A stretch of DNA of 39,630 nucleotides from Armatimonadota bacterium (GTDB taxonomy: Bacteria; Armatimonadota; Zipacnadia; Zipacnadales; UBA11051), in contig JABLXH010000043.1 of the NCBI GenBank assembly GCA_013178155.1, positions 1-39,630 of the forward strand. The letters are read 5' to 3'. Positions within the stretch are counted from its first letter, which is position 1. Every line of letters begins with the position of its first letter. A program made the translations under genes and the position numbers. The notes below the pieces were generated by a model. It was not told the DNA's origin. It saw only the letters and a list, made by a program, of their open reading frames with translations, and made no database searches. This document shows, piece after piece, positions 1 to 39,630 of this stretch.

Positions 1-885
1 TACCGGTTCGCCGCTGGCCGGGACTGGCCGGCTGTCCAGGGCCTGGGCAGGTGGCTAGGCCTCTACGGGTATCATGTGGGCTTCCGCTGGCGTCGCATCG
101 CCCTGGCCAACATCCGTTGCGCATTCGGCAACACCGTATCGGAGCAACGCGTCCGCGAGATTGCCCGGGGGGCTTTCGTCAACCTCGCCACGCTGTTCCT
201 GGAGGCCATGAAGTACTCGACGTTGCCGATAGAGGAGCAGCTTGCCCTCTGCCCCATGGAGGGTGAACATCATCTGCAGGAGGCACTGGCGCAGAAGCGA
301 GGCGTCATCAGCCTGGGTGCCCACCTCGGCAACTGGGAGCTGGGCGGCCTGCGCGCTATGGCCGGGGGCTACCCCGTGCTGCCGCTAGTGCGCATGCCAC
401 GCAGCCCTCGCATCGCCACCAAATTCAAGGAGCTTCGGGAGCGCGAGGGCTACCGGATGATTGATGTGGCGGACCAGGGCTTCCGGGGCGTAATCCGTGC
501 CCTCAACCAGAACATGGTGGTGTCCATCCTTCCCGACCGTTATGCCAAGGGCCAGGGCGTGACGGTGCCGTTTTTCGGCCAGGACACGCATGTCTGGCAG
601 ACGCCGGCGCTGGCCGCCCTCCGTACCGGAGCACCCGTGCTGCCCATATTCACCGTGCGACAGCCCGATGGGACCTTCCGCATCCGGGTCCATCCGCCGC
701 TGGAGATGCAGGAGACTGGCGACCGCGAAGCGGATTTGCTGACCAATACGGCACGCACCATGGCCGTCGTGGAAGCTCAAGTGCGGATGTACCCGGAGCA
801 GTACACCTGGACCTACGAACTGTGGCGGCCGGAACTTTCGTCCGCCCCGCAGGTCCAAACGGTCGCAGACACGGTGCCACGCTGA
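1..885 (+). CDS. LpxL/HtrB-type lysophospholipid (lipid A) acyltransferase, 5' end missing
   Basis: The reading frame is open from base 1 to a TGA at 883-885, so the start lies outside the window; 294 residues are visible. The family (LpxL/HtrB/MsbB, about 300 residues) adds a secondary acyl chain to lipid A or a related glycolipid at the inner membrane. The visible HLGNWE box near residue 109 is the family's catalytic HX4(D/E) motif. It is followed by an LPDR segment and a VPFFG motif, both typical positions in this fold. Only a short N-terminal piece, probably with the membrane anchor, seems to be missing. The next gene starts about 45 bases downstream on the same strand and is ArnT-like, which fits joint action on a lipid A-type outer-membrane lipid. 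The exact acyl donor and acceptor cannot be read from the sequence. Confidence 0.85.
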   Translation, partial: YRFAAGRDWPAVQGLGRWLGLYGYHVGFRWRRIALANIRCAFGNTVSEQRVREIARGAFVNLATLFLEAMKYSTLPIEEQLALCPMEGEHHLQEALAQKRGVISLGAHLGNWELGGLRAMAGGYPVLPLVRMPRSPRIATKFKELREREGYRMIDVADQGFRGVIRALNQNMVVSILPDRYAKGQGVTVPFFGQDTHVWQTPALAALRTGAPVLPIFTVRQPDGTFRIRVHPPLEMQETGDREADLLTNTARTMAVVEAQVRMYPEQYTWTYELWRPELSSAPQVQTVADTVPR

Positions 886-915
886 CTCCAGGCCGTTCCT
901 ACCCCCGATGAGCTC

Positions 916-921
916 AGGGGA
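916..921 (+). promoter_or_regulatory. Ribosome binding site deciding the start of the GT83 gene
   Basis: AGGGGA lies 7 bases before the ATG at 929. The upstream in-frame ATG at 908 has no purine-rich site at a useful distance, so 929 is the better start. Confidence 0.55.
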
Positions 922-928
922 AACCTTG

Positions 929-2725
929 ATGCCTGACCAACCGCCTGATGTGACCCGATGTGAGTATGGCTGGGTAGGCTGGTGCGCGGCCATCCGGCCT
1001 TGGCATCTGTCCAACGCCGTGGCCGCGGTGGCTCTGCTCTGGGGGCTATCCGGCTACCCGTTGCTGGACCCTGACGAGGGGCGCTACGGAGAGATCTCCC
1101 GCGAGATGCTGGAGCGCGGCGACCTGCTCAGCCCGACACTGAACTACGTGCCTTACTGGGAGAAGCCGCCTCTGCTGTACTGGCTGAACGCCGCTGCCTT
1201 GCACTACCTGGGCGAGTCCCCCTTCGCGGTGCGCATCGGGACCGCCGCGGTGGCGGTACTGGGCCTGCTTGTGGCATGGTGGCTGGCTCGGGTCACCTTC
1301 GGCTCTCGGGCTGCCCGGTGGGCGCCAGCGATCCTGGCTAGCTCCTGGATGTACTTCGCGGTGGCTCGCGTCCCGATCATCGACATGCTCGTGTCAGTGC
1401 TGATGGCCGCAAGCCTCACGGCATGGTTTTCCGCGGAGCACAGGTCCGGCGGCGGACGTGTGCTCCGATGGGTGGTCTCCGGCCTGTTTCTGGGGCTGGC
1501 GACGCTGGCGAAGGGGCCGGTGGCCCTCGTTCTGGTGACCGGTATCGCTGGCGTCTACCTGCTGGTGCAGCGCCGTTGGCGACAGCTTCTGCCCGCGACG
1601 TTGACGCCACTTGCGGTTGGCGTGATTGTCGCCGCCCCCTGGTTCGTGGCCATGGCGCGGGAGCACCCCGGGTTCCTCCACTACTTCTTCTGGGTGCAGC
1701 ACGTGCAGCGCTTCCTGGGGAGTGACGGCAGGGTTGAGCATGCCAAGCCCCTGTACTACTACGTGGGGGTGGCTGTGGGTGGGTTCCTGCCATGGTCATT
1801 TCTCTGGCCAGGCATGGCCGGATGGCTCGGGTGCCGATGGCGTGGTCTGCCACCGGACTTTCGACGCGTTGCACACTACCTGCTGGCCTGGACACTGGTC
1901 GTGCTGTGTTTTTTCTCTGCCTCAACCTGCAAGCTGGCGCAGTACGTCCTGCCGGCCTGGTGGCCGCTGGCGGTGACGGCCAGCGCCTGGCTGGCCAGCC
2001 GTGTTGGGACCGGGCTGATGCCCAAGGGTCTGGGGAGGGCTCTGGTTGCGGCTGGTGTCTTCCTGCTGCTCCTGGCCGTGGGCGCCATTGTGATCGCTGG
2101 ACGCCAACAGCAACTGCCGCTGGACGACATCCGCTGGCCACTGGCGGTGCTGACCCTGGGACTGACGATGGCCGCGGCCATTTTCATGTTGGTGGTACTG
2201 CCGGGCAACCCGGATCGTCGGCTGGGCCTGCTGATGGTGGGGGGGGTGTTAGCTCTTGCCGCGCTCGTCCCCGCCTATCGTCAGATCGCGTCGCAGCGTG
2301 ACCTGTCCGGGCTAATCCCCGGAGCGCTGGCGAAGCTGCCCGCGGACACCGCGTGGACCATCGCTCAGTACCGCTGTTACAACCAGAGCCTGAACTTCGT
2401 CACCCACCGTCGCATCGTTCTGATCGACGAGGTCAATGAGTTGTCGCTGGGGTTGACGCAACCGGACGCATCGCAGTGGTTTGTGCAGGGCGAGGAATCG
2501 ATTGCTCGGCTGTCGGCTCGTGGCCCCTTGGCTTTGGTTGTTCGCTCTGACCCCGACAACAGGATCGCCGAAAGGTTCGGGCTCACGGTCCTGCACCGCA
2601 ACGTGGACCGTGCCCTGCTGGTCAACCAGGCGGGCCTCGCCGTTCTTCAACGTGAACTCGCCCCGGGGCGAGGGCTCGATCGCTCAGCCGCGCCTGCAGC
2701 GGCCCTGGGAGGAACCGGTGGCTGA
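929..2725 (+). CDS. ArnT-like GT83 (PMT superfamily) lipid-linked sugar transferase
   Basis: This is a 598-residue polytopic membrane protein. The first periplasmic loop carries the GT83 signature: DPDEGRY at residues 47-53, then EMLERGD and EKPPLLYWL. In ArnT (550 residues in E. coli) the acidic residues of this loop are catalytic, and the enzyme moves 4-amino-4-deoxy-L-arabinose from undecaprenyl phosphate to lipid A at the periplasmic face. About a dozen hydrophobic segments follow, then a soluble C-terminal domain from about residue 480. An alternative in-frame ATG at 908 would add seven residues. The gene overlaps the start of the ArnC-like gene by 8 bases, so the two are translationally coupled. 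The neighbours argue for an Arn-like pathway, but GT83 members use other sugars too, so the donor is inferred. Confidence 0.82.
   Translation: MPDQPPDVTRCEYGWVGWCAAIRPWHLSNAVAAVALLWGLSGYPLLDPDEGRYGEISREMLERGDLLSPTLNYVPYWEKPPLLYWLNAAALHYLGESPFAVRIGTAAVAVLGLLVAWWLARVTFGSRAARWAPAILASSWMYFAVARVPIIDMLVSVLMAASLTAWFSAEHRSGGGRVLRWVVSGLFLGLATLAKGPVALVLVTGIAGVYLLVQRRWRQLLPATLTPLAVGVIVAAPWFVAMAREHPGFLHYFFWVQHVQRFLGSDGRVEHAKPLYYYVGVAVGGFLPWSFLWPGMAGWLGCRWRGLPPDFRRVAHYLLAWTLVVLCFFSASTCKLAQYVLPAWWPLAVTASAWLASRVGTGLMPKGLGRALVAAGVFLLLLAVGAIVIAGRQQQLPLDDIRWPLAVLTLGLTMAAAIFMLVVLPGNPDRRLGLLMVGGVLALAALVPAYRQIASQRDLSGLIPGALAKLPADTAWTIAQYRCYNQSLNFVTHRRIVLIDEVNELSLGLTQPDASQWFVQGEESIARLSARGPLALVVRSDPDNRIAERFGLTVLHRNVDRALLVNQAGLAVLQRELAPGRGLDRSAAPAAALGGTGG
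2708..2712 (+). promoter_or_regulatory. Ribosome binding site for the GTG start of the GT2 gene
   Basis: GGAGG ends 5 bases before the GTG at 2718. It sits inside the end of the preceding gene and fixes the GT2 start well downstream of the longest open frame, which would begin at 2481 inside the GT83 gene. Confidence 0.6.
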
Positions 2726-3698
2726 CGACGCCATTCGTCTCTCCGTGGTTATTCCTCTGTACAACGAGGAAGAGAACGTCCCGGAGCTCCTGCGGCGCCT
2801 CGACGAGACCCTGGCCACCATCCAGGGGCCGGTGGAACTGGTTCTGGTGGACGACGGTAGCCGCGACCGGACAGTGGAACAGGTGCGCGCTTTCGAGCCT
2901 CGATCCATGTCCATCGTGCTGGTCGAGCTGGCTCGCAACGCCGGCCAGCACAACGCCATTTTGGCCGGCTTCAGTCAGTGCCGCGGCCAGTACGTGGTGA
3001 CCCTGGATGCCGACCTCCAGAACCCGCCGGAGGAGATCCCCCGGGTACTGGAGCAGCTTGAGGCCGGCTATGCCGTGGTCGGGACCGTGCGCCGAGACCG
3101 CAACGACCCGTTGCCGCGCCGCCTGGCCTCAAGGGTGGTGAATAAGCTGGTCTCCCGTGCAACGGGTCACGACCTGCACGACTATGGCTGCATGTTGCGC
3201 GGCTATTCGCGGGAGACCGTGCAGGCGATGCTGGCCTGCCCGGAGCGCCATACCTTCATTCCCGCGCTGGCGATGGCGGTGGCCGGCAGCAGTACGGAGA
3301 TCGAGGTCAGTCACGCCCCGCGGGCCGCGGGCCAATCAAAATACGACCTGGGCAGACTCCTGCGCCTGAACTTTGACCTGATGATGGGCTTCACGTCTAT
3401 CCCGTTGGAGCTCGTCAGTTGTGTGGGCCTCGTCACGGCCCTGCTGGGCCTGGTCTTCTCCGTTTTCCTCATCGTGCGGCGCATCGTGCACGGCCCGGAA
3501 GTGGAGGGCGTCTTCACTCTGTTTGCTATCCTCTTCTTCTTCATCGGAGTGCAGATCCTCGCTCTGGGGCTGGTGGGTGAGTATATCGCCCGCATGTATG
3601 ATGAGATCCGGGGTCGCCCGCGGTACCTGGTACGCCGGGTCTACCGCAACGGCGGCCGCAGGCCACCCCCTGGCGTGCCTGCGGAGGGGGAGGACTGA
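2718..3698 (+). CDS. ArnC/GtrB-like family 2 glycosyltransferase acting on polyprenyl phosphate
   Basis: The product has 326 residues (E. coli ArnC has 322). The N-terminal GT-A domain begins SVVIPLYNEEENV, followed by VLVDDGSRD and TLDADLQNPPEE, which are the nucleotide-sugar and metal binding motifs of polyprenyl-phosphate glycosyltransferases. Two transmembrane segments lie near the C-terminus (about residues 230-290), followed by GLVGEYIARMYDE and a basic tail, the layout of ArnC, GtrB and DPM1-like enzymes. ArnC transfers 4-formamido-arabinose from UDP to undecaprenyl phosphate on the cytoplasmic face. The start is GTG with a GGAGG site. The formyltransferase gene begins directly after its stop codon. 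Without the neighbours this could be any GtrB-like flippase-coupled transferase; the operon makes ArnC the best reading. Confidence 0.85.
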   Translation: MADDAIRLSVVIPLYNEEENVPELLRRLDETLATIQGPVELVLVDDGSRDRTVEQVRAFEPRSMSIVLVELARNAGQHNAILAGFSQCRGQYVVTLDADLQNPPEEIPRVLEQLEAGYAVVGTVRRDRNDPLPRRLASRVVNKLVSRATGHDLHDYGCMLRGYSRETVQAMLACPERHTFIPALAMAVAGSSTEIEVSHAPRAAGQSKYDLGRLLRLNFDLMMGFTSIPLELVSCVGLVTALLGLVFSVFLIVRRIVHGPEVEGVFTLFAILFFFIGVQILALGLVGEYIARMYDEIRGRPRYLVRRVYRNGGRRPPPGVPAEGED

Positions 3699-4661
3699 GT
3701 GCGGGCCGTCGTCTTCGCTTACCACGACATCGGCTATGTCTGCCTGCGCGAACTCGTGCGCCAGGGCCATGAGGTAGTGGCTGTCTTCACCCATGAAGAT
3801 GACCCAGGGGAGGAGATCTGGTTTCGGTCCGTTCCCACGTTGGCCCGCGAACTGGGCTTGCTGACCCTTACACCGCCTGACCCGAACACGCCAGAGTACC
3901 TCGAGCTCATCCGCGGGCTGCAGCCGGACATCGGCTTCAGCTTCTACTACCGCTATATGCTCAAGGCGCCCCTGTTGGACATCCCGCCGCTGGGCTGCCT
4001 GAACCTGCACGGGTCCTATCTGCCGAAGTACCGCGGGCGTTGCCCGGTCAACTGGGTGCTGGTCAACGGCGAGACCGAGACCGGGGTTACTCTGCACTAC
4101 ATGGTCGAGAAGCCCGATGCCGGTGACATCGTCGCCCAGCGGCGTGTGCCCATCGCCTTCGAGGACACGGCGCGGACTCTCTACGCCAAGATGACGGCCA
4201 CCGCGGAGGCCCTGTTTGCTGAGACCTTGCCGCTGCTGGCGGCAGGCACCGCGCCGCGAGTGCCGATGGACCTGTCGCAGGGCAGCTACTACGGTGGGCG
4301 TCGCCCTGCTGACGGTCGGTTCGAGTGGACCTGGCCGGCTCTCCGCATCTACAACCTGGTCCGCGCTGTCACGCATCCGTACCCGGGAGCCTTCGTCGGC
4401 AGCCCGGATGGCGACCTGTTCGTCTGGTGGGCGTGCCCTGTGCCTGCGCCATCACCATCGGCAGAGACCGCCCCCGGCACGATTGTTGCTCTCACCCCCG
4501 AGGGGCCCGTAGTCATGACCGGGCAGGATTGCCTGCTCTTGCTGCAGGTCCAGCCGCCGCTGCAGCCGGAGCTCTCCGGCATCGAGTTTGCGCGTCTCCG
4601 CCGACTGGCAGTCGGCCAGAACCTGGCTGCTGACCATGAGACGGGAACAGACCCTGCATAA
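3699..4661 (+). CDS. UDP-4-amino-4-deoxy-L-arabinose formyltransferase-like protein (ArnA N-terminal half as a separate gene)
   Basis: The product has 320 residues and resembles only the N-terminal formyltransferase domain of ArnA. The first residues (VVFAYHDIG) and FTHEDDPGE match ArnA. The catalytic triad known for E. coli ArnA (Asn102, His104, Asp140) is found at the same numbers here: NLHG gives N102 and H104, and PDAGD gives D140. The SYLPKYRGR and NGETETGVTLH blocks are also present. The enzyme formylates UDP-L-Ara4N using 10-formyltetrahydrofolate. The GTG start lies next to the stop of the GT2 gene, with a GGAGG site 6 bases upstream. In enterobacteria this domain is fused to a decarboxylase; here that activity is the next gene, 12 bases downstream. 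The exact amino-sugar substrate is inferred. Confidence 0.87.
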   Translation: MRAVVFAYHDIGYVCLRELVRQGHEVVAVFTHEDDPGEEIWFRSVPTLARELGLLTLTPPDPNTPEYLELIRGLQPDIGFSFYYRYMLKAPLLDIPPLGCLNLHGSYLPKYRGRCPVNWVLVNGETETGVTLHYMVEKPDAGDIVAQRRVPIAFEDTARTLYAKMTATAEALFAETLPLLAAGTAPRVPMDLSQGSYYGGRRPADGRFEWTWPALRIYNLVRAVTHPYPGAFVGSPDGDLFVWWACPVPAPSPSAETAPGTIVALTPEGPVVMTGQDCLLLLQVQPPLQPELSGIEFARLRRLAVGQNLAADHETGTDPA

Positions 4662-4673
4662 GGAGATACTGCC

Positions 4674-5684
4674 GTGCATATACTGATCACGGGGGGGGCC
4701 GGGTTCATTGGCTCCCACCTTTGCGAAGCCTTTCTCAACCGAGGTGACCAGGTTACCTGCCTGGATATGGGTTCGCGCCGCAAGATTGAGCATCTCATGG
4801 ACCACCCGCGCTTTCGCTATGTCCATGACAGCGTGCTGAACGCTCCAATGGTGGATGCTTTGGTAACGCGAGCGGACCTGATCTACCATCTGGCCGCCGT
4901 GGTGGGCGTGGAGCACTACGTCGCGGACCCCTACAATGTGCTGAACGTGAATGTCAACGGCACCCAGGAGGTCCTGAAGGCCGCATATCGGCATGACAAG
5001 AAAGTGGTCTTCAGCTCCACCTCCGAGGTCTACGGGCGCAACCCGAAGATCCCGTGGAGCGAGGACGACGATCGCGTGCTGGGCTCCACGGCCATTGACC
5101 GCTGGTGCTACTCCACCTCGAAGGCGGTGGGCGAGCACTTCTGCCATGCCTTTGGTCGGATGGGGCTGCCGGTAGTCATCACCCGCTACTTCAACGCTTA
5201 CGGGCCGCGGTTGGATGCCCTCGACCGGGGGCGAGTCATTACCATCTTCCTCGGTCAGATCCTGGCCGGCAAGCCGGTAACAGTGGTCGGCGACGGCTCC
5301 CAGACCCGCTGTTTCACCTATATTGACGATGTCATCCGGGCCACCATGGCGGCGGGCTTGCTGGACGAGGCGGTAGGGGGTGTCTTTAACATCGGTACCG
5401 ACCGCGAGACTACCATCCGCGAACTGGCAGAGACCATGGTGAGAGTCTCCGGCACGGACACAGAAATCGTCTACGTGCCCCAGGAGTCGGTCTACGGCAG
5501 TAGCTACGAGGACATCCAGCGTCGGGTCCCTGACATCACGAGGATGCGGGAGATACTCGGTGTGTCTCCGGATACCAGTCTGGAGGACGGACTGCGGGCG
5601 ACTTACGAGTACTTCCTGGCCGAACGTAACCGTATCAGCAGCGAGCCACGCTTCCGTTCGATGGTGGAGCGGGGACGCACCTAG
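4674..5684 (+). CDS. NAD-dependent SDR-family UDP-glucuronate decarboxylase/epimerase (ArnA C-terminal half-like)
   Basis: The product is a 336-residue extended short-chain dehydrogenase. The NAD site is GGAGFIG at residues 7-13. The catalytic residues are T116, S117 and E118 in STSEVYG, then Y146 and K150 in YSTSK. The Ser-Glu pair after the catalytic Thr is used for decarboxylation by ArnA and UDP-xylose synthase. The C-terminal part (SSYEDIQRRVPDI) resembles the region of ArnA that holds its catalytic arginine. The likely reaction is oxidative decarboxylation of UDP-glucuronate to the 4-keto-pentose. The GTG start has AAGGAG upstream. A UDP-sugar 4-epimerase role is possible because STSEVYG also occurs in epimerases, but position directly after the formyltransferase favours an ArnA-like or UDP-xylose synthase-like role. 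Confidence 0.78.
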   Translation: MHILITGGAGFIGSHLCEAFLNRGDQVTCLDMGSRRKIEHLMDHPRFRYVHDSVLNAPMVDALVTRADLIYHLAAVVGVEHYVADPYNVLNVNVNGTQEVLKAAYRHDKKVVFSSTSEVYGRNPKIPWSEDDDRVLGSTAIDRWCYSTSKAVGEHFCHAFGRMGLPVVITRYFNAYGPRLDALDRGRVITIFLGQILAGKPVTVVGDGSQTRCFTYIDDVIRATMAAGLLDEAVGGVFNIGTDRETTIRELAETMVRVSGTDTEIVYVPQESVYGSSYEDIQRRVPDITRMREILGVSPDTSLEDGLRATYEYFLAERNRISSEPRFRSMVERGRT

Positions 5685-5732
5685 CCGCTAGCCAGCGAAG
5701 GGTTCATCAGAGCTGTGGCGGAATAGGGGGAC

Positions 5733-7700
5733 ATGGCCGCCTCGCGCCCGCCAGTCGAGACCGCCTACGTGGTCTGCGCGTCGCCGTCCGCGGTAACACC
5801 GCGGGCGGTCCTGTTGGGGCTGCTGGCCAGTGCCTTCGTTGGCTGGGCGTTCCCGTACGCCGAGTTCGTCATCCGTGGCACGCGCCCGGCCAACACCGCC
5901 CTGCCCTTCGGCAATATTCTCGTCTTCTTCCTCCTGGTTGGACTGCTGAACCCCCTGATCAAAGCCATCATTCACCGTCTGGCGCTGCGCCGGGGAGAGC
6001 TGCTGGTCATCTTTGTGCTCGTGCTCATCGCCTCGGCGGTGCCCAACTGGGGCATGGTGGGGCAACTCTTGCCCATCATGGCCGGGGCCACTTACTATGC
6101 CACACACGAGAATCACTGGCTGGAGACCATCCTGCCCCATGTGCCCGACTGGGTCGCGCCGAAGGACCCGCTGGTCTGCAAGTACTTCTACGAGGGCCTG
6201 CCCCCCGGCCAGGCCATCCCCTGGGGTGCCTGGCTGGCGCCTTTGGGCGGATGGGCACTCTTCCTGGTCGCCTTCTACGGCGCGACCATCGGCCTCGTAC
6301 TGCTCCTGCGTCGCCAGTGGATCGAGCAGGAGCGCCTGGTCTACCCCCTGATGCGTCTACCCCTGGAGATGGTGGAGGGGGTAGATGGCCCACACCTGCT
6401 GCCAGATCTGCTGCGCAGCAAGCTCATGTGGCTAGGCTTCCTGCTGGCCCTGGTGCCCACCAGCATCATCGCGCTGCACCACTACATACCATCGGTGCCG
6501 TTCATCCAGTTGCGCAACTCGCTGACCATTCCCGTGCAGCGCGAGCAGATCATCTTCTACCTGTGGCTCAACCCTTCGGTCATTGCCTTCAACTACCTGA
6601 TCAACACCGATCTGGCCTTCAGTCTGTGGTTCTTCGCCATTGTGACCAGCATTCAGACGCCGTTGTGGCGTTTGTGGGGCATCGGGGCCGGTGCCGCCGA
6701 AATCTACTGTGCCGGCAACCCGGCCCTCTCGAACCAGGCGATGGGCGGCATGCTGCTCATGGTTGCGATGGGGTTGCTCAACGCCCGACGTGAGGTCTCA
6801 CGAGCCTGGGTCGCCGCTGTCGGATCGGGGGAGTACGACGGAGAGCCCGCACCGGCAAGCACTGTCATGCTCTGCCTGCTGGGGGGAGTGGGCGGGATGC
6901 TGCTTTGGCTTTGGGCAGCGGGGCTTCGTCCCCTGGCCGGGGTCGTGTTCCTTGTGGGTGCCTTTGTCACGTTTCTGGCCTTGACGCGAGCCACGGTCCA
7001 GGGCGGCGTGCCGGTCTCCCGTGCCGCTCTGATCCCTCAGTCCTTCGTGGCCCATGCGCTGGGCACGCGCTTCATCGGCCCAGCCGGCACGGTCGCGCTC
7101 GGCTACAGCTTCGTCTGGTCCGCCGACATCCGGGTCATCATGATGACCTTCTTTGCCCACGCACTCAAGCTCTGGGGAGAGTTGCGGTCCATGGGTCGAC
7201 GCTTGCTGCCTCTGGCCGTGGCCGCCATCGTGCTGGCGGGAGTGGTTAATGCCGTGTATATTCTCTTCCTGGCCTACACCCGGGGAGGTGTCAATCTCGG
7301 CGGTTGGCTCTTCAGCGGCTGCCCGCGTTCGGCTTTCAGCTACGCGGCCATGCAGCTCGCCGATCCCGTGACGCCCAGTCCGGGCCGATGGCTGTGGCTG
7401 CTGGTCGGCGCAGTGCTGATGTACGGTCTTACCGTCATGCACTACCAGTGCGCCTGGTGGCCACTGCATCCACTGGGCTTCGCCATCGCGCCGACTCAGC
7501 CCGTGCAAGACCTGTGGTTCTCGGGCTTCTGGGGTTGGCTGGTCAAGGTGGTCGTGATGCGGTATGGGGGCTACCGCGCCTACTCGGTCGGGGTCCAGTT
7601 CTTTATGGGCGTCATCCTGGGCCAGTTCATCGGCTCTTCGCTATGGCTGGTCATTGACGCCATCATGGGCTCCACCGGCAACATGATTTACGTATATTGA
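5733..7700 (+). CDS. DUF6785/DUF6784-like polytopic membrane protein
   Basis: The product has 655 residues and about 14 hydrophobic segments spread over its whole length, with cytoplasmic or periplasmic loops rich in Trp and Pro. I recognise the general pattern of the DUF6785 family: an early VPNWGMVGQLLP segment, LLRRQWIEQERLVYPL, and a C-terminal HPLGFAIAPTQPVQDLWFSGFWGW block. This family is common in Armatimonadota and Planctomycetes and loosely resembles oligopeptide transporters. No substrate is known. The ATG follows an AGGGGGA tract with short spacing. It lies 48 bases downstream of the Arn-like genes on the same strand and may be co-transcribed, but nothing links it biochemically. 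The family call is from memory of the pattern, not a search. Confidence 0.65.
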   Translation: MAASRPPVETAYVVCASPSAVTPRAVLLGLLASAFVGWAFPYAEFVIRGTRPANTALPFGNILVFFLLVGLLNPLIKAIIHRLALRRGELLVIFVLVLIASAVPNWGMVGQLLPIMAGATYYATHENHWLETILPHVPDWVAPKDPLVCKYFYEGLPPGQAIPWGAWLAPLGGWALFLVAFYGATIGLVLLLRRQWIEQERLVYPLMRLPLEMVEGVDGPHLLPDLLRSKLMWLGFLLALVPTSIIALHHYIPSVPFIQLRNSLTIPVQREQIIFYLWLNPSVIAFNYLINTDLAFSLWFFAIVTSIQTPLWRLWGIGAGAAEIYCAGNPALSNQAMGGMLLMVAMGLLNARREVSRAWVAAVGSGEYDGEPAPASTVMLCLLGGVGGMLLWLWAAGLRPLAGVVFLVGAFVTFLALTRATVQGGVPVSRAALIPQSFVAHALGTRFIGPAGTVALGYSFVWSADIRVIMMTFFAHALKLWGELRSMGRRLLPLAVAAIVLAGVVNAVYILFLAYTRGGVNLGGWLFSGCPRSAFSYAAMQLADPVTPSPGRWLWLLVGAVLMYGLTVMHYQCAWWPLHPLGFAIAPTQPVQDLWFSGFWGWLVKVVVMRYGGYRAYSVGVQFFMGVILGQFIGSSLWLVIDAIMGSTGNMIYVY

Positions 7701-7730
7701 GGCCCGGCCCCCGTCGCGAGCCGGTGGGTA

Positions 7731-7747
7731 CGGCGGCAGAGCCGCTG
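7731..7747. terminator. GC-rich hairpin between convergent genes, possible terminator
   Basis: CGGCGGC and GCCGCTG flank an AGA loop, giving a stem of seven pairs including one G-U. It lies between the convergent membrane protein gene and the glucokinase gene. No T-tract follows on either strand, so it is not a classic intrinsic terminator. Confidence 0.3.
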
Positions 7748-7754
7748 GCCCAAG

Positions 7755-8531
7755 CTAGACACGGATGTACCGGCAGTCATCGGGCAGCGCGCCCGCAGCC
7801 AGTTGGCGGGCCGCCAAAGCGGCGCCGATGATCCCCGCCTCGTTGCGGAGCTCCGCTATCCGGATTTCCGCCCGCGTGCTCAGCAGTGGCAGGAACTGCT
7901 CCGCCTTGTTGGCGACCCCGCCGCCGATGATGAAGAGATCCGGCCAGAACAGCGCATCCATGCGCTGGATGTACTCATTCACACGCTTGGCCCATCCCGC
8001 CCATGTCAGGCCCTTGCGCTTGCGGGTGCCGTCGGATGCCCGCTGCTCCCCTTCCTTGCCCCGGATCTCCATGTGCCCCAGTTCGGTGTTCGGCAGCAAC
8101 TGGCGGTTGACGAAGATGGCCGTGCCGATGCCGGTGCCGAAGGTCAGCATGATGACCACGCCATCATGTCCCTTCCCGGCCCCAAACTCCATCTCGGCAA
8201 TCCCCGCGGCATCAGCATCGTTGAGCACCAGCGCCGGGCAGCCGGTCTTGGCGCGGGTAAGCTCCGCCACATTGGTGCCGATCCAGGACTTGTCCACATT
8301 GGCCGCCGTGCAAGCCGTTCCGGCCTTGATGACCGCCGGAAAAGTCACGCCCACCGGGCCGGTCCAGTCGAAATGGCGCGCAATCTGCGCCAGCACGTCG
8401 CCAACTGCGTCGGGCAGCGAGGGGTCAGGGGTCGGAATGCGGTGCCGGGTCGTCACCAACTGCCCCTCGTTGGTGTCCACTGGAGCCCCCTTGATACCGG
8501 AACCGCCTATGTCTATGCCCAGAACCTGCAT
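7755..8531 (-). CDS. ppgK: Polyphosphate glucokinase (ROK family)
   Basis: The product has 258 residues, typical for strictly polyphosphate-dependent glucokinases (about 250-270). The N-terminal phosphate-binding loop reads [11 protein letters not shown]. The conserved [28 protein letters not shown] and ELGH-E blocks follow, and [11 protein letters not shown] lies near the C-terminus. These match actinobacterial PpgK closely. The enzyme phosphorylates glucose in the cytoplasm using inorganic polyphosphate, with ATP as a possible second donor. The ATG at 8531 is followed directly by the conserved [10 protein letters not shown]. The gene stands alone, divergent from the VOC gene. Glucose released by the secreted glycosidases elsewhere in the window could be its substrate, which is inference. 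Confidence 0.93.
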
Positions 8532-8680
8532 GGTGTGCCTCCAGGAGCGGGTATGACGTCAGCGCCATTTCGCCACCGCGAGGGGGCGTTCCTGCCCAGG
8601 CCCTGCCGCCATGAACTGCAGGTACCCGACCAGGCGTCTATATCGTAGCGACGTTTCATTTGAGGCGGGAGCGAGACACT

Positions 8681-9106
8681 ATGGCTCTGACTTTCGACCA
8701 TGTTAACATCAGTGTGGTGAGCATTGACCGCACCGTCGTGTTCCTGCGTGTGGCCTTCCCTGAGTTGGTTGTCCGCGGCGGCGACAAGGGGCAGTGGGAT
8801 GACATGAAGACCGCCTGGATCCACCTGGGGACTGACGACAGCTATGTGTCCATCAACGAGACCAGCGCCATGGAGCCCCACGCTCGCGACGGCTCCCGGA
8901 CCACCGGCATCAACCACGTCGGCTTCATCGTGGGCAACGTCGAGGCCCTCCGCGACGCATACGAGGCGGCGGGGCTGAAGGTCGCATACATGAACGAGTT
9001 GCCCGCCCGCAGACGCCCTTACGTGACCGACGAGGACGAGATCATGTGGGAGTTCGTCGAGTACCCATCGGACGATCCCGCCGTGCGCAACGACTACTCA
9101 ATCTGA
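8681..9106 (+). CDS. VOC-superfamily (glyoxalase/bleomycin-resistance fold) metal-binding protein
   Basis: The product is a 141-residue single-chain protein with two beta-alpha-beta-beta-beta modules. FDHVNISV gives a first His at residue 7, NHVGFIV gives a second His at the matching position of module two, and MWEFVEYP near the C-terminus supplies a Glu. An acidic residue in NETSA completes the usual vicinal oxygen chelate metal set. The ATG at 8681 has GGGAG 9 bases upstream; a TTG at 8660 in frame is less likely. The reaction is unknown: members include lactoylglutathione lyases, extradiol dioxygenases and antibiotic-binding proteins. It stands between a divergent glucokinase and a convergent URO-D-like gene 11 bases away, so context gives no substrate. 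Confidence 0.75.
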   Translation: MALTFDHVNISVVSIDRTVVFLRVAFPELVVRGGDKGQWDDMKTAWIHLGTDDSYVSINETSAMEPHARDGSRTTGINHVGFIVGNVEALRDAYEAAGLKVAYMNELPARRRPYVTDEDEIMWEFVEYPSDDPAVRNDYSI

Positions 9107-9117
9107 CGCGCCGGCTA

Positions 9118-10242
9118 TCAGGTCTCGCCCTGGCTGAACCCGGGGTTCCGCAGCTCTCCCACCGCCTCCACCATAGCCCGGTAGTTCTCGGGCGGGATCG
9201 GGGGGTTGATCTCACTCGAGGAGGCGACCATCATGCCGCCGGTCCGCAGGGCGTCCGTCTCCTGAATATGGCGGCGCACCTCCGCTCGCACCTGTTCGGG
9301 CGTGCCGCGCTCCATCAGGTCCACGCCGTCCACGCCTCCCGCCCAGACCATCGCAGGCCAGGTGCGTTTCAGGTCCACAATGTCCATCCCCACCCCCGGC
9401 TCCAGGCAGTAGAAGCCGTCCACCCCGCACGCCATCAGGTCGGGAATGGCCTTGCGGTAGTTGCCATCACTGTGGTAGATAACCGCGATGCCATGCTCGT
9501 GCCAGGCCCTCGTCAGTTCTCTCACAAAGGGGTACAGGTAGCGGTGCAGGAAGGCCGGCGGGAAGATGGGACCTTGCTTGGTGGCGAAATCCTCCGGGAT
9601 CAGGATGACCGGCGACAACGCCCGGTCCCCCACAGCCCGCACACGACGCAGCTCGTGGGCGCAGGAGACGTGCATGAAATCATCGAGCGTCTCGGGATAG
9701 TCCGCGCTGAAATAGGTGTACAGCTCCAGCCCCATCGCGTCGAAGACGGCGCAGAAACTGACCTGGCTGAAGTTGATCAGCACCGTCTCGCCGATAAGGG
9801 CCTGCGTCGCCTGGACGTCCTCGCGATACCGCCGCCGGGCCCCATTGGGGTCGAAGTCTTCGTTCCGCAGGCGGTCCATCCAGGTCAGTAACCAGCGGCG
9901 GGCACCGGCCACATCGTCAAAGGGGCGACCTACCCGCCAGGTGGTCCAGTTGTCGTGCTGATAGACGAAGCCGTCGGGGCTGGTGACCCGTGCCGTCCCG
10001 CAGGGCGCTGTGGGTGGAAAGCAGGTGTCCAGAGACCGCTGGATGGCCAGGCCTATCTCTTCCAGGCCGTAGTTGAACCCCGACACAGGCTTGTGGGTCC
10101 AGTCGGCAATGACGCGGGGGTTGTAGCTGAGCTGCTCGTGCAGGCACACACGGTCCACCGGCTGGTGGGCAAGGGTCCGCTCCAGCCGCTCGCGCTTGCT
10201 CAGCACATCGGTCGGGAAGATACGCTCCATGCCGGTAGCCAT
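9118..10242 (-). CDS. Uroporphyrinogen decarboxylase (URO-D)-like family protein
   Basis: The product has 374 residues from the chosen ATG at 10242. The open frame reaches a GTG at 10368, which would overlap the MoeB-like gene; its extra 42 residues look non-conserved, and an ATG at 10230 is also possible. No start has a clear ribosome binding site. The KRERLERTLAHQPVDRV segment and the later IYHSDGNYRKAIPDL block are typical of the URO-D superfamily branch that includes corrinoid methyltransferases. Such proteins bind a tetrapyrrole or transfer methyl groups through a TIM-barrel; true HemE signature loops are not evident. It is the last gene of the Mo/W-associated group, 97 bases after the MoeB-like gene, so co-transcription is possible but not certain. 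Confidence 0.72.
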   Translation of the reverse strand: MATGMERIFPTDVLSKRERLERTLAHQPVDRVCLHEQLSYNPRVIADWTHKPVSGFNYGLEEIGLAIQRSLDTCFPPTAPCGTARVTSPDGFVYQHDNWTTWRVGRPFDDVAGARRWLLTWMDRLRNEDFDPNGARRRYREDVQATQALIGETVLINFSQVSFCAVFDAMGLELYTYFSADYPETLDDFMHVSCAHELRRVRAVGDRALSPVILIPEDFATKQGPIFPPAFLHRYLYPFVRELTRAWHEHGIAVIYHSDGNYRKAIPDLMACGVDGFYCLEPGVGMDIVDLKRTWPAMVWAGGVDGVDLMERGTPEQVRAEVRRHIQETDALRTGGMMVASSSEINPPIPPENYRAMVEAVGELRNPGFSQGET

Positions 10243-10339
10243 CTGCGGAAAGGTGGCTGCATGTTCGCTAATGGCAGTTGGAGACCTGCCGGGATCAGCG
10301 GAGAAGCACCAGGAGCAGCATAGCGCGGTTTGCAGGGGG

Positions 10340-11089
10340 TCAGGCCCCACAGACCGCGCAGTCGGCACGCCTCGGTACTCTGATGGTCCGCAGCTCGTAG
10401 TCCCAGACCTCCACTTGCAGCAGGCCCTGCGGCAGGCATTCCGGCTGACCCGTCAGCAGTTGGAGTACCTGTGACATCTGCAGCGAGGCCACGGTGTTGA
10501 CGCTGGGACCGATGACCCCGGCGGTGGCCGCGGTCTCGGACGAAGCCTTGTCCGGTTCGGCGCAGTAGAGGCAGCAAAGACACGCCGTCTCGCCAGGCCG
10601 CACGGCCATGGTCAGGCCATAGGAGCCCGACAAGGCCGCATAGACCATCGGGATGCCCAGGGTGATGGCCGCCTGATTCATGGCGAACTTGGCCGCGAAG
10701 TTGTCCACGCCGTCTACTATGACGTCCACACCCTCCACGAGCTGGGCAGCGTTGTCGGCTCCGATCTTGGCGATTACCGGCTCGATGACGATCTCGGAGT
10801 TGATGCGGCTCAGGCGCTCAGCGGCGATCTCACACTTGGGCCGGGTCTGAAGGTCACCCTCCTCGTAGAGGGTCTGGCGCTGCAGATTCGACAGCTCAAG
10901 GCAGTCAAAGTCCACGAGACGGATGTAGCCGACACCGGCGCGAGCAAGCATCTCGGCCGTCGCCGCGCCAATGGCCCCACAGCCGCAGACTACCACCCGG
11001 CTGTCCAGCAGCCGCGCCTGTCCAGGGGCTCCCAGAGGGCGAAAGAGTATCTGGCGCTCATACCGCGCCAGTTGGTGTTCAGTGAGCAT
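10340..11089 (-). CDS. MoeB/ThiF/HesA-type E1-like adenylyltransferase (canonical copy)
   Basis: The product has 249 residues. E1-like enzymes adenylate the C-terminus of a small ubiquitin-fold sulfur carrier. The glycine-rich loop is GCGAIG. The ATP-binding segment VDFDCLELSNLQRQ keeps both acidic residues, the Asn and the Arg, and DGVDNF supplies the Asp that is essential in MoeB. A Lys follows the Thr-Arg-Pro segment as expected. Two zinc-binding pairs are present: CLCC around residue 190 and CAVC at the C-terminus. The gene begins 11 bases after the MoaD-like gene ends, and the pair should act together. MoaD activation for molybdopterin is the likely role; thiamine or cysteine pathways cannot be excluded. 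Confidence 0.85.
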   Translation of the reverse strand: MLTEHQLARYERQILFRPLGAPGQARLLDSRVVVCGCGAIGAATAEMLARAGVGYIRLVDFDCLELSNLQRQTLYEEGDLQTRPKCEIAAERLSRINSEIVIEPVIAKIGADNAAQLVEGVDVIVDGVDNFAAKFAMNQAAITLGIPMVYAALSGSYGLTMAVRPGETACLCCLYCAEPDKASSETAATAGVIGPSVNTVASLQMSQVLQLLTGQPECLPQGLLQVEVWDYELRTIRVPRRADCAVCGA

Positions 11090-11100
11090 AATGGGCTCCT

Positions 11101-11376
11101 TCAGGCCCCCGCAACGGGGGGGACAATGGAAATGACATCGTCCGCCGCAAGAGGCGTCGCCAGGCCCTGGGCGTCGGCGATATCCCGCTCGCCCACGAAC
11201 ACGCGGACAAAGGGCTTCAGCTCGCCGGGTGCCGCGAAGAGAGCGTCGGCAATCGCCGGGTAGGCACTCACCAGGGCCTCCAGGGCGGCGCCGACCGTGT
11301 CGGCCTGGACCTCGGCGGACTTGGCGCCGTCGGCGTGACGGCGCAGGGGAGTGGGGAGCTTGACAGTGACCGGCAT
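11101..11376 (-). CDS. MoaD/ThiS-family ubiquitin-fold sulfur carrier ending in Gly-Ala
   Basis: The product has 91 residues, the usual size for MoaD. The N-terminal strand (TVKLPTPLRR), the ELKPFVRVFVGERDI segment and the terminal block ISIVPPVAGA follow the MoaD pattern, in which the tail is normally PPVxGG. In this family the final Gly is adenylated by MoeB and turned into a thiocarboxylate that donates sulfur to molybdopterin or tungstopterin. Here the last codon is GCC (Ala), directly followed by TGA, so the chain ends GA rather than GG. The GGAGG site 7 bases before ATG is strong. The gene lies between two E1-like genes in a Mo/W transport operon. Confidence 0.82.
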   Translation of the reverse strand: MPVTVKLPTPLRRHADGAKSAEVQADTVGAALEALVSAYPAIADALFAAPGELKPFVRVFVGERDIADAQGLATPLAADDVISIVPPVAGA

Positions 11377-11451
11377 ACTTTCCCTCCAGTATACATCGAG
11401 TTAATAGGATAATCGTGCCAACAGGACCCCCACAAACGGAACCGCAGCGGG

Positions 11452-12195
11452 CTAGCCCGTCCCGCAGACCGGGCAGTCTGGGCGGCGGTGGAGGGTGTAC
11501 TTGCTGAAGCTCATGTCCTCGGCGTCGAAGATCAGCAGCTTGCCGGTGAGCGGCTCGCCGTAGCCGGTCAGGACCTTGATGGCTTCAAGAGCTGTCAGCG
11601 CGCCCAGAGCCCCCGGTACGGCGCCCAGTACGCCAAACCCCAGGGGATCCCACCACTCTGGCACCTCCGGCACCAGACACTGCAGGCAGGGCGTGTCGGG
11701 CGGCACGATGGCCGTGAGTTGGGCTTCCATACCGTTCATACCGCTGTCAATCAGCGGCTTGCCCTGCCGCCAACACTCACGGTTCAGCACCAGACGCTCG
11801 CGGAAGTCCGGGGTCGTGTCACAGACGATGTCCACCTGGCTGACCCACTCGGCGGCATTCTCCTCGCTGGCGTCAGCCGCGTAAGCAATGATCTCCAGTT
11901 CAGGGTTGAAGCGTCGGAGGGTCTCCTCCGCCTGAGGGGCGCGCGGCTGACCCACGCCGTCGCCGCGCATCAGAATCTGGCGGTTGAGGTTAGATGGCGT
12001 CAGCTTGCCGCCGTGGGCGATAACCAGTTTGCCGATGCCGGCGGCGGCCAGCCACAACGCGGTTGGCCCCCCCAGGCCACCCAGACGGGTCACGAGGGCG
12101 CTGGAGGCCCGCAGCTTCTCCTGGGCTTCCACTCCAAAGCCGGGGATCATGATCTGGCGCTTGTACTTCTCGAGTTCCCAGTCAGTCAGCGGCAC
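11452..12195 (-). CDS. ThiF/HesA-like E1-family protein with altered nucleotide-binding segment
   Basis: The product has 247 residues. The E1-like fold is clear from YKRQIMIPGFG, the glycine-rich RLGGLGG loop, SNLNRQ, and two CxxC zinc pairs (CLQC and CPVC). The strand that normally reads (V/L)DxDxVxxSNLxRQ is IAHGGKLTPSNLNRQ here, so the usual acidic residue is lost, and the expected GxPK lysine is Arg (GQPR). An Asp corresponding to the MoeB catalytic residue may remain in TTPDFRE. It may be a specialised or weakly active partner of the MoaD-like carrier. The GTG at 12195 is chosen because GGAGG lies 6 bases upstream; a GTG at 12213 would overlap the ModC stop codon. Confidence 0.78.
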   Translation of the reverse strand: MPLTDWELEKYKRQIMIPGFGVEAQEKLRASSALVTRLGGLGGPTALWLAAAGIGKLVIAHGGKLTPSNLNRQILMRGDGVGQPRAPQAEETLRRFNPELEIIAYAADASEENAAEWVSQVDIVCDTTPDFRERLVLNRECWRQGKPLIDSGMNGMEAQLTAIVPPDTPCLQCLVPEVPEWWDPLGFGVLGAVPGALGALTALEAIKVLTGYGEPLTGKLLIFDAEDMSFSKYTLHRRPDCPVCGTG

Positions 12196-12202
12196 CGCAT
12201 GA

Positions 12203-12207
12203 CCTCC
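12203..12207 (-). promoter_or_regulatory. Ribosome binding site deciding the start of the HesA-like gene
   Basis: GGAGG on the minus strand ends 7 bases before the GTG at 12195 and lies too close to the GTG at 12213 to serve it, so it selects the shorter product. Confidence 0.55.
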
Positions 12208-12209
12208 GT

Positions 12210-13268
12210 TCACTTGTAGACCCTGAGCGCAGACGCCTTGAAGGAGGCGTAGACGTTGGCCCCGATCTTGAGCCCCAGACGCTCTTCCGAGGCGTGGGTC
12301 ACCTCGGCGACCATGGCCACGCCATTTTCCACCGTCACCCGCGTGCGCCCGCCGAGATGGGCGATGGAGGTGATCCGCCCGAACAGCGTGTTCAGCGAAG
12401 AGTCGTCAGGTTGTTGTAGAGATAACGTAACGTCCCAGGGATGGCAGGTGACCTGCACCGCGCCAGTCTCCTGCTCGACGGTATAGAAATGATGGGAGCC
12501 GCAGCGCACCAGTGACAGGCCATCGGGGCCGGGACTGGCTTCGCCCTGAAGCAGGTTCACGCCCAGGAACTCGGCAACGAAGGGCGTGCGCGGCTGAGCC
12601 AGCAGCTCGTGCCGGGTACCCAACTGCACGATCCGCCCCTCATGCATCACCCCGATCCGGTCGCCGAGTGTAAGCGCGTCGGCCACATCGTGGGTAACAA
12701 CCACGGTCTGGAGATTAAGGTCATGGATGACCTCAAGCACCTCGCCACGCACTTGACGTCGCGTCACCGGGTCAAGAGCGGACATCGGCTCGTCCATGAG
12801 CAGGACTCGGGCGCCACTGGCCAGGGCCCGAGCGAGCGCCACGCGCTGCTGTTGCCCTCCCGATAGCTGACGGGGGTAGAGTGACTCTAGGCCGTCCAGC
12901 CGTGCCCGGTGGAGGGTCTGACGTGCCCGCGCTTCGGCCTCGCGGCGCGAAGCGCCCCGGGCCTGAGCACCGTACATCACGTTGCCCAGTACCGTCAGGT
13001 GTGGGAAGAGGGCGTAATCCTGGAACATCACTCCCACGCGACGTTTCTGCGCGGGGACGGAAAGCCCGGCCGCCGTGTCCACCAGAGTCTCGCCATCCAT
13101 GACGATGCGCCCCGCATCGGGCTGCAGCAGCCCCGCCAGCAGGCGGAGAGTGGTTGTCTTGCCGCAGCCGGTGGGGCCGACGAGGGCCAGGCACTGGCCA
13201 CTGGCCAGTTCGAACTCCACCTGCAGAGGGAAGTCTCTGAGCTGTTTGCTGAGTGAAACCGAGATCAT
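12210..13268 (-). CDS. Molybdate/tungstate-type ABC transporter ATP-binding protein with TOBE domain (ModC/WtpC-like)
   Basis: The product has 352 residues. Residues 1-240 form an ABC ATPase: Walker A GPTGCGKTT, Q-loop in MFQDYALFPH, signature LSGGQQQR, Walker B VLLMDEPMSALD and switch VVTHD. The last roughly 110 residues form a TOBE-like domain, used in ModC to sense oxyanions or regulate transport. The ATG at 13268 overlaps the permease stop by 4 bases (ATGA), so the two are translationally coupled. A much longer open frame to 13916 runs antisense-free through the permease gene in another frame and is not real. Co-encoded MoaD- and MoeB-like genes favour molybdate or tungstate over sulfate or iron. 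Confidence 0.88.
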   Translation of the reverse strand: MISVSLSKQLRDFPLQVEFELASGQCLALVGPTGCGKTTTLRLLAGLLQPDAGRIVMDGETLVDTAAGLSVPAQKRRVGVMFQDYALFPHLTVLGNVMYGAQARGASRREAEARARQTLHRARLDGLESLYPRQLSGGQQQRVALARALASGARVLLMDEPMSALDPVTRRQVRGEVLEVIHDLNLQTVVVTHDVADALTLGDRIGVMHEGRIVQLGTRHELLAQPRTPFVAEFLGVNLLQGEASPGPDGLSLVRCGSHHFYTVEQETGAVQVTCHPWDVTLSLQQPDDSSLNTLFGRITSIAHLGGRTRVTVENGVAMVAEVTHASEERLGLKIGANVYASFKASALRVYK

Positions 13269-14089
13269 GCCACACCACCCGCCAGGCCCAGACGCCCCAC
13301 ACCAACCTGCGCCAGCACGAAGGCCAACCCCGAGAAGACCAGCATCACCAGGGCGAGAGCCACGGCTGCCTCGATCTCGTGCTGCATGAGGGTGAAAATC
13401 GCCGTCGGCGCGGTCTGGGTGCGCCCCGGGAAGGCGCCGGCAAAGATGACGGTCGCCCCGAACTCGCTCATTGCCCGAGCCCAGCAGGTTACCACCGCCG
13501 TCAGGATCCCTCGTCCGGCCAACGGCAGCGTAACCAGGCCGAAGGTCGCGGGAAGGCTCCGGCCCAGGGTCATGGAGGCCTCTTCCAGGGAGACGGGGAC
13601 CTGCTCGATAGCGGTCTTGGCGATACGCACGAAGTAAGGCGCTGCCACCACGAACTGCGCGATGACAACGGCTACCCACGTGTATGACAAGGGGTACCCG
13701 GCCTCTGCCAGGTAGTGACCCAACAGGCCCTTGCGGCCCCAGATCAGGATCAGTGCCACCCCCATCACCAGCGGGGGCAGGGCGATGGGCAACTCCACCA
13801 GGGCATTGATCAGCATCTTGCCCCGAAAATTGACGCGCGCGAGGCAGACCGCGGTGGGCAAGCCAAACACGAGAGCCAAGCCCACCGCCAGCAGGCTCCC
13901 CCGAAGCGTCAACCAAAGAGCCTCACGGGCCTCCTCGACGGCCAGCGCCGCCAGCAGGGTGTGCGGCGGAGCATAGACAAACAGGCCGAGCAGGGGGCCA
14001 ACAGCCACCATGAGAAAGAGCGCTGTCAAGATGATCAGCACTATGGCAGCTCTGTTGTGCTTTCCGTCGTGGCTCACTGCATGGCTCAC
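13265..14089 (-). CDS. Molybdate/tungstate-type ABC transporter permease (ModB/WtpB-like)
   Basis: The product has 274 residues and about six membrane segments. The cytoplasmic coupling loop is visible as LEEASMTLGRSLPATFGLVTLP, close to the EAA motif of binding-protein-dependent permeases, and the later RAMSEFGATVIFAG segment is strongly typical of ModB, CysT/CysW and WtpB. The GTG at 14089 lies 25 bases after the binding-protein gene, with a weak ribosome binding site; a second GTG at 14077 is an alternative. It forms the channel for the ATPase encoded next. Choice between molybdate and tungstate cannot be made from the permease. Confidence 0.87.
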   Translation of the reverse strand: MSHAVSHDGKHNRAAIVLIILTALFLMVAVGPLLGLFVYAPPHTLLAALAVEEAREALWLTLRGSLLAVGLALVFGLPTAVCLARVNFRGKMLINALVELPIALPPLVMGVALILIWGRKGLLGHYLAEAGYPLSYTWVAVVIAQFVVAAPYFVRIAKTAIEQVPVSLEEASMTLGRSLPATFGLVTLPLAGRGILTAVVTCWARAMSEFGATVIFAGAFPGRTQTAPTAIFTLMQHEIEAAVALALVMLVFSGLAFVLAQVGVGRLGLAGGVA

Positions 14090-14114
14090 TTAGCTCTCGA
14101 CCCCCAGTTGTCCG

Positions 14115-14954
14115 TCACGGCTTGGCTGGCGGGGCCTCGGTCGTGTAGCCGTGCTCTTTCCATACGCTCTTGGCTTCTTCAGAGGCCAGGAAGTCAATGA
14201 ACTCCCTGGCAGCGTCAGGCTGTTTGGACCACTTGATCACGGCTCCAGGGATGTTGCGAGGCCGCGCCGACTTGGCCTTCAGTGGTATGCTCTCCAGCTT
14301 GTCGGGGTGCTGGCGGGTGAAAACGTCCCAACCGATGACAACGTCGGCCTCCCCCATCAGCAAGCTCTGCAGCACAGCCTCACAGCTTGTTCCGTAGTCG
14401 GCCAGGCGAGGCTGGAGGTCCTGCCACACCCCTTCTTCCTCCAGTACTGCCTGGGCGATGTCTCCCAGGCACACAGTCACCGGCTTGCCAATGACCACAC
14501 GCAGGCCTTCGCGCGTAAGGTCCTTCACGCTCTTGATGCCCTTTGGGTTGCCCTTGGGCACGTTGATGACCGGTACCAGGTAGACAAGAACGGTGCGGGT
14601 CTCCTTCAGCACCGCGTCCTTCTTCTCGGCCTTGTCCATGAAATCGTCAGAGCCGGGAACGTAGACATCGCCGAACTGCTCCTGGGCGAACTGGTTCAGC
14701 ACCGCTCCCGATCCGCCGTAGGTGATCTCAACCTTCACCCCCGTCCGTTCCTCGTAGCGCCTGGCCAGGGGGTCCAGGCCCGGTTTCGGGGCAGCTCCAG
14801 CAAAGACTGTAAGGGTACGGTCAGGTTCGGGGGCCATGGCCTTGGTGACGGGCGCTTGCTGCCCCGTCTCCGGCTGAGCCTTCGGAGAACAACCGGACAG
14901 CACAAGCGCAAGGGACAGCAGCGGGGCCATACCCAGGACGATCAGCCGTGTCAT
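14115..14954 (-). CDS. Substrate-binding lipoprotein of the Mo/W-type ABC transporter (ModA-like)
   Basis: The product has 279 residues. A signal sequence ends in the lipobox LSGC near residue 22, so the protein is a membrane-anchored lipoprotein. The mature part begins LTVFAGAAPKPGLDPLARRYEERTG and continues with YGGSGAVLNQ and GDVYVPGSDDFMDKA, the layout of periplasmic oxyanion-binding proteins of the ModA superfamily. A C-terminal FIDFLASEEAKSVWKEHGY segment is typical. It is the first gene of the minus-strand group ModA-ModB-ModC-HesA-MoaD-MoeB. A GGAGG site lies 12 bases upstream of the ATG, slightly far. Molybdate or tungstate is the expected ligand from the neighbours; the sequence alone does not decide. 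Confidence 0.82.
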   Translation of the reverse strand: MTRLIVLGMAPLLSLALVLSGCSPKAQPETGQQAPVTKAMAPEPDRTLTVFAGAAPKPGLDPLARRYEERTGVKVEITYGGSGAVLNQFAQEQFGDVYVPGSDDFMDKAEKKDAVLKETRTVLVYLVPVINVPKGNPKGIKSVKDLTREGLRVVIGKPVTVCLGDIAQAVLEEEGVWQDLQPRLADYGTSCEAVLQSLLMGEADVVIGWDVFTRQHPDKLESIPLKAKSARPRNIPGAVIKWSKQPDAAREFIDFLASEEAKSVWKEHGYTTEAPPAKP

Positions 14955-15079
14955 AGAGTCGCGATACCTCCAGGAAGTGCTGAACCAATCAACGCATACT
15001 CTACCACACGGCTATCCCTGGGACCCGGAGTGAACCCTGTAAAGGATGGGGAAGAATCACGCAAGGTGTTTCGGTATAT

Positions 15080-15096
15080 CCTTGTGGAAAACAAGG
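15080..15096. repeat. Short perfect inverted repeat upstream of the ModA-like gene
   Basis: CCTTGT and ACAAGG flank a 5-base spacer. It is 21 bases after the pseudopilin stop codon and about 125 bases before the ModA start, in an AT-richer patch. No T-tract follows, so it could be an operator, a weak terminator of the pseudopilin transcript, or chance. The surrounding 162-base gap holds no gene. Confidence 0.3.
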
Positions 15097-15116
15097 AATA
15101 ATTCTGGTCCGAGGGG

Positions 15117-15863
15117 TTACTCGCCGGGGTACCCGGGTACCGGCGGCGGACAGCCCGGCTCCCGGAACAGGCCGACGCGCAGCGCTGTTGGCCGCAGCCA
15201 CTTCACGTGACCGTCATGGTAGAGGAAGTTGCCACCGCCGTGATGGCGCAGGGGATAGTGCAGCTCCGACTCGGGGTCACCGGCAAAGGGCACGAAGGGC
15301 GGATGGCCGCCGTCCCCGGGGGCTGCGGCGCCGGCACAACCGGGCGTGCGGCAATGGTCCCACACGACGACGCGCTGCGCGGGATCACTGACCAGGGCGT
15401 CGGGCATGCCGGTGATGAGCGGATAGCGCCGTGGGTCAGCGTGGGGAGAGCCATTGACATATGACAGGGCATAGCTGCACTGCCACTCTGGCGCCGCAGG
15501 GCACTTGAACAGGGCTGCACTGCCGACATAGGGAAAGAGCAGCCCCGGCTGCCAGTTGGGCCCGGGGCGGGCGTTCGGGGCCACCGATGGATCGTACGGA
15601 GCCCACCAGACGTCGGGTGGGTAGAAGCCAGTGGGTTCCGGGTCGGGTACGGGACACTGCCGGCACGGGCAGTTGACCTCGTCGTGGTCCGCCCGGTACA
15701 TTGCCAACGCCACGCCGATTTGCTTGAGATTCGACTGGCACGCGGTCTGGCGGGCCTTGTCGCGGGCCCGTGCCAGCACCGGAAAGAGCATGCCCGCCAA
15801 CACGGAGATGATGGCGATCACGACCAGCAACTCGACGAGAGTGAAGCCATCGGTGCGAGACAC
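15117..15863 (-). CDS. Type II secretion/type IV pilin-like pseudopilin with DUF1559-type C-terminal domain
   Basis: The product has 248 residues from a GTG at 15863. The leader SRTDG precedes [34 protein letters not shown], written here only as its key parts: cleavage after Gly, Glu at mature position 5, then the long hydrophobic helix. The C-terminal part has [12 protein letters not shown], the H-x-DGH-x-K-W motif typical of DUF1559/prepilin-like proteins in Armatimonadota and Planctomycetes. An unusual Cys-rich stretch (CPCRQCP) follows the helix. The open frame extends to an ATG at 15956 without a ribosome binding site and would bury the leader. It lacks any secretion genes nearby and may be a substrate or minor subunit of machinery encoded elsewhere. 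Confidence 0.82.
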
Positions 15864-15995
15864 GGGCCGCCCAGACCTTGTGCCAGCTTGACCTATCACA
15901 CTGATTAGACGTCTGGGCGCTGGGACCTGGTTTCCCGACCGCTCCCCTTGCGGCATATTTCGGGAATCTGTGCGAGATCATATTGGCGCAATCCG

Positions 15996-16004
15996 TATTA
16001 TACT
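15996..16004 (+). promoter_or_regulatory. AT-rich -10-like element upstream of the lipoyl/desulfurase operon
   Basis: TATTATACT contains two overlapping 5-of-6 matches to TATAAT in an otherwise GC-rich region, about 70 bases before the first gene of the operon. No convincing -35 element is found 16-18 bases upstream, so an activator or another sigma factor might be needed. Confidence 0.35.
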
Positions 16005-16010
16005 TTAGCA

Positions 16011-16037
16011 GTCCGGGAGGGATACTTCCTGTCCGGG
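16011..16037 (+). repeat. Pair of direct repeats, possible operator
   Basis: GTCCGGG occurs at 16011-16017 and 16031-16037, exactly 20 bases apart, about two DNA turns, just downstream of the -10-like element and before the first gene. Such spacing suits a dimeric or tandem regulator, though a 7-base repeat can arise by chance. Confidence 0.3.
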
Positions 16038-16071
16038 CTCTCAGGACACAGGGCGACAGGAGTCGACCCCA

Positions 16072-16359
16072 GTGGGCATCCCGGTGACAGTCAGAGTGCT
16101 GCTAGCCAACCCGACCGCCCCGTCGCCCGAAGGCGAGCGGGCCCTGCAGCACGCGCGGGCCGCGGCCCGGCGGTTCGGGGACGCGGCCGAGGTGCAGCCA
16201 GTGGCTCTTGACGACCCGGCGGTGCGGATGCTGAGCATCGGCGTGGAGCCCACCGTGCTGGTGGGAGACCTGGCCATCGCCGTCGGGATCGCCCCGCCGG
16301 CAGGGCATCTGGTGCGTGCCATCGAGCGCGCCCTGGCGAAGGAAGAGAAGCATGACTGA
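16072..16359 (+). CDS. Small cysteine-free thioredoxin-fold-like protein
   Basis: The product has 95 residues and contains no cysteine. Its first strand (VTVRVLLANP) is followed, where thioredoxin-fold proteins carry CxxC, by PTAPSPEG. Near residue 60 it has VEPTVLVGDLAIAVG, resembling the cis-proline and following strand of thioredoxin-like folds, and it ends in a helix (HLVRAIERAL). It is similar along its length to the C-terminal half of the next protein (PPFLVVGNLIVAMG, then VAQLIEKQL), so the two appear to be paralogues. The GTG start has AGGAG 9 bases upstream. It overlaps the next gene by 8 bases. Without cysteines it cannot do thiol exchange; a scaffold or binding role is more likely. 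Function is not known. Confidence 0.72.
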   Translation: MGIPVTVRVLLANPTAPSPEGERALQHARAAARRFGDAAEVQPVALDDPAVRMLSIGVEPTVLVGDLAIAVGIAPPAGHLVRAIERALAKEEKHD

Positions 16360-16876
16360 GGCCTTGAGCGAGGTCCGGGCCCCGCAGTATGACCGCGACA
16401 GCGGCTGTGAACCGATGCTGCTGTTCTGGTATGCGCAGCCCGGCGACACGGTGGTCGAAGGTCAGGACCTTTGCGAGATCGAGACCGCCAAGGCCGTGGT
16501 CGTAATCACCGCTCCGTGTGGGGGAGTGCTGGAGGAGATACTGGTTGGCGAGAGTCAGCCGGTGGAATCGGAGCAGCTACTGGCCCGTATCCGCCCTGCT
16601 GCGGAAGCGGCGCCGTCAGGCCGTGTCAAGGTCACACTCATTGGGGCGCCCAAGAAGTGCGCCAAGTGTGTGGCTTGTGAGGAGTTGATCGCGCGCCTGC
16701 AGGAACGTTTCCCGGGAGTGATTGATTTCCATCAGCATACCACCGACGACGCCGAAGCTGCGGAGTTTGGGGTGGTGATGCCGCCGTTCCTGGTCGTGGG
16801 CAACCTCATTGTCGCCATGGGGGCGGTGCCCGAGGAGGACAAGGTGGCCCAACTCATCGAGAAACAGCTGGGGTGA
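16352..16876 (+). CDS. Fusion of an E2-type lipoyl domain to a CxxCxxC thioredoxin-like domain
   Basis: The product has 174 residues. Residues about 8-82 form a lipoyl/biotinyl domain: WYAQPGDTVVEGQDLCEIETAKA, then APCGGVLEEILV and LLARI. The lysine in ETAKA (K47) sits where E2 subunits carry lipoate (ETDKA); it is not the biotin motif MKM. Residues about 92-174 form a thioredoxin-like fold with CAKCVAC (C103, C106, C109) after the first strand and a Pro-Pro before FLVVGNLIVAMG, a cis-proline-like position. Extra cysteines lie at residues 19, 41 and 56. The ATG overlaps the upstream gene by 8 bases and is preceded by GGAAGAG; the longer in-frame start at 16316 is inside that gene. The cysteine desulfurase starts 3 bases downstream. 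This suggests a swinging lipoyl arm serving a thiol or persulfide relay. Confidence 0.82.
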   Translation: MTEALSEVRAPQYDRDSGCEPMLLFWYAQPGDTVVEGQDLCEIETAKAVVVITAPCGGVLEEILVGESQPVESEQLLARIRPAAEAAPSGRVKVTLIGAPKKCAKCVACEELIARLQERFPGVIDFHQHTTDDAEAAEFGVVMPPFLVVGNLIVAMGAVPEEDKVAQLIEKQLG

Positions 16877-16879
16877 GGT

Positions 16880-18097
16880 ATGGCCATCTACCTGGATCAT
16901 AATGCCACCACGCCGCTGCGCCGCGAAGTCTGGGACGCCATGTCGGCGGTCGAGTTTGGGCCCGAGAAACGGGGCAATGCCTCCAGCGTGCATCGGGTCG
17001 GCGTCGGGACCCAACAGCACATCGCACGGGCCCGGGAGGCCGTAGCGGCGGCGTTGGGCGCCAGTCCCGACGAGATCGTCTTCACTGGTGGCGGCAGCGA
17101 GGCTATCAACCTGGCCTTGAAGGGAGCCTTCTGGGGTGCCGGCCGGACCGATGCGCACCTGGTCTCAACTACGGTCGAGCACCACGCCGTACACCATGCG
17201 CTGGACTGGCTGGAGCGCCGGGGGGCGAGCGTGAGCCTCTGTCCCGTGGACACCACGGGGCGGGTGGACCCGGAGTCAGTGGCCGAGGCCATCAGGCCAG
17301 ACACACTGCTGGTGTCCGTCATGCTGGTCAACAACGAGGTGGGCACGATCCAGCCGGTGGCCGAGATCGGCGCCATCTGCCGCGAGCGCGGCGTGATGCT
17401 GCACGTGGATGCCGTGCAGGGGGTAGGCAAACTGCCGGTGAGGGTGGACGAACTGCAGTGTGACCTGCTCAGCCTGTCAGCCCACAAGATCCAGGGGCCG
17501 CAGGGTGTGGGTGCGCTGTACGTCCGCCGAGGCACGCGGTTGGAGCCGCTGGTGCACGGAGGGCCGCAGGAGGGGCGACTGCGAGCGGGGACCGAAAACG
17601 TCGCGGGCATCGTGGGCCTCGGCGAGGCGTTGCGCCTGGCTGAAGCTGAGCGCGAGGGCAACTGGGCCCGGTGGCGGGACCTGCGGGAGATACTCTACCG
17701 TCTGCCCCGGGAGTTGGATGCCGTACGCGTCAACTCGCACCCCGACCTGACGCTACCAAACTGCGTCAACATGACCTTCATGTTCTGTGACGGTATGGCC
17801 CTGACCATGAACCTCAGCCTGCGCGGCATCTGCGTCTCCACTGGTTCGGCCTGTACAGCCGGCGACCTGACGCCATCACGTGTGCTGAAGGCCATGGGAC
17901 TGTCGGACAGGGCGGCGCACGGCGCCATCCGCTTCTCCATGGGCCGCGAGACGACGGCCGAGGAGCTGGAGACGACGGTGGCCGTCACCAGGGAGATCGT
18001 CGAGAGCCTGCGCCTGGTGACCAAGCCCGAGGACATCGGCAAGTGCAAGGACGACTGCCCGTGCTTCCTGACCGGCGGGCGACAAGCGGCCACCTGA
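16880..18097 (+). CDS. NifS/IscS-type cysteine desulfurase with cysteine-rich C-terminal tail
   Basis: The product has 405 residues, a fold-type I PLP enzyme that removes sulfur from cysteine as a protein-bound persulfide. It starts with the classic YLDHNATTP. EHHAV carries the PLP-stacking His, the PLP lysine is K203 in SAHKIQGPQG, RAGTENV is conserved, and the catalytic Cys is C325 in STGSACTAG, typical of group I desulfurases. Beyond the usual C-terminus is a tail with CKDDCPC (C389, C393, C395). The ATG lies 3 bases after the stop of the lipoyl-thioredoxin gene, with a purine-rich GTGAGGT in front. No IscU, IscR or Suf gene is nearby, so a role outside general Fe-S assembly, using the lipoyl-thioredoxin protein as sulfur acceptor, is plausible. 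Confidence 0.92.
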   Translation: MAIYLDHNATTPLRREVWDAMSAVEFGPEKRGNASSVHRVGVGTQQHIARAREAVAAALGASPDEIVFTGGGSEAINLALKGAFWGAGRTDAHLVSTTVEHHAVHHALDWLERRGASVSLCPVDTTGRVDPESVAEAIRPDTLLVSVMLVNNEVGTIQPVAEIGAICRERGVMLHVDAVQGVGKLPVRVDELQCDLLSLSAHKIQGPQGVGALYVRRGTRLEPLVHGGPQEGRLRAGTENVAGIVGLGEALRLAEAEREGNWARWRDLREILYRLPRELDAVRVNSHPDLTLPNCVNMTFMFCDGMALTMNLSLRGICVSTGSACTAGDLTPSRVLKAMGLSDRAAHGAIRFSMGRETTAEELETTVAVTREIVESLRLVTKPEDIGKCKDDCPCFLTGGRQAAT

Positions 18098-18104
18098 GCC
18101 GGTT

Positions 18105-20366
18105 CTAGGGCTTCCGCACGTGGAAACTGGCCTCCAGGCCCCCGACCAGTACCCGGAACTCACCGGGTTCCACGAGCCACTGCCCCTCCGCAGTGCGGAT
18201 CCTTAGGTCCCGAGGCCCCAGGGTGAACCTCACCTCGGTGCTTTCACCAGGACCCAGGGCCACCTTCTGGAACCCCCGCAGCACCTTCACCGGTGTGGTA
18301 ACGGAGCTCACCACGTCATCCACGTAAAGCTGCACCACCTCTTTTCCCGGGCGCTCACCGGTGTTCTGGACGCTAACGCACACTTCGACGTGACCAGCGG
18401 GGAGAATGCTGTCCGGCGTGACCCTCAAGTCCGAATAGGCGAAAGTGGTGTAGCTGAGCCCGAAGCCGAACTCGTAGAGAGGGTCTGGGGGCGCGAAGAC
18501 ATAGTCGCGGCCGGGGCAGTCGGGGCTTCCGGGACGCTTGTAGAACCCGCGGGCCGACGGCTTGTGGCTATAGAAGGCCGGTACGTGACCGACGCTGCGC
18601 GGGACGGTGATGGGCAGTTTCCCCGAGGGGTTGACCCGGCCGAACAGCACATCGGCCAGTGCGTGTCCTCCTTCCTCCCCGGGGTACCAGGCATCGAGGA
18701 TCGCCGGGATGTGTTCCGCCATCCAGGCGATGCTGTAGGGGCGACCGTGCACCATGACCACCACCGTGGGCGTGCCGGTGGCATGGATGGCCCGGACCAG
18801 GTCCTCCTGCACGCCGGGTGGCGTTAGCTCAGTGCGGTCGAAGCCCTCGCCGCACGTGGCGATCTCACTGCTGGTTCCCCACCCGGTTCCCGCCAGCGCC
18901 ATGCTGGCCCCGCCGATAACTACGATGGCCACGTCGCTGCTCTCGGCCGCGGCCACGGCCTCCGCGAAGCCATCGGTCGAACGCTCCCACAGCGGGCAAC
19001 CGCGAGCGTGGACGACCTCGACGCGCTTGCCTACGGCTGCACGAATGCCCTCCAGGGGTGTGACGCCGACGGCACTGGTGAGGGTGTAGTCGCCCATCTG
19101 CGCGACGTCGGCGTTGGGGCCGATGACCGCGATGCGGCGCAGAGCCTTCGGGTCCAGGGGCAGCAGCGGTCCTTCGTTGCGCAGCAGGACGATCGACTCC
19201 TGGGCCACCTCCCGCGCCAGCTTCCGGTGCGCCGCGCAGTGCACCGTCCTGGTCACCGTCGCTTCGTCGGCATACGGGTTCTCAAAGAGCCCGGCCAGGA
19301 ACTTCACGCGCAGGATGCGCCCTACCGCCTGATCCACCAGCGCCTCCGCCACCTCACCCTTTTCCACGGCCTCGAGGAGAGCCTGTCCGTACCCGTAGTC
19401 GCTGGGTGCCTCCAGGTCCAGCCCGGCCTCGAGGGCCTGTTTGCCGGCCTCGGTGGCATCGTGGGCCGTGCGGTGGAAGGTCTCCAGCATGGCCACGGCG
19501 CCATAGTCCGCAAAGACATAGCCCTGAAAGCCCCACTCCTCACGCAGGACCCGCGTCAGCAGCAGTTTGGAGGCATGGGCGGGAATGCCCTCGTACTCGC
19601 TGTAGCAGGGCATGACGGACAGGGCCCCGGCGCGGCGGATGGCAGCCTCGAAAGGGGGCAGGTACAGTGTGTAGAGGTCGTGCAGTCCCCCGGCCACCGG
19701 GGCCAGGTTCATGCCCGCCTCGGGCGAGCCGTGCGCAGCGAAGTGCTTGGGGGTGCAGACCAGATGCTTACGGTCCACCAGCGGGCCTTCCCCCTGCATG
19801 CCCCGGATATAGGCCACACCCATCTGCTCCACCAGATAGGGATCCTCGCCGTAGGTCTCCTCGACACGCCCCCAGCGCGGGTCGCGGGCCAAGTCCAGGT
19901 CGGGAGCCAAGGCCTGGGCCACGCCGACGGCTCGGGCTTCCCGCGCGATGGCCGAGGCCATGCGCCCAATCAGCTCCGGGTTCCAGGTGCTGGCGAGGCC
20001 GATGGCCTGGGGAAAGACGGTAGTGCCGCCGGACATGTGGCCGTGCAGACATTCGGAGATCACCAGCGCAGGGATGCCCAGCCGTGTCTCCTCTATCAGA
20101 TAGCGCTGCACCGCGTTGATGACTGCCGCGCTGGTGGCGGCGTCCATACGCGGGTCCTGCAGGCAGCCGATACCCATCTTCCCGAAACGCTCGCGCAGGG
20201 CGCGCGCCGACACCCCGCCTCTCGACACGAAACTCCCGGCATCGGCCATGCTCATCTGGCGGATCTTCTCAGCAAGGGTCATGCGGCCCAGCAAGTCGCG
20301 CACACGGACTTCCACGGGCAGCGAGGCATCCTGGTAGTGAACGGCACTCTGGGGCTTGGCGGGCAT
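18105..20366 (-). CDS. Glycoside hydrolase family 3 enzyme (beta-glucosidase/beta-xylosidase type)
   Basis: The product has 753 residues. The N-terminal TIM-barrel holds LARDPRWGR, CTPKHFAAHG and the nucleophile Asp287 in FADYGAVAML. The alpha/beta sandwich has IGPNADVAQMGDY, and a C-terminal fibronectin-III-like domain follows YEFGFGLSYTTF, the standard three-domain beta-glucosidase layout. It should release non-reducing-end beta-linked glucose or xylose. No signal peptide is present from the chosen ATG, so it is probably cytoplasmic or periplasmic by other means. The open frame extends to 20837, but GGAGGA just upstream of 20366 fixes the start, and the extension overlaps the divergent gene. 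It ends 7 bases from the convergent desulfurase gene. Exact sugar specificity cannot be read. Confidence 0.93.
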   Translation of the reverse strand: MPAKPQSAVHYQDASLPVEVRVRDLLGRMTLAEKIRQMSMADAGSFVSRGGVSARALRERFGKMGIGCLQDPRMDAATSAAVINAVQRYLIEETRLGIPALVISECLHGHMSGGTTVFPQAIGLASTWNPELIGRMASAIAREARAVGVAQALAPDLDLARDPRWGRVEETYGEDPYLVEQMGVAYIRGMQGEGPLVDRKHLVCTPKHFAAHGSPEAGMNLAPVAGGLHDLYTLYLPPFEAAIRRAGALSVMPCYSEYEGIPAHASKLLLTRVLREEWGFQGYVFADYGAVAMLETFHRTAHDATEAGKQALEAGLDLEAPSDYGYGQALLEAVEKGEVAEALVDQAVGRILRVKFLAGLFENPYADEATVTRTVHCAAHRKLAREVAQESIVLLRNEGPLLPLDPKALRRIAVIGPNADVAQMGDYTLTSAVGVTPLEGIRAAVGKRVEVVHARGCPLWERSTDGFAEAVAAAESSDVAIVVIGGASMALAGTGWGTSSEIATCGEGFDRTELTPPGVQEDLVRAIHATGTPTVVVMVHGRPYSIAWMAEHIPAILDAWYPGEEGGHALADVLFGRVNPSGKLPITVPRSVGHVPAFYSHKPSARGFYKRPGSPDCPGRDYVFAPPDPLYEFGFGLSYTTFAYSDLRVTPDSILPAGHVEVCVSVQNTGERPGKEVVQLYVDDVVSSVTTPVKVLRGFQKVALGPGESTEVRFTLGPRDLRIRTAEGQWLVEPGEFRVLVGGLEASFHVRKP

Positions 20367-20370
20367 GGGT

Positions 20371-20376
20371 TCCTCC
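20371..20376 (-). promoter_or_regulatory. Ribosome binding site fixing the GH3 start
   Basis: GGAGGA on the minus strand lies 4 bases before the ATG at 20366, ruling out the longer open frame that runs into the divergent gene. Confidence 0.65.
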
Positions 20377-20504
20377 GGGCGACGATACTGTGGACTCAGG
20401 CCGCCGTTCCCTGGCGGCCCCCCGGCCTGGCAGGAGCAGTGCAGGCCTCCCGTGCGGGGGCTCACACCGCGCCAGAGTCTATTCGCCGTCGGGGTGTCCG
20501 ATAC

Positions 20505-20533
20505 TTGCCTGGCGCCGCGCAGCAGGGTACAGT
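20505..20533 (+). promoter_or_regulatory. Candidate sigma-70-type promoter of the secreted-protein operon
   Basis: TTGCCT (20505-20510) and TACAGT (20528-20533) are separated by exactly 17 bases and each match 4 of 6 consensus positions. They lie in the 220-base gap between divergent genes, leaving about a 45-base leader before the ATG at 20587. The rest of the gap holds a CCGCC/GGCGG inverted repeat (20401-20417 region) and no gene. Confidence 0.4.
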
Positions 20534-20586
20534 CCGCTCTGAGGGGAACAGCGCACCTAGAAGACAAGGTGCATGGAGGTACCGCC

Positions 20587-23500
20587 ATGGGACGCTGGCT
20601 GGTGGCAATGGCAGGGCTATTGATGGCCTGCGCTGCCGTCGTGGCGCAGGAGGTGAGCAACGGGCAGGTGACTGTGGCTGCCGCAGGCCAGCCAGGAAAC
20701 TTCACTGGGCTCGCACTGCGTTCAGCCGACGGAGACCTGGCCACAGTGAAGCTCTCCAGCAACGGGCTCATGATCGCGCAGCGGGCCACGGTGACCGGTA
20801 CCACGCTACGGCTGAGCGGGCTGAACTGCGACCCCACCCCCCTTTTGGGTCCCCGGTCCTACGTCGAGGTGGAACTGCTGCCCGACAGCCCCTACCCGGA
20901 GGTACGATTCGCCCTGGACATCCGTGCCTTCGACCCGGTGGCATGGGAGAAGCGCGTCGGCACGGTCCCGTTCCACTTCCTGGTCTGCAGCTTACCCGGG
21001 GCCGAGGTGTTCCACCAGCGCGGCTGGGCCATCGGCACCCCGGTGGTGGACCAGTACATTCAGATGCAGGCTGAAGGCCCCGGCAAGACCATCGTCAGCG
21101 ACTGGTCGCGTGACTGGATGTACGCCCCGCCCATAGGCGCCTATCCCACGGCCATCGCCGGGCTGTGGAACCCCTCGCAGCGACGGTACGTCGGCTACGA
21201 CTTCCATGGCGCCCGCCTCACCGACCATACCGAGAAGGACTTCGGCACCACCTACTGCTGGCAGCAGGGCGATGACCGCGAGTTCTTCTGCCTGACCTGG
21301 CCCTTCGGCAAAGGCTACAACGGCCTTCGCTACCCGGAGACGCCCGTGCGCTGCGGGACGCACTTTCGCCTGCTCTGGTCGCGGGACATGGGCCCTGATG
21401 ACGACCCCAACCAGTTCGTGCAGCAGTTCATATGGGACACCTACGGCGAGCTCCTGCCGGATGTCGAGCGGATGAACGACCTCTCCTGGCTCCCCGCCAA
21501 CTACAGACCGACAGGCTTCGGCAAGCCCGGTCCCATGGGGAACACGGTCAGTAACACCGGCCCCGACGGCCAGAGGTGGTGGCAGCCCAATGTCCACATC
21601 GCCGGCGGCGTGAGCTACTTCAGTCCCGTGGATTACTACTACGACAGCGGCGACTCCGCCTCGCAGGCGCGGCTTGGCCGGGAGTGCCGCCAGCTCATTG
21701 ACCTCGGGAAGTGGATGGATGTGGCCGGCGACCGCTGTTTCTTCTGGCAGACACCGCTGGATGGCGGCGGGGCCGCCATGTTTGGGCCCGGTGTTGAGAC
21801 CTTCCGCCACGTCAGCGGCTGGGGGGCGGGCCTGGCCCTGTTGGACTACTGTCGCAACGAACCGGAGGGCGCGGCCGATGTGCTGCCCTACGTGGACGGC
21901 GTCCTGCGCTGGACAAAGCATATTCTCTACACCCGTAACTGCTACCCGGATGTGCCGGCGGCTCAGTTTGCCTGGAGCGCCACGCCGGGCGTGACGTTCT
22001 GCCTGAAGTACTACTACGCGTATCGCGACGATCCGCAGCGGCGGGAGCTGGCCCAGCTCGCCTATAAGCTGGCACGTAGCCTGACCTATCGGTACCTGGC
22101 CATCTGGCCCTGCGACAACAACGAGATGGACGATCTGGACTCGTCGTTCTTCATGGAACCAAACGCCGGGCTGCCATGGCTGGGCTGCGCCTGCGCCAAC
22201 GAAATCTGGGTCTACAACATCGCCATGCTCTATGAGTACGTGGCTACCGGTGACCCGATCATGGGTCACTACCTGCGGGGTATGCTGGAGCGGTACCACG
22301 AGCTCTTTCAGGATCAGTACTACCCCAGCGTTCAGGAGTATGGCGGTGCCTTCACGGAGCGACTGGGGCTTTACAAGGAGTGCGCCCAGGGGGTGGGCTC
22401 GCGGGCGACGTTCGGCGGTCTGTGGGGCGGGTTCGAGCAGCTCATCTGGCCCCTCGGCAGCGCCCGGGTCCGTGTGGTCTGCGGCGAGCGGGCCGCCATG
22501 GCCTTCAACCGCGACGGACGGCACACTGACATCGCCGACTACCAGTACGGCGGTGACGGTTCATGCTCCTTCCGGCTCGTGCCCGGTGGTCTGCAGGCCG
22601 ATGCTGCGACGCCGATGGATGTCACCGTGACCTTCCCCTTCTTCCGACTGGCCGGCAAGGCGGTCAGCATCGAGCGCGACGGCCAATCCGAGCGACTGCC
22701 CCCGGAGCGTATCACCACGTACGCCTCCGAGCCGTCCACCATCACCTTGCATGGCCTGCGACTGGGTGACACCGTCCACCTGGGCGACGCCGCGGGCGAG
22801 GCCCCGGTGCTGTCGTGCGCCATCGCGAAACTGCGCGCACTTCCCGGGGAGGAGGAGAGCTTTGTCGCGCGGGGTGACTTTCGTCTGCTTAACCTGAGCC
22901 GGGGCGCCTTCGCGGGCATCAGCCGCGACTGGAACGACATCGGCTCCTACGCGGGCTACGAGCCCGGTCTCAAGAGCTACTATGGCGTGCCCTTCCTGTT
23001 GCTGGACCCGGAACTGACCGGTGGCCCGGTGCGCGTGCCACGCCAGGGCATCGCCTACGGCGAGAAGCCTCACCACCTGTTCCTGCTGCTCGGGCGGGTG
23101 AGCGAAGGGTCGCGGGTAGTGCTGTACCGCAACGACGGGACGGCGGAGCGAGTCGACGCGACGGCGGCGGTCCCGGCGACCCGCGGCTGGCCGCCGGTGC
23201 TGGAGTGGCACCTCGACCTGCTGGCCATCGAGAACGGCGGCAGGCCCATCGCCTCCATCGCGCCGGTGGGCTGCGACATCTTCGCGGTCACCAGCCTGGA
23301 CCGGCCGACACCGAACCTGCCCGCCATCCTGCAGGTGCTCAACGCCAGGCGGGCGGAGGTCATCGCCCACCGGGAAGCCGTCAAGGACCTCGCCGAGCTG
23401 GCTCCTCTCTTTGAAGCCAACAGCGGGCGCATCGCCATCCTGCCGTTCCCGGGCACCGGCAATCCACGAGTCAACCCCGTGGTGGGGATGCTGAAAGAGG

Positions 23501-25428
23501 CCGGTCTGGGCAAGCACCTGCGTTTCCTGTCCGCCCACGACCTGATCAATCCCAAGGTGTTCAATGCCCGCGAGGCGCCCATCGCGCTGTACGTGGGGGG
23601 AGAGGCTTACTACCAGACCGTCAGCCGGTCAGGGGATGGCGACGAGGCGCTGATCCGGTGGCTGCGCAATGGCGGCACCCTCGTTTCGCTGGCCGACGGG
23701 CCTTTCCCGTTCTATTACAACGAAGCTGACAAGCCGGTGGTCAGCGCTCCCCGGTTCGGCCTGCCCATCTCCGGCAGCGGGATTGAGGAGCGGCTGGACA
23801 CCCTTGACGTGGCCCCGGTTACCGGCTGGGAGAAGCCGCCCGCGGGCCTGCGCCTCACCTTCGAGGTAGGCCAGAAGAAGGAGGTGCTGGAAGGCCTGCC
23901 GGCTCGGATCCCCTGGGACCCTGAGGCCGATCAGCGCTGGCGCCCCATCTTCAACGTGGTGTCCGGCCAGGACACCTACACTCCGCTGGTCACTCTCCGC
24001 GACCAGGAGGGGCGCAGCTACGGCGAGGGCGCGGCCATGATTGAGTACCATGCTGGCGACCTCGCCGGCGCCCGCGTCGTCTACGTCTGGAGCAGCCTGC
24101 GCCGCAGCCGGGAGCATCAGCGGTCTATCCTCACCAGTCTGCTGCGCTACCTGCTGACCCACACGCAAAGGCCGCTGGGTGAGTACGTCTGCCCGCGGGT
24201 CTCTGCACCGCCCGTGATTGACGGGGCCGTTGACGACACCGTGTGGCGGAGCGCTCCGCCGACCGAGGTGTTCACGCGCTTCGACGCGGAGGCGGCCGAC
24301 GCCGCGCTGCTGCGCACCACCGCCCGGTTGGCCTGGGATGACGACTATCTTTACGTGGCCTTCGAGTGTGAGGACCCTGACGTGTGGTCTGACCTGACCG
24401 ACCGTGACGCGAACCTGTGGGAAGGCGAAGTGGTTGAGGTCTACCTGGACCCGGATGGTGACGGCGAACAGTACTTTGAGTTTGAGGTGAACCCGCGCAA
24501 TGCCGTGATAGACCTTCGCATCCCGCGTAGCGTCCAGGGCGCCCCGCAGGATGTCGAGGCCGCGCGGCAGTGGGATGCGGTGGGCCTCCGGTCGGCCGTG
24601 CGCGTAGAGGGAACGCTCGACGACCGCGACGACCGAGATCGCGGATGGAGCACGGAGTTGGCCGTACCCTTCGCCACGCTGGCTGACAGCGCTTCGGCAC
24701 GCCCCAGGCTGGGCGATGTGTGGCGGATGCAGCTCTTCCGCATTGACCGCAGCAAGTCATTACCTCACCCGCAGTTCCTGGCCTGGTCGGCCACCGATGC
24801 CTTCCACAATCCGACCCGCTTCGGCCGTCTGAGCTTCGCCGGGAACCCCTATGCCGATGACTTCAGTGCCTACGCCAACGGGAGCACTCCCGGCGGGCAT
24901 TGGGCGGCAGGCAGTGGTGACTGGCGGGTCGTGGATGGAGCACTCGTGGGGACCAACTCCGGGGGCGACGGCTGGGCCCCCTCCGGCATCTGCTTCGGCC
25001 GCCCCGACTGGACTGACTACCGGCTCCGGCTGCGCTTTCAGGTCCGGCAACGCGGCGGCGACCACCGCGACGGCCCCTGGATTGGAGTGCGCTACGCCGA
25101 TTCCACGCACTGCTACTCCCTCAACCTGGGGAGTGTCGCCCAACTGGTGAAGGTCTCTGGCGCGGTCTCCAGCAATGACACCAGCAGTCTGGCCCAGGCG
25201 CCGTGGGCCAACGACACGGCGTGGCACGACCTGGCGGTGACGGTGCGCGGTAGCCGGGTTGCCGTCGAACTCGACGGGCAGCCCCTGCTGTCGGCCACAG
25301 ACGACAACTACCTGGGTGTGGGACCCCTGCGGTCGGGCAGCATCTGTCTGTCCGCCCGCAAGTGGACGGGCTCACCAGGCGACACCTTAGTGGCCTTTGA
25401 CGACGTGCAGGTCGAGCGGCTGGACTGA
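20587..25428 (+). CDS. Very large secreted multidomain carbohydrate-active-like protein with CBM9-type and LamG-like C-terminal domains
   Basis: The product has 1613 residues. An N-terminal signal sequence (MGRWLVAMAGLLMAC then AAVVAQ) could be cut after AVVA, or LMAC could act as a lipobox. Residues about 25-700 are rich in Trp and Tyr with helical repeats (DNNEMDDLDSSFF, CANEIWVYN), suggestive of an alpha/alpha-toroid glycosidase-like region, family not recognised. Residues about 948-1050 resemble a glutamine-amidotransferase/ThuA-like Rossmann domain (ALYVGGEAYYQ, IRWLRNGGTLVSL). Residues about 1200-1418 look like a CBM9-type domain (PPVIDGAVDDTVW, DDYLYVAFECEDPDVW, EVYLDPDGDGEQYFEFEVNP). 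The last 195 residues form a ConA/LamG-like sandwich (DDFSAYANGS, VRGSRVAVELDGQPL). The start has GGAGG 7 bases upstream. The next two genes lie close behind. Confidence 0.8.
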   Translation: MGRWLVAMAGLLMACAAVVAQEVSNGQVTVAAAGQPGNFTGLALRSADGDLATVKLSSNGLMIAQRATVTGTTLRLSGLNCDPTPLLGPRSYVEVELLPDSPYPEVRFALDIRAFDPVAWEKRVGTVPFHFLVCSLPGAEVFHQRGWAIGTPVVDQYIQMQAEGPGKTIVSDWSRDWMYAPPIGAYPTAIAGLWNPSQRRYVGYDFHGARLTDHTEKDFGTTYCWQQGDDREFFCLTWPFGKGYNGLRYPETPVRCGTHFRLLWSRDMGPDDDPNQFVQQFIWDTYGELLPDVERMNDLSWLPANYRPTGFGKPGPMGNTVSNTGPDGQRWWQPNVHIAGGVSYFSPVDYYYDSGDSASQARLGRECRQLIDLGKWMDVAGDRCFFWQTPLDGGGAAMFGPGVETFRHVSGWGAGLALLDYCRNEPEGAADVLPYVDGVLRWTKHILYTRNCYPDVPAAQFAWSATPGVTFCLKYYYAYRDDPQRRELAQLAYKLARSLTYRYLAIWPCDNNEMDDLDSSFFMEPNAGLPWLGCACANEIWVYNIAMLYEYVATGDPIMGHYLRGMLERYHELFQDQYYPSVQEYGGAFTERLGLYKECAQGVGSRATFGGLWGGFEQLIWPLGSARVRVVCGERAAMAFNRDGRHTDIADYQYGGDGSCSFRLVPGGLQADAATPMDVTVTFPFFRLAGKAVSIERDGQSERLPPERITTYASEPSTITLHGLRLGDTVHLGDAAGEAPVLSCAIAKLRALPGEEESFVARGDFRLLNLSRGAFAGISRDWNDIGSYAGYEPGLKSYYGVPFLLLDPELTGGPVRVPRQGIAYGEKPHHLFLLLGRVSEGSRVVLYRNDGTAERVDATAAVPATRGWPPVLEWHLDLLAIENGGRPIASIAPVGCDIFAVTSLDRPTPNLPAILQVLNARRAEVIAHREAVKDLAELAPLFEANSGRIAILPFPGTGNPRVNPVVGMLKEAGLGKHLRFLSAHDLINPKVFNAREAPIALYVGGEAYYQTVSRSGDGDEALIRWLRNGGTLVSLADGPFPFYYNEADKPVVSAPRFGLPISGSGIEERLDTLDVAPVTGWEKPPAGLRLTFEVGQKKEVLEGLPARIPWDPEADQRWRPIFNVVSGQDTYTPLVTLRDQEGRSYGEGAAMIEYHAGDLAGARVVYVWSSLRRSREHQRSILTSLLRYLLTHTQRPLGEYVCPRVSAPPVIDGAVDDTVWRSAPPTEVFTRFDAEAADAALLRTTARLAWDDDYLYVAFECEDPDVWSDLTDRDANLWEGEVVEVYLDPDGDGEQYFEFEVNPRNAVIDLRIPRSVQGAPQDVEAARQWDAVGLRSAVRVEGTLDDRDDRDRGWSTELAVPFATLADSASARPRLGDVWRMQLFRIDRSKSLPHPQFLAWSATDAFHNPTRFGRLSFAGNPYADDFSAYANGSTPGGHWAAGSGDWRVVDGALVGTNSGGDGWAPSGICFGRPDWTDYRLRLRFQVRQRGGDHRDGPWIGVRYADSTHCYSLNLGSVAQLVKVSGAVSSNDTSSLAQAPWANDTAWHDLAVTVRGSRVAVELDGQPLLSATDDNYLGVGPLRSGSICLSARKWTGSPGDTLVAFDDVQVERLD

Positions 25429-25449
25429 GTGCAGGAAGGGGCCTCTCAG

Positions 25450-27705
25450 ATGATGCGTGCTTTCAGGTCTGGCGCCATTCTCCTCGTGCTGGTCACGGCC
25501 CCGGTGGCGCAAGCCCAGGAGCCCATCGAGATCGGCTCGCGGCTGGAGTTGCTCGTAGATGACTACCTCATCGCGTCCATGTCAGGCGGCGCGCACCTGC
25601 AGCTCCATCAGCCCACTCGCCGGGAGGTCGTATTCCGCACCGATGCCCCCTGGGAAGGCAACGCGTCGGCATATCAGTCAATCGTCAAGGATGGAGACCT
25701 GTACCGGATCTACTACCGCAGTCTGCACTACCAGCATGGCGGCGGGCCGGCCGAGGCGCTCGCCGACCATCCCTGGTATCTCTGCGTGGCCGAGAGTCGG
25801 GACGGGATCCACTGGGAACGGCCCGAGGTAGGGCTCTTTGAGTTCGGCGGCTCCAGGGCGAACAACATCGTGATGACACCCGAGTCGGTGGCGGAGATCG
25901 GGGGCGATCCGGCCCATAGCGCCACCTTCCTCGATACCAACCCCGCTTGTCCGCCGGCGGAGCGCTACAAGACCATCATCCTGGGATCGAAGCCACAGAC
26001 CGGGCTCTATGTTCTGGTTTCGCCTGATGGTTACCGCTGGTCCGTCAAGAGCACCACGCCCTGCGTCACCGAAGGGGCCTTCGACTCGCAGAACCTGGCC
26101 TTTTGGGACCCCACCATCGGTGCCTATCGCGAGTATCACCGAGGTTTCCGCGACGACATCCGTGACATCATGACGGCGGTCTCGCCGGACATCACGCAGT
26201 TCCCGGCGCCGCAATGGCTTGCCTACCCCGAAGCCCCTACCGAGCACCTCTACACCAATCAGATTGGGCCCTATTACCGCGCGCCACACATCCTGATGGG
26301 CTTTCCGATGCGCTACACCGACCGCGGCTGGTCGCTGCCCGTGCTGGACTGGCCGGGCCTGGAGGAGCGCCTGGCGCGGGCGAGGCACAGCCGCCGCTTT
26401 GGCACCGCGGTCACTGATGCGGTTTTCATGACCAGCCGGGACGGCGTGACCTTTCGGCGCTGGCCAGAAGCCTTCATCCGTCCCGGACCGCGCCGGGAAG
26501 GCAGTTGGGTCTATGGCGACAACTTCGTCTTTTGGGGCATGATCGAGACCGCTTCGGACCTCGGCGACGCCCCCAACGAGATCTCGCTCTACGCCACCGA
26601 ACACTACTGGGAGGGTGTCTACACCGAGTTCCGACGCTACACGCTCCGGGTAGACGGTTTCGTCTCGGCGACCGCGCCGCGCTCGGGCGGCGAGCTGGTG
26701 ACGAAGCCGCTGGTCTTTTCCGGCGGCAGCCTGGCTCTCAATCTGGCGACGTCCGGCGCCGGAGGTGTCGAGGTCGAGGTCCAGGAGGCAGACGGGACCC
26801 CGATTCCCGGCTACGAGCTGCAGGATTGCCCCGAGATACGTGCGGACTCCCTGGCCCACATCGTGCGCTGGGAGGGTGGGGGAGACCTGCGGCCTCTCAC
26901 CGGTAAGCCCGTGCGGCTGCGGTTCGTACTGCGCGACGCCGATCTGTATGCCTTCCAGTTCGTGCCCTACCAGCCGGACCCCGAGGTGCCGACCGAAGTC
27001 GCGGTCAGCATCCTGCCGCCTCGTAACCCCGACCGCGGCCCGTTTGTGATTATGGAGGATGACTTCAGCCGGGTACAGGCGGGCACGAGTCCCACCGGGG
27101 ATGACCTGGACCCGACGGCTGCCGCGCCGGGCGCGAGTGGCTGGCGCATCGCGGAGGGTGAGCCGGACCGGGTTCAGGTGCTCAACGATGATCCGCCGGG
27201 CAGCGGACGTGCCGGGGCCAACGCGTACCTGCGGCTGGAACGCCGCGATGAGAGTATGGAGCAGGGCGGATTGGCCTGGATTGCTCTGTCGCCCCAGGAC
27301 ATCGCCGATAGCGACCGGGGCCTCATCGAGGTATGGGCCCGCATCTGGGTGCCGTCCACCAACCAGAGCCGCGTCGAGATTGACGGCTATGGAGACGAGC
27401 CCGGAGAGTGGCAGCAGAGGGCCTTCCATGTGCGCATTGCCGGCAATGGCGCCGTCAGCTACTATCGTGCCGAGGAGAACGTCATCCCCGGCCTGCGCTG
27501 TCCTCCGGACTCCTGGCAGGACGTGCACCTACTGGCCCACCTGGCGACCGGTACCTTCGACCTGACCGTCGATGGGCAGACGGTGACGGGGCTTCCCTTT
27601 GCCACGGACGGCGTCCATCGTGTGCGCTGTCTGACCATCGGGCCGAACTCGGGCAGCACCGCCCTGCTGGTCGATTCCATCCGGGTTTCAGCCACACCCA
27701 GGTAA
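25450..27705 (+). CDS. Secreted five-bladed beta-propeller glycosidase-like protein (GH32/GH43-like) with C-terminal sandwich domain
   Basis: The product has 751 residues. A signal peptide ends AQA before QEPIEIG. The mature protein opens with LELLVDDYLIASMSG, a start seen in many planctomycete and Armatimonadota propeller proteins annotated as glycosyl hydrolase-like, and propeller repeats of the ESRDGIHWERPEVG and SPDGYRWSVK type follow. Catalytic residues cannot be assigned with certainty. From about residue 530 a second region (EDDFSRVQAG, ending LLVDSIRVSA) looks like a LamG/ConA-type sandwich. The ATG at 25450 follows AGGAAGGGG; a GTG at 25429, immediately after the upstream stop, would add seven residues before the signal peptide. 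It is the second gene of the secreted-protein operon. Confidence 0.75.
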   Translation: MMRAFRSGAILLVLVTAPVAQAQEPIEIGSRLELLVDDYLIASMSGGAHLQLHQPTRREVVFRTDAPWEGNASAYQSIVKDGDLYRIYYRSLHYQHGGGPAEALADHPWYLCVAESRDGIHWERPEVGLFEFGGSRANNIVMTPESVAEIGGDPAHSATFLDTNPACPPAERYKTIILGSKPQTGLYVLVSPDGYRWSVKSTTPCVTEGAFDSQNLAFWDPTIGAYREYHRGFRDDIRDIMTAVSPDITQFPAPQWLAYPEAPTEHLYTNQIGPYYRAPHILMGFPMRYTDRGWSLPVLDWPGLEERLARARHSRRFGTAVTDAVFMTSRDGVTFRRWPEAFIRPGPRREGSWVYGDNFVFWGMIETASDLGDAPNEISLYATEHYWEGVYTEFRRYTLRVDGFVSATAPRSGGELVTKPLVFSGGSLALNLATSGAGGVEVEVQEADGTPIPGYELQDCPEIRADSLAHIVRWEGGGDLRPLTGKPVRLRFVLRDADLYAFQFVPYQPDPEVPTEVAVSILPPRNPDRGPFVIMEDDFSRVQAGTSPTGDDLDPTAAAPGASGWRIAEGEPDRVQVLNDDPPGSGRAGANAYLRLERRDESMEQGGLAWIALSPQDIADSDRGLIEVWARIWVPSTNQSRVEIDGYGDEPGEWQQRAFHVRIAGNGAVSYYRAEENVIPGLRCPPDSWQDVHLLAHLATGTFDLTVDGQTVTGLPFATDGVHRVRCLTIGPNSGSTALLVDSIRVSATPR

Positions 27706-27724
27706 TTGCAGGGAGCATCACACC

Positions 27725-29977
27725 ATGCGGCACGTAGCGCTCTGCTGCGTCCTGCTTCCGGCAGTGATCGCCGGAGCGCCAGCCGACAACCTGGCCCGTG
27801 ACAGCGCCTACAGCGCCTTCATCTCGGGCTATGTCTACCGCGGCCAGGTCATCCCCGGCACCAACACTCCGGCCACGACCGAGGGGTACATGGATGCCCC
27901 GCCCTGGCAGGGACTGCCGTTTGCGCTGGTGGATGGCAGGCGCGACGGCGAGGCCGTTGTCTCCTGGTTCTGGTCGGCCATGAGCAAACGCATCCGGGTG
28001 GTGTTCGACCTGCGACGGGAGTGTCAGCTCTCAGCCGTGCGGCTTTGGCCCCCGGCGGAAGGTGATTGGACCTTCGACGCGGCCTCCGCGCGGCTGTCCG
28101 TGTCACGGGAGCGCCTGGCACAGGCCGAGGCTCTTGCTCTCCATCCCGAGGAGGGTGGCATGGTCTGGACCGGCGACCCGATGGTGGCGCGGTTTGTGGA
28201 GATCACATGCGTCAGCAGCGCCCCACAGATCGCCCTCGCCGAAGTCGAGCTGCAGGGAACACCGATTGCAGAAGTCGCCGCGGATGCTCCGCCACCCGGC
28301 CTGATACCCGTTCCGGCACGAGACCTCGATGCGCTCATTGCGTTGCCCGAGATGCCCGCGGGCTACGCCAACGCGGCGGCGCGGTCGGGGACGAGAGTCA
28401 CTGTCACCTCCGAGCACTACGATGACCAGACGGGGAAGCTGGTGGCTGACGATTGCGCCGCCCGAAGCGACCCTACCGGCCGCGCCCTGGTGGACGGCGA
28501 CCGCGCAACGACCGTAAGTTCCTTTGGCGGCTGGTATGCCGCCAAACGGCTGACGGTGGAGATGGACCTGGGCGGAGGCTTCGACCTGGACCGCGTGGTC
28601 GTCTGGTCAGCAGGGCATGGGACCTCACGCTCCTTCATCAACAGCTTCAGTCTCTGGGTGCAGGCCGGCGAAGGCGCGCCGTGGATGCCGCTGGGCGACA
28701 CCTGGAACCCGCTGCTGCCCGGTGAGATCCCGGCGGCTACTTACCCGCTGGTCTCACCGCCGGTCGGACGCCCGGCCACGGCCCTGCGGCTGCAACTCAA
28801 CGGCGTGGCCCAAAGCGCCGACATGATGCAGGTGGCCGAGATCGAGGTGTGGGGCAAGCCCGCTGAAAAGCCCATCGCCCCCCGACCGTGGCGGGTCAGG
28901 GAGGCGGTGCCGGACATCGCTCGCGTGGCCATTGGTGAACTGTCACCCGCGCTGGACTGGATCACGCGTGACCGGATCCGCGCCCTCTATGGCTACGCCG
29001 GACAGTGGCGCGATAGCCAACTCCTGGAGCAGGTCGTGGCAGCCGGCTTCAACACCTTCATCGTGCACACGATGGGCGCGTCTCACAGTGAGGAGGGCTG
29101 GCCGGAGGAGGCGCAACGTTGGGCCGGGGTGCAGCGTGAGCGCAACCTGCGGGTCATCATCAGTTGGCCCTTTGGCAGCGACGAGCGCTACGGCAACACG
29201 CAGTTCGGCGCCTACCAACCCGGGGGACCCAACTTGTGGACGCGGACGCCGTGCCCGCTGTCAAGGGAGTACTGGGACCGGGTGATCGGGGAGAGAGCTG
29301 CCATCGCGGCGCAGGCTGGCCTGACCGGCCTGGTCGTGGACATGGAGATGTACGGCGCTGATTCCACCCGCTACGCGGGGCCGTGCTACTGTGATAGCTG
29401 CTGGCGCAGTTTCGTGGTTGAGCGCCTGGAGGGTGTGATGCCGGAGGATGTCCCCCTCGCTGTCCGCCCGGCCTGGGCGGCAGCCAACGGTCTGGCGGCT
29501 GACTATGCCCGATGGCAGGAGCTGGCGGTGATGGACATCCTGCGCCGCATAGAGCAGCGCGTCCACGCCGTGGTTCCGGGCTTTCTGCTGGGCAACCTGC
29601 TGGACCCGGAGTCGCTGCCCGGGCTGGCCCGCGGCCTGGGGACGCCAGCCATGCCGGCGCTGATCTTCTCTGAACTGGAATACGGGGGTGACGTGACTAC
29701 CGTGCCCGCCCGGGTGGTCAGGTTGCGGGAGGAGGGCTACCCGGCGCTGTATGTGACCGGGTTGGCGGTGAAGTCCGTGACGCCGCCGCAGCTTCCGGAG
29801 GTGGTGGCGCAGTGCGCCCCGGTCAGCGCCGGGTACTGGCTCTGGAGCAGTGCGGCGTTCTCCCCGGACGCCACGGCCGACTACCAGCACGCGCCAGGCT
29901 ACAGCCACGATGACTACTGGGATGCGTTCAACAGGGCCAATCGGCACCTGACGGCCGCGCTGGCGGGGAAGCAGTAG
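27725..29977 (+). CDS. Secreted protein with two discoidin-like domains and a TIM-barrel-like putative glycosidase domain
   Basis: The product has 750 residues. A signal peptide (MRHVALCCVLLPAVIAGAPA) is followed by two regions of about 150 residues each, residues about 25-180 and 225-380, which resemble F5/8 type C (CBM32-like) sandwiches: IRVVFDLRRECQLSAVRLWP and LTVEMDLGGGFDLDRVVVWS align in pattern. Residues about 400-745 look like a TIM-barrel: AAGFNTFIVHT, LRVIISWPFG, and GLVVDMEMYG followed by CYCDSC. This combination of an acidic strand end and a CxCxxC cluster resembles GH42-like and related putative glycosidases, and the Glu in DMEMYG is a catalytic candidate. The ATG has GGGAG about 9 bases upstream. 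It is the last gene of the secreted operon. Confidence 0.75.
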   Translation: MRHVALCCVLLPAVIAGAPADNLARDSAYSAFISGYVYRGQVIPGTNTPATTEGYMDAPPWQGLPFALVDGRRDGEAVVSWFWSAMSKRIRVVFDLRRECQLSAVRLWPPAEGDWTFDAASARLSVSRERLAQAEALALHPEEGGMVWTGDPMVARFVEITCVSSAPQIALAEVELQGTPIAEVAADAPPPGLIPVPARDLDALIALPEMPAGYANAAARSGTRVTVTSEHYDDQTGKLVADDCAARSDPTGRALVDGDRATTVSSFGGWYAAKRLTVEMDLGGGFDLDRVVVWSAGHGTSRSFINSFSLWVQAGEGAPWMPLGDTWNPLLPGEIPAATYPLVSPPVGRPATALRLQLNGVAQSADMMQVAEIEVWGKPAEKPIAPRPWRVREAVPDIARVAIGELSPALDWITRDRIRALYGYAGQWRDSQLLEQVVAAGFNTFIVHTMGASHSEEGWPEEAQRWAGVQRERNLRVIISWPFGSDERYGNTQFGAYQPGGPNLWTRTPCPLSREYWDRVIGERAAIAAQAGLTGLVVDMEMYGADSTRYAGPCYCDSCWRSFVVERLEGVMPEDVPLAVRPAWAAANGLAADYARWQELAVMDILRRIEQRVHAVVPGFLLGNLLDPESLPGLARGLGTPAMPALIFSELEYGGDVTTVPARVVRLREEGYPALYVTGLAVKSVTPPQLPEVVAQCAPVSAGYWLWSSAAFSPDATADYQHAPGYSHDDYWDAFNRANRHLTAALAGKQ

Positions 29978-29985
29978 AGCCCTGA

Positions 29986-30033
29986 GCACCCGCTTACGGC
30001 GCACTCGTTAGAGCAGGCAAATGTGGCGGGTGC
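29986..30033. terminator. Inverted repeat between convergent genes, possible terminator
   Basis: GCACCCGC (29986-29993) pairs with GCGGGTGC (30026-30033) across a 32-base loop. It lies in the 96-base gap between the convergent secreted-protein operon and phosphodiesterase gene. There is no T-tract, so the role is uncertain. Confidence 0.25.
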
Positions 30034-30073
30034 CCGGCTCCCGGCGATAGCACCGAGAGCGTCCTGCCGGGTC

Positions 30074-31726
30074 TCAAAGGTACCCGAGCCGCGACAGCCG
30101 CTGCTCAATGGTTGCCAGTTCTTCGCGTGTGTAGCGGGCAGCCGTGAGACCCGCGCCGCGCTGTCGCGGCCCCTGGATACCGTCGCCACGTGGCGCGAGG
30201 ATTTCGCCCAGCACGCGCCCCTCGCAGGCATCCGGTACAGGCAGGTCCAGCAGCGAAAGGAACGTGGGCGCCAGGTCCATCAGCGTTCCGGCGACGGGCT
30301 TCTCTCGATGGCGGATGCTCGGCCCAGAAGCCAGGAACGCCCCGTAGGGCCGGTGCATGCCCCCGGCAGGGCCCGCGGGCGGCAGGTCAACAACGATGTC
30401 GCGCTGGCGAAAGCGCGAACGTACGGCGCGGGGCCTGGCCTCAAGGTCGAACTCGATGTGCAGGTCTGCCAGGATGTCCTGGTAAGGTCCGTGAAAGAGG
30501 TCCTGCCGCCGCCAGGCGTTACGAACCAGGGGCTGCCCTGTCTCGGCGTCCTCGCTGGCGACAAAGAGCTCCTGGATATCCAGTTCCAGTTGCTCCCGCT
30601 CCGCGGGCCGGACGGTTCCCTGGGGGTCTCGTCCCACCAGGTTCAGCCAGATCTCACCCGTAGTCAGCGACAAGAAGCTGAAGGCGCGGCTCCGTCCGAA
30701 GTCAATCGTGGCCAGATGGGAGTCCGTAAAGCCCACGGCCCAGTCATCCGGCCCCAACGGACGAAGACGGCGGCGCAGTGCCCAGGGCAGGACGGCGCTC
30801 ACCTGGCTACGCAGTCGAGCCAGTGGTCGCTTACCGCTAGCGGCATTGCCCGGCTTTCGGGCCATGAGCCCCGTGGCCTCCAGCAGTGGCCCGACGCAGC
30901 GGGGAGCCAGCGGCGTGGCGCCCATGCCGTGGTCGGACACGATCAACAGGTTGGCCTCGGCCGGCATGGCGCCCAGGAGCTCGCCCAACGCCCGGTCTAT
31001 GCGGCGGTAGACTGTCAGCAGCGCTTCCGCCATGGTCTTTCGGTGCGGGGCAGGAGCCTCGCGCGCCCCGGTGTGGAAATCCCAGAACAGATGCCCCGCG
31101 ACATCGGCCTCGCGCACGACACCGAAAAAGAGATCAGCCGGCCGCTGGTCCAGCAGGTACCGAAAGAGCCTGAAGGTGTGGTCCACACTCTCTAACACAC
31201 CGCGCAGAGCCTTCTGCGGAGCTGCGCGCGTCAGGTCCACGGGTTCCAGCCAGTACCGGCCCGGAAAGCGCCGGAGAAGACCGCGCCGCAGCGTCTCGGG
31301 GTAGACGAAGCCGGGAGCATGCGGCGAGGGCGCCAGCCAGTCAGCAACCTGGATGCCATTGACAGGCCGTACAGGATAGCTCATCGGCACGCGGGCAGTG
31401 GTGACCGACAGACCGGCGCCGCTGGCCAGCTCCCAGAAGGCCGCCAGCCTGCGGTCGTTAGCCGTGGGCAGACGCAGGCGATACTCGCCGGGCACGCGTT
31501 CCTGGAAGTTGTAGACCCCGTGCGCCCCCGGGTTGGCCCCTGTCGCCATGGTGACCCAGGCGGAGGAGGTCATCTGGTTGGGTGTAGACAGCAGCCTGCC
31601 AGTGACCCCGCGGGCAGCCAGACTGGCGAGCGTCGGCAACTCACCAGCCGCGGACCAGGAGGATAGCAGGCGTGGTTCGAGGCCGTCGATGCCGATAATC
31701 CAAAGCGGGCGACGTGAAGACTTCAC
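30074..31726 (-). CDS. Alkaline-phosphatase-superfamily type I phosphodiesterase/nucleotide pyrophosphatase-like protein
   Basis: The product has 550 residues. The fold is recognised by the metal sites in order: Asp14 in IIGIDGLEP, the likely nucleophile Thr53 in NQMTSSAWVTMATG, DVAGH in the middle, SDHGMG, and a late His in GGMHRP before the LMDLAPTFLSLLDLPVP block. Members hydrolyse phosphodiester, phosphonate or sulfate-like bonds using two zinc ions. There is no signal peptide, so it is probably cytoplasmic. The GTG start at 31726 has GGAG 10 bases upstream. The substrate is unknown; neighbours (a small secreted protein and pseudopilins) do not help. It ends close to the convergent secreted operon. 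Confidence 0.82.
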   Translation of the reverse strand: MKSSRRPLWIIGIDGLEPRLLSSWSAAGELPTLASLAARGVTGRLLSTPNQMTSSAWVTMATGANPGAHGVYNFQERVPGEYRLRLPTANDRRLAAFWELASGAGLSVTTARVPMSYPVRPVNGIQVADWLAPSPHAPGFVYPETLRRGLLRRFPGRYWLEPVDLTRAAPQKALRGVLESVDHTFRLFRYLLDQRPADLFFGVVREADVAGHLFWDFHTGAREAPAPHRKTMAEALLTVYRRIDRALGELLGAMPAEANLLIVSDHGMGATPLAPRCVGPLLEATGLMARKPGNAASGKRPLARLRSQVSAVLPWALRRRLRPLGPDDWAVGFTDSHLATIDFGRSRAFSFLSLTTGEIWLNLVGRDPQGTVRPAEREQLELDIQELFVASEDAETGQPLVRNAWRRQDLFHGPYQDILADLHIEFDLEARPRAVRSRFRQRDIVVDLPPAGPAGGMHRPYGAFLASGPSIRHREKPVAGTLMDLAPTFLSLLDLPVPDACEGRVLGEILAPRGDGIQGPRQRGAGLTAARYTREELATIEQRLSRLGYL

Positions 31727-32018
31727 AGCCGATCATCTCCAGGCACACGCCCCGATTGGGGCGCCCCCGGGACCGTGCCGGCGAGGCCCGGCCCCGGGGA
31801 GGGAAACATGCCCACAACGACAGGGTAAGACCGCTCTCAGTATCACAGACGCTGGTTACAGCACGCCCATCGCCTTTATGACAAGACTGTAATCAACCGA
31901 GGCCGAAGTCCAGCTTGCGCAGTTGGCGAAGCCCAGCCCCGTGCGGCGGCAGCGACGGGCTCTACAGCTTACGCGTTCTTCATCTCGCGGTCTGGCGGCC
32001 CGGCACTGACTGCGGCGC
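31727..32018. other. 292-base intergenic region with one hairpin
   Basis: No gene or RNA was recognised here. A perfect inverted repeat, CGCCCC/GGGGCG with a GATT loop, lies at 31748-31763, about 22 bases before the phosphodiesterase GTG, so it would fall in that gene's leader. It could influence translation or terminate transcription from the small upstream gene, but has no T-tract. Confidence 0.35.
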
Positions 32019-32291
32019 CTACTGCGCTGCCCGTTGCCAGTATTGGGTCTGTGCGACGGGCTGAAGAGTCTTGGCGTCATAGGCCGTCAGCGTGCCGTCG
32101 CAGGCGACGTAGACCATCCCCTCACCGACCACCACCACCGCCTGGGGCACGAACTGCCAGCCTGGCCCCATCATGCCGCCAAAGCCTCCCGGCTGTCCGC
32201 CCGGCGCAGGCTGGGCGAACACCTGCCACGCCGTGGCCAGCACCAGCAGCACTACCGCTACGGCCAGCATCTTCGTTGCCCGACTGTTCAT
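32019..32291 (-). CDS. Small secreted protein with a single PQQ-like beta-propeller blade
   Basis: The product has 90 residues. A signal peptide ends VFA before QPAPGG, then comes a Gly/Met-rich stretch (GGQPGGFGGMMGPG). The rest, VVVVGEGMVYVACDGTLTAYDAKTLQP, looks like one blade of a PQQ/WD-type propeller. One blade cannot form a closed propeller; such short proteins recur in Planctomycetes- and Armatimonadota-like genomes and may oligomerise or be remnants. The ATG has AGGAGA 6 bases upstream, a strong signal that it is translated. It follows the pseudopilin gene by 40 bases on the same strand, suggesting co-expression. Function is unknown. Confidence 0.72.
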   Translation of the reverse strand: MNSRATKMLAVAVVLLVLATAWQVFAQPAPGGQPGGFGGMMGPGWQFVPQAVVVVGEGMVYVACDGTLTAYDAKTLQPVAQTQYWQRAAQ

Positions 32292-32331
32292 GGCTGTCTC
32301 CTTTCGCGCCCGTTGGGGCCCACCGATCGCG

Positions 32332-32952
32332 CTACTCTGTTAGCGCGGGGTTGAACCAGACAGCGTCATTGCCCTCGATAACACTGAGGCTCATGGCCTT
32401 GGCGTGGCCGTCCACGAAGGCCGCGTTGAGCATCTCGTTGTGGCGCGGCGCAAGGCCGTGCCAGCACAGGGGGATCTTGCTGTTGCGTACCCAGTAATCG
32501 GGTCCAATGCGGTTGTCGCCGATGGAATCGGCCACCATCAGCGTGCCAGTGGTGTCGTCCACCTGGCCCAGGCTCTTTTGGCCCAGGTAGTAGCAGTTCA
32601 TTCCATAGGACAGGGGCTGCTTGCCCTCGACGTAGAGGTGCCCCCACATCGAGGTGTTGCCCTCGGAGGCTGACGGACAGCGGAAGATCTGTATGTTCTT
32701 GCAGTAAGGCAGTATCGGATGAGGCCAGTCTGTGGCCTCGGTTGGGCCCTGACTGTGGCTGGGAACACATTCATCGTAGTCCTCGGCATACATCAGGGTT
32801 GCCATCGCAATCTGCCTTACATTGCTCAGGCACGAGGTCTGGCGGGCCTTCTCCCTCGCCTTCGCAAAGACGGGGAACAGAATGGCGGCCAGGATCGCGA
32901 TAATCGCGATCACCACCAGCAGCTCGATGAGGGTGAAACCGCGGCGATTCAT
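32332..32952 (-). CDS. Pseudopilin with DUF1559-type C-terminal domain
   Basis: The product has 206 residues. The leader MNRRG is followed by the prepilin-peptidase cleavage site and [18 protein letters not shown], with Glu at mature position 5, then [19 protein letters not shown]. The C-terminal part has RHNEMLNAAFVDGHAKAM, the DGH motif region of DUF1559-type proteins, and several cysteines. AGGAG lies 9-10 bases before the ATG. Proteins of this kind are exported and assembled by type II secretion or type IV pilus-like machinery, or may be surface proteins; none of that machinery is in the window. It lies 120 bases downstream of another pseudopilin gene of the same kind on the same strand. 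Confidence 0.88.
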   Translation of the reverse strand: MNRRGFTLIELLVVIAIIAILAAILFPVFAKAREKARQTSCLSNVRQIAMATLMYAEDYDECVPSHSQGPTEATDWPHPILPYCKNIQIFRCPSASEGNTSMWGHLYVEGKQPLSYGMNCYYLGQKSLGQVDDTTGTLMVADSIGDNRIGPDYWVRNSKIPLCWHGLAPRHNEMLNAAFVDGHAKAMSLSVIEGNDAVWFNPALTE

Positions 32953-33072
32953 GTCTCTTAGCTCCTTTGCGTGTAGTGCTGAGCCGGGACCAGAGACCTT
33001 GGCGGGAGCAGCGTTAGCTTCTGGCGGGTCGCCGACGTGGCGGGAATCTGGCCCACCGTGCGCCTCCGTCGC

Positions 33073-33741
33073 TCAGCGGTAGGCCAGGCAATACTCAGCC
33101 ACCGTCAGTCCCTGGGGCATGGCTCGCAGCCACTTGGCGTGTCCGTCCATGAACACCAGGTTGTTGCCGTCATTGTGCCGACCAGGAAAAAGCAGGTACA
33201 CGTTTGAGTCGGCGGCAGGCAAGCCGGCGACCTGCAGCTCATTGGTGGGGTCGGCGTCGGAGGTCGCGATGTCGCTGGGCCAGACTGTGTCACGGGTGCC
33301 CGCGTCGGCAACCATCCAGGCGGCCGCAGGTTCGGCGGGCGAATCCAGGCCATAGGCCCCGCGGGCCGAGCCGTAGGTCATGGCCAGGCCCATGGCACAG
33401 GCATTGAAGGTGTAGTGGGTCAGCGCCTGACCCGGCGCCGAGGGGCACTTGTAGATGCCGGTGTTCTTGGTGTAGGGCTCGATGGCCTGCAGCCAACCGG
33501 GCATACCGAGCTCGCCGACATACCCCCAGGCCACAAACGTCTGGCACCAGGGCATCTGGTCATCGTAGTCACTGGCGTACATGCTTACTGCCAGCCCGAT
33601 CTGCTTGAGATTGCTCAGGCAGACCGTCTGTCGCCCCTTCTCCCGTGCCTTGGCGAAGACCGGGAAGAGAATCGCAGCCAGGATCGCGATGATCGCGATC
33701 ACGACCAGCAGCTCGATGAGGGTGAAGCCACGATGGGTCAC
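33073..33741 (-). CDS. Pseudopilin with DUF1559-type C-terminal domain (second copy)
   Basis: The product has 222 residues from the GTG at 33741, giving leader VTHRG before FTLIELLVV; a GTG at 33750 adds three residues. The long hydrophobic helix and [22 protein letters not shown] match the neighbouring copy nearly exactly. The C-terminal half has [22 protein letters not shown], with the DGH-x-KW signature. The nucleotide sequence of the helix region is also strongly similar to the neighbour's, while the C-terminal halves have diverged, which suggests duplication followed by specialisation. The gene is divergent from the two-component system; the 173-base gap (33742-33914) holds no recognised gene and must contain both promoters, though I found no convincing -35/-10 pair. 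Confidence 0.88.
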
Positions 33742-33914
33742 TGCTAACACCGCCTTCTTCGCGACCGATGCCCCCCGGTTTCCGCAACAGCAGCCCTACA
33801 GGCTGACAGTGTTCATCCTACCCACGGCCAATGACGACACGCCGTTGGCTGCAATGACAGAATTGTAACCGCCGCATGATTGCGCAAGGCGCGGCCCTCT
33901 GCTACCATCAAGCC

Positions 33915-34607
33915 ATGCGTGTGCTACTGGTGGAAGACCAGGAGAAGATCGCCAGCTTCGTCCGGCAGGCGCTGACGGAACAGGGCTTCCTGGTGGACCT
34001 GGCGGACAACGGGGACGATGCCTACGAGCTCGCGCAACAAGGCTGCTACGACGTCATCGTCCTGGACATCATGCTGCCGGGCCGTGATGGCCTGAGCATC
34101 CTGCGTCACCTGCGCGAGCAGAAAAACCCGGTCCCGGTTATCCTGTTGACCGCACGCACCGGCCTCAATGAGCGGCTCGAGGGGCTCAATCTCGGCGCCG
34201 ATGACTACGTGACCAAACCCTTCTATGCCGAGGAACTGATCGCTCGCATTCATGCCGTGGTTCGTCGCACCTCGGGGCATCAGCAGAGCGTGCTGCAGAT
34301 AGACGACGTGGTCATCAACCTCATCACGCGCGAGGTGCGCCGGGGCGACCAGCAAGTTGAGCTGACAGCCCGCGAGTTCAGTCTGCTGGAATACCTCATG
34401 CGGTCTCCCGGTCGCGTTTTCCCGCGCACACAGATCCTCGACCATGTGTGGGGGTATAGCTTCGATCCTTCCAGCAATGTAGTGGACGTCTACGTGCGTC
34501 GTCTCCGGCAGAAGCTCGACCCTACCGGGGAGCGTCAGCTCATCGAGGCCGTTCGTGGCGTCGGTTACCGCATAAGGCCCCCGGTCAAGGACGCGTCTGG
34601 TCCATGA
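33915..34607 (+). CDS. OmpR/PhoB-family two-component response regulator
   Basis: The product has 230 residues. The receiver domain (1-120) has the acidic pair E7/D8, the phosphoacceptor Asp51 in VIVLDIMLPGRDG, the conserved Thr in LLTAR, and the Lys in YVTKPF. The C-terminal winged-helix DNA-binding domain (about 130-225) has LTAREFSLLEYLMRSPGRV and VVDVYVRRLRQKLDP, typical of the OmpR class. It resembles regulators such as CusR and other envelope or metal responders, but the signal cannot be read. The ATG at 33915 lacks a clear ribosome binding site; an ATG at 33876 would add 13 unconserved residues. Its stop overlaps the kinase start by 4 bases. Confidence 0.93.
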   Translation: MRVLLVEDQEKIASFVRQALTEQGFLVDLADNGDDAYELAQQGCYDVIVLDIMLPGRDGLSILRHLREQKNPVPVILLTARTGLNERLEGLNLGADDYVTKPFYAEELIARIHAVVRRTSGHQQSVLQIDDVVINLITREVRRGDQQVELTAREFSLLEYLMRSPGRVFPRTQILDHVWGYSFDPSSNVVDVYVRRLRQKLDPTGERQLIEAVRGVGYRIRPPVKDASGP

Positions 34608-36148
34608 GAAACTCTTTCCGCGCGCGTCTGGCTCTCTTCTCGGTCGGCGTCTCGGGGCTGGTGCTGCTGGTCTTTGCCGTGTCCGTCTGGCAGTTCAGCC
34701 AACGCCTCGGGTTGCGCCAACTGGACCAGCAGATGGCTGAAATGCTGGGGCCCATCCTCGCCGTACCCCACGCCCCGGAGCACTGGTCGTGGATTGCCAC
34801 CGGTGTGAACATGCGCTTCGCCAGCGAGGGCGGTGGCGGTTGCTTGATGCTGGTCAAGGGGATGGGGGGAAGGATCCTCCTGCAGTCCGAGAACTGGCCC
34901 GATGAGCTGGCCCCGGCTTCGTTCCCCGATCCGGATCCGAGGGGCCCGGAACTGTATCTGCCACCGATGCCGGCGGCGCCGTCGGGTGGCGCCAAGGGCG
35001 CTGGGAAAGGGGCCCAGGCGCCCGCCCCGCCACAGGGGCCCCAGGCGGCGTGGCGCTTCCTGCGCATGACCCTGCCGCGGTTTGAGACCCGCCGCCTGGA
35101 GGGGAGCAACTGGCGGCTGTGCGTGGAGCAGAATGAGCAGGTTACCTTTGTGCTTGGCGTCAGTCTGGCCCGTCTGGAGGCCGAGATGGCGCGCATCGGC
35201 TATGCCTTCGTGGCCGCGCTGCCCCTTGCTCTGCTTATCATCGGGGCGGGTAGCTGGATGGGCTCAGGACGCGCCCTGCGTTCGGTGGAGGAGTTGGCCC
35301 GCGCTGCCGAGTCGGTCAACGCCAGCAGCCTTGACCAGCGCCTCGCGCCCGAGGCTGTGGAGAGGGAGTTCCGGCGTCTCGTCACGGTCTTCAACAGCAT
35401 GCTGGACCGTCTCGAACGGAGCTTCAGCCAGGCGCTGCGCTTCAGTGCCGACGCTGCCCACGAGTTCCGTACGCCGCTGACCGTGCTGCAGGGGCAGATC
35501 GAGCAAGCCCTGATGCGCGCTCCTGCCGGCTCCGAAGAGCAGGAGCTGTATGGCGACTTGCTGGACGAAGTGCAGCGCCTGAAGGCGATTGCCCAGAAGC
35601 TCCTGCTGCTGTCTCAGGCCGATTCCGGTCAGTTGCAGCCGACGCTGGAGCCCGTTGACCTGAGTGATATCATCGAGGAGACGGTCGAGGACACCCAGGT
35701 CCTGGCGGCGGACCTCGCCGTTCACGCCCGGGTCGCTCCGGGTGTGAGGGTGATGGCTGACCGTGATCTGCTGCGCCAGGCTCTCACGAACCTCGCCAGC
35801 AACGCCACCAAGTACAACCGGGAAGGCGGGGAGATCGTCTTCGAACTGGCTGCACGGGACGGCTGGGCTGAGCTCGACATGAGCAACACTGGCCCGGGCA
35901 TCCCCCCTGAGGACCAGGAGCGGCTTTTTGAGCGCTTCTACCGGGCAGATCGGGCGCGCAGCCGGCGCACCGAGGGGGCCGGCCTGGGGCTCAGTCTGGC
36001 CAGGGAAATCATCCGTGTCCACGGCGGCGACCTGGTCCTGCTGGGCAGTGGCGACGACCGCACCACGTTCCGGATGACGCTACCCCTGGCCGAAAGCTCC
36101 GCTCCGCCCCCGGGTGATGGCCGCTCCTCAATGCCGGGACCAGTCTAG
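34604..36148 (+). CDS. Membrane sensor histidine kinase partner of the response regulator
   Basis: The product has 514 residues. The first membrane segment lies at about residues 9-30, a periplasmic sensor region extends to about 195, and the second segment (about 200-220) is followed by a HAMP linker (LRSVEELARAAESV). The phosphoacceptor is H286 in DAAHEFRTPL. The ATPase part has the N box NLASNATKY, G1 NTGPGIPPED, F box LFERFYR and G2 GAGLGLSL. The sensor region contains a Pro/Ala/Gly-rich low-complexity insertion at about residues 121-148, which is not typical. The start codon overlaps the regulator stop (ATGA). The last 21 bases overlap the convergent beta-helix gene. The signal is unknown. 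Confidence 0.93.
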   Translation: MRNSFRARLALFSVGVSGLVLLVFAVSVWQFSQRLGLRQLDQQMAEMLGPILAVPHAPEHWSWIATGVNMRFASEGGGGCLMLVKGMGGRILLQSENWPDELAPASFPDPDPRGPELYLPPMPAAPSGGAKGAGKGAQAPAPPQGPQAAWRFLRMTLPRFETRRLEGSNWRLCVEQNEQVTFVLGVSLARLEAEMARIGYAFVAALPLALLIIGAGSWMGSGRALRSVEELARAAESVNASSLDQRLAPEAVEREFRRLVTVFNSMLDRLERSFSQALRFSADAAHEFRTPLTVLQGQIEQALMRAPAGSEEQELYGDLLDEVQRLKAIAQKLLLLSQADSGQLQPTLEPVDLSDIIEETVEDTQVLAADLAVHARVAPGVRVMADRDLLRQALTNLASNATKYNREGGEIVFELAARDGWAELDMSNTGPGIPPEDQERLFERFYRADRARSRRTEGAGLGLSLAREIIRVHGGDLVLLGSGDDRTTFRMTLPLAESSAPPPGDGRSSMPGPV

Positions 36149-38809
36149 CTGCATCTGCTCCCGCGCCCCCACCGCCTCCACGATCGGCCAGGAGGCTCTC
36201 AGTGCGTCCTCATACGGCCCGATCTCGTCCACCGGGATTGGCTCAAACCCCAGGGCCAGCGCCGGCGAGCCCGGCTGCAACCGGTAGTCGTCGCGGTCGC
36301 GGTCCACGAAGAGCGGGTCTGCGATGACGGAGTGAACGTCGAGGCCAAGCGCTTGCCAGGCCTCCCACTCGCTCATTGGCACCGCCTCGCGTAGGTCCAC
36401 GTCGTCCACCCAGACGGTGCCCGTCCCCTCAGGGACGTCAATCCTGATCACAACGGTTGCCATGCCCTCGTGCCAGTCGGGGTCGCCTGGCGCCGGGAAG
36501 CGGAAGGTGCTCTCCACGCGCTGCCATTCGGGTCCCGCCGTAACCCCGCTGGGCCGTGACCAGAAGTACTTGCCCGCCTCGTAGGCCTGAGGCATCAGGG
36601 ATACCGGCGTCGCCTGCTCGGCGCGGACACTGGCTGAAAGCTGATAGGTTTGGCCCGGCTCCAGCGCGATCGGCTCGCTGACGAAGTTGGGGCACAGTCG
36701 CTGTCCGCTACTGTCAGTGGTTGTCCCGCGCCCCTCGATGCGCAAGGACGCCTCGCGACCCTGACGCACGTCACCGTCCACGCCGGCCCACGACTCGCCA
36801 GGGCGCACCTGCCAGCGCCAGCCGGGGGGGAGTTCGCCCGGGGCGCCCTCCTCAAAGCCTGGGTTGGGCGCCAGGTTCGGCCCCGTCAGCTCCTTCACTG
36901 CGGTCACACCCGTCAGGATAGGGCCGCCGTCGTGCCAGATGAGGTTGTAGTCCGACTCCGTCTTGTCAAAGGGCAGGTTGTAGTGCGCGTAGAGCCGTGC
37001 TCCGGGTTCGCGGTAAGCCACGATGTTGCGCAGGAACTTGTTGCCCGCCATCTGCCAGGCGTCTTCCAGGCTCTCTGTAAGCTCCTCATAGCCCGGGTAC
37101 TTCAGGTACGCCTCGGTGCCGTGAAACTGGTTCCAGGTCTCGGTCATCATCGGAACGGGGTGGCCACCCTTGACGTAGCCGCTGTACTGCATCTGGCTGT
37201 CCCGGCCGTCCACGAAGATGTTATTCTCGATGATGTTGTCACGGCCGCCGTGCACATGGGCCCCACCCAGGATCGTCCGGGCCACGATGTTGCCGTGGAC
37301 ATGCGTGCCGCAGGTCCCGTCGTCCAGGTAGATCCCCCAGTTGAAGTGGGGCGAGGTCCACCGCCCGTTCTCCCAGCCGAAGCCAACGATGTCGTGCAGG
37401 TAGTTGTACCGAATCTCAGTGCCGCGCTTCGTCCAGTCCACTTGCCAGGAGTAAATCGCCCCGCAGTCGGCGGTCTCCAGGTTGCAGTGGCGGATCTCGT
37501 TGAACTCGATGACATGGTCGTTCCCGCCCCAGACGATGCCGAAGCGCGGGCAGTCGTGGATGAGGTTGTGCGAGACCCGGTTGCCCACACCGGCCAGAGA
37601 GACCCCTACGCCCTGCTTGTAGTAGACCCCTGTGTGGTGGAGGTAGTTGTTGTCGGCGAAGTTGCCGGCCGGTGACAGGGTGTCGCGGTCGCCGCCGTCC
37701 AAAGAGATCGCGTGGGCGCCTACGTGGTGGATGTCGCAGCCCACCACGCCGTTGCCCGTGCCGCCGTTGATGGACACGCCGGAGCCGCCGTAGTCGCCAA
37801 CATTGCGGACGACACAGCCAGCAACGCGACAGTTTGTGGTGTTCGTCAGCGTGATGGCGGTGCTCTCACAACACTCGAAGACGATGCTGCGGAAGCTGAC
37901 CTCGGCCGTTCCCTCTCGCAACTCCACGATTGTGGGCATCACGGGCACGTAGACAGCCATGGTCGCGGGGTCCACATCCTCCGGAGGCCAGAAATGCAGC
38001 GTCCAGGTGTCGCGGTCCAGGTACCATTCGCCCGGCGCATCGAGCTCCTCGGCGAGGTTCTGGACGAAGTAGCGGTCGCCGGGGCGGATAGGGTACGAGG
38101 CATCCGACCGCAGGGTGATGACGCGGCCCTCCCGGTCAATCCCCGCGATGCCGATGATGTTGTTCCACCAGTTGTAGCGCGGGAAGACGAAGACCTCTCC
38201 CTCCTCGGGGCGGGCCCAGGGCCGGCTATCGGCCTCCCGGTACCGGAGGGTGTTGCGGGTCTCGCCGGGGACATCGGCGTACATTGGTACCGGCTCGCCG
38301 TCAACGTAGGCCCAGCCACCGGTGACAGGGTGATCGGCGTCGTAGTTGGGGTACCGAGCCAGCGGCATGCGTCGGCCGTTACAGAGAAGCTGGCGGAAGT
38401 AGATGCCCTGCAGGCCCTGAGCCCGCAGGTCTGTCTTGAGCACTTGTCCCCGGTCGGGCTGCCAGCCACCCAGGGTCCTGCCGCCCACCACCACCGGCTT
38501 CTCCGGCCCCTCGCCGCGGTAGACTACCGGCGTCGCGGGCGTCCCCCCGTCCTGGGCCTCCAGCACCAGCGTCCTCGGCATCTGGTAGAGTCCCGGCCGC
38601 AGGAGCACCTCCACGCCGCCGTCCGGCAGCGGACCGGCCTGCTTAAGCGCCCGCACGGCGTCCCGCGCCCGCTCGAGGGTCGCAAAGGGCTCCCGCTCCG
38701 TGCCGGCGGCAGCGTCACTGCCGTCAGGAGCCACATAGAACGTTACCGGCGCCGCCAGCACCGGCCCGACGACGAGCAGCACCATCAGCAGCGCACAGGC
38801 AGCCAGCAT
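36128..38809 (-). CDS. Secreted right-handed beta-helix glycosidase-like protein (GH141-like) with nested carbohydrate-binding domain
   Basis: The product has 893 residues. A signal peptide (MLAACALLMVLLVVGPVLA) precedes FYVAPDGSDAAAGTEREPFATLERARDAVR, an opening (given here by its start) seen in GH141 and related parallel beta-helix proteins. Many Asn-rich coils follow (IENNIFVDGRDS, VIEFNEIRHCN, LEGNTTNC-like turns) up to about residue 640. Residues about 645-805 look like a CBM4/9-type jelly roll: NLAPNPGFEEG, WRWQVRPGESWAG, YQLSASVRAEQ, VWVDDVDLRE. After it the beta-helix end resumes with LGLDVHSVIADPLFVD and LQPGSPALALGF. GGAGG lies 9 bases before the ATG. GH141 members include fucosidases and xylanases; family assignment here is tentative. 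The stop codon lies inside the end of the convergent kinase gene. Confidence 0.8.
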   Translation of the reverse strand: MLAACALLMVLLVVGPVLAAPVTFYVAPDGSDAAAGTEREPFATLERARDAVRALKQAGPLPDGGVEVLLRPGLYQMPRTLVLEAQDGGTPATPVVYRGEGPEKPVVVGGRTLGGWQPDRGQVLKTDLRAQGLQGIYFRQLLCNGRRMPLARYPNYDADHPVTGGWAYVDGEPVPMYADVPGETRNTLRYREADSRPWARPEEGEVFVFPRYNWWNNIIGIAGIDREGRVITLRSDASYPIRPGDRYFVQNLAEELDAPGEWYLDRDTWTLHFWPPEDVDPATMAVYVPVMPTIVELREGTAEVSFRSIVFECCESTAITLTNTTNCRVAGCVVRNVGDYGGSGVSINGGTGNGVVGCDIHHVGAHAISLDGGDRDTLSPAGNFADNNYLHHTGVYYKQGVGVSLAGVGNRVSHNLIHDCPRFGIVWGGNDHVIEFNEIRHCNLETADCGAIYSWQVDWTKRGTEIRYNYLHDIVGFGWENGRWTSPHFNWGIYLDDGTCGTHVHGNIVARTILGGAHVHGGRDNIIENNIFVDGRDSQMQYSGYVKGGHPVPMMTETWNQFHGTEAYLKYPGYEELTESLEDAWQMAGNKFLRNIVAYREPGARLYAHYNLPFDKTESDYNLIWHDGGPILTGVTAVKELTGPNLAPNPGFEEGAPGELPPGWRWQVRPGESWAGVDGDVRQGREASLRIEGRGTTTDSSGQRLCPNFVSEPIALEPGQTYQLSASVRAEQATPVSLMPQAYEAGKYFWSRPSGVTAGPEWQRVESTFRFPAPGDPDWHEGMATVVIRIDVPEGTGTVWVDDVDLREAVPMSEWEAWQALGLDVHSVIADPLFVDRDRDDYRLQPGSPALALGFEPIPVDEIGPYEDALRASWPIVEAVGAREQMQLDWSRH

Positions 38810-38939
38810 CGCGACCGACCTCCTTCTCTCTGCCGGAACGGTTCGCCGCCATGGCTGGCTTCACCTCACCGCAGGCACGGGCAGGTACAGTCGGGTCCAA
38901 GGGGCGAACCTACCCGCCACCCCTGAACGCGAGGCCCAC

Positions 38940-39630
38940 ATGCCCGAGACTGACCTGTCCGCGATTTTCGCCCTTGATGGCGCCAAGTGCATCACCGCCG
39001 AGGAGCACTTCGGCATCAAGGGCTTCATGCTGACCGCCAGCGTGCCTCACCGCGACGCGCTCTGCGTCAGGGGCCTCTGGGCGCCACCGTATGCCAGCAC
39101 TGACTTCATCCTGGAGCCCCGCCTACGCGGCGAGAAGGTGCCCACCACTGATTACTGGTGGAACGGCAACGAGTGCCGCCGCGTGGGCCGACTGGGCGAG
39201 CTGCGGATCGAGAGCGCACTGGTCGTGGCGATGGAGGAGCGGTGCGGCCTGCTGGAGTTCACGGTCACCAACACCGGCAGCGTGGCGGCCACTGTGCCCG
39301 TGCAGTTGGCCATCCGTGGTGGCGTGGACCATGTGAGCTTCTGGGAGTTCGCGGGCCCCGGCAGCACTGAGGCGACCCTGCCCTGGGCTGACCGCGCCCG
39401 CGGTTGGGCGGCGGCGAATGACGGCAGTCTGCTGGCGAAGACAAAGCCTGTCGGGGAGCTCGCGCTGGCGACCGACCTCCCCGACCCACGCTGGGAGACC
39501 ATGTCTGGCCACTGGGAGGCCCGCGTAGCTCTCGGCCCTGGCGAGAGTGGCACCTATCACGTCGCTTTCGCCCTCGATGCCCCCGGGGCAGCAGCCAGAG
39601 CGTGCCGCGCGCTGCTGCGCCGCGGCCCTG
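38940..39630 (+). CDS. Unrecognised protein, 3' end beyond the window
   Basis: An ATG at 38940 (GAGG 5 bases upstream) opens a frame that stays open to the last base, at least 230 residues, beginning MPETDLSAIFALDGAKCITAE. There is no signal peptide. The visible part is rich in beta-strand patterns (LLEFTVTNTGSVAATVPVQLAI, ESGTYHVAFALD), as in N-terminal beta-sandwich domains of large glycoside hydrolases such as glucosidases or debranching-type enzymes. I do not recognise a family, and no catalytic domain is in view. It is divergent from the beta-helix gene; the 130-base gap between them holds no gene. The codon pattern and GC content look like those of the neighbours. Confidence 0.65.
   Translation, partial: MPETDLSAIFALDGAKCITAEEHFGIKGFMLTASVPHRDALCVRGLWAPPYASTDFILEPRLRGEKVPTTDYWWNGNECRRVGRLGELRIESALVVAMEERCGLLEFTVTNTGSVAATVPVQLAIRGGVDHVSFWEFAGPGSTEATLPWADRARGWAAANDGSLLAKTKPVGELALATDLPDPRWETMSGHWEARVALGPGESGTYHVAFALDAPGAAARACRALLRRGP

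Follow-up and report, generated by a model that had tools for sequence, protein, structure and literature searches.

A lipoyl-thioredoxin-desulfurase gene set in a putative metalloid locus of uncultured Armatimonadota

Lipoate is known from 2-oxoacid and glycine metabolism and, more recently, from sulfur oxidation, where the LbpA lipoate-binding proteins of the sHdr pathway, which are GcvH-like and carry extra conserved cysteines, are encoded with Hdr-like subunits and dedicated ligases (PMC6067878). Three other kinds of system are relevant here: the SAO (Sec-assisted organometallic) system (Haft and Gwadz 2023, as reported in PMC13188914), with predicted thiophilic-element handling, which combines an ABC importer having a Cys/Sec-bearing substrate-binding protein with the SaoE efflux permease and the thioredoxin-like SaoT; the arsenic gene clusters (arsM, arsP, MIP/aqpS, arsR); and the MoaD/MoeB and SAMP/UbaA thiocarboxylate carriers, in which an E1-like enzyme and a small carrier are charged from a cysteine desulfurase. 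Here we describe a locus that shares some features with each of these. In some uncultured Armatimonadota bacteria, a swinging-arm lipoyl domain of the type normally found in energy metabolism is present in a conserved gene set with a dedicated cysteine desulfurase, sulfur-carrier proteins and transporters that look built for a sulfur-loving element such as arsenic, which points to a putative, undescribed sulfur/metalloid pathway inferred from sequence alone.

The locus was found in a window of 39,630 nucleotides (the whole stretch of DNA that was analysed; Armatimonadota bacterium, contig JABLXH010000043.1 of assembly GCA_013178155.1). An earlier note had drawn attention to three compact genes, encoding a thioredoxin-like protein, a lipoyl-thioredoxin fusion and a group I cysteine desulfurase, and this observation was confirmed: the three ORFs lie on the same strand in one tight run, and both Pfam matches of the middle product, an E2-type lipoyl domain joined to a CxxCxxC thioredoxin domain, are above cut-off. 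The note had itself named, among others, two outcomes that would have spoken against it, a lysine lying outside the lipoyl-lysine turn and a gene order unique to this genome, and neither was found: in the model of the 90-residue lipoyl domain, K47 lies in the turn between strands 38-43 and 48-52 of a barrel-sandwich domain, and the gene set recurs in other families of the phylum, which excludes chance. Fold comparison gave Z scores of 11-13 to both lipoyl and biotinyl domains, and the lipoyl identity therefore rests on sequence context. The same model places C19 in the loop between the first two strands, a loop that in canonical E2 lipoyl domains lies near the lipoyl-lysine. The first protein is predicted to have a thioredoxin fold (Z about 9-11 to thioredoxins) but contains no cysteine at all, so it cannot itself be a redox or sulfur-transferring thioredoxin, and that idea was rejected. 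The third protein has the aminotransferase class V fold with the PLP-lysine (SAHK) and the catalytic Cys (GSAC) of the group I (NifS/IscS) desulfurases, yet it scores below the curated equivalog cut-offs of both families (438 bits versus 531 for NifS, TIGR03402; 355 versus 643 for IscS). Promoter and terminator scans returned nothing. The features of the locus, and those of related loci (L numbers) and genomes (G numbers) referred to below, are collected in the following table.

Features of the window and of related Armatimonadota loci, with the supporting evidence
Location	Strand	Feature	Evidence
16072..16359	+	Trx0, cysteine-free thioredoxin-fold protein (predicted), 95 aa, GTG start	No Pfam hit; AlphaFold pLDDT 93.8; seven-member family
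16352..16876	+	Lipoyl (E2-type)-thioredoxin fusion, 174 aa from ATG 16352, overlapping the previous stop	PF00364 Biotin_lipoyl E 1.5e-13; PF13192 Thioredoxin_3 E 6.5e-7; lipoyl model pLDDT 92; subfamily alignment
16406..16408	+	C19, Cys in the beta1-beta2 loop	Invariant in 10/10 members of the lipoyl subfamily; 0/13 canonical E2 lipoyl domains from the same phylum
16490..16492	+	K47, predicted lipoyl-lysine (ETAKA)	Aligned with the lipoyl-lysine of solved (PDB) E2 domains; hairpin turn of the model
16658..16678	+	CxxCxxC (C103, C106, C109) of the thioredoxin domain	First two Cys invariant in relatives, third present only in the closest ones
16880..18097	+	NifS-type cysteine desulfurase, tail-bearing clade, 405 aa	TIGR03402 438 bits; tail clade support 100/99
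17852..17854	+	C325, catalytic (persulfide) cysteine in GSAC	Sequence motif
18044..18064	+	C-terminal tail Cys cluster CKDDCPC (C389, C393, C395; CxxxCPC)	9 of 10 lipoyl-subfamily genomes versus 5 of 281 others
15117-15956		DUF1559/N-methylation pseudopilin-like gene between the divergent halves of the locus	
14115..14954	-	ModA-like lipoprotein (substrate-binding), C162 and C191 in the ligand loops	TIGR01256 98 bits (cut-off 62.5); alignment to solved ModA; the only two Cys beyond the lipobox; both conserved in L070 and L066
13265..14089	-	ModB-like permease	TIGR01581 204 bits, just under cut-off 210
12210..13241	-	ModC-like ATPase	PF00005 E 5.7e-35; TOBE domain
11452..12213	-	ThiF1, MoeB/ThiF-type E1-like adenylyltransferase	PF00899; 83% identical to ThiF1 of G023, which lies in the same operon as NifS
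11101..11376	-	MoaD/SAMP1-like carrier; reads like a thiocarboxylate carrier	NF041918 60.6 bits, cut-off 60
10340..11089	-	ThiF2, second ThiF-type adenylyltransferase	PF00899 E 1.6e-67
9118..10368	-	URO-D/MtaA-like protein overlapping ThiF2; membership of the system uncertain	PF01208 E 5.1e-15; MtaA/CmuA models weak
L163 (G290:C266) 594-7884		Tail-NifS operon without a lipoyl gene: CobW-like GTPase, MIP, Trx, NifS, ModB, ModC, ThiF1, MoaD, ChrA	
L028 7997-9007 and L104 4890-5927		Weakly BioB-like radical SAM proteins beside the lipoyl or DGC genes	30% identical to each other
L031 5863-7035		Transglutaminase-like protein inserted between the lipoyl and thioredoxin genes of G047	
L031 4352-5602		Aquaporin fused to the cysteine-free Trx0 domain	
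L026 2445-5858		Divergent cysteine synthase, Rrf2-like regulator, HcyBio (DUF39) and NIL-ferredoxin genes beside the G023 operon (sulfur assimilation next door)	
G033:C8:2652-2852		Fragment of the lipoyl subfamily; possible decayed copy	In-frame stops near a contig end

The genome to which the window belongs (G000, 95.6% complete) encodes LipA and one LplA/LipB-type lipoate/octanoate transferase, the latter beside GcvH. Its other PF00364 hits correspond to a biotin carrier (EAMKL), a second carrier-like protein and HlyD-type proteins, so that GcvH and the window protein are the only lipoyl candidates found, and no other E2-type lipoyl domain was found in the genome. The window's clade differs from canonical E2 domains in that the Asp preceding the lipoyl-lysine is Ala (AKA); this Asp matters for E1 recognition more than for lipoylation. 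A profile search with the subfamily across 291 Armatimonadota genomes identified 10 genomes in 9 families, with scores of 62-154 bits, plus the fragment in G033, all clearly separate from the E2 proteins, which score 54 bits or less. The lipoyl and thioredoxin domains are fused in the window, fused in reverse order in G034 and encoded by separate genes elsewhere. The named relatives are Armatimonadota and Candidatus Zipacnadia, and are all MAGs. A search of viral contigs found nothing, and a scan of genome contigs in which only the patterns of one clade were used, and which therefore says little about other phyla, found close relatives only in Armatimonadota; the two weak hits were a stand-alone lipoyl-like protein in Spirochaetales (L034) and an unclear hit in Rhodospirillales (L035), both with unrelated neighbours.

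The desulfurase also seems to be dedicated to this gene set. When the tail motif was scanned in the 291 genomes, 14 were found to have it, namely 9 of the 10 lipoyl genomes and 5 of the other 281 (G290, G101, G102, G104 and G254; Fisher p 5e-13, not corrected for relatedness). The exception among the lipoyl genomes is G034, which is 80% complete and in which no tail-bearing NifS was found. In a tree with the other NifS copies of the same genomes, the nine tail proteins form one group, distinct from the housekeeping copies; G000 has a separate tail-less NifS. Within the tail clade the window copy groups with those of G047, which belongs to another class, and G023, which hints at horizontal transfer.

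A larger locus emerges from the comparison with the relatives. The minus strand of the window holds ModA-ModB-ModC-ThiF1-MoaD-ThiF2 and the URO-D-like gene, divergent from the three genes, while in G023 these genes follow NifS directly, in one operon: NifS-ModB-ModC-ThiF1-MoaD-ThiF2. G047 has NifS-ModB-ModC-ThiF1-ChrA, G253 has ThiF1-NifS-ModB, and G290 has MIP-Trx-NifS-ModB-ModC-ThiF1-MoaD-ChrA without a lipoyl gene, an arrangement that may show the core of the system. The two halves of the window are therefore most likely one system, in which the lipoyl protein is a frequent but not obligatory part: the five genomes with a tail-bearing NifS but without this lipoyl subfamily indicate that the arm is dispensable for the core. 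MoaE is missing from G000, G023, G047 and G290, so the MoaD/SAMP1-like carrier is not for molybdopterin synthase. No dihydrolipoamide dehydrogenase or thioredoxin reductase lies in the locus.

Several features of the locus and of its relatives suggest a thiophilic metalloid, although this identity rests on homology and cysteine placement only: (i) the two cysteines of the ModA-like protein lie in loops that align with ligand loops of solved ModA, and other binding proteins of the cluster carry VPC[GA] plus a second Cys. (ii) Relatives add DGC pairs, MIP (aquaporin), an ArsP_1/SaoE-like permease and MerR-thioredoxin regulators with three cysteines (PCW[EQ]I[RK]HC...C), and an ArsR gene lies next to NifS in G288; G000 itself keeps its DGC-DGC-MIP genes on another contig. 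(iii) In four genomes (G046, G045, G288 and G249) an ArsM-like methyltransferase abuts the lipoyl gene. These methyltransferases (loci L067, L068, L069 and L070) score 118 bits at best against NF040538, whose cut-off is 500, the one in L067 being fused to a glutaredoxin-like UXX-star domain; PDB sequence searches gave no useful template for the ArsM-like protein, and no ArsM-like gene was found in G000. The radical SAM gene present in G034 and G249 resembles BioB only weakly, and a role in LipS-type lipoate synthesis, or another role, is merely possible.

Taken together, these data lead us to propose, tentatively, that the three genes are the sulfur-mobilising arm of a larger conserved locus that most likely handles a thiophilic, arsenic-like metalloid in Armatimonadota. 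In this view NifS would take sulfur from cysteine onto C325, as is standard for the family; the persulfide would then move to the CxxxCPC tail or to the CxxC site of the thioredoxin domain, and the dihydrolipoyl arm on K47, with C19 beside it, would accept or reduce it, a step for which there is precedent, since dihydrolipoate is a known acceptor of sulfane sulfur (PMC6067878). The sulfur would be delivered, as a thiocarboxylate, to the MoaD/SAMP1-like carrier activated by ThiF1/ThiF2, an inference supported by gene order, and would be used on, or to cap, the element brought in by the Mod-like ABC importer with its two-cysteine binding protein. What our analysis establishes is the domains, the position of the lipoyl-lysine, the invariant extra Cys, the dedicated NifS clade, the NifS-Mod-ThiF-MoaD operon in relatives and the absence of MoaE; lipoylation, the flow of sulfur and the substrate are inferred. 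The interpretation offered in the earlier note, a lipoyl-linked sulfur or redox relay, is thus supported only in part. It was right in placing an E2-type lipoyl domain next to a dedicated desulfurase, and the MoaD-like group, which it had raised only as a speculative sulfur user, is contiguous with this NifS in relatives. However, it had not seen the larger locus, which points to a thiophilic metalloid rather than to a general sulfur relay, nor the invariant extra Cys of the lipoyl domain, the absence of MoaE or a relative (G290) that lacks the lipoyl protein; its path for the sulfur remains an inference, and its first gene encodes no cysteine.

The main alternative, which we consider possible but less likely, is that the lipoyl arm carries the metalloid rather than sulfur: the dihydrolipoyl dithiol plus C19 would hold a trivalent element (of the arsenite or methylarsenite type) as a three-thiol adduct and shuttle it between binding protein, thioredoxin, methyltransferase and permease, while NifS would supply sulfide for a separate step. 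Vicinal dithiols such as dihydrolipoate are classical ligands of trivalent arsenic, and the invariant Cys, the ArsM-like methyltransferase abutting the lipoyl gene in four genomes, and the ArsP_1 permease and MIP neighbours are all in line with this idea. In contrast, the ArsM-like neighbour is missing from the window's own clade and genome, and the idea, put forward without metal-binding data, does not by itself explain the NifS-ThiF-MoaD operon. It is also unlikely, though not excluded, that the domain is unmodified, or biotinylated, and works only as a scaffold joining NifS and thioredoxin. Fold alone does not separate the two types of domain and the AKA context is unusual, but K47-Ala is invariant in all 10 members, the motif is E[TS][AD]KA rather than MKM, the lipoate machinery is present and a typical biotin carrier is a separate gene.

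Two more conventional readings seem very unlikely. The matches to ModA/B/C, MoeB/ThiF and MoaD would fit an ordinary molybdenum-cofactor or thiamine sulfur supply, with ModABC bringing molybdate and NifS with ThiF/MoeB charging MoaD; nevertheless, MoaE is absent from G000 and from eight relatives tested, including G023, G047 and G290, although the same search finds it in 11 of 14 control genomes, the binding protein has Cys in the molybdate loops, and this reading does not explain the lipoyl domain, the DGC pair or the aquaporin. In the same way, the E2-type sequence and the presence of LipA, GcvH and a lipoate/octanoate transferase would be compatible with service to a conventional 2-oxoacid dehydrogenase or to the glycine cleavage system encoded elsewhere, in an incidental neighbourhood. 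However, GcvH is encoded separately, the window protein has no catalytic domain, no other E2-type lipoyl domain was found in the genome, the Asp before the lysine is replaced in the window's clade, and the linkage to NifS and to the metalloid genes recurs across families.

The boldest possibility, which we regard as unlikely, is a new kind of sulfur-delivery machine, in which a lipoyl swinging arm with an adjacent protein thiol carries persulfide (or a thiolated metalloid) between a dedicated desulfurase and a thiocarboxylate carrier that thiolates an imported metalloid, that is, the enzymatic thiolation of arsenic-like elements. More generally, a conserved lipoyl carrier tied to a cysteine desulfurase and a MoaD-type carrier would add a third use of lipoate, and suggests how a cell could make or handle thiolated metalloids enzymatically. 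It also gives concrete, testable partners to several families without assigned roles: the DGC proteins, the tail-bearing NifS and the Cys-liganded ModA homologues.

Our literature searches gave no described system with this composition, and each of the nearest known systems either fails at least one defining feature tested or leaves key genes unexplained. As occurs with LbpA, a free-standing lipoyl protein with an extra conserved Cys would serve sulfur rather than 2-oxoacid chemistry; here, however, the domain is E2-type, matching PF00364 and not PF01597, it is linked to NifS, thioredoxin, ThiF and MoaD, the genome has LipA, and no Hdr-like subunits were seen among the neighbouring genes read. 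With SAO the locus and its relatives share an ABC importer with a Cys-bearing binding protein, a SaoE-like permease, a thioredoxin-like protein and the predicted handling of a thiophilic element, but the SAO models match well below cut-off (SaoA 162 bits versus 360, SaoE 67-79 versus 325, SaoT only 21 bits and in one relative), no selenoprotein, SaoL or SaoC was seen, and SAO, in the account available to us, is not described with a lipoyl domain, a tail-bearing NifS, ThiF or MoaD. MIP, ArsP_1 permease, ArsR/MerR regulators and ArsM-like methyltransferase are present in relatives, as in arsenic gene clusters, whereas ArsM, ArsP and ArsR were not seen in the window; a dedicated desulfurase, a thiocarboxylate carrier, a lipoyl-thioredoxin and a Mod-like importer have not, as far as a limited literature search shows, been described as part of ars operons. 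Finally, the locus resembles the MoaD/MoeB and SAMP/UbaA systems in pairing an E1-like enzyme and a small carrier with a cysteine desulfurase, but it differs from them in having two ThiF genes and no MoaE, and in being coupled to an importer with a putatively Cys-liganded binding protein and to a lipoyl-thioredoxin.
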